NCBI GenBank assembly: GCA_039545355.1
Contig: BCJJ01000007.1
Location: 1,426,001-1,490,000 of the forward strand
Reading direction: 5' to 3'
Origin: Trichosporon coremiiforme
Taxonomy: Eukaryota; Basidiomycota; Tremellomycetes; Trichosporonales; Trichosporonaceae
Length of the DNA stretch: 64,000 bases
A program made the translations under genes and the position numbers. The notes below the pieces were generated by a model. It was not told the origin of the DNA, made no database searches, and was given only the letters and a program-made list of their open reading frames with translations. Positions 1-64,000 of this stretch are shown here, piece by piece; position 1 is the stretch's first letter, and each line of letters starts with the position of its first letter.

Positions 1-1378
1 CCATGGACTACGTTCTTCACCAGCAGGACCCGCGTCGCCACAAACCTCTCGTTGACTTTATGCTCAACACGGCCCTTACCACGGACTGGGAGGGCGGTTC
101 CGCGTACGACCTGACGCGCCGCGTGCAGCTATCGCGCATCCTCGTGCGCTGTCTGAAGTGGCGCTTCACGGACTGGGCTCCCGAGTTCGAGAAGCTCTAC
201 TTCAGCGTGTTCAATTGCACGTACGCCGATGTCCGCACGCATCTCGGCAGCATCATGAACGGTCTCGACCAGCTGCACTGGAACGCTTCGTACCCCAACG
301 TGCCCGCGCTCATTGAGGCTGTCCGCAACGATCCCAAGTGCGAGACTGACATCATGGGTATCCTGCCGCCGCGCCGACTCCAGGCGCAGGTCGATGAGAC
401 GATGGCCAACATTGAGAAGTTCCGCGCCGACCGTCCCAGCGGCCCGAAGGCGGCCATGAGCGACCACGACACTACAGCCACGACGCTCATCCACTGGCTC
501 GCGACCGAACTCGTCGACGTGCACGCTGTCGGAACGATGCCGTACATTGTCCCGATCCTGCCCAAGATCTTCGAGTTCCGCGAGATGAACGACAACACGA
601 CGATGCAGCAGAACGCGGGTCGTCTCCTCGCAATGGTCACGTCGATCACGCCGGCGTTCCAGCTCGTCGAGCCGCTCATGGAGCAGCTCATCTCCATTCT
701 GCATAACTCTGAGGTAAGCTACAAAACGCTGATAGGTAGCTAACAACAGTCCTGGCGCACGAAGATCCACTGCATGCCGGTGCTGAGTCTGACGTACTTC
801 CGCAACATGTCGCTCCTGTCGGAGCCGCTGAAGGCAAAGTGCCTCGATGTCATTTCGGCGTGCCTCAAGGACGAGAACCAGGAGGTCCGCGAGATGGCGT
901 CGGTCACGCTCAGTGGTTTCCTGCGCTGCTCGCAGCGCTCCATGGTGCTCGTACTCAAGGACCGCTTCGTGCGCGACATGCAGCGCATCAAGCTCCCGCG
1001 CCGTACCCTGTCGCCCGGCGTCATTAACCCGAAGTACCAGTCGACGCTCTTCGAGCTGCACGCCGCGGTTCTCGGGGCCGTTGCTATGTGAGTTTTGTAT
1101 TCCGTCCACCAAACTGACCTTCAGCGTCGAGGCGTTCCCCTACACCGTCCCGAAGTTCATCCCCTCGCTGCTGGCGGACACGCTCGCGCCGCGCGTCAGC
1201 GAGCCGATGCCGATCAGCGCTACAATTCGCTCGTGCATCGCGTCCTTCAAGCGCACGCACGAGAAGTACCAGGAGCGCATGACCGAGGACCAGATCGCGA
1301 GCATGAACTATGCCCAGGCCGGCAACAGCTATTGTAAGCTAGTTTGACACGGAATATAGCTGACCATCAGACGCATAA
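1..1378 (+). CDS. BLM10: Proteasome activator BLM10/PSME4, C-terminal part (5' truncated)
   Basis: This is the C-terminal end of the HEAT-repeat activator that caps the 20S proteasome; the 5' part lies outside the window. The frame enters at base 3. Exons are <3-713, 750-1087, 1125-1333 and 1371-1378, with introns of 36, 37 and 37 nt. The HEAT-like helices include the segment around LEPLMEQLISIL-type repeats and a conserved block near IVEAFPYTVPKFIPSLLADTL, typical of the family's C terminus. The last intron splits a Tyr codon: only splicing gives the ending N-S-Y-Y-A-stop, the Y-Y-A (HbYX-like) tail by which Blm10 docks in the alpha-ring pocket. Reading through the intron would give a different end, so the tiny last exon (8 nt including the stop) is well supported. 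Confidence 0.9.
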
Positions 1379-1699
1379 GCCACCCACTTCTAAACCACCT
1401 CATAATTTACATTTCTCACAGCCATCAAAGTCAAGTCCAGCAAGTCATTTCATCGTCACGACGTCTGTTTGAACATCCATGCAGTGTGCAAGAGCCAGTA
1501 GAAGCAGAATCAGAATGTATACAGTTAAGAATCGTTTCCAGATGCCGCGAGACACAGATCAGTGGTGGTGCCTCAAAGCCGTCATGATCGGCGGCGACGG
1601 AAGCAAATCGTTGGTCGGCGGCGACTGTGCTGCTCGACCAGATATCTCCAGCGACGACAATCTCGTTTCTTCTTCTCCAAAACAACCCAAAAGTCGAAT
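1379..1699. other. Intergenic, BLM10 to GluRS
   Basis: About 320 bases between two genes on the same strand. The part just before the GluRS ATG is rich in C and T with short A runs, as in basidiomycete 5' leaders. I see no RNA gene or repeat. Confidence 0.5.
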
Positions 1700-4073
1700 A
1701 TGTCGACCCTCACTATTCCCTACGTCGCTCAGCCTGACATGGCCCTCCCGGCCCTCGCCCTTCTTCAGGGTGCCGAGGTCGTCTGGGACGTCATCTCGGG
1801 TGACGCCGGCCAGCCCGACCTTGACGGTGTCAAGGGTGCTGAGGCTGTCCGCGCCAAGCTCAACGAGAAGACCCCCGCTGGTCCCTCGCTTCCCCAGCTC
1901 CCCAGCGAGTTCACTCCCAAGACTCCCTTCCCCGAGATCGCTGCCATCCTCGACGCCCTTGACGACTACCTTGCCTACAGGTGAGATCCCCTGTCGATGT
2001 GTGTTAGCTGACGTCAGGACCTACTTCTCCGGCTCGCAGTTCGGCCACAACGATGCCCTTCTGTGGGGTACCATCCGTTCGATCTCGGCTGCTGCCGGTA
2101 CCATGCGCAAGCCTGGTCGCCCCCACCTCCTCCGTTGGTACAACCAGGTCGAGTCGCTTCCTATCCTGAAGAAGCTCCTCGAGTCGTTCACCAAGGCCCG
2201 CTCGGACGCCGACAAGGCCAGGAAGAACAAGCGTACCGAGCACATTGAGGCTGAGCTCCTCAACGCTGTTCCCGGCAAGGTTGTTGTTCGTTTCGCCCCC
2301 GAGCCCTCTGGATACCTCCACATCGGTCACCTGAAGGCTGCCATCCTCAACCGCTTCTTCGCCGACAAGTACAAGGGCAAGTACATCCTCCGCTTCGACG
2401 ACACCAACCCCACCAAGGAGGAGGGCGAGTTCGAGGACGCTATCAAGGAGGACCTCGCCATGATCGAGGTCGACTTCGACAAGGTTGTCCACACCTCGGA
2501 CCACTTCGACAAGATCGCCGAGTTCACCGAGAAGCTCATCAAGCAGGGTGACGCCTTCATGGACGACACTGACGCCGAGCTCGTCAAGGAGCAGCGCCGT
2601 GCTCTCATCCCCTCCAAGAACCGTGACGCCTCCATCGAGGACAACCTCAAGCGTTTCCGCGAGATGTGCGAGGGCACCCCCGAGGGCCAGAAGTGGTCGC
2701 TTCGTGCCAAGATCGACTACACCCACAAGAACGGTACCATGCGTGACCCCGTCATCTACCGTTACGTCGGTGGCAGCCACCACATCACTGGCGAGAAGTA
2801 CAAGGCCTACCCCATGTACGACCTTGCCTGCCCGCTCATTGACCACATTGACGGCGTCACCCACGCCCTCCGTGCCAACGAGTACGCTGCCCGTCACGAG
2901 CAGTACGCCTGGTTCCTCCAGAAGCTCGGCCTGCCCAACATTGAGATCTTCGACTTCTCGCGTATCGACTTTGTCTACACTGTCCTGTCGAAGCGTAAGC
3001 TCAAGTACCTCGTTGACCAGGGTGTTGTTTCCGGCTGGGGCGACCCCCGTTTCCCCACTGTCCGTGGTATCCGCTCGCGTGGTATGACCGTCAAGGGTCT
3101 CAAGGACTACATTGTCGGCCAGGGCGCCTCGCAGCAGATGCTCCAGCTCGAGTGGGACGGTATCTGGAACGTCAACAAGCGTGTCATTGACCCCATCGCT
3201 CCCCGCTACTGGGCCATTGCCGAGGAGAAGATGGTCCCTGTCGAGGTCATCGGCGGCCCCGCCAAGGAGGAGGTCGTCAAGAAGCCCCTGCACAAGAAGG
3301 ACCCCAAGATTGGTGAGAAGGACCTCGTTCTCTCGAGCCACCTGATCATGGAGCAGGCCGACGCCAAGTCGTTCGGCGACAACGAGGAGATCACCGCCAT
3401 GGACTGGGGCAACGTCATCGTCACCGAGAAGAAGGTCGACGCTGCCGGCGACGTTGAGTCGCTCAAGGTCAAGCTCCACCTCGAGGGCGACTTCAAGAAG
3501 ACCTCGAAGAAGGTCACCTGGCTCTCGGCTTCGACCAAGGAGCACCCGCTCGTCCCCGTCGTTCTGATCGAGTACGACTACCTGATCACGAAGAAGAAGC
3601 TCGAGGAGGACGACAATCTGCCTGACGTCATCAACCCCAAGACCGAGTACCGCGTCAACGCGCTCGCGTCGGCCGAGGTTGCCAACCTCAAGAAGTGGGA
3701 CATTATCCAGTTCGAGCGCAAGGGCTTCTACATCTACCAGGGCGAGAAGGACGCCGAGGGCCGCATGCAGTTCGGCTACATCCCCGACGGACGCGCCGAG
3801 TCCATTGCCCTCAAGGCCAAGCCCGCCGCCGTCTCCACCGCGCCCAAGGACAAGTCCGCCACCAAGGGATCCTGGGGCAAGCCCGGCACCAAGAAGGCTG
3901 CCCCCGCCCCTGCCGCCGATGGCTCGAAGACTGTCCTCTCCGACGCCACGTCGGGGTTTGAGATCCCCATCAAGACCAACATGTTCCAGTCGGACCGCAT
4001 CTACGGCAACGACGGCGTCCACCCCGAGCCCAAGGTCAACATGTTCAAGAGCACCCCTATCTACGACCAGTAA
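1700..4073 (+). CDS. GUS1: Cytosolic glutamyl-tRNA synthetase
   Basis: Charges tRNA-Glu in the cytosol. Exons are 1700-1980 and 2018-4073 with one 37-nt intron, giving 778 aa. The N-terminal ~170 residues form a GST-like domain, as in eukaryotic GluRS where it mediates complex assembly (Arc1-type partners in yeast). The class I catalytic core follows: PEPSGYLHIGH with HIGH at residues 195-198, RFDDTNP shortly after, and a KMSKS-equivalent LSKRK at 417-421. The anticodon-binding beta-barrels follow, then a Lys/Ala/Pro-rich linker and a short C-terminal tail. The ATG at 1700 is chosen because the first exon splices in frame to the GST-like domain; upstream in-frame sequence does not look coding. 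Base-ending codon bias (C/G third positions) suggests high expression. Confidence 0.95.
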
Positions 4074-5044
4074 GCGGAGCGTAGCATGGTTGAGCGTTGC
4101 GGAGCGCAATGCTCGAAGCTCTACAAAACACGAGCACAATGCACCGCGACCCTAGATCACGATGCATCTATTGACATCTTTGTTTGCGCGAGCGAGTCCG
4201 AGCGATCCGAGCTTTCAAAATTGACGACCAGGCGCGCCCATCATCCAGCCATCTTACTTGACAATGATGACGGAACGTCCGAGCGCAAGATGCGCACATC
4301 TTCTGGAGCGCCCAAATTCTCCGCAGCCACGACTTGAACTTTCGAGGAGATGCTGCGCTATGACTGTTTCTATTGCAGCCTCACTTGCGAGTCAGACAAA
4401 CATGGAGCGGAGAGACTGCCGGTCTCTTTGAGTGAGATAACCAGTGATGACCAACGTTGAGGGCACGGGGCAGGGCACGGGGCAGGGCATGCGGACAGGG
4501 CTGACGTTGGTGATCATGACAAGATGAGGGAATGCCAGAGGGACGCGCTGACACTAACAAGGTCCAAGCGTCATGTCACCAGCACAGAGCGCACTCAATA
4601 TCCGCCCTCCCCTTCCTCCATTCGCTCTTTCCTCCAAGCCCTCGTTTGCACTAACTCTCATCTTAAGACTGACCCGTACAGAAAGACGGTCGCACCCCAG
4701 TGATTGTGAGTCCAGGAGCTGATCACAGAAGCCGACGATCGCCACATCGACGATCAAACGAGCACCGCTGTGAACGCACAACGGCGGACGAGCGCCCCTC
4801 TGCTCCTCTGACTCGCCCGACGCCCTCCCGTTGCCCCATTGTTCTCAACGAAAGACAGCTTTTGTCCTCCCGACTCCCACCGTTCCCACTGTTCGTCAAT
4901 CTCGCGGTCTTCTCTTCTTCGCAAAAGTCGTGAATCGTGTACATTACTTGAAGCTCAGACCTCGCCTCGCCTGGCTCATAGCTCGTTGTCCTCATCCGTC
5001 GACACGCACCCTGGGTCACGCCAACGGCTCGACACTCACCCGAC
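4074..5044. other. Intergenic and 5' leader, 971 bases
   Basis: No gene seen. It holds the short tandem repeat listed separately and, near 4706-4728, a GTGAGT...GCTGATCACAG pair that could be a very small 5' UTR intron of the next gene. The last 250 bases are CT-rich and probably promoter or leader. Confidence 0.4.
4450..4511. repeat. 12-bp tandem repeat bracketed by a short inverted repeat
   Basis: Two perfect copies of GGGCACGGGGCA (4461-4484) plus a partial third. They are flanked by ACCAACGT (4450) and ACGTTGGT (4504), which are reverse complements, so the G-rich repeat could sit in a hairpin loop. Confidence 0.6.
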
Positions 5045-8000
5045 ATGGTCGGACTCATAAAGAACATCTTTCGCTTCTCGCGCAAGAACGGCCCGGAGCG
5101 TGGTAAGTGACACCGCACACCTACATGCCGACCATGCGCGGCATTGGATGTATGACCTTTGCCGAATGGAAGTTGTGGCAAACATTTGTGTTCTCACTCT
5201 CCGTGCGTCAGCTGATCACCAAGCATACATCGAACCATCGCCGCCGCCGGACGACGCGACGTTCAGTTCCCACCATGAGTATCCCGAATACTCGGAGGAG
5301 TTCACGCCGTACCCTTTCTTCCCTACGCCTGGCGACAAGGAGCTGAACGGAGCAGGAGCAGGATTTGAAGTGGACCGACCCCCACAACAGGGCGTGCCAC
5401 CACCCTTTCACCAAGCCCAGACTCAACAGCAAACGCAACTTCAAGGCGGCTTTGATCATCAAGGCTCGCATCCATACCCTCAGTACCCTCTGTCACCGGG
5501 TGGTGATCAAGGCTTTCCTCAGCCCGGATTCTCCCAACCCCAACCCCTCCCTCAGCAACCCCTTCCTGAACAGTTCGCCCAGCAGAACGGCTACATCGCA
5601 CAGAACAGTCAGTCCCAGCCCAACGGCCAGGATTTCAGCCCGGACAAGTTCTCAAAGACGACGCTGAAGAGCGCCTCCGGTATCGCTATCGACTTCATCC
5701 CCGAAGAATCCGAGCCGGACTCAGAGACAAGTCCGACCAAGCGCCGTGGCTACGAGCTCGGCACGCGGCCGCCCCCCGTTCCGCCCAAATCATCCCTCGC
5801 GCAGGCAGTCCCGAAGCCGGCATTGTCGGCGGTAACGCAGGCATCTGAGAACAGCGCGGCGCTGATCGAGCGACACCGCAACGCTATCCAGAAAGTCGCG
5901 GCTAGGAAGGGTGAGCTGGGAGGTTGGACTGACAGCTGATATCAGTCGAGCCGTGGATCGATAACCACGAGCCGTTCGTGACTGAGCACAGTAAGTTGGG
6001 GCGTACTTGTGGTAGCTAACAGGACAGAAGCGGCCACACCCCCAAAGGGTCAGAAGGTCAAGCCCACCAAGCACCAGCAGAGCATGTCGTTCTCGGCTTT
6101 GGCAACGGGGCAACAAACCAATCCCCCCAGCAGTGGAGGGAAGGACAGTGTGCTGAGCCGTGGCGCACATAACCGACACAGCAGCTGGGCGGGCTCGGCT
6201 CGCTCTGCAGGCGTTTTCAGTGAGGACGAGCCACTCCCCGAGCCGCAACCGGTATGTTACTTAGCTACGAGGCATCCGGGAGCTAACGCTCAGTTGACAG
6301 TAGAGAACCTGAGTCTGTTCAGTCAGCAGAGCCCGAAGCCTGCCACGTTTTTGCCTCCGAACAAGCGACTTAAGGCGAAGGGTAAAGGCAAGGAGAAAGC
6401 CAGTAAGAAGGATAAAGGCAAGGAAAAGGAGAAGGAGAAGGCAAAGGAGGGTAAAAGTGACAAGACCCCGCCTGCGGCCAACGAGATAGACAAGGGCAAA
6501 GGCAAAGCGACGACCGCCGAGCTCGACGCCCTCTTCGACAACAACAACAACAAGTTCGACCTGCTGCGAGCGTTAGAGAACGTGGACCGCTTCCGTGCCG
6601 AGGGTCCAGAGGCCGACAACATTGCGCACATGCGTACTCTAGCCATGCTCTCAGCGGCTACCGGTGGCGCAGTGAACGACCATCCCCTCCCTGAGCAGAG
6701 GGACGCGAACACGAGTGGCGAGAACAGCGACAGGAACAGTGGCGGAGCCAGCGGCGAAGTCAACACTTCCGCCGAAACAGGCGACAAGCGCAAGATGCAC
6801 AACTCGTTCAACACGACCACGACCGAGAGCTTCGGGCACATCTACCACCGTGATGGCCGTCCTGTTCCGCCGCCCAATGGAGGTCCCTCGGGGCGCTTCT
6901 CACATCATCGGCACCATTCGTCTGGCGGCGCTCTCGCTGATATCAGCGAGGCGACCGAGAGTCGTACGGCCAAGCCTCAGGTTACCACTGTCGAGGACGT
7001 CCCGGATGTAAGCTGCAATCGCGTCGAAAAGCTAACGCCAGGTCGACCTGCCCATGGCGCAGGTGCCACTCGGAGCCCGCGCACCAGTCACTGCCGCTCC
7101 GCCAGTCCCCGCTGCTCCGCCTGTTGCGACTGCGCCACTCCGTTCTGCTACTCCCGAAGTGCCAGAGCCCAAGCTGCCCGACGTCGAGCGCGAGATTCTG
7201 CAAGCCATCGCACCTCCGCCTTCCTCTACGCCAGACTCCGAGGCGAGCTCCTCCTTCACCAAACTGCAGGGGCTGCTGGACCGTTCCTCGTTCCACGACG
7301 AGATACTGTGTCAGCTCCTCGACGCTATCCACAACCGTTTAATTGGTGAGGAGGCGCAGAAGGCGCTCATCCGTGCGGCGAAAGCGAGAGTTGTCGAGCT
7401 GAAGGACATGAAGGCGAGAGGGGAGGTACGTTCGATTTTCCTGTTGTGGACCGGAATGACCGCTGACAGACTGCAGGAGATTCTGCTCAGCCCACCGCGC
7501 GGCAATACCAAGCCGCTCAAAATTTACAAGAGGTCGAAGCCGGCCAAGAAAGCGGAATCTGATGAACACGATGAGAGGGTGGAGAAGGCTAAGCCGGAGA
7601 AGGAGAAGGCAAGCCTTGAGCCGCCCCCCATGACTCGCGAGCCGTCCCAGGATCTGCCGTCGATGCTACACACGCCGACGGATGAGATTGCGAGCTCTGG
7701 CCCCGCCAGTTCCGGTCGTTCAGCGACTGACGGGTATATACCACGCACCGAGACTGATGTCGTGAGCTAGAGCACACTTCATACTTGCTGTCAGCTGACA
7801 ACCAGCGCACACCACACATACAAGACTGGACGAAGAAGGTAAACTGCGGAACGCCATAGTCGGAGCTGATAGCCAGTTGAACGGCCTCAAGCAATGGGCG
7901 TTCAAGCCAGGCAAACAGAAGGCAGCGGCCGCGACGACCGATTCGACGTACCTCCCATCTCTGCATGGGACGCCGTTTACGACCGGTCCGAACCCGGTGC

Positions 8001-10515
8001 CAATGGAGCGTGACCCAACCCCGCCTAGCTCTCACGACGCGCATCTCCGAGGCTCGTATGACTCTGCGCGCAAGTGGAACCCGACACTGTGGACTGGCGG
8101 CTCGTACGGTGCCACCGGCGCGCCGTCTCATGGCCCATCGACTTCCTTCGGAGGCCACCCCAGCCAGGACTTCGGCGGCCCGATGCCTCAGCAGCACTTC
8201 AACTCGTTCGGGCGCGGCCACACGCCTGCAGCGTCATGGAGCGGACCCGACGGCGCATACACCACGCCAGCATTCACTCAGCCTCCCCGCGACACTCGGG
8301 ACACGGACCAGACCTACACGAGTCCCGAGATGGCGCGGGCCGGACCTAACTTCCACCCCAGTGTCGGTCCTTACGCCGGCATGAATCCTATCCCTCTCGC
8401 TGGTCCGGGCGGGTACGACGCGCCATACCACGTTGAGCGGTTCTCGATGCCCGTCTCTGATGAGGAGCTGCGCACCACCGCCGACATCATCAATGGCACG
8501 CGCACCTTTGTCGTCCCGCTTGGCAGTCTCTCCGGACCAGGCGGGTTTGGCTTCTTCGATGGCCCGTTCCCGATCAGCTTCCCCGTGCCACACCAACAGG
8601 CTGAACAGGACCCCTGGGACAAGTCGGCGAGTATCCACACGCTGTACTCTGAGCTGCCGAAGGAATGTACTCCGCCCATGTCGACGCCGAGAGCGAAGAA
8701 GAAGGAGGCAGACGCCGAGTCTGTCGTGAGCCGCGCGCCCACCGTGCCGCCCAAGGACACGCCGGAGGTTACTGCGCAGAAAGTGCCGGCCCCCAAGCCT
8801 GCCACCGTTGAGGAGAAGGCCGAGAAGCCCAAGGCCGCCTCCCCGAAGAAGACACCCCGGATGGCGGACCTGCACCTTCCCTCCGATCCGAGCGCGGCGC
8901 CAGCTATCAGACTGCAAGCGCCGACAACCACGGCGCCAACAACAACGGACCCAACAGCCGTGACGGGGAGCAAGTCGAACTCGACGCCAGTCACAGAGTC
9001 GACAGCACGCAGCGGCTCGAACTCCTCTGTCGAGCGGCGGAAGTGGGACGCAGCTCCGTCCACGCGCGAGTCATTCACAGCCCAGCCTCAGCTGCCGGCC
9101 TACCAGTCCCAGCCGAGCTCGCCCAAGACACCGAACGGGCAGCCTTTCTCCCCCCCTGCTCCTGAGAGACGATCCGCCTCCTCGACACCAAAGGCTCCGT
9201 CGTCACCGATGAAATCCGGCCAAGGGCTCAATGGTACGGCGGGGTCAGAAAAGGCACGGACGGAGAAGCAGCAAGACAAGCGCCACTCGGGGGACAATAA
9301 TAAGGCTGGCAGTGTCGCTCCATCGTACTCGACGACGCACACTGCGCGGGCATTTGAGGTCATGTCCCCCGAGACGATGACGACAAATATCTCCCGCGAG
9401 CTCATGCCGCCGGATCACGTTACGGAGCGGCTTTACGCTTGGGCGAAGGAGAAGACCGAGCTCGACTTTGTGGAGACGTTGGAACGGCTCACGGGCGGGG
9501 ACGAGGTGAGTCATGCCTCCTTCATCGGTCCAGCTGAGTACCTGCTGTTGAGCTGACGACAGATCCGCGAGTTCCCTCTTACAATCTTCACGCTCCAGAC
9601 GTGGAAACGGTGAGTTTAGCCTCGGATGCTGATAGCTGACAGCATCAGGTACGTGAAAGCCAAACTGGAGCGAGGGACAGAGTGCGACCGCCTCCTCGTC
9701 CCACCTGAGCTTTGTGATGCCATCAACCGCGCCGTACAAGCTGTGAGCTTTGAGCGACGACATGCGAGCTGACAAGGACAGAAGCAGTACAACGACGCAG
9801 CCGACCTACTCCTGCAAGCCTGGAAACCCTTTGGGCGTGAGCGCGCCCCGCGTCTCATTATAACCCTGCACAGGCATGGAGTCCAGGTGAGTGCCCTCCT
9901 CCCCCCAACTCCCACATCGCCTGGCTGCCCGAAAAGGCATGTTCAAAGCTGACAGCAGGTACGCTTTCCCTCTCTTCGCTTCAGCTGTTGTAGAGTCAGG
10001 GTACAGCTAACGCCAGGACGCCTGGTTCGCGAACCGCTACGACCTCCCCGCGCTCAAGATGCTGAGTTACCACGTCTCGGCCGCTGGGGACGAGACGCCC
10101 GACCCCCGCCCGCATCTGTGGTGGAACGCGATTGCGCGCGCGTGGCCTGACCTAACCTTGCCCGATGCCGAGACGCAGCGGACTGCCTTCCGTGTCGCGT
10201 CTACCCACATCCTGGAGGGAAGGCGAGAGGACGCGAGTACTCGCGCGGCTGTTGTTGCGAGGAACCTGTTGCTGTGAGTGAGAGGTAGGCAGGGGGAGGG
10301 GAGAGGGGCTTAGCTGGGGCATTGGTACGTCGCGAGCTGACAGACAGGAGCTACGAGCCGACGTATGAGCATAATCTGGGCAAACTGAGAGAGCTCATCG
10401 TGACTGAGGTGAGGCTATGTGAGTGGACGTCAGCTGACAGCAGGTTACGAGGCTGCTCGAGCGGAAGCGGAGGGGCAAGCTGCGCGTCAGCGGGCGGCCG
10501 AGTAGGAGTCCGTGA
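5045..10515 (+). CDS. Large, mostly disordered protein of unknown function, 17 exons
   Basis: I do not recognise this gene. Exons: 5045-5102, 5224-5910, 5946-5990, 6028-6251, 6294-7007, 7042-7425, 7477-7761, 7806-7838, 7877-9505, 9563-9609, 9649-9742, 9782-9836, 9874-9886, 9959-9989, 10017-10273, 10348-10408, 10444-10515; all phases agree and give 1562 aa. The N terminus is short and basic (MVGLIKNIFRFSRKNG). Then come Pro/Gln-rich sequence, an SH3-ligand-like RPPPVPPK, a Lys/Gly/Glu run (residues ~370-410) and a folded-looking helical segment near LLDRSSFHDEILCQLLDAI. The last ~300 residues look structured (EFPLTIFTLQTWKRYVKAKL, later YEPTYEHNLGKLRELI). A scaffold role is possible but unproven. 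Uncertain points are the acceptor of intron 1 (5211 or 5223, both in frame), the 27-nt intron 9990-10016, and whether the intron ending at 10563 is only in the 3' UTR. Confidence 0.75.
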
Positions 10516-10857
10516 GGATGGAGGTTGAAGTGAGCTTTCGCGTCTGTGTCTAGCTGACACCAGAACCGGCCCCTGCTCCCCAAGCTTATGGGCGAGTGAG
10601 GCGGTGTGCTGGTCGATAGTTGTTGCGAAGAGGAGAGCTCTCTGTGTCTTTGGTTAGCTAACCTCAGCCTGTGTTCAGTCCGTGGACAGTTGTTATTTTT
10701 TCCTGGTTACATGCAGACTTTGTTCGCATCATGATTGTGCATACAGCGTTCCTGCCAGGCAGGGGCAGGTGGATATAGGAGATGGTGACAATGCAGGAAT
10801 GGATGGGGTGGGACGAATCTAAGAAACACACAGAAAGAGAAGAGAAAGGAAGGAAGC
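10516..10857. other. Convergent 3' ends of the 17-exon gene and NOP58
   Basis: About 340 bases of 3' flank. A GTGAGC...CTAGCTGACACCAG intron-like stretch at 10530-10563 may be spliced from the 3' UTR of the upstream gene. No other feature seen. Confidence 0.4.
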
Positions 10858-12591
10858 TTAGACCTCGGAGTGGCGCTTCTTCTTCTTCTTCTTTTCTCCG
10901 TCCTCGCCGTTGGCCTCGGACGCTCTCCTCTTCTTCTTCTCCTCCTTCTTGCGCTTCTTCTCGTCGACGTCGTCCTGCACCTCGCCGGCCGCCTCGACGG
11001 CGGCACCAGCAGCCTCGGCGAGCTTCTTGGCCGCCTTGGCGGCCTTCTTGGCCTCCTTGCGTGCCCGCCTCTCCTCCTTCGTCTCTCCCTCGGGGGCCAT
11101 GGAGACGTCGCCGTCGGCCATGGACACGTCGGCGTCGACGGCGAGCGACTCGCGCTTCTTCTTCTTGTCCTTCTTCTCCTCAGCAGGCTGTGTCGGGAGG
11201 AGGTTGTCCTCGGCCGCGTTGTAGCCCGACGACGAGCCCGTGAGCTCGAACTTGGGCTGCTGGCGCGCGGCGCCAGAGGTGGCGGTGCGGTTCGAGACGA
11301 TGCCGGCGCGGTGCTCGAGGGCGCGGAGGCGCGACTCGAGCTTGATGCGCTCGGCGATACCGAGCTCGCCGGCGCCGAACTCGGACTTGGTCTCGGCGTC
11401 CGACAGCGCGTCGAGACGGATCGAGAGCGACGCCTTCGTGCTCGTCATACGCGCCATCTTACCCTTGAGCTTCTGGGGAGCCTGGCCGACAAGCGACGCG
11501 TGGTAGATCAGACCGTACTTGGGCGTGTCGTGCTTGGTCTTGAGGGCACGGAAGAGCGCCTTCTCGGCACCGAGGATCTGGACGGTCGAGGCGGGGAACT
11601 TGGCAAGGTTCATGAGCGAACCGGCGTGCGAGATGAGACGGGCACCAACGAGATCACCGACGAGAGCGGTAAGGTTGGGCGCGATAGCCTGCATACGGTT
11701 GCGCAGGTACTCCGAGAGCTGGGTGCGGTACTCGGTGATGCTGATGACCTGGTCGCAGAGGTCGTTGATGTGGTTCATGTCGGTGTCTGAGATCTCGGTA
11801 CCCATGGAAAGCTCAGCAGCCTGCTTCAGCGTAGCCTCAAGGTCCTCGGGGAGGACCATCGAGAAGTCGGTGGTGGCAGCGTTCGTACGGAAGCCCATGG
11901 CCTTGACGACACGGGCGTAGGCGAGGTTGTCGACAATGATCTTGCCCATCTCGGGGAAGTGCCAGCCGTACCACTCCTTAACACGCATCGAGTAGATGTT
12001 GATCTCCTTGTCGAGGTCGTCAAGGAGGGCGATAGCCTGGATGACCATGGTGTCGACCTTGTCGGTGGAGAACTTGAGCTTGAAGCGCGAGAGCGAGTGA
12101 CCGAGACCGAGCGACATGGTGTTCAGGTCCTTCTGCTCAACACCGCCGAGGAGCGAAGCGAGCTGCTGGCGGATGCCGCGGTACAGGTCCTGGGTCGAGG
12201 AGTCGGAGACAACGGGGATCTTGAGCGACTTGGTGATGGTCGCAGCAAGCTTGGGCTCGGAGACAACGAGCGTGACATCCTTCTTCTTCTTCTTGCCCTC
12301 ACCGCCGGTAGCGTCAACGAGGAACTTCTCGAGGCCCTCGGTCAGGCGGCCATCCTGGATAGCAGCGAGGTCCTCGACAGCGGTCGCAGTGGAGGTGAAG
12401 CGCTGGATGGCCTCGACCTTGAGACTGTATATCTGTTAGCAAATGTCCCGCAAGTGACAACAGTGAACGCACGCCTTGTTGGCCTTCTCGGGGGTCTCGA
12501 ACTCCTTCCAGAGGTCCTTGGAGTCAAGCTTGTAGTCGTTGCCGAGCTTGAAGACGACGAAACCGATCGGGGTTTCAGAGAGGACGAGCAT
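10858..12591 (-). CDS. NOP58: Box C/D snoRNP core protein Nop58
   Basis: Core protein of box C/D snoRNPs, needed in the nucleolus for rRNA 2'-O-methylation and processing. Exons on the minus strand are 12591-12473 and 12424-10858 with a 48-nt intron, giving 561 aa. The N terminus MLVLSETPIGFVVFKL is the NOP5 N-terminal domain. A NOSIC/coiled-coil region with NIYSMRVKEWYGWHFPE follows, then the Nop RNA-binding domain with the signature around GARLISHAGSLMNLAKFPASTVQILGAEKALFRALK (given here only as a position, ~residues 320-355). The last ~130 residues are Lys/Glu-rich and end in a poly-Lys stretch plus RHSEV, as in fungal Nop58. Nop56 is excluded by the start sequence and tail. The intron is too short to host a snoRNA. 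Confidence 0.95.
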
Positions 12592-13085
12592 TGTTGCTGT
12601 CTTCCTTTTGAGGTCGCGTGGGGGCCGTGTTAATGGGTCGGGGGAGGTGGGATCAACGGTGAACCACGGAGTAGCGACGGAGAGGGTGTCGCTGGTGTCG
12701 ATGGTTGTCTCGGAGGCGGGGTTGTCGGAGTGTGATGCCCTCGCAAGGATCCCAGGTGTGTGGTGCGAAGTGGGTGAATAGCTCTCGATGTCAAGGTGGA
12801 CGACTTCTGACGAAGATTTCGAGAGGGCCGTATCAGTCCCCCGCCAAAATTATGACACCTGGAATCACTCCGAAAATCTGGAGTGAATGCGCACGTGACT
12901 TCCTCGTCGTCACCGTCACCACGTGGCCGACCAATGTTGGGCTTCTATCACTCCGCGAAATTTGGTTCCGAGACGCGTCGCGGGGCGCGAGTGTCCTCTC
13001 GCGGCGGGGGCGTAAATGACAAACGAGCTGGGTCCCCCGGCAACAACAACAAAGTCACAAGTCAACGGACAACCCACCACCAGTC
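12592..13085. promoter_or_regulatory. Divergent promoter between NOP58 and TOF1
   Basis: Roughly 490 bases separate the two divergent start codons. The TOF1-proximal part has short A-rich stretches (AACAACAACAAAG). I see no convincing TATA box; shared promoter use is inferred from position only. Confidence 0.45.
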
Positions 13086-16000
13086 ATGTCCGACTTCGAC
13101 CCCTTCGACCCAGACGACGAGGCTGGAATCGTGAAGCCTTACGGAGGCATTCACGAGGCCCCCGAGATCCAGGACGAGGAGGAGCGCCAGGAGATTTATC
13201 TCAATGCCGTTCAGTCGCTCACCAACGCGCTCGGAGGATGGGAGTACGATCCGGAGGCTGACGGCGGCAAAGGCGCCACCGTCTACCGGCCAGGTGACTC
13301 GGTGCTCCCCGTTCTGAAGGACCTGAAGAAGATGTGGCGCAAGGATGACAACGACGACGAGCGCACAGTCGCCCGGTGCATGCATACCGCGGGTCTCATG
13401 AAGGAGCTCGTCTCGCTGGTGTGCGAGGTCACAATGCGAGGAGAGTGGGGACGCAAGGTGTCATTAATGGCTTGTGAGTAGCTGCGTGAACGTTTCTGCC
13501 GAGCTGACATTGCAGTCGACCTTATTGCCGCTCTGACATGGCCCATCGATGTCGCGCAGGAGCTCAAGGAGATGGAGGACGAGGGGCCGATTGTCACCGA
13601 TTATGCGTCGCTGCTTCGAGCACAGGTCGAGTACAAGGTGAGCTGGGTCACTCTGTACTTTAGCTGACCATGCAGGCTATCATCATCGGAAGTCACACGT
13701 TGCGCTGCCTCCTGTCGATCCTCGTGCCGATCTTTGCCAAGGAACGACGGAATGACAAGGATGAGCGGATCATCTCCCTGGGTCTCCACATCGTGCGCAA
13801 CCTGCTGGCTATTCGTGACGTTGTTGCCCCCGACTCGGCGACGGGCGAGAAAGAGGAGCTTTCCACTCTCCAGGTAAGCTATGCCAACTTTGCGGGAGCT
13901 AACTACAGTCGCAACTGCTCGTGCAACTCGACAAGCTCACGTACCTCGAACTGTTCAACACCCTAGCATCGCAGGCCGACCGGATGGAGTTCAACCCGTA
14001 CAACATGCTCGTGCTCGACTGCATGCAGCTGATCTTCCGCTGTATCAAGCCCGAACAGCTCGTGAAGGACCCGGAACGAGCACCCGTTGAGAACCTCGCA
14101 AAGCTGCTCGAGGGCGAGAAGAGGCAGCGGGTAATCGCACTGCAGCACAAGGGATCACGACACTCCCGGTTCGGAACGACGCTTTCGGCAAGGGCGGTAA
14201 GCTTCGAGCCACTGGATTACAGCTGACAGACAGAACGGACAGAGGATTGTCCTTCACGCGCAGAACGCGATCGTTGAGGATGTCGGCAAGGCGCTGGACA
14301 ACAACAAGCGCAAACGAGCGGCGCGGCTGAAGCGCATGGTGAGCTGACGTCATTCTGATGGTAGCTAACAACAGGACGAGCTCACTGTTGAAGTCTACTT
14401 CAGCGCTGACGCTCTTCGAGTTACGCAAAAGTTTGCGCGCGAGTTCTTGCAGGACTCCTTCAACGGTGTGTATCTGCCGACGATCAATGCTGATGTCAGA
14501 CTTTATCGCCTCTGTGCTGAAGGACATCCGCATGGAACGCAGCAAGGTGCGACCGGCAGACACGATCCGCGCGCTTTTCGTCGCAGCCTACTCGATGGAG
14601 TATCTCATCCTGCTCCGACGGAAGGAGTTTCCGAAGGCGGAGGCGGAGGCGCTGAAGGCCGTTAAGGACGGGGTGCCAGTGGCCGAGGTCGAACCCGCGA
14701 GTGTCAAGGTCGACCGCGAGCTGCCGCTCGGGTGGACGATTGAGATGGCCAATCTTGACAGTGTGCGCTGGGTCGTGTCCCGCATGAAGACCTCGATGGA
14801 CAACAAGCCCATTGCGTGGACCGAGCTGCAGGCGAGCATCGACTGCTTCACGTACATTGTAAGTCTCCGTGTAGCATCCCAGCTGACAGCAGCTTCTCCT
14901 GATTGACAACATGGCGCGGTCACACGACGAGGAGGAGGCCAAGACGGCCGAAATCCTTCAGAACCAGCTGTACTACAACGGTGACATTCTTGATGCTGCT
15001 CTCGAGGTCGTCGCTCGGTACAAGGACCAATCGGTTGCGTAAGTTGTGTTGACGTTACTTCAAACTGACTCCCAGGTACCTCGAGTCCGTCATCACGTTC
15101 GCTTACGTGCTGCTCAAGATGCTCGAGCGATACTCAAAGAACAAACAGTTCATGTTCGTGAAGAGGTCGATGAAGCGGAAGAAGAACAAGGCGCAGACAG
15201 ACCGGGACGGTGTCGCGCCCGTACCGGAGGAGTACGAGAACGACTCGGAGGGCGAGGGCCTCCCCGACGACGATGCGCCGTCGTACGCCGAGCACACGTT
15301 CACGTTCACCAAGTTCGAGAAGAAGTTTGCGTCCGAGGGCGTGTCGAACACTTTGCTTGCGTATCTGCAGCGGTACAAGGAGCTGGACAATGACAAGCTG
15401 CGCCGCGTCGTCGGCATGATCCACAGGCAGGTCGTCAAGGCGCAGGCCGAGGGACTGTACTTCCAGGTCTCGTCGCTCGCGCTCTTCCGCGACATCATGG
15501 ACAACAAAACGACACTGCCGCCCGGAGACGCGGGGCGCGACCTGATCCAGCTCGTCACGTTCATCTCGCGCAAGTTCTTCAAGCGGCTCCAGGACGACCC
15601 CTTCCTTATGATCGAGGCGCTCATGCCCAAGACGAGGGGACGGTGGAAGGAGCTCTCGTCGTGGAAGGGAGACGGTGACGACGAGATGGGCGGCCAGCGG
15701 TCCCGCATTCGCGAGCAGATGGGCCCGGCCAGACTGGAGTTCATCAAGAAACGCAATCTGTCGACGTCGCAGAAGATTGGTGCGCTCGTCAAGCACTTCG
15801 TCGACATGGACCAGGAGGACTACCTCAACTGGATCATCACGGTGAGTCTCAGCTTGGTATGTCTCTTGCTCAAAACTAACCATCAGATCATGGAGGTCAT
15901 CCTGTCCGAGCGCAAAGAGGTCATTCTCACTACCGACGGCGAGGACGCGCTGGAGGAAGACGAGCCGAGCGACGATGCCCGCAGGAAGGTCCAGATTTAC

Positions 16001-17219
16001 TGTAAGCTCACGCGAGCGCGGACATTAGCTGACACCAGACCTGCGCCCGTCGGACCCAACGCACGTCGACATCACGAAGAACGACCCCTACTTCCGTCTT
16101 CTGCTCACAACACTCGGATTCTGGGACACGACTTCCGAAGCGCCCTCCGAGGGCTCCGAGGCTGGAGCTTGGGTCTATCCTCCCTCCGAACTTCCAGCTA
16201 CAATCGAGCCCCTACTCTCAGCCTTGCAGGAGAACCTAGCCTTCCCACCCACAGATCTGGGCGAGATGAAGACCCTAGTCCGGCGAGTGTATAAACGCCG
16301 CGCCGCCGAGTCCGACGATAGCGAAGCCGAGGCCGATAGTGACGGCGAGGGCGGTGTGCGGCCCAAGAAAAAACGCAGGCGCCGCGGATCAGACGAACCA
16401 AGGGCGCCGAAGAAGAAGGCGCAGGAGGTGCAATCCTACAAGTCGGCAGCGTTCATCTGGGAGTCGGACGACGACGAGGAAGCCGATGCAGCCTTCTTTG
16501 CGCGCGAGGCGGCGCTGCGTGCCGAAATGGGCAAGCATGGGCAAGAAGCCGAGGAGGAGATCCGCGCGATTATGGAGGGCAAACGTCCTCAGCGTCGCCG
16601 TTCCGCTTCGCCATCCGCTACTCCCGCCGGCGGCGACGACGAGGGCATGGAAGTGGACGCAGAGGTGAACGAGGAGACTCTCCAGCAACGCGCCGAGCAG
16701 AAGGCTCTGCGTAAAGCCATCATGGCCGAGTGGATCGAACACGACGACGACGGGTGGCAACCCCCCGAGCATCCGGAGTGGGCCTGGCCCTACGGTGAGA
16801 AGGACGAGGAGGAGTTCCTCTTACGCAAGGCGGGACAGTGGGATTCGGACGCCGAGGGGCCCGTCGAGATCAACTCGGACTCTAGTGACGACGAGGACGA
16901 GGACCAGGGCGAGCGAAGCGAGCCCGAGGCTGTTGCCCGTCCTTCTGCTTCTCAACGCCACGCGACCACGGCAGACGGCGATGACTCTGATGCCGACGCC
17001 GATGTGGGGGACAAGGAGAACGAGCCGCCAGCCTCTGCCCGTTCCGCTCCTTCCGTAGCGGACAGCGAGGGAGACAAGGAGAACCGACCGCCTATGCGGG
17101 CCAAACTCGCCGCGCTGGCCGGACTCGCTGAGCCGGCTGACCTGAAGAACGTCAGTGATGATGAGACGGCGCCTGTTGCCCGTCGCCGCCGGGTTGTGGA
17201 GAGTGATGATGAGGACTAA
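13086..17219 (+). CDS. TOF1: Replication fork protection protein Tof1/Swi1/Timeless
   Basis: Fork-protection complex subunit that, with Csm3/Tipin, stabilises paused forks and passes on the S-phase checkpoint signal. Exons: 13086-13473, 13516-13637, 13676-13873, 13909-14196, 14234-14338, 14375-14465, 14500-14858, 14893-15038, 15076-15841, 15887-16001, 16039-17219; ten introns of 34-45 nt; 1252 aa, close to yeast Tof1. The TIMELESS N-terminal domain (residues ~30-330) contains TLRCLLSILVPIFAKERRN and the YNMLVLDCMQLIFRC block. A second conserved region includes DELTVEVYFSADALRVTQKF and a helical part near ENDSEGEGLPD...AEHTFTFTKFEKKFA. The last ~330 residues are acidic and Lys/Arg-rich, disordered, and typical of the nuclear tail. 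Start chosen at the first ATG, MSDFDPFDPDDEAG, which matches the acidic N terminus of the family. Confidence 0.93.
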
Positions 17220-17291
17220 GCTGAAGACGATGTTGTAACATATGCATACAGTAGATTACCCTCCGTCATTTACTAACACTACACTGTTCTC

Positions 17292-18545
17292 TTAGCGGGT
17301 CGCGCCAAACCGTCCAAAGAGCATCTCGCCCACGCCCGCGCCAACGACGACACTAATGATCCACCAGATCTGGAACGTCATCACCACCAGCATGAGCGCA
17401 TAGTGCAGCGCGGTGATGAAAGTCCACATGAGTCCGCGAGGAATGTCGACTGCGGGGCGGAAGGGCCTGCTCCACCTTCCGACGCGGGCCGGGTCCAGCG
17501 TACCCGCCACCGCGGCGGGGAGGTGAGTCCTCGATTTGCGGCCGGGGGTGCCAGAGGGGTACGCGAGGGACGCAGTGGAGGGCGAAGTGAAGGAGGAGAG
17601 CGGGGCTTCCTTGTCGAGACCCCGGGAGGGGTCCGCGACAGTGTAAAGCGGAGAGGAGGACTGGCCACACTCACCCCCACACCCGCAGTTACAGGCAGCA
17701 GGCACGCCGCCCCCGCAACAACTACCGGCCTGTTTCTCGAGCACCTTCTCGTCGCCCGTCGCGCAAGACGTGAACACGGGCGGCTGGGAGCCTGCACTGC
17801 CCCGACGCTCCTCGACCTCCGTCGCGGCAGCGGCGGCAGCACCGGTCGTGCGGTTCGTCAATGTCCGCGCAATGGGCTCGGTGCTGGTGGCCATGACAAC
17901 CTGTCCCGCATCTTCGTATGCGAGGTCGCCCCGCGCCACGGGGAGCGCGAACCATACCCGTCCCCTGGCCCAGTGTGCGTTGCAGGCGCGCCACATTGCG
18001 TGCATGTACCGGTCGAAGATGGAGATCAAGAAGAGCGCGATGCACACGCCCACCGTCGCGCCGGGGCCGGAGGGGTGCCACGACTTGAACCATAGCACTG
18101 GGGTTAGCTTGACTCGTCCCGTACGACAGCTTTGCGCAGGCTGCGTGTCGTCCGCAGGAGAGCTTCGAAGAACGGCAAGGGCGCAGAGAGGAGGTAAGGT
18201 AAGATGGGGAACAGCTCGTTACTCCGCAGCACAACCAACACGCCCTCACTCCACAGTCTCTCGCACTCTCGCTTCGCTCCAGTGCTCGCTCGTATACTCA
18301 CAGTCATCCCCAATCGTCCCATGGACCCACATCTTCATCCCCGTCATGGAGCCCATGTGCTCGTCACCGCCCATATCCATGCTCCCGTCTCCCATGTCCA
18401 TGCCGCTCATGTCGTGCCCGGTGGTAGCGGCAGCAGCAGCCGAGGTCGTGCCGTGGACGTGGCCCTCATGAGCCGCTGCTCCAAGTGCGAGCGCGAGGCC
18501 GAGGAGAGTAGCGAGACGCAGCTGGCCGGATAGTGAGCGCGCCAT
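17292..18545 (-). CDS. CTR: Ctr-family high-affinity copper transporter
   Basis: Trimeric Cu(I) importer of the plasma membrane or vacuole. Exons 18545-18302 and 18097-17292 with a 204-nt intron (phase 1), giving 349 aa. The N terminus has a signal-like hydrophobic stretch (LATLLGLALALGAAAHEG) and a Mets domain with MSGMDMGDGSMDMGG and MGSMTGMKM. TM1 follows the splice (LLWFKSWHPSG...). The long cytosolic loop (~190 residues) is larger than usual and carries a Cys cluster, CCGGGVPAACNCGCGGEC. TM2 contains the conserved MxxxM (MLVVM) and TM3 a GxxxG-like helix (GAGVGEMLFG), both diagnostic of Ctr. Which Ctr paralogue this is cannot be decided here. The tail is short and ends FGRFGATR. Confidence 0.93.
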
Positions 18546-21078
18546 TGTCGTGGACTCGGGTCGTGGGTCGTGTAATGGGAAAGTGGAGGGGTGAAGCGGT
18601 CCTCGCCGGCTATTTACGCTTCGAGTGGAGGGGGTTGGTGACGCGAAAAAAGCTTCGGGCTCGTCGTGCGATCGTGCTCGGCGTGCGCGTCACGATGAGC
18701 AGGTCGAGTGTGTGTAGATGTGTAGATGAGCAAGTGTACGGTTCCAACTCTCCGGTAGCGTCAGCGTGCGTTGCCCGCCGCCTGCCAACCGTAGTCAGCC
18801 GTTGTTCGCATAGTCCGAGTCAGCAGCCAACAAGGTTCAGCTTTATAGCGAGATGCCCCTGCCAGCCAGCTCGGCGAATCACAGCCGACGGCGCGCCACA
18901 CAGTTTGTCGGTTTCAGGCACGGACCAGAGGCATTTTCCGAACCCCCTTAGGTCTCCTTAGCCTGTTTCCACCACACTCTCCTGTTCCGACGCAGTCCGG
19001 AGCGCACAGGACGTGGCATACGTAGTGGAGGGAGGAGTAGGCAGAATAGCAGTGTCAGTGAGCATGATAGGGAGCGCAAGAGGTGGAGGAGGGTGTGATC
19101 AGCTGTCCAAGGGACGATGCGGCTTTTCAGAGGCGTGATCGACGGGTTGAGGCACTTTCCGTCGATCACATTCCGGCACCCAGCGGACCGGTACGAGTGG
19201 CAGCCAGACGTCCACAGGATGCGAGCCCGGGTATCTCAACTGAGCGATGGGCACATCTCATGCTGTCTCGCGTACATTCAGATCCCGACGCCCACATGCG
19301 TATCCGGCGGAGTGGGATGTGTGATGTGCATGTGATGAGCCTGTGCTAGACGGGTTGGGAGGAAACGTGCGACCGAGGGGCGCGAACGGGCGAGCGTGCG
19401 ACGACCCACGCTCGTAGAGATGCGCCGTTGTCCGACGTCCAAAGTTTCCTGGCTATAGTAGGCAGTCATGCGTACTATCGGAGCGTGCTGGAAGTGTCGG
19501 GGAGTGCCCCAAGTCCTGGTCTCAGTCCTCAACATAGGAATACGCCGGGAGACAGCACGGCGGTCAATCAGCTTACACAGGGCACTCTCGGAGCGAATGC
19601 TGCCCGGTCGCGGGCGATAGCGACGCAGTCACCGAGACTTCGAGAGAGGTCAATGCTTTGTCTTAAGCACCTTCCTGAGTTGGAACACGACCAGAAGCCT
19701 TGCCTATACCGAGAAAGAGTGCAAGTGCTCTGCAGTCATCCTCCATTGACTCGTGCCCAAACGGCTCCTTACACGATTTGAAGTATGCCCTCTGCGTGTC
19801 AATGTGTCAAAAGCGCTCGAGTTTCCTGGAGTTGTTGCGACACAAACACACTGCGGGGTCAGTAGTACGTCATTATCAGCAAGACCACGTAGGAGTCTCA
19901 GTACAACCTATGACCCAGCTCAAACAACCGTCTGCATATCCTGTTAACCTGTTCTGTCTTCGTCATGTGAGCGGGGTTGTAGCAGCTGTGATGTCAGTCA
20001 GACTCACGGGTGTTGGGCTGCCGCGAGCAAGCCCAGATTATGTACTCGGCACCTGTCAAGCTTGTTACGCAACCAAGTGTGGGCGAGTGATTGCTTGTTA
20101 GGCGAGGACAGTACTAGAGGTACTTTATGGTCGTACCCCGTCCGCATGAGTCAATAATCCAAGCGACCCTCTCATCTCTAAAAGCTCGTAAGGGATATCG
20201 TGAGGGTGAGTGCCACGGTGCCCATAGTCATCGCAGTCACAACAATCGAAGGGCACTACCGCCTCACGCGCGTGGGCAGCCGGAGCTAATCACATTCTGC
20301 CACTGCGATCAGTCAAAGTAGAGTACATATCCCGAGGTTGGTATGCTCAGTGTTGCAACGTTAACGTGCGGGCAAGGACAGAGTCTGTCGATGCAGCGTG
20401 TGCGGCACTGCAACGATGCGGCAGACCGGGGGGATGACATTCGCACTCGTCAGTCTGCGATGTTAGCGGCCGCGCCCACCGTAGGACTTTCAAATTTCAG
20501 CCCCAGTCTCTGCGGGTGGAGTGGAGTTAGGCCGTGTTGTGTTTTTGCCGAGGGCAGGGAGGGCGTCGGGGGTTGTGGGTGGGAGATGTTCTCGAACGCA
20601 CAGCGCGTAGAAAGCATACCAGTGGACAGAAGGCAGATGCTCCCGCTGCCTGGATGTCCAGACCCTTGGCGATCACTGACCCGGCGTCCTGCCCCTAGCC
20701 AGAAAGTAGAGAAGCATCCCATTCGGGCCACTCCGGTCTCGGCGTGACGATCCCAAGCCCTGGTCTATGATTCGGGCATCCAGAATTGTGGCCAGGCTGG
20801 CACAGAGTTGCTTGTTGCAAAGATACCGGTCCGCTCCTTCAGTACAGCCCACACGGAGTGGAACGTGACAATCCGGTCCGATCTTGGTCCGCGACATCAG
20901 TTCACGGAAGTCTGTCATATCTGGCCGAATGCAGACCCCGAACAAGGTGACTGATGAACTGAATGTGGGTCATACATGCAGGGTATACAGGTTGATCTAT
21001 GCTATCCTCGCGCCCTCCCTCTCCCCGCTACCTCGTTTTTGCGTTCAACGGCGAAGCCCACTGCGCTTCACTCCGCGC
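18546..21078. other. 2.5 kb gene-poor region
   Basis: Contains the promoter of the copper transporter on the right of its ATG (a TATA-like CTATAAAG on the minus strand near 18841-18849). Beyond ~18.9 kb I see no frame with coding character, no consistent splice pattern and no repeat family. It is less GC-rich than the genes around it. It could hold a noncoding RNA or an old, decayed element, but nothing in the sequence shows it. Confidence 0.4.
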
Positions 21079-23902
21079 TCACTCGGCCCTCGCCTTCTTC
21101 ACAGCCCCCTCCATGTCGACACTAGCGTCGCTGCCCCTCTTCTTGGCAGCGGCCTGCTCCGCCCGTTTCTTTGCCTGGAGCTCGCGCTGCGCCTCCTTCT
21201 GTTTCTGCTTGTTGGCGCGCGCCTTCTCGGCCGGCGTCAGGTCCTGCTGCATCTTGGCGGCCTTCTTTCCCTTCGCTCCCTTGGCGGGCTTGCCGTTGGC
21301 TCCAGTCGAGCCGTTCGTCTCGACGTCACCTGCGGCTCCGTCCTCGGCTCCGGCGCCGGCCTCCTCCGCCTCCTCGCTCGCATACATGAGCCCCACGGCG
21401 TCCATGTAGTGCTGCATCTTCCAGGTGTCGCCGGCGCGGAGGCTCATCAGGTCAAAGCTGATGGCGACGTCGGGGGTGTGCTCTCCCTCTGCAGTCTCCA
21501 TCGGCGCAATGTCGGGCACCTTGGGGTATCGCTGCGAGAAGTGGTTGAGGATGACGTGGCGCGCGCGCATCTTGCGTCCGACATCGATCGCCTGTCCAAA
21601 CGTGCTGTGTCCCTTGGCTTCGGCGACCTCGGGCTTCTCGTCCTCCAGCGTCGCCTCGTGGATGAGCACGTCCGCTCCCTCGCCGGCCTGCACGAAGGCG
21701 CCGCACGGCTTCGTGTCTCCGCTGTACGCCAGCTTCCACCCGATGCGGTGGGCGAGGCAGAGCCCGAACGCCGCGCCGCGGTGCGCGACGAACGGCGTGC
21801 GCAGCTCGGAGAGCTGAAGGTCCGAGAACATGTCGTGGACTGTGGACCAGAAACGCGCCTTCTGGTCCGGGTGGTAGCGGTGGAAGTTGGCGAAGGGCCA
21901 GCGACGCACGCCGGCGGCCACGTCGGCGGCAAAGGTCGCCTCGCCCTCCACGACGCCGTCACTGAGCTCCTCCGAGTCCGAGCGGCGCCCGCGTCGCACC
22001 TCGTCAGCGCTCAGGCCGCGTTTCAGCCGGTTGATGTTCAGGAAGCGGACGTTGTCGAGCGCCTCCCGGGTTTGGCCCTGCTGCCAGGACGCCGTCTCGG
22101 AGAGCTGCGTGGCGATCGGGAGTGGCGCAAGGAGGTACAGGCGCGACGTGATGCCGAGGCGGAAGCGCTCGGCCAGAATCGAGGTCAGGCCGAGGTGATG
22201 GTCCGCGTGCATGTGCGAGACAAAGATCATGCGCATATCCGTCAAGACCTGCTTCAGCTCGGGGCCGTAGCGGCGCCGCAGCTGGCCGAGCGTGCCCTCG
22301 CCACAGTCGAGGAGGATGCCGCCGATACCGGGAACATCGAGATGTGTGGCCGAGACGTTGCGGTACTTGGCCGGGATTGCGCTGCCCGTGCCGAGTGTCG
22401 TCACAATAATGTCGTCACCAGGCTGCGGAGCGACCTGCCTCGTCTTCTCCTCGGCTGCGATCGCAGCCTGTCCAGCGGCGCAAGCGGCGGCGAAATCGGG
22501 CGACTCGTCCGCAATCTTCTGCCTAGCGGTCTCAATCTCAGACGGCGCAGAGGGGAATGGCGGCTGCGCCTTGAGGCCAGGCTCAGCCATCGTCGGCGCC
22601 GTGGCTGGGTACATGCCCGTCGTGAGGCCGGGTACGAGACGGACCGCGTTCGGCGGCATTGCCCACTGCGGCTGCTGCTCGAAAGCGGTGAAGTGCGGAA
22701 GAGGGAACATGGTCGGGTCGATCATGTTCAGACGCAGGCACTGCCACGCCGAGGCGCCGTAGTGGATCGGTCCCTCTGACTCGCCAGCCTGCGCGACGAG
22801 GTGCACCGTCTCGGCGCCAAACTGCGCAAGCCACGCCTGGTACCGCGGGTCCTCCCAAACTTCCCGCGTCACCTCGTGCACGACGGTGCGCACATTGTGC
22901 TCCTTGTTCTCACCGAGGTACGGTCGGAGCGCCTCATGGCTGGTAAGGCGGTCAATGTTCTGCGGCGAGCACTGAACAACAGCGAGGATGGCACCGACAG
23001 AGCCACCGACGAGGCAGTCCTCTGGCCGGACAACGCGCTTGCCGCCCGGCGCATTCGGGTCGTCGACCTCGATGCTCTCGCCCTTCGTGAGCTTGCCTCG
23101 CGCGGGACCATTGGGCACGCCAAGCTCGAGCGACTTCTTCACGTCGAAGCGTCCGCGCACATCCGGTCCGTGGGCGATGTACACCATGTCGGTCTTCTGG
23201 TCCGCCTCATTAGCCAGGGGGAGCATGTACGACGAGTCGCACGCGCCGGGGCGCTGCATGCCCTCGAACTGGCGCGAGAGCGCCTTCGTCTTCCCCTGGT
23301 TCTTCCGGAACATGTCCTTCACAACCGCGTCCTCCCACTCCCGCAACTGCTCGCCCTGCAACACCGCTGGCCGATGTGGTGTCGGCGTCTTGATCTCGTG
23401 CTGCACAGGCTCGGGGCCGACGGGAAGAGCGTATACCGTCAGCGACGGGAAGTCGCCGACCTTCTGCAGGCTCTGGTCTCGCTTCGCGACCTCCGTGTTC
23501 AGCGCAAAGGCGTCACTGTCGTTAGCTTCAGAAGGGAGAGAGGGAAGTCCAACTTACCGAGCAACGGCGCCACGCAGCGTACCGATGTACTGCAGCATGT
23601 CCGGGGGACCCGCGACGGTCAACTTGTTCGTACCGGCGTCGGCCATCGTCATGATAACGCCTGTCTGTCAGTTGCTGCTGAACTCCGCCCAACTCACCAG
23701 GCAAGCCATTGCGACCCTTGGCGCCACCCGGAAGGAAGACACCTCCAACGCCGGCGAGCTTGGTGCGCTTCTCGAGGAAGGAGCGCTGCGTGCCCTCGCC
23801 AGCGCCGAAGAGGAAGCGAGCCTCATCGAAGCTCACGTACAGGGCCGTATCGCTATCCGGCCCCGGGACGGAGACGGCGCGCACGCTCCAGGCCGGGTTC
23901 AT
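21079..23902 (-). CDS. TRZ1: Long-form tRNase Z (ELAC2/Trz1)
   Basis: Endonuclease that removes the 3' trailer of pre-tRNAs in nucleus and mitochondria. Exons 23902-23698, 23660-23558 and 23515-21079; introns 37 and 42 nt; 914 aa. The N-terminal half is the degenerate metallo-beta-lactamase domain, with the pseudo-active-site region near GVGGVFLPGG. The C-terminal half has the active Zn site: SHMHADHHLG (H537, H539, D541, H542), LGTGSAIPAKYRNVSA, LAYSGDTKPC, LIHEATLEDE and VILNHFSQRYPKVP, all classic tRNase Z motifs. The C-terminal tail is Lys/Ala/Glu-rich (AEQAAAKKRGSDASVDMEGAVKKARAE region) and probably nuclear-targeting. The first in-frame ATG is at 23902 (MNPAWSVRAVSVPG); a presequence-like extension without ATG lies upstream and is listed separately. 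Confidence 0.93.
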
Positions 23903-24064
23903 ATTGTCTGCTGTCTTGCGCTTGGTCTTGAGCGCTGCAGTCGCGGTGGCGGTGGCGGGCGAGTGCAGAAGACGGCGTACGGAGCGGACGGAGGAGCCTA
24001 GGGCGGCCGTGTTCAAGCGTGGTAGACGGAACAGGATGGTGGTTATGGGATGCGGGGCATGCAC
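23903..24064 (-). other. ATG-less mitochondrial-presequence-like extension of tRNase Z
   Basis: In frame with tRNase Z and open from 24064 to the ATG at 23902; a TAA lies at 24070-24068. The 54 codons read as an Arg-rich, acid-poor amphipathic leader (ILFRLPRLNTAALGSS, then VRSVRRLLHSPATATATAAL), a good matrix-targeting shape with a possible cleavage region at RRLLHS. It has no ATG. Near-cognate codons in frame are GTG (24064), CTG (24034, with A at -3) and TTG (24016). Either a near-cognate start or an undetected upstream exon, spliced at the CTAAGCAG just before 24064, could supply the initiation. Confidence 0.6.
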
Positions 24065-24785
24065 TGCTTAGCTGTGGTGGCGAGGTGTTGTTGGCGAGCG
24101 TCACCGACTTTTGGGATCTGTCGAAATATCTGGTCAGGGCTGGAGTCATGAGCGTCGCGTGGGAGATAGGTCACGTGTGTTTAGTCCCGCTGCACACTGG
24201 TGCGAAGCGGAGAGTGCACGCCAGCCAGTACATAAGCGGCAGCGCGCAGGATTTTTTGAGTTTTTCTCCATCACCTCTCCTTATAGAGTCGCTTGAGTGT
24301 CGCATCTCCCACGGCTATCAGGTGCTCGGAGAGGCGTAGAGCGACGTCAGTCTCCCTCCCCTCACCACGGACGGAGGCGCGTGCAGTTGTTTCCCATGGT
24401 TCGGTCCAGGTCCCCTGTCTTTCTTTACAGCGGAGGAAACGGAAGGTGCACGCTACATTTTGTCTTTTTTAGAAGTCATGTCATTCCGAGTGTGAGATAG
24501 GATATTTGGCGGCTCTACCTCTACGTCCACGAGATCTGACCGAGCGAGGAGCCCAAGCCCAAGCCCAAGCCCAGCGTGACGAGACGGAACAAAGTAACTC
24601 GGCATGGTCCGCGGAACACGAGCAAGACCGCCCGCCGCCTTCGCCGACACAAAGCGAGCGGTTACCTGATCTAAAAGCAAAAGCACATCGGAGTCGATCA
24701 CCTGATCCGGCGCTTTCTCATGTAATATTCATAATCACTCCAGCATGGTTTTTTAAGCTTCATCCCCCAAAGCTTCTGTACCGCG

Positions 24786-24821
24786 TGTGACCTTGGATGT
24801 GACCTTGGATGTGACCTTGGA
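24786..24821. repeat. Three perfect copies of a 12-bp repeat
   Basis: TGTGACCTTGGA is repeated three times without change, ~330 bases upstream of the S28 peptidase ATG. TGACCTTGGA resembles a nuclear-receptor-like half-site, but no fungal factor can be assigned from sequence alone. Confidence 0.8.
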
Positions 24822-25068
24822 TGCGTGATGAATGTCAGCGGAAACCAGCGGAAATAGCACAGCCCATGACGCCCAGATGCGAAACGAGGGTGCGCGGGCA
24901 AAGCCGTCGTCGGTCGAGGGACACGAGGGACCGATCACCGGCCTCCACTTCCCTGTGCTTGTGACCGCATGACGCGCTGGTCCTCATGGGTTCATCTCCG
25001 TCTCTTGTCCCCATCCATCCGGAGCTAGCATCGGCGACTCGCCCACCCCTCTGAGCTGAGAAGAGGGC

Positions 25069-25076
25069 ATATATAC
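25069..25076 (+). promoter_or_regulatory. TATA box of the S28 peptidase gene
   Basis: CATATATA lies 75-81 bases before the ATG at 25150, in otherwise GC-rich sequence. This is one of the few clear TATA boxes in the window and fits a regulated secreted-enzyme gene. Confidence 0.6.
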
Positions 25077-25149
25077 CCCATCCCATAGATTCTCTTTAGA
25101 CGGATTCCCACATCGAATCGGTTCAAGACCGACAGTCAGACACATCAAC

Positions 25150-26994
25150 ATGAAGACGACCGCGCTGCTGCTCCTCGCAGTGAGCGCGCAGGCGTTCGAC
25201 GCCGTCTCGCACCGGCGACTCATGAACGCGCAGCTCGGCAAGGAGGTTCAGGTTCTCCCCGCTGCCGCACCCATCGCTCCTGAGCTCCCCGCCAAGGTGG
25301 CCGCGTTCGCCATTCCCGGCGACGACGCCGACAAGGACGACCAGAACGAGGATGGAGACAGCAACAACGGCGATGAGAGCCAGGGCAAGGAGGGCGACGA
25401 CAAGGACGACAAGGACGCTGACAGGAGCGAGAACAAGGCGGAGACGGACGAACACGGCGCGAACGTGACCAAGTCGCGTTTCGGGCCGTTCTGCTTTGAC
25501 CAGAAGGTCTCGCATTTCGATGAGAACGAGAAAGGCACCTTCTGCCAGCGATACTGGGTCGACAGCCAGTACTATGTCGAGGGCGGGCCGGTCTTCATTC
25601 TTGACGGAGGGGAGACGGACGGCGCCGGCCGTATCCCCTTCATGGAGCAGGGCATTCTGCAAATCCTCTCGAACGCGACGGGCGGAATGAGCGTCATCCT
25701 CGAGCACCGATACTACGGCGCGTCGTACGTGACCCCCGACCTGTCGACGGACAACCTGCGTTGGCTGAACAACAAGGAGAGTCTCGAGGACAGCGCCGAG
25801 TTTATCCGCAAGTTCCCCGTTCCCAAAGATGTGCAGAAAAAGCTCAAGAACAAGGACATGTTCAAGCCCGACTGCACACCGTACATCTACTACGGCGGTT
25901 CTTACGCCGGCGCGCGCGCCGCCTTCATGCGCACCGAATACCCCGACCTCGTCTTCGGCGGAATCGGCAGTTCCGGCGTGACGCACGCGCAAGTGTACTA
26001 TCCCGAGTACTTTGACCCGATCATCACGTACGGCGAGCCATCCTGTATCAAGGCGATGGAAGAATCGATTGCGTCGGTCGACGAGCTGCTCGACAAGTCC
26101 AACGAGACGAACGCGGCGCTGAAGAAACTCTTCGGCCTCGAGGCGCTCAACGACGTCAACTTTGCCGGCGTGCTCCAGTACCCGACCGGCGGGTGGCAGG
26201 GTCAGAACTGGGACCCGGCAGTCGGGTCTACGGAGTGGGACGACTGGTGTCGTGCGCTCACCGCCGCTCGCGCCAACAGCGACGCCAGCGTCGCTGGCAT
26301 GTCTGTCCCCGGCTCGTTGTTCAACTACGCCGACTACGTGCGCGACCAGGTCATCAAGCCCAGTTGCCCCAGTGGCGACGTCAAGAGCTGTTTCGCCGAA
26401 GGTCCCGACTCGGATTACCAGAACACGTCCCTGTCCCAGACTTGGAGGCTGTGGCAGTTCCAGGTCTGCACGCAGTGGGGATACTTCCAAGTAGCCCCGA
26501 AGCCGGGCAAGCGGACCATCGTCAGTCGCAAGTTGACGCTCGACACAGCGCACAAGATCTGCAAGCAGGCCTACCCCCCGGGAGAGCACTTCGCAGTCCC
26601 GGCCTGGCCGGACGTGCACGAGACGAACTCTCGCGGGTCGTACTATATCGCGTACGACCGGCTCGCGTTCATCGACGGCGAGATCGACCCCTGGCGCCCC
26701 GTGACCCCGAATGCCGACGTCGCGCCCAAGCGCACCTCGACGACGTCGCAGCCTGACTGGATCATTCCCCGCGGCGTGCACCACTACGACGAGAATGGAC
26801 TCAAGGACCACAGCAAGGAGCCGGCGCAGATCCAGGCCGTGCACAAGTTCATGGTCGACTTTGTGCACAAGTGGCTCGAGGAGAAGGACGGCCAGGGCCA
26901 CGGGAACGGTCATGGGCACGGTAACGGCAATGGACATGGAAACGGCAATGGTCACGGTAACGAACATGGAAACGGAAACGGCCACGACAACTGA
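25150..26994 (+). CDS. Secreted serine peptidase of family S28 (Pro-Xaa carboxypeptidase type)
   Basis: Intronless, 614 aa. The signal peptide is MKTTALLLLAVSAQAFDAV. It is followed by an acidic, disordered Asp/Glu/Asn/Lys spacer (residues ~60-105), then the S28 catalytic domain starting FGPFCFDQKVSHFDEN. The nucleophile Ser251 sits in YYGGSYAGARAAF, the acid Asp513 in DGEIDPWRP and the His at 544-545 in PRGVHHYDENG. S28 enzymes cleave after proline at acidic pH and are secreted or vacuolar. After the catalytic domain comes a C-terminal tail of ~35 residues made almost only of Gly, His and Asn (GHGNGHGHGNGNGHG-type), which could bind metal. The frame stops at TGA 26992-26994, yet similar codons continue in frame to 27057. 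It is convergent with bL12m. Confidence 0.93.
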   Translation: MKTTALLLLAVSAQAFDAVSHRRLMNAQLGKEVQVLPAAAPIAPELPAKVAAFAIPGDDADKDDQNEDGDSNNGDESQGKEGDDKDDKDADRSENKAETDEHGANVTKSRFGPFCFDQKVSHFDENEKGTFCQRYWVDSQYYVEGGPVFILDGGETDGAGRIPFMEQGILQILSNATGGMSVILEHRYYGASYVTPDLSTDNLRWLNNKESLEDSAEFIRKFPVPKDVQKKLKNKDMFKPDCTPYIYYGGSYAGARAAFMRTEYPDLVFGGIGSSGVTHAQVYYPEYFDPIITYGEPSCIKAMEESIASVDELLDKSNETNAALKKLFGLEALNDVNFAGVLQYPTGGWQGQNWDPAVGSTEWDDWCRALTAARANSDASVAGMSVPGSLFNYADYVRDQVIKPSCPSGDVKSCFAEGPDSDYQNTSLSQTWRLWQFQVCTQWGYFQVAPKPGKRTIVSRKLTLDTAHKICKQAYPPGEHFAVPAWPDVHETNSRGSYYIAYDRLAFIDGEIDPWRPVTPNADVAPKRTSTTSQPDWIIPRGVHHYDENGLKDHSKEPAQIQAVHKFMVDFVHKWLEEKDGQGHGNGHGHGNGNGHGNGNGHGNEHGNGNGHDN

Positions 26995-27395
26995 AACCAC
27001 AACGGCTGGGAGAACAGCAAGGGCCATGGTAACAGCAATGTGCAAGGGCCACGGTAACCACGACGACACGACGGAGACCACGACAACTAGGTAGATCGTA
27101 GATCGTAACGTAGGAAGAAGTAGTATGAAATCATGAGAACATTGAAGACGGAGGCTGCCCATTAACTCGGACCGCTGAATGTCGTGACCGGCCTGTTCGG
27201 CCACGGGTGAGAGAGCCAGCCGCTCCACTTCCCAGTGAGTCGCGGCCGGGGTATGTTAGGTTCGCTCGCACCCCTCGCTTGGCTCGGCGTGCTCGTCAGC
27301 AATGAGCTGGATGTGTATGCATTCTACTACCCGTACAAACCCCCTCGTCGGGTCCCCTACCCTGTCTCTGGCTGACACTCTGCTGCCGCAGAGTC
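26995..27395. other. Convergent 3' region of the S28 peptidase and bL12m
   Basis: Starts with 21 sense codons in frame with the peptidase (to TAA 27055-27057) that keep the Asn/His/Gly bias. The rest shows no gene. Confidence 0.5.
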
Positions 27396-28988
27396 TTAAG
27401 CCATGGACACAGTCGCGCCGAGCTCCTGCAGCTTCTTCTGCAGCTTCTCGGCCTCCTCCTTGGGCACGTTCTCCTTGAGCGTCTGGGGGACCGACTCGAC
27501 AAACTTCTTGGCCTGGGATGTTAGCGATGTGAACGAGCGGAGCGAGTGGTGCGATTGAGCGAACTGTGGGGATTGGGCGGGGCGAAGGAGACGGTGAGGG
27601 GGAGGTGTGGGGGCGTGAAGTAGCAGGAGTGACAGGTCAAACGAGGTGTCACGAGACACACCCGTGCACCTCGTTGGACGAGAGGATGCCAAGTCGCACG
27701 AGAGTGTTGTGACTAGCCCTGGCGAAGTAGTAACGGACGCCGCTCAACTCTGGCACGCAATGCGGTAACACGGGAGAGTGCTGCAGTCCGCGGTCTGCCT
27801 CGATGCTTCCGATGCGCAATGCCCATCATCAGAGTCCGCTCTCCGAGCGAAGCGCAACCTCCATGCTGTGTCCAGTACTCCGTCGCCCTTTCCCCAGTGT
27901 TCCCTTCCCTTCCTTCCTCATCTCGCCCCGCCCTCATCTTCCACCATCGCGCCTCGCGCCTCGCAGCCCGCTTGCGCGGGCTGCTCGACTTCGGACTCAC
28001 CTCAACCAGGTTCATGTTAGGCATGATAGCCTTGACCTCGCGGATGATCTTGGCCTTGGCGGCGGCGTCAATCTTCTCGAGCTTGAGCGTGAAGATGGTC
28101 TTCTCCTTGGGCGCCTCCTCCTCGGCGGGGGCGTCGGCGGCAGCGGCGGCGGCTCCGGCAGCGGGGGCGGCGGCAGCGGCGGGAACGGCGATCTCGGTGA
28201 TGTTCAGGCGGGTCTGGATGTCAGCGAGCGCGAGCGGAGCGAGCGACCGATGGTCTGGTTGTCCATCAATGTTCTCCCGCATCTCGTCCAGTTCACGTCT
28301 CCGAGTCTGCATTGTTGCAGCGTCCGCAGAATGCGAGATGGCCGATGCGCCAATGCCCGGCCTGTCTATCCCTCACTCCAGGACGTCTGGAGGGACTACG
28401 ACAGGCGCATCCCTCCTATGCTCCATATCCTTCCCCGAGGCACCCATTCCAGTCCGGACTAACCTTGAGAGCCGAAACGAGCTCCGAGACCTCAAGAAGC
28501 GTAAGCTTCTCAACCGAGTCGACAATGCTCGAGATCTTGGGCGAGACCTCGGCGGCGGGGGCAGCGGCCTCGTCACGGACAACACGGGTCGTGGAGAGCA
28601 TGCGGGCGGGGCGCGCGAGCGGTCGCGAAGACGAGGCGCGGAGGGCGCGGAAAACGACGGTCCGGGAGGCCTGGTAGTTAGCTCTGGTAACCTCTGTGCA
28701 GCTCGGCGCCGGTGGACGGGTGACGGCTTGTGATAGCGGCGAAGGATGGGGGAGCAGTCGGCATAGTGTGCATAGCACTCGGAGTGCGCATCGGTGCGGG
28801 CTAGCTAAGACGGCCGCGTCGGAGGTCGATATGCGATTGCAGTATTCCAAGTCGCTGTTTTCGCTTCACAGCAGTCGTGATCGAGACGGAGAGTCGAAGC
28901 TAGGGAGTCGGTGCACACGTCGTAGCCGGGGTATCGTCTGTCGTCCGGTCGCCGCCACTTGAGCCTGAGCCTGTATACTCACGCTCAT
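27396..28988 (-). CDS. MRPL12: Mitochondrial large-subunit ribosomal protein bL12m
   Basis: Stalk protein of the mitoribosome that recruits translation factors. Exons 28988-28983 (only ATGAGC), 28670-28464, 28213-28001, 27512-27396; all introns phase 0, of 312, 250 and 488 nt; 180 aa. The N-terminal ~35 residues are a mitochondrial presequence (SRTVVFRALRASSSRPLARP). Next is the L12 dimerisation helix region (IVDSVEKLTLLEVSELVSALK). An Ala/Pro/Glu hinge follows (AAAAAPAAGAAAAAADAPAEEE in part). The C-terminal domain resembles bacterial L7/L12: EKTIFTLKLEKIDAAAKAKIIREVK, then AKKFVESVPQTLKENVPKEEAEKLQKKLQELGA. Cytosolic P1/P2 is excluded because those lack this C-terminal domain. The three introns are much longer than those of neighbouring genes. 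I looked for C/D snoRNA boxes in them and found none convincing. Confidence 0.92.
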
Positions 28989-30221
28989 TTTGGTATCGAT
29001 GGGAGGGGGGTGGGGGGTGCGGGGTTGGGTGTGTAGGATGTCTGTCTGGCTACTTTTCGTTGCAAGTGCTCGCGAGCGACGACCCTCCGACCCGTCCGAA
29101 ATCGTCTGCCACTCGAAAAAAAACGCCGCCTGGGTGTGGAGGATCAGGCGGGCACAGGGGTTGGGACGCCTAAACGTATTTCGAGTCTGGGGTCACGTGA
29201 CGGAAGACCATGTGAGATAAGCGTGGCTCATGCGTGGCAGGATTTAGCACGTGAAATGACATCACTGGAGCAGTGAGACAGCGGAAGGGGCTGACTCTGT
29301 GGGAGAGTTGGGTTTTAGCGTGCAGTTGGCCAGTTTCGGCGTCCGGCGTGCACCGCTTTTGATCCGAAAACGTGTGTGCGGTGATGTTATCTATCCTGAA
29401 GACCCTCGAGCCCCCTGGGCACCTGGGGGTGCATCCTTGAATGGCGTTGTGCGATGGACAGGCAGGCGGGCACAGGGAACAGCAGCATCCGCCACGCCAC
29501 CCAAGCCTCCCTTCCTGCTAGTCCTGCTCCTTCCTGCCTTAAGCCTGGTTTCAGGGGCTGGGAGTGGATATCGAGGCGGAGAGAACCAGGAAGTGCAACG
29601 CAAGCGGCTGATGGCCAGTGAATGCGTCCCGTCACAGTCCAAGCTTTACACCAAGGTTTGCCTTGCCCACAGCTTTGGCGCTAGAGTGAGCACGAGCAAC
29701 CAGGTGGCTAGGGCGGATGTTCTAGGAATGACAAAGAATGACGCAGGTTGGGCACAATTCGCCCTTTGGCTCCTCTGGCTCCTGGACTTGAATCAGACTT
29801 GGTGAGCATTAGCTTCGGCCCACTATACACACTGTGGCCACCTGGCCCAGCGCCGGGCAGCGCCGCCGTCGCCGAACAATACAGTCGGCACAGGTGCCAA
29901 GCGATCGGCGGGCGCACAATGCACCATGCTACTCCAGGGCACAAGCTCAAAGTCTTCAGTTCCTGTACTTCCTGTGGTTCCTGTCCTGTGTCCTACATCC
30001 TACGGCCACTTCCCAGTCCGCTTCCAAGCAAACCTGGATTCCTGGTCCTCGCGCCAGTCCGCCGCCCGGGCAGTGTAGGCGTGTGTCTTCATCTTCTCTC
30101 TGCACAAACCTGTTCACACTCTCACTCTACTCACTACTACTTCCACACTCGTTCTTTGTCAAAAGCTAGTCGTATCGCTCGTCGCTTGCTGGCTACGACT
30201 CACGGCTCGCCCACGACCACG
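28989..30221. promoter_or_regulatory. Divergent region between bL12m and the DUF1996 gene
   Basis: About 1.2 kb with no coding signal on either strand. The right-hand ~250 bases are CT-rich (repeated CCTGT and CACTC words), as expected for the leader of the DUF1996 gene. Confidence 0.4.
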
Positions 30222-32242
30222 ATGAGGGTATCGACTATGATAGCCGCCGCGGCGCTCGCGTACGAGGCCGCTGCGCAGGACCGCTTCATCCTCGGCTCGT
30301 CGAACCCGCTCACCGTGTCGCGCATGGACCCTATCATTTCCCCCGGCGCTTTTGGCGGGCACGTTCACCGTGTCTATGGAGGATCCGCTTTCAGGAGTGA
30401 GTTTACTGGAGCTCTGCGCGACAGCGCAGAGCGAGCATAACGGGCAACAAAGTAGACAAGGCTTTGTCATCGCTGTGTTGCCAGTGTTGGCTTATTGTCT
30501 TGGCGGGTGTGTCGAGGTGCGGACATGGTCTTGCGGCGGATTGCCAGTGCCGATACCGGGCGAGGTACTGTCGATCCTCTTGTCTGTGCGGTGTGCGCGC
30601 AGTCATCCAGGCAGTCACCTAGCCTCCAGTAGTACTGCCACACCCTCACCGAACCACCTAGCCTGCTCCAGCCTACTCCTGCTCGCTCCGCTCGCAGTCG
30701 CTGACGCCCACAGACGTGCTCAACGACCCACAAGACCAGATCGACAAGTCGCACTGCTCCACCGTCAAGGTCCTCGCCGACAAGTCAAACTACTGGGTGC
30801 CGGCGCTCTACTTCATCAACCCGAATGGCACGTACTCGATCATGAACGGCGAGATCCGTATCTACTACCTGCTCGATTTCGACAAGTCGCAGCCCCTGGC
30901 CGCCTTCCCGCCCGGCCTGCACATGATCTCGGGGCTCGCGATGCGCCGCGACATTGGCGCAAAGCAAGCGCAGGGCATCCAGCTCACAGTCGACGCGTAC
31001 CTGAACGTCCCCACGAACAACCAGTTCATCCCCAACGGCACGGTCCACCCCGACCCGCCGGGGCAGGGCTACGTGCAGCTGAACGTCCGCTTCCCGAACT
31101 GCGGGTGGGCGAACCAGTCTCTCGATTCCTGGGACCACTTCAGCCACATGTCGTGGTCCGTCAACGACAAGGGCGACTGGGACCCAATGGGCAAGAAGTG
31201 CCCCGACACCCACCCGATCCGGTATCCGCAAATCTTCCTTGAGAACTTCTACCACCTCGAGCCCTGGCAGAAGGATCAGTGGAACCGGACCGGACCCTCT
31301 GTGATCTTAGCGAACGGCGATACGACGGGGGCCACGTTCCACGGCGACTTTGTCAACGGGTGGGACCCGGAGATCCTCCAGTCGGCCGTGAACGACTGCC
31401 GCACGGCTGGCGACACGCTGGAGCGGTGTAAGGCGTTCGACGGGCAGCTGCAGGATCCTTGGAACAAGACGACCGGCGCTCCGGCAGACATGTACGACTG
31501 CCGGATCCAGTCCCAGATCCCCGCCGAGGACGTGGGCTTCTACCGCCCGCTCGAGCATTTACCGGGGTGTAATCCGCGCTGGGACTGGGACGGGCCCACG
31601 GACCACAGAAGCATCACTGAGGGCCGCGCCGCCTGCCCCTGGTTCGAGGGCGAGCCGGGCTGGACGTCGCCGAACCTCCAGTTCTGGGGATTGCGCGAGT
31701 TCTCCTTCCCCATTGCGCTGCCCGGCGTCGATTCCTCCGACGTCTCCAAGCTCGTAACATCCGTCGGACGATGGCAGGGCACGGGGTCCAAGATCGTCCC
31801 CTGGCCCACAGACCAGGACGGCAGCACTCCTCAATCCGTCCCGCCCAACAGCAAGGGATACCGCGGCGTGCTCATCGGATCCCAGGCCGAGGTCGACAAG
31901 GCCGCCAAAACAAAGGACGACAAGGACTGGCAACCCAGTGTTTTCGGGTGGGACAGTCCGCCGGGCAACTGGGAGCAGGAGAAACCCGCCGACGAGCCCA
32001 AACCGGCTCCTGTTGATACGAAGAAGTATGAGAAGATGGCGGCGACGACGCACCAGACTGCCACTTACGCCTGCGCCACGAACACGGCTTGGGCGGGATT
32101 GCCGTGCGGGCCCGAGTATGTCAAGGACCAGCCTGACGCCAAGGAGGAGAGCCACAAGAAGCACGGCGGTGCTGCGCGCGTCGTTCCGGGCGTCGCTTGT
32201 GTGCTCTCAGCGTTGGCTTCGGTGGTGTACGTCCTGGCCTGA
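30222..32242 (+). CDS. Secreted DUF1996 protein, probably cell-wall or GPI-anchored
   Basis: Exons 30222-30396 and 30714-32242 with a 317-nt intron (phase 1), giving 567 aa. The signal peptide is MRVSTMIAAAALAYEAAAQ. The DUF1996 domain begins FILGSSNPLTVSRMDPIISPG, with the typical GGHVHRVYGGSAF, then SNYWVPALYF and INPNGTYSIMNGEIRIYYL, and VRFPNCGWANQSLDSWDHFSHMS. The C terminus after residue ~540 is a hydrophobic stretch (GVACVLSALASVVYVLA) ending the protein, which fits a GPI-attachment signal. Cys-rich segments near YDCRIQSQIPAED and ATYACATNTAWAGLPCG suggest disulfides. The biochemical role of DUF1996 is not known to me; members are common in fungal secretomes. The start is supported by the signal peptide and in-phase splicing. 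Confidence 0.9.
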
Positions 32243-33708
32243 GTGCATCTGGACGCTTTCTCAATGACATTCCGTTTCCGCTCTGATTTCAGACTAATAA
32301 TGTAGCTCTCTTCAACATAGACATCTCCCTAGACATCTCTCCTGCAATCTGTACGCCGTACGTCTTTAGATACACACACATATGCATATAGTTTTCGCGG
32401 CCTCAAGAGTGCGCGTGGGTTAGGCGAGGTGGAAGCCTATCTTACTGTATCAGCCTCTCACGCACGTCTCAACCGACAGACGCCGCAGGTCTGTTCCATG
32501 TACGACGGACTCTGGGTTATGGGCCGGGCACGACCTGCTGGCAGCTGCAGCTCTCATCGCTCATCCCCCCGACGGCGACAGCATACATGACATCGTAAGG
32601 AGTAATGTTGGTTATCGTCAGCGGCTCAATGGCGGCTCAATCGGCGGCGGTGAGCGGAGGCGAGGGGGCTGGTCATCTCCACCCTCTCCCCCTCTTCCCC
32701 TCACCCCCTCACCCACGTCTGCCACTTCTGCCCAGTGCCCGACAGTCCAATGCAGGGGGGCTGGGATATGCTTGGACTTTGCTTGGTCCAATGCCGAGTG
32801 CTTGGAAGTTTCTTGGCTTGCCTGGCTTGCCTGGGCTTGGGTGCGAGGCATGAGGGTTCTGGTGTGAAGTGGTTGGGCCCTGAAAGGGTTGTTCATCCCT
32901 CAAAGGCGCGTGGCAGGAAAAAGTTTGGGAGAGACCCCCCCGAGAGGCGAGGCGAAGCGTACAGACTGCCTGCCTTCGTCTCTCCGTCTCTCCGTCTCTC
33001 CGTCTCTCCGTTGGGTCTCTCTCCGTGAGGGGCGGGGTGCTCGTAGAGATGGAGCCGACAGCCGTCCCCCTACGCCTCTGCACAGCCTGCAACTTGCTCC
33101 ACGAAGATGGCACGCCAGTCATTCCCATGGCTCTCAGCCACCTTGTACACTCGGAGCTACACTGATGATGGGGCTTCGTCACCCACTCATACCTGCCAGG
33201 ATGGCCAGGACTACTGTGGCCAGAAATAGCAGCGCCCGCACCCACACTACACCTCCTGAACACTCCCTAGCGCAAGGTTAATGAACAGGATAGCGGGCAG
33301 GAGAGTGGAGCGGAGTGGCGCACGGTCCACTATGCACTTTGACCAGCCACTTGGCCCTCTTGCTAGCTCGCTCGCCGCGCTCGCCGATACGCCGCGAGTG
33401 TTACTCGGGACCAGCCTCCAAAGATTGATCGACGTCGACTCTGCAGCGACTGCCAATCACTCATGTCCGCAGCCATGTCCGTAGCTGACTCGCTCCGCTC
33501 GTCCGCTGACCCTAAGGTCCCATGCTCGCTCGCCTGCCTTTGGCAGGCCTGCTCCGCGTCTAATCATAATTGTCCGAATGCATACGCAGCTAGACGAGGA
33601 GATAGGGGACGTACTGAAATGTTCGTTACACTACATTCTATGATCATGCGTTGATCATGAGTTGCTTGGGGAAGGGATAGCGGGGTAATCTATAGACATT
33701 TCACACGA
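32243..33708. other. Convergent intergenic region, 1.47 kb
   Basis: Between the 3' ends of the DUF1996 gene and the heparinase-like gene. It contains CTTGG-rich sequence (32770-32845) and the 8-bp repeat listed separately. No coding signal seen. Confidence 0.4.
32977..33010. repeat. 8-bp tandem repeat (CGTCTCTC)n
   Basis: Four perfect copies of CGTCTCTC followed by CG, then a degenerate copy. A simple microsatellite-like tract in intergenic DNA. Confidence 0.85.
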
Positions 33709-36300
33709 CTACTTGTGACTGTCAATCGACCACTGGTCGAGGGGAACGTTGGCGGGCTCCTTGTCGTCGCCGTCCTTCTTGTCGGGCCACTGGGGCTGCC
33801 AGAGGGTCTGGAAGCTGGCGTCCTTGACGCCGTCGCCGGCGCTGATGACGAGGATCTTGGCGGGCGCGTTGTCCGGGTCGCCGTCCTTCTGGCCCTGGCT
33901 CGCGTCGGGCGCGGGCGGCGTGACGGCCGACACGGCTTCCTTGGTCGAGAACTGGAGGCCGGCGGGGTTGGCGTTGATGATCTTGACAGTGAGCTTCTGG
34001 CCGCCGAGCGCGAGCGACGCCTCGGCGCCGTTCAGCTCAATCGAGGCGTTGGTCTGCACGTGCCACTCGATCGTGCCCGCGGCACCACCGATCTCGTCCT
34101 GGAGCAACATCTGGCGACGGCCGTTCAGGAAACGGATACCGCGCTTGACCGACGACGTGTCGTTGTAAGCCGCAGTCATGTCCATCGTCCAGAAGGCAGT
34201 GTCGTCAGAGCCGACCTCGAGGTAGGGGGCAGCACCCTGCTGAGTGCCGCTCGAGCCCCACTTGACAGTGGGAGCCTGAGCGCCAGAGAACTGGTTATCG
34301 CCGCCAATGAGGATCGTGTTCTGGCCTTCAGTGCGCTTGCGGAAGTAGAGCCAGCGCTGCGCGAAGGGACGATCATCCGAGAAGTAGCCGGGCGACAGGT
34401 ACTGGCCGGAACCGTACTCGCCGGCCCAGCGCTGTCCCATGGCGTCAAAGACAAAGTCACCGAGGTCGAGGTCACCGTGGGTCTGGTGGTCAAGGAGCGA
34501 ACCACCCTTGATGCCCCAGTAGGTACCAGTGTTGTCAGACCACGAGGAACGAGCAGCAGCCCACTCGCCGGCGGGGGACTCGAAGTGGTGGTCAATCTCG
34601 AGGCCGTTCCAGAAGGCACCGTCGGTCGTGGGGTCGTACCAGAACATGTTCCAGGGGTCGGCGGCGTCGTAGTGGTCACGCTGGTAGAGAGCGTAGCGGG
34701 GCTCGTTGAAAGTCGAGGCGAGGAAGACGAGAACGTTGGCGGTGGCCGAGAACTTGTTGGGTCCGTGGTCACCGTAGTTGAAGAGCGAGGTCATGCCCTG
34801 GCCGTGCATGTGGAACAGGGCAGTGTTGAGCCAGCGGTCCTTGTTGCCGGCGAGGAGAGACTCGACCGACGCGCCAGTGGCAGTGTTAAGGGCGGAGAGC
34901 ATCTCGGCAGCGCCAGTGGTACCGAAGTACCAGTAGTCATTGGTCTCAGCCCAGGTGCCGTCGTCGTGAGGAGCCTGGAAACAGGCGGCCTGGGCAGACT
35001 TGGTGGCCGAGTCAATGATCGAGTCCGAGATGCCGTTGTCGTCGCCCTTGATGGCAAGAGCACCGAGAATGAGACCGCTGTTGCAGACACAGTTCCAGTT
35101 GCCCTTGATGTTGGCATTCTTCCACCAGTTCTGCGCAGACCCAGTCTCAGCGTAAGCCTGCTGGCCGGGGGTGAGACCGTGGTCGACGATCCAGCCGCGA
35201 ATCTGAGTCTTCTGGGAGTCATCAAAGGTGTCGCTGAACCAGTCGTATCCGATGGCGTAGGCGGCCGTGTACTCGGCGGTATCGAGGAAGTGGGCGTTGG
35301 CGTTCCAGGGGTCGGCCGCGTAGCCCTCAGCGGCAGCGTTCGAAATACCCTCGCTGAGCTCCTTCCAGGCGCGGTCGGCGTACTTCTTCTCGCCAGTCAT
35401 CTTCCAGGCGTAACCGAGGATCTTGATGCGGACCTTGATCTCGCGAGCAATGTCGAGGACACCAGAACCAGCGGGGCCGCCGTCCATCTGGTACTTGACA
35501 GAGTCCTTGTTAAGAATGGTAGAGGCGTTGCCCATGAGGACAGTGTCCCAGAACGAGAAGTAGGGATCCTTGTCCTTGAGGCCGTTCTTGAGGGCGTCCC
35601 ACTTGTACTGGGGGGCGATGAGGCGGGGGTGCGAGCGGAGGTTGCTAGACGAAGGCTGCTCGTTGTCGCTGGGCCACGAGTCGTCCTTGCCGGCGACGTT
35701 GGTGGGGGCAGCGTAACCAGCGGTGCCGGTTCCAGTGGCGTAAACGGGGAGCATGTAAATATCGGTCTGGGCGGGGAGGTAGACCTCGCCGTTGGGCCCA
35801 GTAACAGTCTCGTGGGGGAGGCGGTCCTCAGTCAGGATCTGGATCATACCGGGAAGTGCAGTGTTGCCAGCGTCGGGGGCAGGGGCCTGGCCCTTGTCGC
35901 CGCCCTGGTTGGCAGTGCCAGCGTTGTTCGTCTTGTCGTTGCTGTTAGAGTTGCCGCTGTTCGAGCTAGGCTCCTTGGCAGTGTTCGTGTTGTCGTTGGC
36001 GCGCGAGGCAGACGACGAGTTCTTGTCGTCGTTCTTGTTGGCGGCGCGAGATCCGAGGACACCACCGAGAACAGCACCGACAATCACACAAATGGCGATG
36101 ATGGCGGCGAGAATGTACCATCCCTTGCGGCTTTTGCGCTTCTTAGGCGCATAGGCGGGCTCGGAGCCCGTGGCGGCGTAGGGGTTGCTGCTCGACATGG
36201 GGTCTTTATCGTGCGGCGGAAGGAGCGATGTGCCGACGTCAGAGCCACCGGGGGTATCGGACGGAGAGTCATAGTAGTTGTTGTTCGTTGTCGACGCCAT
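33709..36300 (-). CDS. Type II membrane heparinase II/III-like polysaccharide lyase
   Basis: Intronless, 863 aa, no cleavable signal peptide. The cytosolic N terminus (~60 residues) ends in a basic stretch KKRKSRKG, followed by one TM helix at residues 61-83 (WYILAAIIAICVIVGAVLGG). A Ser/Asn/Asp-rich lumenal stalk (residues ~85-145) leads to the catalytic region. It has HPRLIAPQYKWDALKNGLK, then helices with YAIGYDWFSDTF, the family block NWNCVCNSGLILGALAI, and YWYFGTTGAAEML. The C-terminal beta-domain includes SSWSDNTGTYWGIKGG and HQTHGDLDLGDFVFDA, matching the heparinase II/III fold with its conserved His/Tyr. Such proteins in basidiomycetes are surface or Golgi enzymes; the substrate is unknown. 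ATG 36300 has a strong context (CAAAATGG) after a CT-rich leader without AG acceptors. Confidence 0.85.
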   Translation of the reverse strand: MASTTNNNYYDSPSDTPGGSDVGTSLLPPHDKDPMSSSNPYAATGSEPAYAPKKRKSRKGWYILAAIIAICVIVGAVLGGVLGSRAANKNDDKNSSSASRANDNTNTAKEPSSNSGNSNSNDKTNNAGTANQGGDKGQAPAPDAGNTALPGMIQILTEDRLPHETVTGPNGEVYLPAQTDIYMLPVYATGTGTAGYAAPTNVAGKDDSWPSDNEQPSSSNLRSHPRLIAPQYKWDALKNGLKDKDPYFSFWDTVLMGNASTILNKDSVKYQMDGGPAGSGVLDIAREIKVRIKILGYAWKMTGEKKYADRAWKELSEGISNAAAEGYAADPWNANAHFLDTAEYTAAYAIGYDWFSDTFDDSQKTQIRGWIVDHGLTPGQQAYAETGSAQNWWKNANIKGNWNCVCNSGLILGALAIKGDDNGISDSIIDSATKSAQAACFQAPHDDGTWAETNDYWYFGTTGAAEMLSALNTATGASVESLLAGNKDRWLNTALFHMHGQGMTSLFNYGDHGPNKFSATANVLVFLASTFNEPRYALYQRDHYDAADPWNMFWYDPTTDGAFWNGLEIDHHFESPAGEWAAARSSWSDNTGTYWGIKGGSLLDHQTHGDLDLGDFVFDAMGQRWAGEYGSGQYLSPGYFSDDRPFAQRWLYFRKRTEGQNTILIGGDNQFSGAQAPTVKWGSSGTQQGAAPYLEVGSDDTAFWTMDMTAAYNDTSSVKRGIRFLNGRRQMLLQDEIGGAAGTIEWHVQTNASIELNGAEASLALGGQKLTVKIINANPAGLQFSTKEAVSAVTPPAPDASQGQKDGDPDNAPAKILVISAGDGVKDASFQTLWQPQWPDKKDGDDKEPANVPLDQWSIDSHK

Positions 36301-37310
36301 TTTGAAGCGAGCGTGACGGAGGGTTGCGGAGGAGGACGAATCAATCGGGTGAAAGCCCGGACGGCGGGGGTAGGAGAAGAAGACGCAGTGATAACCAGGG
36401 GAAGAGGTCGGGGCGTCGAGGGGATCGGAAGAGGGGAGTTGAGGGGAAAAGGAGGCACCGCGAAGAGACGAGCCAAGTTTAAGAAGGATCAAGTCGGGGG
36501 TGTGCGTTGGCGGCGGCGGTGCGTGGTTGGAGGAGGTGCAGGTGCGACGCAGGGATGTTTTGGTCGGTTGTAGGTGGGAGTGTGGGAGTTTTGGTGCAGG
36601 CGGTGTATTTACGCAGGCAGGCGAGAAGGCGAGGCGCAAGACAGAATTGGCCAGGAACCGGAGGGTCGCGCGCGTCAGCATTACAGCATCCACACCCAAG
36701 CACATGTCCCTTTTCGTGCCAAGCATCAACTCCCCATGCACAGTCCGCTGTCTGTCGTGTCTTCTTTGCGAGTCCACTTTCACAGCGCGCTCCACAAGCA
36801 TCAGCGAACGAGGTCGCTGGTGCATGCAGGCATGCTCGTGGGTCGCAGGAAGCAGCACCGAAGAGTCTATTCTGGGGGGCTGTTTGAAGAACCGACTGGA
36901 CTGGGTCATGTTTGTGCGCAGCAGCCAGGTTCACCAACCAGGTGCTGTGCACTGCCCCCCCCCGGCGCAAAGTCTGAGCCTGAGCCCCGTCTTAAGGCCG
37001 TCGTCATGCTCACCACCTCTCAGACCACTCTTCGCAGCCTGGGCAGAGAGCGTGCGTCGTCTAAAAACAGAACAGCGACGCATTCGGGGCATGCGTGCCA
37101 GTGTGCGATGCCCCCGCGAAGCACTGCGTCGTGCTCCGTGCATCACACAACCACGCCGCGACCGTCGCTCGTCGCACTGCAATCGCCGCACAGACATACT
37201 CTGTGCGTCTGCATGGACCAGACTTAAGATGCTCCACCAACTGACCCGACTCTGCATCACTCCATGTATGCTGGCACTTCCAAGGGACAAGGGGCGATGA
37301 TTCCACTCAC

Positions 37311-37428
37311 AGTCGTCACGGTATCCGGCGCCACCGTTGCCGTAGTTGTTGTCCGAGTATCCGCCGGGGTTGGGCGAGTACCCGTGACCGTGGTCCTGGT
37401 AGGGAGCGGGTTCGTATCGTGCCGACAT
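37311..37428 (-). other. Orphan first-exon-like segment
   Basis: Starts with ATG in good context (CAATGTCGG) and reads MSARYEPAPYQDHGHGYSPN, then continues Pro/Gly/Tyr/Asn-rich to a perfect GTGAGT donor at 37310. Composition resembles the cytosolic N termini of fungal membrane glycosyltransferases and lyases. No acceptor giving a continuing frame was found downstream, so it may be an alternative first exon of the heparinase-like gene or a remnant. Confidence 0.3.
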
Positions 37429-37782
37429 TGCGCCTGGCAAAGAGGTCGAGGTCGGATACGAAGAAGGAGGATGGAGAGATGGAGGATTAAGGGGGAATTG
37501 GGTTGGAGGAAAAGGGGCAGAAGTGTGCCGGACGAATCAATTGAAAGAGCGTGTTGTTGTACGTGGTGGGGTATGCCGATGTGGGGGTGGAAGGAAGTGC
37601 CAAGCGGTCAAGCGGTGGCGGCGATGGCGAAGGAAAAAAGTCACCTGGAGTCGACTAGCAAGCAGTCGTTGTCGGCGGTGGATGGGAAAGTGTGTGAGGG
37701 AGAAACAGAGAAAGGATGTGTGCTGTAGCGATGTTCGCTGTGAGATGGGACGGGGCAGCGGAACAGGCGGCGGGGAAGGAGC

Positions 37783-37870
37783 CAGGGGGGGGCAAGAGGG
37801 GCAGGAGGGGCAGGAGGGGCAGGAGGGCCAGGAGGGCAGGAGGGGCAAGGGGGGCAGGAGGGCGGCGGCG
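37783..37870 (+). repeat. G-rich minisatellite, (GGGGCAGGA)n
   Basis: Imperfect repeats of a 9-base unit AGGGGCAGG give at least eight runs of three or more G on the plus strand within 90 bases. This is a strong candidate for G-quadruplex formation. Confidence 0.85.
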
Positions 37871-39103
37871 GTGGTTGAAACCGGAAGGGGCTAATGGGAA
37901 AGACGCGTAGTGAAGCCACCACCACGCGTTAGACCCCCCTCCCTTCCTTCCGTCCACTGGCACATCACCTGAGGCCGGAGGCTCAATGTGTCCACCAGCA
38001 CCAGGGCCAGGTCCGTTTCGTTTCTTGGCAGCAGCACAACCACAACCATGCATGGAGACGGGCTCCCACGTCGGCGGAGTGGGAGTCGACGACTGTGCAT
38101 CGCCGCTACCGCCTGTACTCGGTGCACACTGCGCTGTCTAGGTCTCGGGGCCAGGGCCATGTGCTGCAGGCCTGCTGGGGGGTTCCAGACAAATCTCAAC
38201 TCAAGCCCGTAGTTTCGGAAAGTCTGAATGGCGCGGCGCGACGCGTTCGATTCTCTGCAACTCGTGACCTGACACAATGGTCCGTGCTGCGCCGAAGTCG
38301 TGCCGGCTACAATGTCCATGTGTTTGGTGGCACAGTGTATCCATTGTATTGCACAAAATCATCCACCCCATCACCGTACACCCACTAGTCCCGCATGTAA
38401 TGTAACGATGACCTGCATCCCGCAGCGTCCGCGCCCGCTCCTAACGGAGGCAGTACCAGTGGGCGGTGGGCGGTCACGGACCATGGCACTGCACCCAGCT
38501 TTGCACAGCTAAACGCCACCCGGGCATCGAGGGTATCTGACCTGGCACAGCCTGCGGTTCACGGCGCCACGAACGGCGAGATGTGCGATAGTGAGATCGA
38601 GATCCCTGTACTGGAGGTCCGAGCGTTGGTTCCTCCATCCTGCAGACAATGCAGGAGCCGCACAGTGGTGGGCCCAGGCAACGCCGCCGTAAGGCTTATG
38701 GCTCCACTCCCACTGCCACTCCCCGAGAAACGCCATGCATAAGAATAGCCCCTCTGCTCTTCTTGGTCATCTGCCTGTTCTCTCCTCTACATCCGCCCAT
38801 GCTTCTGCACCATGCACCACACTCGATACAGTGTCCTCCTCTCCGTCGTATGCATAGGACAAGCTACATGCGACTTTTGCTCACACCTCATTTTCCCACT
38901 ATCACGCAGAGTCAGGCACACGTGCGCCCAATTCACTCCCAACTCAACACGTGATCCCCCACACTACCCCGCACCCAGGCGTCATCGCTCGCCCCTTGCC
39001 GCAATCTTTCAGCGCTCTAGATAGCTGTTGCCGCTCACACGTACATACACTGTAACGCGCATCAACACAGACCCCAGAACGGACCGACCTAGACATCAAC
39101 ACG

Positions 39104-42100
39104 ATGTCTGCGCAGGAGAACCCCCCTCTCCCGCTGGGCGGGGCTGCCGGTGCCCCGAACCCGAACGAGACAAGGCAAGCCAACGATGCGAACAATAGCG
39201 GGCCGACAAACGGAACAGATGGGACCGGTGCGAGTGATAAGCCAGCTCGCCCCCCTCTCGACCGCCTCGACACGCCCGACATCCCGACTCCGCCGCAGAC
39301 GCGTGCCTCGCCCTCCTTCTCCTTCCACGAGGAGCGGCGCCTGCTCAAGTCAGACGAGTACTGGCTCTCGCACAAGCTGCCCCGCCTCCCTCCCGCCGCG
39401 CTCGCCACTTCGCCGACAGCATCAATGGACGCGCTGATGCAGAGCACGCGCTCGAACGCCTCTGCCTCCGGCACGCAGCAGTCGCCGACCCAGTCCACGT
39501 CGCAGCACCCCCCCTCCGACGAGAGCGAAGAGGAGGAGGACCTCGGTCCCCACGGCACGGGGGCATATCACGGCCTGGCCTCGGCGCCCGCTCGAGGCAA
39601 TTCGATGCTCTCCCCCAGCGGGCCAGAGTATGGCGACCTGGACCCGATCGATGTCCAGATCCACCGCAACGAGCTGAACTACGACGAGCGCCTCGGACTC
39701 GAGGAGGAGCGCGAGGAGCGCGCCTTTGGCATGGACGACGCATACCTCCCCAGCGGCGACGGGGACCGCCACCACCAGGACGAGCTGCACGAGGCGGCAG
39801 TCGACACGGGTGAGTCAACATGACGTAGCATGAGCAACTTCCGCTGACAAACAAGTCAAGGCGTTCGCCGAGTCGGGCGTCGGAAGCGAGCTGGAGGCAC
39901 TGTACGGCGCCTTCTCGCGCTGCCTCGAGCTCCGCGACAAGTACATGGAGCTCTCGAACCAGCGGCTCGGCGACAACCCGCGCGATCATGACGGCACGTT
40001 CGTTGGCTTCAAGGAGGGCAAAGGGGACGTCATGGGCCTGCGCGCGGATGCGGAGCCAGAGGACGCCGAGCTCCCCGCCGACCCGAGCCAGAGCTGGAAG
40101 ATGGTCCCGCCCCCGCCGGACCCGCACTGGAAGTGGGAGAAGCAGGGCGAGAACGTGCACCCCGCGCCAGCCGAGGATGCGCAGGAGCGCAAGTCCAAGA
40201 CGTCGACGCAGACTCCCAAGTTTGACCTGTCGCAGTTTGACATTCCCGGGCTCGAGCCCGAAGGCAGCCGACGCACTTTTGGGCTGGACGGGGAGGGCGT
40301 GTTCCGCGTCTATGACTCGACAGGAAAGACGCTCTCCCGCGTCCCGAACCTGAAGGAGTACTACTCGGACCTGGACTACCTGCTGGGCGTGTGCAGTGAC
40401 GGACCCGCCAAGTCGTTCGCGTTCCGCCGCCTGAAGTACCTTTCCTCCAAGTGGACGCTCTACACGCTGCTGAACGAGTACCAAGAGCTGGCGGACATGA
40501 AGGCGGTCCCGCACCGTGACTTCTACAATGTGCGCAAGGTCGACACGCACATTCACCACTCGGCGAGTATGAACCAGAAGCACCTGCTGCGCTTCATCAA
40601 GGCCAAGCTGCGCAAGAACCCCGACGAAATTGTGATCCACCGCGACGGGCGCGACCTGACGCTGAAGGAGGTGTTCGAGTCGCTGAACCTAACGGCCTAC
40701 GACCTCTCCATCGACACGCTGGACATGCACGCGCACCAAGAGTTCCACCGCTTCGACCGCTTCAACAACCGCTACAACCCGACGGGCAGTTCGCGTCTCC
40801 GCGAGATCTTCCTGAAAACCGACAACCTCCTGGGCGGGTCCTACCTCGCCGAGTTGACGACCGAATTGATTGCCGACCTCGAGCAGAGCAAGTACCAGCA
40901 CTCGGAGTGGCGACTCTCAATCTACGGGCGCAACCTGAACGAGTGGGATAAGCTGGCCAAGTGGGTCGTGAACAACAAGCTCGTGTCGCACAACGTGCGC
41001 TGGCTCATCCAGGTGCCCCGCCTGTACGAGGTGTACAAGGCGGGCGGGCTTGTCAACACATTCGAGGACGTGGTGCGCAACATCTTCCAGCCCCTGTTCG
41101 AAGTGACGGCCGACCCCTCAAGCCACCCCGAGCTGCACGTGTTCCTGCAGCGAGTGGTCGGGTTCGACTCTGTCGACGACGAGTCCAAGCCCGAACGACG
41201 ACTGTACAAGAAGTTCCCGCCCGCCCAAGAGTGGAACACGCGCCAGTCCCCGCCCTACTCCTACTGGCTGTACTACATGTATGCGAACATGGCGTCGCTC
41301 AACGCATGGAGGAAAGAACGCGGATTCTGCACGTTCGTGTTGAGGCCGCACTGCGGCGAAGCAGGCGACCCGGACCATCTCTCCTCCGCCTTCCTGACCT
41401 CGCACTCCATCTCCCACGGCATCCTGCTCCGCAAGGTGCCCGCGCTGCAGTACCTGTTCTACTTGAAACAGATTGGTCTGGCAATGTCCCCGCTGTCGAA
41501 CAATGCGCTCTTCCTGACGTACGAGCGCAACCCGTTCAAGGATTTCTTCAAGGTGGGCATGAACGTGAGCCTGAGTACGGACGACCCGCTCCAGTTCCAC
41601 TTCACGGCGCAGCACCTGCTCGAGGAGTACAGCTGCGCCGCGCAGATCTACAAGCTCACGCCGGCCGACATGTGTGAGCTTGCGCGCAACAGTGTCCTGC
41701 AGTCGGGTTGGGAGGTGCAGGTGAAGAAGCACTGGATCGGCAGCAAATACTACATGCCAGGGGCGGCGGGTAACGACATTCACCGCACAAACGTACCGAG
41801 TATCCGCCTGTCGTACCGCCACAGCACGCTTATGGAGGAACTCGCGCTGATCCGGTATGGCCGGCACACGCCCAGTCCCACGCCCATGCCGCTCAAGCAC
41901 TCCTCTGCGCAACAGGTCGCGGCGGCGAGTATGGCGCACACGAATGCGGTGCTGCATGGCCACCAGCCGACGCTTGTTGGCGCGAGCGTGCTCGATTCGC
42001 GGAGCAGGAAGCGCTCGCAGACGGACCTCAAGCGCAAGTCCCAGCTTGGGATGAGCGCCAAGGACGTCAATGCCATCAAGGACTTGAAGATTGAGGACGG

Positions 42101-42206
42101 ACACAAGGGCGCTAGTCCGGTCACAAAGGCGAAGGAATTGGATGGGCAGAAGGAGAACGGGGACAAGGTGGGGGCCGAGCCGAATCTGACCATGGACGGG
42201 CAGTAG
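39104..42206 (+). CDS. AMD1: AMP deaminase
   Basis: Converts AMP to IMP and ammonia, controlling adenylate balance in the cytosol. Exons 39104-39809 and 39856-42206 with a 46-nt intron ending in AAG; 1018 aa. The first ~230 residues are a disordered, acidic/Ser-rich regulatory extension, as in yeast Amd1. The TIM-barrel catalytic domain has the metal ligands [15 protein letters not shown] (H467, H469), the block [35 protein letters not shown], and the signature [21 protein letters not shown] with STDDP at residues 809-813. The C-terminal ~120 residues after [13 protein letters not shown] are a low-complexity Lys/Ser tail. The phase-1 junction G|TC restores [20 protein letters not shown], which supports the intron. 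Confidence 0.95.
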
Positions 42207-43792
42207 GAGATGCCACAGGGCCGCGGGGCAGAGAGCGGGACAGAGCCGGGGTGAGCGGAGTAGCAGAGTAACAGCGTAGAGGGAGACTGTAGAAGTGTAG
42301 ATCCAGAGTTTAGCCAGATGTATCCATTCCTTCCGTGTGTGCGGTGAGATGCGCTCGGCGCCCGATACTTATGTCTCGACTGCAGACGGCCGCAGGCTGG
42401 ACTAACGCCCATCACCGCGCCGACGCGCCGAGAAGACTAGGGAAACGTTGGGTCCACACGAGTGGAAGGAGGCGGGTGCCAGTGCCGACTCCGCTGCCCG
42501 CTAGTGCTTTAGTCCCAAGCACATTCGCTGCTTCCTTCCCCCGGATGCTTGCAACTTGGCGGATCGCGGACGCAGATGGTAGCCCTCCACTAACACCCTA
42601 CAACAACAGAGTGCGCGAAGTGCTCGTTTCCAGATCCGCCGAAAACTGCGGGGATAGAACCCAGGTCTGTCGGAGACCCGGCGTCTGATGTTATTGACAC
42701 ATCGGATTGGACGGAGGGCAAGTCGTGAACGGTGCATGGCGCTGGAGGTGGTTACCCCGAGCGCCTCAAGGCCAGTCACAGAGGATGGATATCGCATCAC
42801 CAGATAATCACCCGCGATCATGCCGGGCAGATAAGCTTTCAATCGTTTCACTAGATTTAGGAAGAGCCCACTTCTCCGTCTGCTCCGTACATAGCGTACC
42901 CTCACGCAAGCAGACACGCTCATCCGTGTGTGTGTGTGGGTGTGTGTGGAGGCGGGCACGCCAAGTGGACGGACACTTCACAGTTGATCGACGATCAGAG
43001 TGGAGCACCGTAGTCGTTGGAGACTGAGTGAGTCGCCTTTGTTGGAACCCTCCCTCTGCCTGGCAATACATGATCGTCCGTCTGCATTTCGCTGGGACGG
43101 TTACGAGAACGAATAAGGTTCAACACCCAAACACACTCCGCATCCTTCATCCGTTCTACCGGGGTACAGGCACTGCCGTGCACCTGTGCGTCGGTCTCAC
43201 ATCTGTCACGCAGGATGCCGTCGGTCTTGCAGTCGGCGTTGACGTGGAACGAGACATTGTTGGTCCGCTGACCTCTTAGTGCAGTGAGGCCGACGGCTTC
43301 GGCTTCGTGCGGTCGGCTTCTCATAGCGCCCCTTGGCGCAAATGTACCGGAATGTCGGCATTCGTCCATGTTCGCGGGATGTCTTCGCCGTGTCTTCCAC
43401 ACTGATTCCGGACAAGTCTCTACGCGGCACCTCGCCAGCTAACAAGCAAGGCATGTAGCAGACTCGGTGCTACTCGGTGCTTGGAGCTTGCGCTTACGCA
43501 CTCCACGTGCTAGTTGTCCAAAGTGTCCGTTCCACTCAGGACCAAGTTGGCGTCAATTAAGGGCCCGGGGACTGGGTCGACTGGGAGTGCTGGAAACGCG
43601 TCATGTGCCTTGGCTGCCTTCGGTCTCGTGCGAAGATGTCGCGGACAACCATGACCACCGGGCATTGGCTTCCCGTGTCTGGACAAGTCTGTCTCCGCAC
43701 TCTCCGCTGACTCGCAACCCACTACCAACCATGCACATCCCACCTCTCTTCTTGTCCTCGCACACTCACTCATCACCACCGACTGCACCGTC
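42207..43792. other. 1.6 kb intergenic region
   Basis: No coding signal. Contains a short GT-rich tract (42926-42949). The 250 bases before the P450 ATG are CT- and CA-rich and probably its leader. Confidence 0.4.
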
Positions 43793-45502
43793 ATGACCAT
43801 CACCGGCAGCGCCGCCGCCGCGCTCGATGGGATCCCACTTGTGGGCCATGTCCTGGCCTCTTGGCCTCGAACCTCTATCACCGCGCTTATTGCCGGCGCC
43901 GTCTTCCTCGCCCTCTACGCCTACCTCTACGTGTACCGCGCCGCAACCCTGCCATTCTCCAATGTCCCCGGTCCCGAGCCCAGCTCCTTCTTCTGGGGCT
44001 CGCTCATGGAGATCATCAAGTCCCCGCCCTCGGTCATGCACGAGCAGTGGTACGCCGAATACGGGTCCACCTTCAAGTACCGCGCCATAGGAGGCGACTG
44101 GCGCTTGTGCTCGACCGACCCCGGGTTCCTGTCCTGGATGCTGTCCCACGACGATCTGTTCCCGAAGCCGCCGCACAGCCAAAAGTTCCTGTGGAAGCTG
44201 CTTGGTCCCGGTCTCGTCACGGTTGAGGGCGACCACCACGCGCGGCAGCGCCGCGTCGTCTCCCCCGCCTTCAGCACCAAGGCGCTGAAGGAACAAGTCC
44301 CAATCTTCTTCGACAAGGCAGTGGAACTCCGTGACAAGCTCCTCCTCTTCGTAGAGGGTAAAGGCGAGGAGCGGCCCTCGCTCCCGCCTGCGCCAGGAGA
44401 CGAGGAGAAGGGAGGCCGCAAGATCGACGTGATGAAGTACCTCGGCCAGATGGCCGTGGACGTCATTGGCCAAGCCGGGTTCGGGTACGACCTTGCCTCT
44501 CTCTCGGGCCACCCCAAGCCGCTGGCCGAGGCGTTCCGCCTCATGATGGGCGCTGGGCTGAACCCGGGCCCGATCCAGGTATTGAAGACCTTCCTCCCGA
44601 TTCTGTCCTTCATCCCGACCCGCGCGGACCGGATTCTCGAAGAGTCGAACGTGATCGCGCACCGCGAGGCGGCCGCCATCATTGCCGAACGCACTAGGGA
44701 AGTGCGCGCTGCAGGCGACGTCGACGAGGGCGCCTTCGGCAAGGACCTCCTCAGTATGCTGCTGAAGAGCAACATGAGCAGCGACCTTCGGCCCGACCAG
44801 AAAATGACAGACGAGGACGTCTTCGCCCAAGTCACCACCTTCATGCTGGCCGGCAACGAGACGAGTGCGACTGCTCTGACATGGATGCTCTGGCGCCTGG
44901 CTCAACACCCGGAGATGCAGCAGCGTCTCCGCGAAGAGTGTCAAGAGGTGAATGAGGGCGACTACGCTGCCGTCAACCAGCTGCCCTACCTCGAGGCTGT
45001 TGTGCGCGAGTCCCTTCGTCTCGACAGTCCCGTCCCCGCAACCCTGCGCGTGACGAAGGAGGACGTCACCGTGCCCCTCTCCAAGCCCATCCGGGGCAAG
45101 GACGGCACGCAGATGGACAGCGTGCGCCTGAAGAAGGGCACGACGGTGATGGTGCCGATCCACGTGATCAACTGGGCGTCGGACAACTGGGGCACCGATT
45201 CCAAGACGTTCAACCCCGACCGCTGGCTCAAGGAGGCGTCGCCGTGGAAGTATCAGAACCCGGGCGTGTTTGCCAACCTCATGACGTTCAACCACGGCCC
45301 GCACAACTGTATCGGGTACCGGTTCTCTATTGCTGAGATCAAGGTGACCTTGTTTGTTCTGATTAGGGCGCTCAGTTTTGAACTCCTGCCGAGCAGGCCT
45401 AAGTTTGAGATGAAGACGGGAATTGTGATGCGGCCCATGGTTGTGGGACAGGAGAAGGAGGGGCCGCAGATGCCGCTGCTCGTGAGGGCGCTCGAGGCGT
45501 AG
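43793..45502 (+). CDS. Cytochrome P450 monooxygenase
   Basis: Intronless, 569 aa, ER-anchored by an N-terminal helix (SITALIAGAVFLALYAYLYVY) followed by a Pro-rich hinge (LPFSNVPGPEP). The I-helix oxygen-binding motif is AGNETS (353-358), the K-helix ExxR is ESLR (406-409), the PERF-like segment is FNPDRW, and the heme loop is FNHGPHNCIGYRFS with the axial Cys at 506. Helix C has WxxxR-like HHARQRRVVSPAF. Similar fungal P450s act in lipid or aromatic hydroxylation, but the CYP family and substrate cannot be fixed from sequence inspection. It is not CYP51 or CYP61 by its substrate-recognition segments. The lack of introns contrasts with neighbouring housekeeping genes. Confidence 0.94.
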   Translation: MTITGSAAAALDGIPLVGHVLASWPRTSITALIAGAVFLALYAYLYVYRAATLPFSNVPGPEPSSFFWGSLMEIIKSPPSVMHEQWYAEYGSTFKYRAIGGDWRLCSTDPGFLSWMLSHDDLFPKPPHSQKFLWKLLGPGLVTVEGDHHARQRRVVSPAFSTKALKEQVPIFFDKAVELRDKLLLFVEGKGEERPSLPPAPGDEEKGGRKIDVMKYLGQMAVDVIGQAGFGYDLASLSGHPKPLAEAFRLMMGAGLNPGPIQVLKTFLPILSFIPTRADRILEESNVIAHREAAAIIAERTREVRAAGDVDEGAFGKDLLSMLLKSNMSSDLRPDQKMTDEDVFAQVTTFMLAGNETSATALTWMLWRLAQHPEMQQRLREECQEVNEGDYAAVNQLPYLEAVVRESLRLDSPVPATLRVTKEDVTVPLSKPIRGKDGTQMDSVRLKKGTTVMVPIHVINWASDNWGTDSKTFNPDRWLKEASPWKYQNPGVFANLMTFNHGPHNCIGYRFSIAEIKVTLFVLIRALSFELLPSRPKFEMKTGIVMRPMVVGQEKEGPQMPLLVRALEA

Positions 45503-45636
45503 GTTGTCGTAAGTTGTAGTACATCATGAAAGCTATGGATACAGTGAGGAGCTTGACGCAGCGAAGGTATGACAGGGGGTGACAGGTAGTGAAGAAGCGA
45601 GGGCTTTGGAGCAGAGCGCAAGGATCGACGGGATGA

Positions 45637-46539
45637 TCAGCGTCGCCGTTTCCCGCTGCGGAGCGGAAGCGAGTCGGGCTCATCCTCCTTTGGATCCGGA
45701 GTGTGGTGCCGCTTGCTGCCCTGCTTCGGATCCTTCGTCTCGTTTGCCTTCTTGTTCTCTTGATTCCGCCTGGCTGTCGACCCCTGACCATTCTTCTCGA
45801 CGCCATCTCCGTCTCCATCACCCTCTGCCTTCCCCTCCCTGTGATCCTCATCCTCCTCGCCGCTCTCCGAGCCCCTACCCTTGTCCAGCTCATCAATCCC
45901 CTCAGCAACCCTCAATCGTATCGGCCCCTTGTATTCTCCAGGCTCGACCCTCTCCCCCTTCTGGCATATCTCGATCTGTCCCTTCCGCACCAGTCCCTCC
46001 GCTCTCTCCCTCACGAGGGGCATGAGCTCGCGCCAATCCTCCGTTGCGTCTCCCGCCACCGCACGAGAGACCTCGGACGGGCACACAGTACCGTGTTCTC
46101 GGGCTCGGCAGAGGGTGCGTATCGTGCTGTCGATACGGCCGTGCAGTCCGTCCTGCTTCGATGAGAGCTGCCACCACAGGTTGCCTCCCTGCTCCTTCCG
46201 CTCTTGCGTCGTACCGCCCTCTTCCTCAGCCTTCTCGTCTGCAGCTTCCCCGCCCTCCCCACACTTAGCCTCGCTCTGCCTGGCGCTCCGCTCGGCGCTC
46301 TCCTCGGCAGGGACCCACCACTCCACCCCCCTCTCTCCCAACGCGACTTTCGCATCCTGCACCTTCCTCCGCGCTATTGATCCCCTCGCGCTATCGGAGC
46401 GCACGCCCCGCCTCCCCGCCATTAAGACGTTGACGAGCTCCTGGCGCAGCTTTAGCGGGATGGCGGGGTCGCTTGCGCGCCAGCGCCGGCCGTGCACTGT
46501 CATGTGGTGCCCTGTGGGGGTTCGGGGTGGGGAGGGCAT
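45637..46539 (-). CDS. DUF3253 protein with bacterial-type N-terminal module
   Basis: Intronless, 300 aa. The N-terminal ~100 residues read HHMTVHGRRWRASDPAIPLK, then LRQELVNVLMAGRRGVR and VQDAKVALGERGVEWW, a short module common in bacterial proteins (GRRWRATDP...KVALGERGxPWW) and some fungi. Residues ~135-220 match DUF3253: STIRTLCRAREHGTVCPSEV, DWRELMPLVRERAEGLVRKG and the ending GPIRLRV, a winged-helix-like fold of unknown function. The last ~85 residues are Lys/Glu/Asp-rich and end KRRR, probably a nuclear signal added in the fungus. Start at MPSPPRTPTGHH; upstream sequence lacks coding character. The lack of introns and the bacterial look suggest old horizontal transfer (inference). Confidence 0.75.
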   Translation of the reverse strand: MPSPPRTPTGHHMTVHGRRWRASDPAIPLKLRQELVNVLMAGRRGVRSDSARGSIARRKVQDAKVALGERGVEWWVPAEESAERSARQSEAKCGEGGEAADEKAEEEGGTTQERKEQGGNLWWQLSSKQDGLHGRIDSTIRTLCRAREHGTVCPSEVSRAVAGDATEDWRELMPLVRERAEGLVRKGQIEICQKGERVEPGEYKGPIRLRVAEGIDELDKGRGSESGEEDEDHREGKAEGDGDGDGVEKNGQGSTARRNQENKKANETKDPKQGSKRHHTPDPKEDEPDSLPLRSGKRRR

Positions 46540-47002
46540 GGTCGCGGCGTGGCAAGAAGATCGACGAGCGATGTGGGAGGGAAGATGAATATGGACGCTG
46601 AGGAAGGAGAAGGAAGGGACAGAGAAAAGTCTCAGGTGAGGACGGCCGATGGTGGAAATGATGAAGGCCGATGGCGAGAACGAGGAAAGCCGGTCGACGG
46701 GAGAGAGAGGGCGTGGTGCGGGTAGGGAATCGAACGAGGGGATCGGAGGTAGACGACGCTGTCGGGACGAGGGGGTTCGGTAGAGATGCAGGCGGTGAAC
46801 GGACAATGGAATGATAGACTCCAGAGGAATATAAGTTGGAGGAAAGAACGAGGAGACGCCATGAAAGTTACGCGCGATGGTGGAGCTCACGACGTCATGC
46901 GGGGGGCCAACAGTGATTTTACGTAAACAGCTGATCAGTCGCATCGGTGAATTCTGCTTATCGACAGGACAGCCATTCGTCCGTACTAGGGCCCGCACTG
47001 CG
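46540..47002. other. Intergenic, left border of the receptor-like cluster
   Basis: About 460 bases between the start of the DUF3253 gene and the stop of paralogue A. A tRNA B-box-like GTTCGATTCCC occurs on the minus strand near 46723-46733, but no cloverleaf can be built around it. Confidence 0.4.
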
Positions 47003-49078
47003 TCACACCGTCCTGCCCAGACAGTCGCTGTTCTGCAGATTAAGATCCTCCGAGAGACGAAAGTCTTCTTTACAGGTAGGTGCTTGCTGTGTGGGTGTCT
47101 CAGCTTCACCCAGCGTAGTATCACTCGATTGCTGCGCTGAAGACGCCAGCGAGTCGGGCAATTTCGGCCCGAGCCGCTGCTCCGAGACGGGTGTAGACTC
47201 TCTTGCTTCCTCGGCCGTGGCATCCACAGGAGCAGCATGGGTAGCGGGGTCTTTTTCTGCCGTTGGCATGCAATGGTTTGTACGATGATCGCTGGGTACA
47301 GAATCAGCGGGTCCGTACCTCAGCCTGTACTCTTCCTTGAGGGAGGGACGGGGTTGCCTGAGAACGCCGGTGTTTGTGCCTGAGGATGCGGCGGGCTGTG
47401 ACAGTGAATGGAACCCAAAGATTCGGGCATAGGCTGCTTTCAGGGCTGGCTTAGGTGCGCCACCACGTACGGCGCCCTCAGGTTCTGTGTCCTGGGTGGG
47501 AGTGGTGGAGGATGGGCCAGCTGGGAGTCGTGCAAGGCTGCGAGCTTGGCCGGCGACAGGCTCTTCGCCGTCTCCTCGGTAAGTTGGGGGCGGGGGCAGA
47601 TGGGAGCCGGCTTCCACAGCGTCCCTCTCTTGAACGATACGTCGGCGAGCAGGCATACCCCTAGAGGTGCGAGAACGCTCAGCACTTGCTTCAGACATGA
47701 GTGGCTGCTGACTAGCCGGGGGGCGTGGTGAGCCATTAGTCGCGGTAGCGACCGCGGCGTCGACAGAGCTACGGGCTCCGGGCTGATCGTCTCCTTCCTC
47801 CAGTTTATGATGCTTGCTGTTCCTTCGACGCCAAAACAAGCATGCCGCCAGTGCAGCCAGAACCAGTGCGCCACCAATGCCGACGACCACACCAACAATG
47901 ATCGGGATCTTGGACTTCGACTGGGGAGGGCTGCCACCGGATGGCTCACTGGTGTTGGAACCAAGATTCGTCCCGTTTGCGCTGCCCTTTGCACCCTCGG
48001 CCAACAGATCTGCGAGAGTGTAGTTGCTATTGGATCAGTAAGGTCCACTTACCCTAACTCACTAGTGGAATGGATAGGTTTGCACAGCACTGATGAAGCA
48101 GTTGGAGTTATCTGTGGGACCGGGGTCTCCTACTCTCAGCATGGTGTGGACTGTGGGGTCAATCGGTATGATGAACATGCTGCAATTGGCCACATTCCTC
48201 ATCTTCCAGTGTTGCGAATAACCCTGATAGCTGTCTGGTCTCCACCAAGCGGGTTCGGGGTCTAGGGTAGCGTAACACTGAGGCAGAGGGAAGTACTCTG
48301 GCACTCCCGGTCCAAGAACTCTGATCAACGTGGTGTTGGCCGGGAGCATGTAAGACACTTCAGTCCTGTTGGATAAAGTGAGGCCGTCCTCTGAAATGCG
48401 ATAGACCGCCGGTCCCTTACCCCTTTGCCCGTTTGGGTTGTTCTTCCAGGTGGAGTTTGCGATCTTGAACGCAGAGTTCAGTTGGCCGTCCTGAACAACC
48501 TCCACGATTGTGGTCTGGGACTCTAATGTCTCCTGCGAGGGCCTGATTGTGGGTCATTGGCTGCCATCTCACAACTTCGAAACTCACGCTTGAGATCGAA
48601 CTGGCACATCAAAGGTGAAATTGTGAAACGTGAAGTTCGAACCTCTGAACCAGTCGTTACCTGCGGGACGGTCCATTTCGACTGAATACAGGTCTAACTT
48701 GAGAGGCGAGAAGGAGCTGAGAACCGGCTCTTGTGTTTGACTGATGTTGAATACTTGGATTGTGCTGTTGGCATTTCTGAGCCAGATTTCGAATGAGCCA
48801 TCAATGGAGAGGTTGCGCATTGGCCTTCCCCATGCCACAGAGCCTCGCATCTCGTAACCGGTACCGACAAAAGTTGAATAGATGGAAGCATAGCTCATGT
48901 TTCCGTAGCTGCTATAGCCCGTGACCGGATCCCATAGCCAAGGGCCTCCATCTGGTCTGAACTCTATCATTGGGTCCATCGAGTCGAGAGTGAAGCGGAC
49001 GGTGTCGTTGAATTGCGCGAGAGTAGACCACATTGCCAAGTGCAAAGTGGCCACTGTAACGAGAACGAGACGAAACAT
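47003..49078 (-). CDS. Paralogue A: single-pass membrane protein with PPxY tail
   Basis: Exons 49078-48588, 48542-48063, 48026-47003; introns 45 and 36 nt, both phase 2; 664 aa. Signal peptide MFRLVLVTVATLHLAMWSTLAQ, then ectodomain module 1 (FNDTVRFTLDSMDPMIEF, later FVGTGYEMRG, ending FDVPVRSQ at the exon border). Module 2 has LPANTTLIRVLGPG, QCYATLDPEPAWW, FIIPIDPTVHTMLRVG and CFISAVQTYPFH at the second border. Many N-x-S/T sites are present. A Gly/Ser/Asn stalk leads to TM 364-388 (IPIIVGVVVGIGGALVLAAL) and a WRRR stop-transfer. The tail has RRRIVQERDA, then PPTY at 470-473, and two Tyr motifs, PALKAAYARIFGF and PSLKEEYRLRYGP. Function unknown; a surface receptor or ubiquitin-ligase adaptor is plausible. 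It is closest to paralogue C. Confidence 0.85.
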
Positions 49079-49625
49079 GTTGCAAGGAGGTCCAAAAAGC
49101 GAGTGCAGGCAGTACGAAGGCGTTCATGTGCGTTAGAAGGAGCGCGGTATTTGCGTGGTCTCGTTACTCGGCCGCTTAAGTTCTGTTTTACACAGTCACT
49201 TGAAGCTACTGCGAAGAATCTTGTGAGGTATCTTCATTATCACCGCGCAATCGCGCAGCCTTTACGCAAACTCAAAAGCAAAGCTCCTCTCCTCTGCGGT
49301 AGCAAACCACTCTGAGTCTTCGCCGCTATGTCCAACAAGCGCGACGGTCATCGAAGCTCGCCCGTGGGGACTCAAAGCTTAGACGGCGGACGCTTCCTCG
49401 TACCTCAGAGAGTACTAAGCAGGTACTTCTAGGCGAAGGTTTCTCTGCAGCACACTGCTGCTTGAATGCAACCCAAGGCAACCGCATGCATCCCTCTGCG
49501 CAAGGCCCGGCACAGCTGTGCACCAGCTTTGCATTCAGCCTACATCTGTTTGTCCAATGCCTCCCAACCCCGCTTCCAATGTCAACATCATTCACAGCCT
49601 AACCGTCACATGAGCGCTGAGGCCG
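49079..49625. other. Spacer between paralogues A and B
   Basis: About 550 bases holding the promoter of A (minus strand) and the 3' flank of B. The spacers A-B, B-C and C-D are all about 550-580 bases, which fits tandem duplication. No other feature seen. Confidence 0.45.
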
Positions 49626-51383
49626 TCAAGGTCCGATAAGGCGAGCATACTCTCTCTTGAGCGCGGACGGCTCAGTGACACATCGCCTGTCCTCCTCATT
49701 CGTAGGAGGGGCCGGTGCCCCCCGAATTGCAAGATCGCTGGAAGACCTAGATAGTGCTAGCTGCTGGCCAGGCAATAGGGCTGGCGAGTGCAAGGACTCT
49801 GTCGATGTCATGTCCCAGTTTTCCCGGTACTGGGGAGGTAGAAACTCGACGATCTCTGAGCTCTCATCGTCATGGCTAAGTCTCCCCATCGGGCCGTCGA
49901 AGATGCTCGTAGAGTCGCTTGATGATGCTTCTTGAGCTGCTGCGTCAACCCGGTCGCGCTGTAGTACTCTGGAGCGAACTATTTCACTCCCTGATGCGCT
50001 GAAACGGTCACGGTCCACGGTGTCGGTCGGCGGCGAGTGGTGATGTTGTCGATTTTGCTTTCGCCATCGTCGGAACCACCGGATTCCCAAGCTGAACAGG
50101 ACTAGGGCAGCTACACCTCCAACAGTTCCTCCTGCAATCACGGAAGTGGCAGCGCGGACTGTGCTGTGTTGCCTGCCCGCCGGTGCCGCTTCCTCTGGGC
50201 TGTTGGGAGCCGGAGTGCTGCCAGTTAGTGTCGAAATAGGTGGTGTACTGACTGAAAAAACGGGTAACTCCTCACTCCGTTGATGCGACATTTGTTCTCG
50301 CTGAGGAAGCCGCCCACCTTGACCGTGTACTCCACCGTTGGGTCGACAGGCAGCATAAACAGTGTCTTGTTTGCCAAATTCTGCGGCGTGGCGGCGAGAT
50401 TGGCTTCCGGGAACGTGCCATTGAACCACCATGACGGCTTGGGAGTCAGGGTGGCGAAACAGGAACTGTTGGTTCCATACTCCCCGAGAACTTCAACTAA
50501 AGTGGTGTTGCGGGGAACTTTGTAAGCGACTGAAGAGGTAACTAAGTCCAGGTATCCTTTGCCCGCAGAGAATGTGGCCTGTAAGATCGAGGGTACAGCT
50601 GATGATTCGTACCCCCGCCATACTTTCAGCTCCTGCAGAACCCCCTGGTTTGGCTCTACTGTGAAAGCAGGGTTGGGGTCTGAGCCTTGAAGCGGCGTTG
50701 ACGAAGGTCGCTTGCTCGCGAAGCAGGTCGAAATCTGGCCTGCTCGTCAGCGGATGAACTTGAGAGCTGGACACTCACACCTGCGTGCGAATTGGGATTT
50801 GCACGGTAGCATTATAAATGACCACAGAGGAGGTGTTGGGAAACGCCGCTTCGACCTTGTAGACCGAAAGACCGAGACCGCTCCAAGAGCCCAGGCTGTC
50901 TTCTTCATGACTCTCGAACTCCTGGACGAGCTTCTGTGCATTTGTGGGTATGTATACCGTGTTACGAGTGACCGCGTTCCCGGGGTTTGTCGGGTTTGTC
51001 TCACTGCTGCTCCCGAACGCGCCGTGAAGATTGTAGCCCACTCCTACGAAGCTCAGTGCGATTCTCGGTTGTGCGGCAAACTGCCCCGCCGGAAGCGGTA
51101 ACGTTCTCAGCGTGCCCGTGTTGTTGTCGCGGGTGAAGTCATCCGACACCGCAGCCATCATTCCCGACCAAGCATCAAGTGTAATGTTTACAGTTGTGTT
51201 GAACGGAAGCGACGAATCTTCCGGAATCTGAGACGCAATAACGGTGGATGGAAGAGGCTTTTCATCGCCTTGTGTCGGGAATGGCGAGCTTTGGAACGAC
51301 GTCGGACCGGGTGTGGGCGAAAACGCAGGAGCTGCAGGCTCCGAGTTGGAAGTAGTAGCAGATGCGGAGCTTGTGGTGGACAT
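49626..51383 (-). CDS. Paralogue B: membrane protein with PPxY tail, altered splice junction
   Basis: Exons 51383-50781, 50734-50253, 50217-49626 give an intact 558-aa frame. There is no signal peptide; the N terminus is Ser/Thr/Pro-rich (~60 residues) before FNTTVNITLDAWSGMM. Module 2 has VPRNTTLVEVLGEYG, CFATLTPKPSWW, MLPVDPTVEYTVKVG and CRINGVRSYPFF. TM lies near GTVGGVAALVLFSLGIRWF. The tail has SSEIVEFLPPQYRENW and ends exactly at one Tyr motif, SALKREYARLIGP. The first intron is odd: the junction equivalent to other paralogues (exon 1 to 50779, exon 2 from 50739) gives the homologous PDFDLLREQATF but then runs out of frame. Using the neighbouring donor (CAG|GTGTGAGT) and an acceptor 5 bases on keeps the frame open. 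It may therefore be functional with a changed loop, or a frameshifted pseudogene. Confidence 0.7.
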
Positions 51384-51933
51384 CGTCTTGAACACACTCT
51401 GAAATGGTGAGAGTAGATGTGGTCAAACACTGTCGAATGGAACAAAGAGGACCATGCCCAATAGCTAAGCGAGGCTTCTCGGTGAGGGGCCAGATTCACG
51501 CGCTGACGGATTCAGACAGGAGCGTGTTATGTAGACAGGTGTTGTCAATGGGAGGGAGTGGGGTCAGCTGGGCTGCAGCAAAACACGCCTCGAGCGGGAG
51601 AGTCCCTCATCATCCATCCTTCGGTGAGGGATCCTCGGATGGCACTGCCGCTGCGGGTGCGTCAGCGCTGATGACGAGGCAGCATGCCAAAATCTTTAAG
51701 GGCGAACCATCACTTTACCGCCTCCAGGCCCGAGTTCTCACGACCTCGGCCCACTTCAGCTGTTGAAGCTGCGATACAGTTGCGGTCTTTAGCAAATGAC
51801 CGTTCACCGGGGATGCGAGGCACTTAACCGAAATCACATCACTCGATAACTGCTCTGAAAAAGGCATTGGGTCGGGCAATCTCGGTCTGAGCCGCCGTTC
51901 CGAGTCCGGTGTACACTCCTTTGCTTCCTCGTA
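51384..51933. other. Spacer between B and C, with remnant of C's former tail
   Basis: The right end (~51822-51933, minus strand) continues in frame after the stop of C and reads YEEAKECTPDSERRLRPRLP, matching the tail of A (EEARESTPVSEQRLGPKLPD). It is therefore decayed coding sequence. A TTTCAG just before the ATG of B could be an acceptor of an unseen upstream exon. The rest shows no feature. Confidence 0.6.
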
Positions 51934-53715
51934 TCAGGACTTCACGTCGTCACCCCTCGCCACTATCGGTGGAGGCTGGTCTTGCTCAATTACTCGCTTA
52001 TACTCTGCGAGCAATCTTCCATCTGGTCCTTGTGCCGATGTCTCCGCGGATTCTTCCTGTATGTCTCTGCTTGGACGGCCGAGAGTAGGTGTCACCGCCT
52101 GGGGCATGCCAAGCCAAGTCCCTCGGTAGCTTGGAGGCGCGGGGTAGCCCGCACCGTACATTGCGTCCTGCTCCTGAACCACGCGACGCCTTCTCGGGGC
52201 GGGGGCCGCGGCCGTGTTGTGGGTGGCAGGTGATAGCGACGGGTCCGATCCGCCTTGACGAGATGTCGACTGCAACGAAGTGTCCTCACTGCCGGCCGAG
52301 GTAGCTGGCACCAGTGGTTGCTCTTTCTCGCCGGACGCTGCGTGGCACCCCCTAGTGGTACGGCGCCGGAAGTACCACGCAGCGAGCACTATCAACGCGA
52401 GCGCTCCCACAACTCCCACAACCGCGCCGACGATGATGCCAGTCTTGTTGCCCTTCCTCGCCGACACGAGGTTGTTCGGGATACCTGAGTCGATGGTGGT
52501 ACGATTGTCGTCTCCCGCGGATGCACCGTCACCGCCTGTCACGGATGTGCCGTTGCCGACAGCGGCTTTGTCAGATTCCGCAACCATGTTGGCCAACGTG
52601 TAGTTGCTGACCAGTCAGCATCGTTAAACCGTCTGAACAGCTCTGCACCTCACAAGTAAAAAGGGTAAGTCCGGAAACCGCCGACAAGGCATTGCGAATC
52701 GGGATTCTGCGGCCCAAGTCGAAGCGTGAACTTGATGGTTGGATCGAGCGGCAGCAGAAACATGGTGCGGTTCGCGGCATATTGGAGCTTGTACGAAGAC
52801 GACAGAGGGAAGTTCCCAGGTTTCCACCAGGAGGGAGGCGGGTCGAGGGCTGCGTAGCAATTCGCAGAGTAGTTCCAGTCATCGACTTCCAGTGTGGGGC
52901 CGAGCACCCGGAGCAAAGTCGTGTTTGCGGGTACGGGGTAGGAGAGTTCGGTCATGTTTTGCAGGACGATAGAGGCATTCACAACCGCCGGCGACGACAT
53001 TGCCGACTGCGACTCATTCAGCCGTGCCCACTCCGGCTGGTCGTCGATCTTTCTCTGCTGAGCCATTAGGCTAAGCTCCTGCACTTTGGTTGATGGCCCG
53101 AAGCTCAACCCCGCGGCCACATCACCGTTGTAGGTGGCCATATAGTCTGTGGCCTGCAATTCGAGGTCTTTTGACGATGGCCTGGCCGTGTTAATTTCAT
53201 AGCACTGCTCAAGTGCGCACTCACGCTTGTGAGCGTATAGGGAGCTCGAGGGATAAGTTGTGAAATCTCACCCTCACATTGTGCGCATGGCGCACCACAA
53301 GCTCATAAGCTGCAAGCTCCAGCCCCGACATCGCACCGAGGTACGTGCCGTTTCTACCGCCAACATCCAGTTTCCTCACGGCATTGCTGTCTTCCGAGAG
53401 AGCGTCGGGCTGGTTTTGCAACTTGACGGTGTTGTTTGCGACCTCTCCTCCAGGCTCAATTGGGTTTTCTGCAGTACCGCCGGCCTGGTAGCCGGTCGCA
53501 ACAAAGCGACATGAGAAGTATCCCGGAGAATCCTGAGAGCGGAAGCCACTCGATGGCTCCAGATCCCACTGCCATGCTTGGTTCTCGTAACTGTCGAACT
53601 GCGCCATGGGATCCAACGCCGTGACTGCGACGGAGAACGTGCTGTTGAATTGTCCTGCGGAGATGGGGAGTAGGACAAGCCACGCCGCCACCGACTGCCA
53701 GCAATGGCGGATCAT
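51934..53715 (-). CDS. Paralogue C: membrane protein with PPxY tail, C-terminally truncated
   Basis: Exons 53715-53225, 53181-52654, 52606-51934; introns 43 and 47 nt, phase 2; 563 aa. Exon 1 has exactly the same length (491 nt) as in A. Signal peptide MIRHCWQSVAAWLVLLPISAG, then FNSTFSVAVTALDPMAQF, CRFVATGYQAGG and LELPIRSQ at the exon border. Module 2 has VPANTTLLRVLGPT, CYAALDPPPSWW, LLPLDPTIKFTLRLG and CLVGGFRTYPFY. After FNYTLANMVAE comes the stalk, then TM near TGIIVGAVVGVVGALALIVL. The tail has RRRRVVQEQDA, APPSYRGTW and one degenerate Tyr motif, LLAEYKRVIEQ. The stop TGA (51936-51934) is followed by ~20 in-frame codons still similar to A, so this tail is recently shortened. ATG 53715 was chosen over upstream ATGs because it opens the signal peptide. 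Confidence 0.85.
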
Positions 53716-54297
53716 CCCTCTTCCTGGCTGCAAGACGCGCGTATGTCCTTTGTGTGGATGGAACGTGAGATTGACTTCAAACGAGTTGATAGAAGTACGA
53801 ACCGGAGACATCGAGGACCCAGGGAACGCGCCCATCCTTCCGTGAGCAGCTCGGTCTGTGGGGTCGCAAGGAGCACAGGATATGCGGGTTCCTCTAGAGA
53901 AAGGTCAGAAAGGTGACGGAAGGCTTGAACCTTAAGTTTCAGGACACTCAAGGCACAATCGGCTTTGATGCCCGCTGCTGTCCCAACCCCTGAAACGCTC
54001 CATCCATGGGAGCCATGGAGCGTTTTGGGAAGGTACAACTGACAGGTGGCCGTGCAGTGTCGGGAGAGCGCGAGGGGTACAGAGCATTTGTCACCTTCGG
54101 CTTGTTTGGCTGCCCACCGGAAAATGCCAACAATATATCTAATGGGCTTTCTCGTGAAGGGCCGACGCTGGATCACTATGAAGGTACAAAGCTTAGGGTG
54201 CCCACCTCGACTATGCGCCACAGCAAACAACGGGGAGGGCTGATGGCGTGTTGTTCTAGGGTGCATTGCCGCGCAGACGCGGTACTTCGTAGACTGC
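53716..54297. other. Spacer between paralogues C and D
   Basis: About 580 bases with the promoter of C and the 3' flank of D. No coding signal or repeat seen. Confidence 0.45.
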
Positions 54298-56283
54298 TCA
54301 CTCCTTTGCGGCAGCCGAGCGACAGCCGGCAGGCTGATAATCGAATGCTCTCTTGTAGTCATTCTGTAGGTGACCTGAACTGCTTTGCTGTCCTGAGCTA
54401 CTGGCCTGCTTCAGCCGCTCGGCAGCAGTTGCGTCCTCGCTTCCCACACCAAAGGCTCTTCGATAGGATGCTTTCAGTGGTCTCGGACCCGCGGGTGTGG
54501 GAAGCGGCCTGCGACTGAATGCTCGATCGTAGTCTTGCTTCAGTTCGGGTCGAGGCGGAAGTTGGCGATACTCCTGTTTAAGTGCCGGTTCGCCCGAAGT
54601 ACCGTTCGAGTCAGCCGGGTCTGATCCGCTTCCATCCACCTCTCGCGCAAGGCGATGTGATGGAGCTTCATCTCGCCAAGCAGAGAAGTATTGAGGTGGC
54701 AGGAACTCGACAATCTCGCTCCCGTTGTCCTCTTCGAGTCCACGGACAGGGCTCATGTCTCCGGTAGCGGGATCGTCCTCGGGCGACGGGGAGGGAGAAG
54801 AGTCACTGTCGATGTTTCCGCTGTCCTCGGTAGACGCTACCGCGTCGGTCTTCTCATGTGTGTACGGTTCCGACTGCAGGTGCTTGGAGAGATCATGACG
54901 TTTCGAATGATGCCTACACCAACTCCAGAGCGCGAGCCCCAAAAAGAGCAGTCCGCAGACAACTCCAACGACCACCCCTACAACCACTGGCGTATGGCTG
55001 GTTCTTCCCTTCTTAGTACCGGTGCCAGTGTCGGTTGCACCGCCTACATCTGTCGGTGGATTGGTGTCGTTGCGTACTTCCGCAGTAGCGTTGCGATCGG
55101 TGGCAGTGCTGTTGAGGAAGCTGTAGTCACTGTGGGATTAGCAATGCACACCAGTCATGCGTACAAATGAAACGGGTACGTGCGAATTCCGCTGATGGGG
55201 CAAGTCACATTCTGGGTGCCCCAATACGCAGCGTGAAGTCGATGGTGGGATCAATCGGGAGGATGAACATGGTTCTATTGCTCCGTCTGAAGTTCTTGAC
55301 CGATAATGAGGTGGGGACGAGGCCGTTCCACCACGATGGTTTGGGATCAAATGTCGCGTAGCAGGTGCTGCGCCCCTGCCACTCATTGTCGTCACCGACA
55401 GGCCCAAAGACCTCAATGAGGGTTGTGTTCTGCGGTACCTTGTACACCGCCTCGGTGGCGTTCCCGATCAGGAGGTAGTTATCGATGATTCTGTGCGGGG
55501 GTGGCCCGGTGGCCGCGAAGGTGTCGTTTGGCACAATTTGACCATTGGCGATCTCGCCAATAAGGAGTAACTCCTCCGAAATCGAACAGGGTTCGAAGCT
55601 GAGATCGGAAGTAGTGTTTGAGCCTTGGACGACGTCGAAGTAGCGAGACTGGGTCCGGAGGTGCTCGAAATTCGGACTGTGGTCAGCACACACACTTTCT
55701 TCAATTGAGGTCCATACGCTTGGGTCCGAATCGGAATCTCGAACGTTGTATTGAAAAAGACCGCGTCTGTGGTTGCCTCTAGCTCCACTACGGGGAAGTA
55801 GGTAGACAGGTCGAGATTAGACAAGGCTCCTAACCCCTCTGTCCCATTAACCTGCACCGAACGCAGGGGCTTTATCTTTCCAAGAGGGTCCTCAGCAGGC
55901 AGTATAGTTCTAAGTCGGACGGTTGCAGGGGGAGCGGTGACGTCTGCAGATCCTGTTCCGGGGTGCTGACGAGCAACTCCTTGGAGGCTGAAACCAGTGC
56001 CCACAAACACGAATGGAAGAGAGGGACCGGACGTATCCGGTGTTTCTGGGTCCATGACATACTCGCGATACCCAGTATCTAAATCGAAAGTCCAGGATTC
56101 GCCATACTGATCCATCTGTATCATTGGCGACGTAGAATCGAGGGTGATGTTGACGGTGCTGTTGAATGCCTTGACAGCATCAGGGTTGGGGACGCCAAAC
56201 TTCAAGTCATTGAGCGAGGGATTGGCCTTCCTCTCGCAGCCCACGGCCTGACACCATGTCAGCGATGAGTTTGTAGCGTTCAT
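54298..56283 (-). pseudogene. Paralogue D: membrane protein with PPxY tail, frameshifted
   Basis: Exons 56283-55718, 55676-55165, 55129-54298; introns 41 and 35 nt. Module 1 has FNSTVNITLDSTSPMI, FVGTGFSLQG and FEIPIRTQ; module 2 has VPQNTTLIEVFGPVG, CYATFDPKPSWW and ILPIDPTIDFTLRIG. Directly after this the frame breaks: at the GGGG on the minus strand (55219-55222) the reading frame hits TGA, while the homologous ending TCPISGIRTYPFH continues in another frame (one more G or two fewer would restore it). The third exon is intact: TM near VVVGVVVGVVCGLLFLGLAL, tail NGSEIVEFLPPQYFSAW and four Tyr motifs, EPALKQEYRQL, PELKQDYDRAF, RPLKASYRRAFGVG and HLQNDYKRAFDY. No signal peptide is seen; starts at 56283 (MNATNSSLTW) or 56424 are possible. 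It is a recent pseudogene or a sequencing error in a homopolymer. Confidence 0.75.
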
Positions 56284-57726
56284 CGCCCTGTAGTTGAACA
56301 GTCGGCAACCCACAAGGCTACTGGCGGGAGTCGTGGTGGTGTGAAGAGGAAGAAGGGGGGGGGGGATGAGGAGTTCTGTGTCCTTAGTGCTGATCACTGA
56401 AAGGCTGTTCGAGTTATACCCCATGCGCGGCCTGCCTCATCGACCATGCAGCATGTCGTGTTCTGTGAGGCCGTGGTGAGGCGTTTGGCAGTTACGGAAT
56501 TGGTCATGGATCTGTCTAGCCCGACACTTCCGCACCTCTCGCACTCAGCCGACCAGCCGAATGGTATCACGAGGTCGCAGTGCCAGGTGTCAGGCCCAAA
56601 CAGTGAGGGTATCAGTGATCTAGAAGTCCATCCAAGCTGCAATTCATGGTGCCCTATCCGGTCCGAATGCCTGGAGCGATGCCAGGTACGCACAGCCCGA
56701 CCCTGTATCTCCCCGCTTCCATAATCAGGGGAGCTGCCACCCTGTTTGGACGCTCCCGCCAATCGGTCGGAGGAGGTGTAGGAGCCATGACATCCCCGGT
56801 GTTGGCAATGGCTGCGGGGATCCCCGACGTAGCTGAAGGGCAACCTTTTCCCAATGATGTGGAGAGACAGCACGTGGTTATCTCCTCAGCAACAGTGGGT
56901 ATCGTAGTCGCGGGGATCGATGCTCGGGCCCTTTCTCGCTCGGGAGTGTTGACATATCGTTGCTCCCTTGCAGCCCTGTACTTAAATGCGTCGCTACAGC
57001 CTGCAGCTCACTTCAACCACTTCTTTTGGCCCTCCTCCCCTGAATCCGGGGGCTGGTTTGTGCTAGGACGAGTTTCAGAAGAATCTGTGCTGAAGACCAT
57101 CTTGTGCTCCATACGAAGCGACTCATGGACATCGCTAGTGACAGCGTCGCTATGTGGCGAGCCCGTGCTGGGAAACCTCGTGACGTCGCCAAATGGACGC
57201 GAGCCAGCAGATATTGTGCTCAGCGGAGAATCGACGGCCCGTTCGTAAGCCTCTTCAGTAGTGGGCAAGGCTGGGTGAGCTCAACATCCTCATCAAGTCA
57301 CATGCTGACGATTACCAGGTTTGACGTGGGTGCCGCAAGAGGCAAGAGCAGGAGAAGCCAGTGCACTTGTGCCTTCAACAGAGGTGAGAGCGGTCAGATC
57401 AGTTGCGCGACGAACCGCGTCTGCTTAGAGGAGCACCAGGCTTGCAGGCGGGCTATCGAACCTTAACGCCTCTCGTGTATCAAACCCTGAGTTGCATCCC
57501 CTCCCAAGCGAGCCCGATTCAAGTGCTGCAAGAATGACAGCTTCTACATCTTTGCATCGTGCGTATGCGACGTGGAGGTAATGAAAGAGTGTATGCATTA
57601 GGGAAACTCACCAAGATGTGAATTGCAAAGGGACGGTGAACCACGATTGCAGGTAGACCAACCTAAACCTGCCTCATAGCTTTGGACACCCCTGGAGAGC
57701 AACGAATGCTACCGGCGGCAAAGCGT
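56284..57726. other. 1.4 kb gap in the cluster with a possible decayed member
   Basis: Nearly three times as long as the other spacers. On the minus strand, 57268-57008 is an open segment beginning LPTTEEAYERAVDSP, weakly like the Tyr motif of the family tails, ending at a GTGAGC donor. About 60 bases before it lies a Leu-rich stretch, HWLLLLLPLAAP, like a signal peptide or TM helix but without ATG. An 11-G run sits at 56355-56365. This may be the remains of a seventh paralogue, but no intact gene can be drawn. Confidence 0.35.
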
Positions 57727-59892
57727 TCAGATGCCTTGCAGTCCGTGCACCTTGTTGGGCCGTCGTGCCGGTGAATCGGACGCCGGTCCAAACTCAAACG
57801 CCCTCTTGTAATCCTCCGGCAGCGGCCCGGTCGATGATACCTGCACCGGCGGAGAGGGGAACGCCTCCTTGTATTCCTGCACGAGTGGCCGGCTGGGTGC
57901 CGGTGTCTCTGGCGTATCGAAGCGGCGCTTGTACCCGCTCTCCAGCGGTCTAGGGCCGGCAGGTGTAGCGGTGCGGCTTCGACCGGAACTTGATCCCGCG
58001 CCCGGTCCAGAACTTGATCCCGCGCCCGGTCCAGCGCTTGAACCGGCCCCAGAGACGGCGGCAGAGGGTGCGCCGAAGGCCCGTGCATACTCCGCCTTCA
58101 GGGGCGGGTTCTCGGCGGACGCTCTTTCGGAGGTAGAGGACATCTGCTTGTCTAAGGCGAGGGATTGGGGGTTGGGCTCGCCTGGCGCCGAGGACGAGCT
58201 TGATGGCCGACCTGGGGACTCGGACGGTGGGATCCTTGGCGGGACCGATGAGCCGGAGGGTCCCTGCTGCCATGCCTCTCGGTAGCGCGGGGGCAGGTAC
58301 TCGTACACTTCTTCTGCGTCCTCCTCCTGCACCAGATGGCGGACGGGAGATCGGCGTCCTCTAGCAGCCGCAGCCACCGGTGTTTCCGAAGCACCTCCAG
58401 GAGGCGTCTCGTTGCCCTCAGTGCCCGACTCTTCGGGTAGACTACCCTTCTGAATATCCTGGCCACTGCCTCGCTCGCTGTACGGCTGGGCAAGAAGCGT
58501 CTCCTCCTGCTTCCGCTGCTGGTTCCGCTTGCGGCGCCAGAGCCAGAACGCAAGCCCAAGAACGAGAAGGCCGCCGACTACGCCGACCACGACTCCGACA
58601 ATGACACCTGTCTTGTTCGACTTGCTGGACCCCGTGGCATCACCCGTCGACGCTGCACCAGTGCCACTGTCACCTGTTGCGTCCGTGCCGTTGGTACTGT
58701 CTATACTCAGAGGCGCATAATTTTTGGATGTCAGCGAGTTCATTAAAGAAAGTTTTGACTCACAAATGGAACGGATATGTCCGGAGCGCGCTGATAGAGC
58801 ACGAGTTCTCCTGTCCAAAGGAGCCAACACGGAGAGTGTAGCGGATGTTTGGCGGAAGCGGGAGCATGAAAACAGTTTGGTCCGTCGCGTTGATCATCTT
58901 CTTGGCCGAAGACAACGGAAAGTTTGTCCCATTCCACCATGGCGGCCGCGGGTCAAGCGTAGCATAGCACTGGCTCTGCCCCACCCAGTTTGAATAGGTA
59001 CCAACGGGTCCCAAGACTTCGACAAGCGATGTGTTCTTAGGCAGCGTGTACACGAGCTCGGTGCTGTTGAAGAGGAGCACGTGGCTGTTCTTAATCACAC
59101 TGTACATGGCTCCCTTGAACGGTCGCTCGAATGTCGCTTTCCATTGTAGCAGAGTGGTCATCTCCTTCAGCTCGCTGAGCACTGAACATGTCTCGCAGCC
59201 CACTCGCGGGTTCAGCTTCTGGCCCTCCACGACGGTGAGCGTCGTCGCCTGGCTCTGAAGAGATGTGAAGTCCTCGCTGAATGTCAGCTGATGAAGTGTG
59301 GTGCGGTTACTCACGCTTGCGTCGTGATGGGAATGTCGAACGTGATGTCGTAGAACGTGAGGTCTGCGCCTGGGAGGAAAGGGTTCTCGATTTTGTACGC
59401 GGCCAGAGGCAAGTCCCCAATGCTTCCCATACTGCCCCCGTTCTGCAGCTGTTCCTCCTTGAAGCAGTCGCCCGTCCGTTGCGTAGGATAGCCGAGTCTG
59501 GTCATGCCGATGGTGGTCCCCCACGTGCTGGGCAAACCCGGCCCGAATGCGGCCCTGCCGTTGATCGAGTACGCGGTGCCCACAAACCAAGCGTTCCACA
59601 TTCCGCTATGCGGGGCTGCCGGGCTCCGGCGCGCACTGGTGTCCGTATCGTATCGGAATAAAGACGAGCTGTCGAGGTCGACCATGGCCGACGTCGAGTT
59701 CACAGTGAACTTGATGGTCGAGTTGAAGGCGACGGGGGATCCCTGGTCTGCTCCCTCATCTTGGGAGATTGCGTTCCCATCTGCTGAGCCCGTCGCGGTG
59801 GCTGATGGAGGCTTGAGCGGGACCGAGGTCGATGTAGAGGAGCCAGGCCCTTCGAAGATGGAGAATGGAGACGATTCAATTGCCGAGGACAT
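57727..59892 (-). CDS. Paralogue E: membrane protein with PPxY tail and four Tyr motifs
   Basis: Exons 59892-59315, 59276-58764, 58705-57727; introns 38 and 58 nt, phase 2; 689 aa (an alternative acceptor 9 bases on, at 58696, is also in frame). There is no signal peptide; the N terminus is Ser/Thr-rich (MSSAIESSPFSIFEGPG), then FNSTIKFTVNSTSAMVDL, WFVGTAYSING and FDIPITTQ. Module 2 has LPKNTSLVEVLGPVG, CYATLDPRPPWW, MLPLPPNIRYTLRVG and CSISALRTYPFH. TM near TGVIVGVVVGVVGGLLVLGL with WRRKR after it. The tail is the longest: RHLVQEEDAEEVYEYLPPRY then REAW, and four Tyr motifs, PPLKAEYARAFG, RPLESGYKRRFDTP, RPLVQEYKEAFPSP and PLPEDYKRAFEFG. A 24-bp repeat codes a Gly/Ser/Pro spacer between motifs 1 and 2. 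It is the best-preserved member. Confidence 0.85.
57986..58033. repeat. 24-bp tandem duplication inside paralogue E tail
   Basis: Two perfect adjacent copies of a 24-base unit (57986-58009 and 58010-58033) followed by a degenerate third. On the minus strand each codes an 8-residue Gly/Pro/Ala/Ser spacer (GPGAGSSS type). Perfect identity means recent expansion. Confidence 0.85.
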
Positions 59893-61724
59893 GGCTGAGC
59901 GAGTCGGCTAGCGATGGAGAGGTGTTGTTGCTCAGCAGAGCTAGCCTAGTAGGCTTTTTGGCGCGAGTGTCGAGATGGTAGGATGTCGAAAGCGAACATG
60001 GTAGCATGTCTAGTGTGGGGCTCTACGGGTAAGTCAGTCGCTGGCGGTCTCTGGTCTTGGCGGCCGACTTTGGCAACGTGCTGCGACCTCTGGGTTGTGC
60101 AGGCGAGCAGAGGGAGGCAACACTTTTCGCGCGAGCAGCGGTCAAGTGCTGTCCTCCTGACATTGCTCACTTTCTCAGAGTGTGGTTGGTCAGGGGAGAG
60201 CCAGGAACGGTCCTCATTCTGCGCTCGTGGGTTGCGTGTGTCGCCGTCCACCCATTGACAGCAACTCCTCTGTGCGCTAGTCGTTGTAGATCTGCAGATC
60301 AAGCCACACGTTTGCCGGATAGGGTCTCTACTTAAGGCTCGCCTTACATGAAGCTGGTCACGCAGAACAGCCGGGACATGTGCGACGCCAGCAACGGAGG
60401 CCCTTGGAGGTGTTTCAGGCCTTAACCTTCCTCCGAGAACCCTGAGCTCGATCCACTTGCGAACGGCCAACGTTCCTCTGCTGCTTGGAAAGCTGGAAGG
60501 CCAACTCAAGTGGCGGATCCGACCCAAAGCTGTGAAGTCAAGGCTATAAGCTTATCAAAGCTGCGATCGATCCAAACTCTGCCTTATCAACTACTCGCAG
60601 TGAGTGAGTAGTTCATCAATGCGAACGGCTCTCCTCCCTTCCCCCCCCTTCGCGGTGGTAACGTAACAGAGTCGGAACGCTCGCCGAAGACGGCAACTGT
60701 GCCGCGCTCACCATGTGGATCAACTGAATTGCGACACAAAGAGATGCCGTCAATTTGACTCGAAGTGCACAATCTCGCACACGCCGTCTGAACGGCTGTG
60801 GCCATCGAGCCATGCCCACTCCTTCCAGGGGTCGGCTCTGTTTACCGTGACTGTGGGATGGGTGCATTCAACCCTCCCCTTTCGCCCCGGGTGCGCTCTC
60901 ACAGCGAGTGATGGGCGTCATATGCATGACCTGACCTGTCACTTAAGCTCCAAGCTTTACCATCTGAGTGGCGGAAATGGGCCCCGTTGCTCAAACGTTC
61001 TCCTACATGAACTCGTCGGGAGTCAGGGACCCGTGGTTATCCCGGCGATTATTGCGAAGTGCTGTCTTGGCAACCATGGATCGACGCCATGTTTCGGACG
61101 ATCCTCGCCCTGAAAAGCTCCTGTAGCATGCATTCTTTAATCGGCACTTCATTCTGTGGATCTGTGTCCCGTTGGGATGGCTCCATGGATAGCTGAAGCG
61201 CAGCTATAAGAAAGTTCGGACGGACGCTAGAGCGCGGTCTTACAACGGTGCCCGCCCCGGTGCCCGTGATCAAAAGGGAAGACGCATGCTGAGATACAGT
61301 TGCGCCAGAACTACAAGGGCACTGATTTGTGCAGGCCGTAGAGTCCATCATGGGGACCAACCTGACGCTCCACAAGCTTTTGAAAGCTGGTCCCTTGAGC
61401 GCTTGCAGAGACGCCGTCGCTGACTGCCCCTCGTGGTCGATGCAACACACCAGCTGCTGGTCTCAACTCAAACAGCATCTTTACAAGTTGCGAACCGCCA
61501 GACGGTTTCACTCTCGATCCCCAGTCCCCGTCAACCCTGCACATCGCACAACGGACCTGCAACAGATGATCCACGATGCCTTCCCACCACCACAACTGAC
61601 TGTGCAGGGCAAATGATCATGGGGTTGAGCACCACAGCCCACCTGCTTTATTACTCATCACATCATTGACAGCAAGTCCCGTCCTTCCTGAGCAAGACCT
61701 TCCAAGTGTTCCCCGGAGATTGAC
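59893..61724. other. Divergent region between paralogues E and F
   Basis: 1.8 kb between the two head-to-head genes. No frame here has splice signals or similarity to the family that I can see. It must hold both promoters. The inversion break that separated F from A-E probably lies here. Confidence 0.4.
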
Positions 61725-63455
61725 ATGAGTGGCTTGATCAAATTACTGCTGTCCGCTCTTTGCACCGGTGGATTGGCGGCTAAGTTCAACCACACCATCG
61801 AGGTCACGCTTGACGAGCTCTCGCCCATGTTGGCATTCAAGGACTGGCGCCATGCCCATCGATACGATGAGTCGGGCCAATTCATCTCACAGCGATATGG
61901 CCCAGTCACCGATTCGGAGCCACACACCGTGGACTTGCTCTTCAGCTTCGTTGGCTGCGGCCTGTCCTTGGAGGGCCGTATTCAGGGTGATGGTGGTGAC
62001 TACGAGCACCGACCCAGTATCGGGCTCCTGAACATCACCGGCGACCACCCGACGCAAGACATCAACTGGAGCAATAGCACCACTGAGCTCGCGCGGGCGA
62101 CACTCGGCGATGATCCTCAGCTCGTCACTGGCAATATCTCCGTCGATGCAGTGCAGGGACAGCTCTCATTCGACTCCTTGACCATTGCCGTACCAGTCGT
62201 TGGCGGCTCGTAAGTGTGAGCAGAGCCAAATTCGCTAACCTCAGCAACACCACGCTCCTGGACATGCTTTCGCACTCCGAGGCAAACCCTGTGGCGAAGG
62301 AGGCGGTTGACTCCGGTGACTCGCTCAGTATCTCCGCTTTCTCGTCGAAGGGCTTATTGGCTGATCTGCCCGAGATCTTCAGCAACGCATCCGGGTCAGT
62401 TCGGAAGAATGTGACGGATTTCCGCTTCTCGGCCGAAGGTGTCCTGGAGCTGCGCAACAGGACAGAGCTGAACTACACCGCCCCAGAGACCACGACGCTG
62501 ATCGAGGTCCTCGGGCCCGTTCAACGGGCGCCCGACGACAGCGCAAACTCATTTAAGTGCTACGCCATCCTGATCCCTCAGCCACCCTGGTGGTCCAACG
62601 CTGGAGTACCCTTGGCACACCTCGACAAACCCAGAAACATAACGCAGCAAACTCTGTTCCTCCTTCCAGTCGACCCAGACCAGAAGTACACGCTCATTGT
62701 TGGGCCATCCGAGAATGCGACGTGCTTAGTCAACCACGTCCGGTCGTACCTGCTGCCTCGGTAAGTCACAGGATCCAAACAGTTGCTGAGCCCCCAGAGA
62801 TGCAGCCGATAGTGCCAGGAACAGCACCTCGCAGCCTCCCGGCAACACTACAGAGATCGATAGCGACTCCGGCCACTCCGGCGCTCATCGCCCCTGGGCC
62901 GCCGCAACCGTTGGCATTGCAATCGGCTCAGCCATTTCAGGCGCCTTGGCTGCTGTAATGGCGACACTCTGGTTCCTCCGCAAACGCCTTACGTCTCCAC
63001 ACCCTTCCAACCAGCAGTCAGCACGTCTCTCCGACAGCGACCACCACTTCCAGGTCATCACCCCGTACATCCCCTCGTCGGGCTCCCAGAAACCAGACAT
63101 CACCCCGAACAGAGTCTCAGATTCCCTCCCCTTGTCGTATCGATCAGATGAGGAGATTCCCTCGCCAGAACCAACCTTCGCGGCAGTGGGCGCACGCTCA
63201 GTGCTCGGATCGGCGAAAGCGGTGCAGCAAACACCTGATCGCACGTCCCAACCCACACCCAAAACCGGCTCTCAAACCACGCCCCAAGCCACGCCTCAGG
63301 TCTCGACCCCAGGCTCGTACCCTACGCTCTCACCCGAAGGCCCGGGCGCAAAGTCCAGATCCCCCACTGCAGATAGACGCGAACACAAACGAGTTTCCCG
63401 TCCCCGCCCGCCGCCAATGTACAACCCGGAGTGGAAAGAGCAGCGAGAGCACTAA
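61725..63455 (+). CDS. Paralogue F: inverted, divergent family member with PPxY tail
   Basis: Exons 61725-62209, 62245-62760, 62798-63455; introns 35 and 37 nt, both phase 2 as in A-E; 552 aa. Signal peptide MSGLIKLLLSALCTGGLAA, then FNHTIEVTLDELSPMLAF, FSFVGCGLSLEG and LTIAVPVVGGS at the exon border. Module 2 has APETTTLIEVLGPV, CYAILIPQPPWW, LLPVDPDQKYTLIVG and CLVNHVRSYLLP. The stalk has N-x-S/T sites, then TM near VGIAIGSAISGALAAVMATL and FLRKR. The tail has a Thr/Pro/Gln-rich run (TPKTGSQTTPQATPQ) and ends with RPPPMYNPEWKEQREH, so the PPxYxxxW motif is nearly C-terminal. The Tyr motif of A-E is absent. The first half of exon 3 only reads as a TM segment when spliced at 62797. Confidence 0.85.
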
Positions 63456-64000
63456 ACGCCGTTGACTGCTGGAACGCCAGACCCCGAGTCGCGTGTATAA
63501 GACAGTCAGTCCGTGTCACCTCCTCTGAAAAATGATCCAGGAGCGCAGGACTACAGCTCCTACCTGAGCCTTGCCACAGTCACCCCTCGTTCCGGGTCTG
63601 CAACGGCGAAAAACGAATGACGTTTCGGGATGCGTATTACTTCCTGTAAATCCCCTCACCTGCGTTGCTTTGGATACTCACGGACCTTCATGATTATAAT
63701 CGCTACTGTAGATCGCAGCAACCTTACCTTTGTGCAGTCATAATGGTGTGTCCTGACAGTTGCACTCGCCGATATGGTCACAGGCGGTCGGCGACTTCCG
63801 ATTGATTAGGTTTCTCTATCACCGACAATTTACCGATGTCCAGGCCCGGTCCGGGCTCCGGACACCGTCATTTGTCAGACGCGCGCAAGCCGTGGCGACG
63901 CTCTAAGCCTGTGACACGAAAGCTTGAGGGGAAACTCCCCTCCGCACAATCGCCCGTGCTCGGATCGTTCCGATGTCGGACCGTCCTCCATACGACCCCC
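63456..64000. other. Right-end intergenic sequence
   Basis: The 3' flank of paralogue F to the end of the window. AT-richer patches (63640-63840) but no coding signal, repeat or RNA gene seen. Confidence 0.4.

What the first reader, a model, noticed from the sequence alone, without database searches (positions are those of the whole stretch)
47003..63455. Cluster of six paralogous receptor-like membrane proteins that all carry a cytoplasmic PPxY motif
Seen: A-F share a two-module ectodomain (FNxTVxxTLDxxxPM..., then NTTLxEVLGP, CYATLDPxPxWW, LPxDPTxxxTLRxG, CxISxxRTYPF), one TM helix, a basic stop-transfer and a long tail. Each tail has one clear PPxY: PPTYRGDG (A), PPQYRENW (B), PPSYRGTW (C), PPQYFSAW (D), PPRYREAW (E), PPMYNPEW (F), so five of six fit PPxYxxxW. 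Known: PPxY is the ligand of WW domains in Nedd4/Rsp5 ubiquitin ligases. Inference: a family of surface proteins whose turnover or signalling runs through Rsp5. The ectodomain pattern (SPMI...W...FVGTGxxLxG) resembles basidiomycete surface proteins with a lectin-like beta-sandwich, so ligand binding is possible. I know of no named family with this layout.
Basis: partly seen in the sequence, partly recalled or inferred. Interest (0 to 1): 0.93.

Follow-up and report, generated by a model that had tools for sequence, protein, structure and literature searches.

The report
Fungal sugar-binding-like receptors with ubiquitin-ligase tails
A fungus, likely a relative of Trichosporon, carries about thirty related gene copies for predicted membrane proteins whose outer part is predicted to fold like sugar-binding modules and whose tails nearly all keep the same short PPxY word, which likely docks the ubiquitin ligase Rsp5 and would set how long each protein stays on the cell surface.

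Summary
Genes A-F share a two-module ectodomain, a predicted transmembrane helix and one PPxY per tail (5 of 6 PPxYxxxW). The window's own assembly gave 33 matches, 15 of them within 84 kb of one contig. Of 30 matches delivered as loci, 27 carry PPxY downstream; 21 of 26 one-frame tails do, against 1.2 in shuffles. The core is LPPxYxxxW, often after an acidic EEDA stretch; W stands at Y+4 in 22 of 28 blocks (background 1.2%). The block is better kept than the rest of the tail in the two near-identical pairs examined. The pattern recurs elsewhere in the genome, partly in distant relatives and partly in proteins (L075, L076) where no relation was found. AlphaFold models of both modules match carbohydrate-binding jelly-roll folds at middling scores. 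The genome encodes an Rsp5 with three WW domains, so Rsp5 docking is the likely reading; binding, ubiquitination and turnover are untested. Weak points: B, D and E show no signal peptide, D's frame breaks in module 2, and only two outside relatives were found. Verdict: new variant of a known kind (membrane proteins with extended PY tails).

The parts
47003..49078 (-). Gene A: signal peptide, module 1 (exon 49078-48588), module 2 (48542-48063), TM and tail (48026-47003)
47567..47590 (-). A tail PPTYRGDG, preceded by RRRIVQERDAVEAGSHLPP
47315..47443 (-). A: two LKxxY repeats (LKAAYARIF, LKEEYRLRY)
49626..51383 (-). Gene B: Ser/Thr/Pro-rich N-terminus without visible signal peptide, two modules, TM, tail
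49815..49838 (-). B tail PPQYRENW
49635..49661 (-). B: LKREYARLI repeat (found with the looser pattern, not with the strict one)
51934..53715 (-). Gene C: signal peptide, two modules, TM, tail
52114..52137 (-). C tail PPSYRGTW, preceded by RRVVQEQDAMYGAGYPA
54298..56424 (-). Gene D: two modules, TM and tail; the module-2 frame ends early at 55205, so this copy may be broken
54676..54699 (-). D tail PPQYFSAW
54343..54543 (-). D: LKQDYDRAF, LKASYRRAF, LQNDYKRAF repeats
57727..59892 (-). Gene E: Ser/Thr-rich N-terminus without visible signal peptide, two modules, TM, long tail
58270..58293 (-). E tail PPRYREAW, preceded by VRHLVQEEDAEEVYEYL
57796..58101 (-). E: four repeats (LKAEYARAF, LESGYKRRF, LVQEYKEAF, LPEDYKRAF)
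61725..63455 (+). Gene F: signal peptide, two modules, TM, tail
63411..63434 (+). F tail PPMYNPEW, close to the C-terminus, without the acidic EEDA stretch

Best explanation
These are paralogous proteins with two predicted carbohydrate-binding-like modules, one predicted transmembrane helix and a tail whose conserved LPPxYxxxW word is likely read by the WW domains of the fungus's own Rsp5, which would ubiquitinate the tail and send the protein to endocytosis and the vacuole. Shown by sequence: exon frames, family size, motif conservation, a hydrophobic TM-like helix with a basic flank, and an Rsp5 gene with three WW domains. Predicted: the folds of both modules, the splice sites and the type I topology. 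Inferred: WW binding, with the +4 Trp as an added contact; ubiquitination; control of surface dwell time; a glycan or cell-wall ligand. Diversified outer modules over a constant inner dock would give many specificities one shared removal switch.
Against: No binding, ubiquitination, expression or localisation data. L010 has LPTY and L038 LPMY instead of PPxY, and L029 shows none within 1.5 kb. B, D and E lack a visible signal peptide. D and some other copies have broken frames. Tails hold 3.0% lysine, which I take as low. Only two outside relatives were found; a distant in-genome member found none. Not all WW proteins of the genome were read: L083-L085 gave no readable WW. The fold matches are to a common jelly roll at middling Z (the tool warns that 7-8 is usual without a clear match), and ligand residues were not checked.
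Confidence: 0.62

Rival explanations
1. The proteins are Rsp5 adaptors rather than its clients: the tail would recruit Rsp5 to other membrane proteins, chosen by the ectodomain or TM, as Rcr1/2, Ear1/Ssh4 and ENTREP do.
For: Known membrane PY proteins act this way (PMC2810449, passages; PMC5578492, passages; PMC8811627, abstract). Tails hold 3.0% lysine.
Against: The large outer modules, diversified in about 30 copies, look like ligand-facing parts (inference). Ear1 and Ssh4 carry SPRY domains; Pfam gave none in the 18 exon pieces of A-F.
Confidence: 0.22
2. The PPxYxxxW word is read by something other than Rsp5 (another WW protein or an unknown domain) and serves signalling or scaffolding, not turnover.
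For: The genome has further WW domains (15 WW matches at E<=0.01, 6 of them in the two Rsp5 copies), not all read here. The acidic EEDA stretch and the +4 Trp go beyond the minimal PY motif.
Against: Of the WW domains read, only Rsp5's three carry the DHNTxTTTW stretch that I recall as typical of PPxY binders; the others read are a short WW protein that I take by eye for Pin1/Ess1 (L045/L046) and L082.
Confidence: 0.12
3. The tail motif is a passive inheritance: all these proteins descend from one ancestor and the motif has no strong function.
For: Family members share ancestry; several of the outside motif carriers turn out to be distant relatives too (L079, L036, L057); some copies are degenerate (L038, D).
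Against: The block is better kept than the surrounding tail in both pairs compared, persists where the rest of the tail differs, and occurs in L075/L076, in which no relation to either module was found.
Confidence: 0.04

Closest known systems
Yeast membrane PY proteins bound by Rsp5 (Sna3, Rcr1/Rcr2, Ear1/Ssh4, Bsd2)
   Same: Membrane protein with cytosolic PPxY (or variant) and a three-WW Rsp5 in the same genome; Sna3 needs its PPAY for Rsp5 binding and sorting (PMC2171029, passages).
   Different: Large two-module CBM-like ectodomain, about 30 paralogs, a frequent W at Y+4 and LKxEYxRAF repeats. Ear1/Ssh4 have SPRY domains instead (PMC2810449, passages). Sequence relation to these proteins was not tested directly.
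Commissureless and PRRG proteins (extended PY motif GLPSYDEAL / GLPSYEQAV)
   Same: Single-TM proteins whose PY core is followed by acidic residues and a hydrophobic one at Y+4; ligands of Nedd4 WW domains (PMC5578492, passages). Here LPPxY-R-E-A-W.
   Different: Trp at +4 and PP rather than LP; no Gla domain reported by Pfam; fungal.
ENTREP/FAM189A2
   Same: Transmembrane protein with PPxY that binds and is ubiquitinated by a Nedd4-family ligase and steers receptor endocytosis (PMC8811627, abstract and outline).
   Different: An activator of ITCH for another receptor; no sequence comparison made here.
Galactose-binding-like carbohydrate-binding modules (CBM29, CBM35, CBM36, CBM6) and malectin-like receptor ectodomains (ANXUR2)
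   Different: About 10% sequence identity, no Pfam match over cut-off, no kinase in the tails; ligand-binding residues not examined.
Trichosporon asahii A1Q2_04655 (hypothetical protein)
   Same: 34% identity over 92% of C; same two modules, TM, YLPPRYREAW and LKxxY motifs.
   Different: Its record seems to start inside the tail of a preceding paralog (an LQQDYKRVF repeat lies before the signal peptide), so it is probably a fused gene model.

Membership tests
Group I WW-domain (PY motif) ligand of Rsp5/Nedd4 | PPxY or LPxY core | tested here: met
   One PPxY in each of A-F; PPxY in 27 of 30 family loci.
Group I WW-domain (PY motif) ligand of Rsp5/Nedd4 | Motif on the cytosolic side | tested here: inconclusive
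   It follows a TM helix and a basic stretch, but B, D and E lack a visible signal peptide; topology is predicted only.
Group I WW-domain (PY motif) ligand of Rsp5/Nedd4 | Motif conserved above its surroundings | tested here: met
   Two pairs compared: block 28/28 against 116/163 and 25/28 against 117/182; shuffles.
Group I WW-domain (PY motif) ligand of Rsp5/Nedd4 | Same genome encodes a Nedd4-type ligase with WW domains | tested here: met
   L003/L004: three WW plus HECT.
Group I WW-domain (PY motif) ligand of Rsp5/Nedd4 | Physical binding to the WW domain | not testable with these tools
   No binding assay or complex prediction available.
Ear1/Ssh4 Rsp5 adaptors | SPRY domain | tested here: not met
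   No SPRY match at E<=1 in the 18 exon pieces of A-F (10, 8).
Commissureless/PRRG extended PY motif | PY core followed by an acidic residue and a hydrophobic residue at Y+4 | tested here: met
   E at Y+2 in 17 of 28 and W at Y+4 in 22 of 28 blocks, compared with the motif as printed in PMC5578492. This is a pattern, not homology.
PRRG proteins | Gla domain | tested here: not met
   No Gla match at E<=1 in the 18 exon pieces of A-F.
Galactose-binding-like (CBM-type) jelly roll | Fold | tested here: met
Galactose-binding-like (CBM-type) jelly roll | Carbohydrate-binding residues and activity | not tested
   No ligand site mapped.
Malectin-like receptor kinases (ANXUR/FERONIA type) | Cytosolic kinase domain | tested here: not met
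   No kinase match at E<=1 in the six tails (A, E, F; B, C, D).

The most novel reading that the evidence does not exclude
This fungus uses a common cytoplasmic docking word, DA(G/E)-x(n)-(L/M/V)PPxYxxxW, on many single-pass surface proteins, some with outer parts in which no relation to the present family was found. Rsp5 would thus control a whole class of receptor-like proteins through one built-in extended PY motif, without arrestin adaptors, and a tandem array of about fifteen CBM-like receptors has diversified on top of this one switch, with LKxEYxRAF repeats as a second, unknown docking site.
Probability: 0.36. Interest if true: 0.72.

Novelty: new variant of a known kind. Interest (0 to 1): 0.55.

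Why it matters
In budding yeast the plasma-membrane transporters studied reach Rsp5 through separate adaptors such as arrestins (PMC2810449, passages). A large receptor-like family, and other membrane proteins of the same genome, carrying their own extended PY motif would mean that this fungus wires Rsp5 directly into surface proteins. That gives a simple testable switch for how its surface proteome is turned over. The expanded outer modules are a candidate set of glycan or cell-wall sensors in an order that holds saprotrophs and opportunistic human pathogens (PMC12820176, abstract start in the listing). The LKxEYxRAF repeat is an unexplained linear motif that recurs far above chance in these tails.

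Tried and rejected
Pfam for all 18 exon pieces of A-F: nothing over cut-off, only weak rows, mostly TM or low complexity; P0001's best is a sub-threshold Mid2 row (21.3 bits, cut-off 23.2). Relatives: one search (gene C) found two proteins among 7997 scored candidates; one search (P0001, residues 120-714) found only itself; one search (L036 spliced model, residues 24-345) found none at E<=1 among 5990 candidates. Coverage or sensitivity may be the reason, so absence in other species is not claimed. LKxxY as a genome-wide DNA word: 51 hits against 57 for the reversed control, so not enriched genome-wide; 11 of those hits lie at family tails (10 on C7, 1 on C14). A signal-peptide exon upstream of B, D and E was sought and not found. 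The tree of module 2 (25 of the 30 loci plus P0001; five loci with a stop or a short match dropped) is poorly resolved, with 9 of 23 inner branches open; in its 12-row group around L019-L033 no LK repeat was counted, but L019, L029 and L033 had no one-frame tail to count in. Literature: ten searches listed no title on a basidiomycete family of this layout; none was exhaustive. Mixed alignments of exons and whole proteins (A2, A3) misplaced fragments and were not used for folding. The probability of the novel case was lowered from 0.40 to 0.36 for that.
Full report
What was asked. I tested the observation and the inference separately.

Gene structure. Stop-to-stop frames and chosen GT-AG introns of 36-119 nt and phase 2 give three-exon models for A, B, C, E and F: exon 1 = signal region plus module 1, exon 2 = module 2, exon 3 = TM plus tail. 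D has a like exon 1 and tail, but its module-2 frame ends at 55205, before the CxISxxRTYPF end that the others have. A, C and F start with a plain signal peptide directly before the FNxT of module 1. B, D and E instead have a longer N-terminus, Ser/Thr/Pro-rich in B and E, and no signal exon that I could find. Relatives outside the window (L010-L014, L025, L031) show a hydrophobic leader at that place by eye, so the family as a whole looks like type I membrane proteins, which remains a prediction.

Size of the family. The window lies at C7:1426001-1490000 of a 42.0 Mb, 134-contig assembly in which the HECT and several WW genes come in pairs. C's module 2 gives 33 matches at E<=1, two of them pieces of one place; E's gives 33 and F's 27 at E<=0.1. 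Fifteen lie on C7 between 1,474 and 1,558 kb (E<=1e-6; a sixteenth, weak, at 1,564 kb, and more module-like frames in L066 near 1,566 kb); six of the fifteen are A-F. The rest are on C1, C3, C6, C9, C12, C13, C14 and C17; one search adds two weak places on C9 (40 kb) and C10. The nearest named protein is Trichosporon asahii A1Q2_04655, 34% identical over 92% of C. The paired genes and the size would fit a hybrid Trichosporon-type genome, as described for T. coremiiforme and T. ovoides (PMC6642101, passages); the species is not known to me.

The tail word. Of the 30 matches delivered as loci, 26 have a one-frame TM plus tail. Of these, 21 have PPxY, exactly once each (shuffle mean 1.2, maximum 5), and 18 have W or F three or four residues after the Y (shuffle mean 0.06). 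In six more loci the PPxY lies after a stop or in another frame downstream (L019, L026, L032, L033, L036, L037), making 27 of 30. The other three are L010 (LPTY), L038 (LPMY) and L029 (none within 1.5 kb; a PPRYKEAW tail, L077, lies 2.3 kb downstream). Over 28 blocks, L precedes PPxY in 22, E stands at Y+2 in 17 and W at Y+4 in 22, against a background W of 1.2% (the 28 include both members of two near-identical pairs and seven blocks typed). Many blocks begin with an acidic (V/I)xQEEDA-like stretch. I compared two near-identical pairs on different contigs, taken as homeologs: between L011 and L013 the block is 28/28 identical and the rest of the tail 116/163; between L023 and L024, 25/28 and 117/182. 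P0001 and P0002 carry YLPPRYREAW and YLPPRYREW.

Elsewhere in the genome. A DNA pattern for D-A, up to 30 bases, then PPxYxxxW gave 37 hits (GAC) and 23 (GAT), against 4 and 4 for the reversed pattern; with PPxF in place of PPxY it gave 9, against 8 reversed. The PPxY hits are 53 distinct sites; 39 have DA in frame with no stop, against 3 of the 9 PPxF hits; 17 fall in the family regions as I drew them and 36 outside (one of the 17, C7:1550548, has a twin on C3 that I counted outside). Among the outside sites are near-identical motifs on different contigs (DAGTIVVPPSYDPAW on C8 and C19; DAMDPPAYNPEW on C13 and C15; DAGPLxEEQTLPPLYDPxW on C2 and C4). For outside loci that I could read, the motif follows a TM-like helix in the same frame in L049, L061, L062, L072, L074, L075, L076 and L079, with one also in L048 that I did not study, and the helix is in the preceding frame in L056, L071 and L073. 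L050 has a TM-like stretch by eye that the scan did not pass; none was seen in L078 and L080. L051-L055 and L068-L070 have no such helix before the motif in the same frame and some may be chance. How far these are unrelated proteins is only partly known: profiles of the two modules find module 2 in L036 (8.1e-7), L057 (6.7e-6) and L079 (1.9e-6), weakly in L078 (0.0021) and L074 (0.0059), and not at E<1 in L075, L076, L061, L062 or L048. So part of the outside set is distant family, and L075/L076, with a Ser/Thr-rich outer part and no Pfam match over cut-off, are the best case for the word under another ectodomain.

The likely reader. The genome has an Rsp5 orthologue in two copies with three WW domains and a HECT domain; the best PDB match is yeast RSP5, 3olm, E=1.3e-236. 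Its WW domains carry DHNTxTTTW, which I recall as typical for PPxY binders; group I WW domains, Rsp5's three among them, bind PPxY (PMC1557994, passages). Of the other WW domains I read two: a short WW protein that I take by eye for Pin1/Ess1 (L045/L046) and L082, which lacks that stretch. C7:257958, C43 and C8 were not readable in the short stretches fetched. Rsp5 is thus the best candidate, not the only possible one.

A second motif. Tails of A, B, D and E and of several relatives carry one to four copies of LKxEYxRAF or close variants. A strict pattern occurs 17 times in 8 of 26 tails against 0.03 in shuffles. As a DNA word it is not enriched genome-wide (51 against 57 in the reversed control). 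Its reader is unknown.

Mechanism and standing. Shown: the family, the motif and its conservation, and the Rsp5 gene. Predicted: fold, splice sites and topology. Inferred: WW docking, ubiquitination, endocytosis, ligand. The extended PY pattern is a known kind: Comm has GLPSYDEAL, with acidic residues and a hydrophobic one at Y+4 (PMC5578492, passages), and Sna3's PPAY binds Rsp5 and is needed for sorting (PMC2171029, passages). What looks new is the fungal Trp version on a tandem array of CBM-like receptor-like proteins and on further membrane proteins of the same genome. Ten literature searches (listed under Tried and rejected) brought up no description of such a family; that is not proof of absence. 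I file it as a new variant of a known kind.

Noticed in passing
47315-58101 (A, B, D, E tails): Repeated motif LKxEYxRAF or close variants, one to four copies per tail, also in T. asahii P0001 and in P0002; reader unknown.
   Followed up: partly
55138-55467 (gene D): The module-2 frame of D ends early at 55205, while its usual C-terminal end is readable in another frame; this copy may be broken.
   Followed up: partly
L010-L014 tails, P0001, P0002: A juxtamembrane motif like SEKDLYRTASWAPHN, or a close variant, is shared by a subset of tails.
   Followed up: no
L075, L076, L072, L074, L079, L049 and other pattern sites: DA(G/E)...PPxYxxxW also ends the tails of other single-TM proteins; some are distant relatives (L079), L075/L076 showed no relation.
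   Followed up: partly
C3:140-182 kb versus C7:1,474-1,566 kb (L013, L081): C3 has counterparts of some C7 tail sites and of L011, but the module-2 searches found only one family member there; L081 holds a lone LKDEYKRAF that could be a remnant of a lost copy.
   Followed up: partly
L029 / L077 (C17:15-18 kb): Module 2 and a PPRYKEAW tail lie about 2 kb further apart than in sisters; an insertion is possible.
   Followed up: no
1473-4070, 10861-12435, 30662-32239, 33712-36930, 39834-42203, 43655-45499: Of ten neighbouring reading frames scanned, six match Pfam: class I (E and Q) tRNA synthetase, Nop snoRNA-binding, DUF1996, heparinase II/III-like, AMP deaminase and cytochrome P450.
   Followed up: no
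P0001 residues 1-100: The T. asahii record seems to fuse the tail of a preceding paralog (LQQDYKRVF) to this gene, which suggests a tandem pair there too.
   Followed up: no
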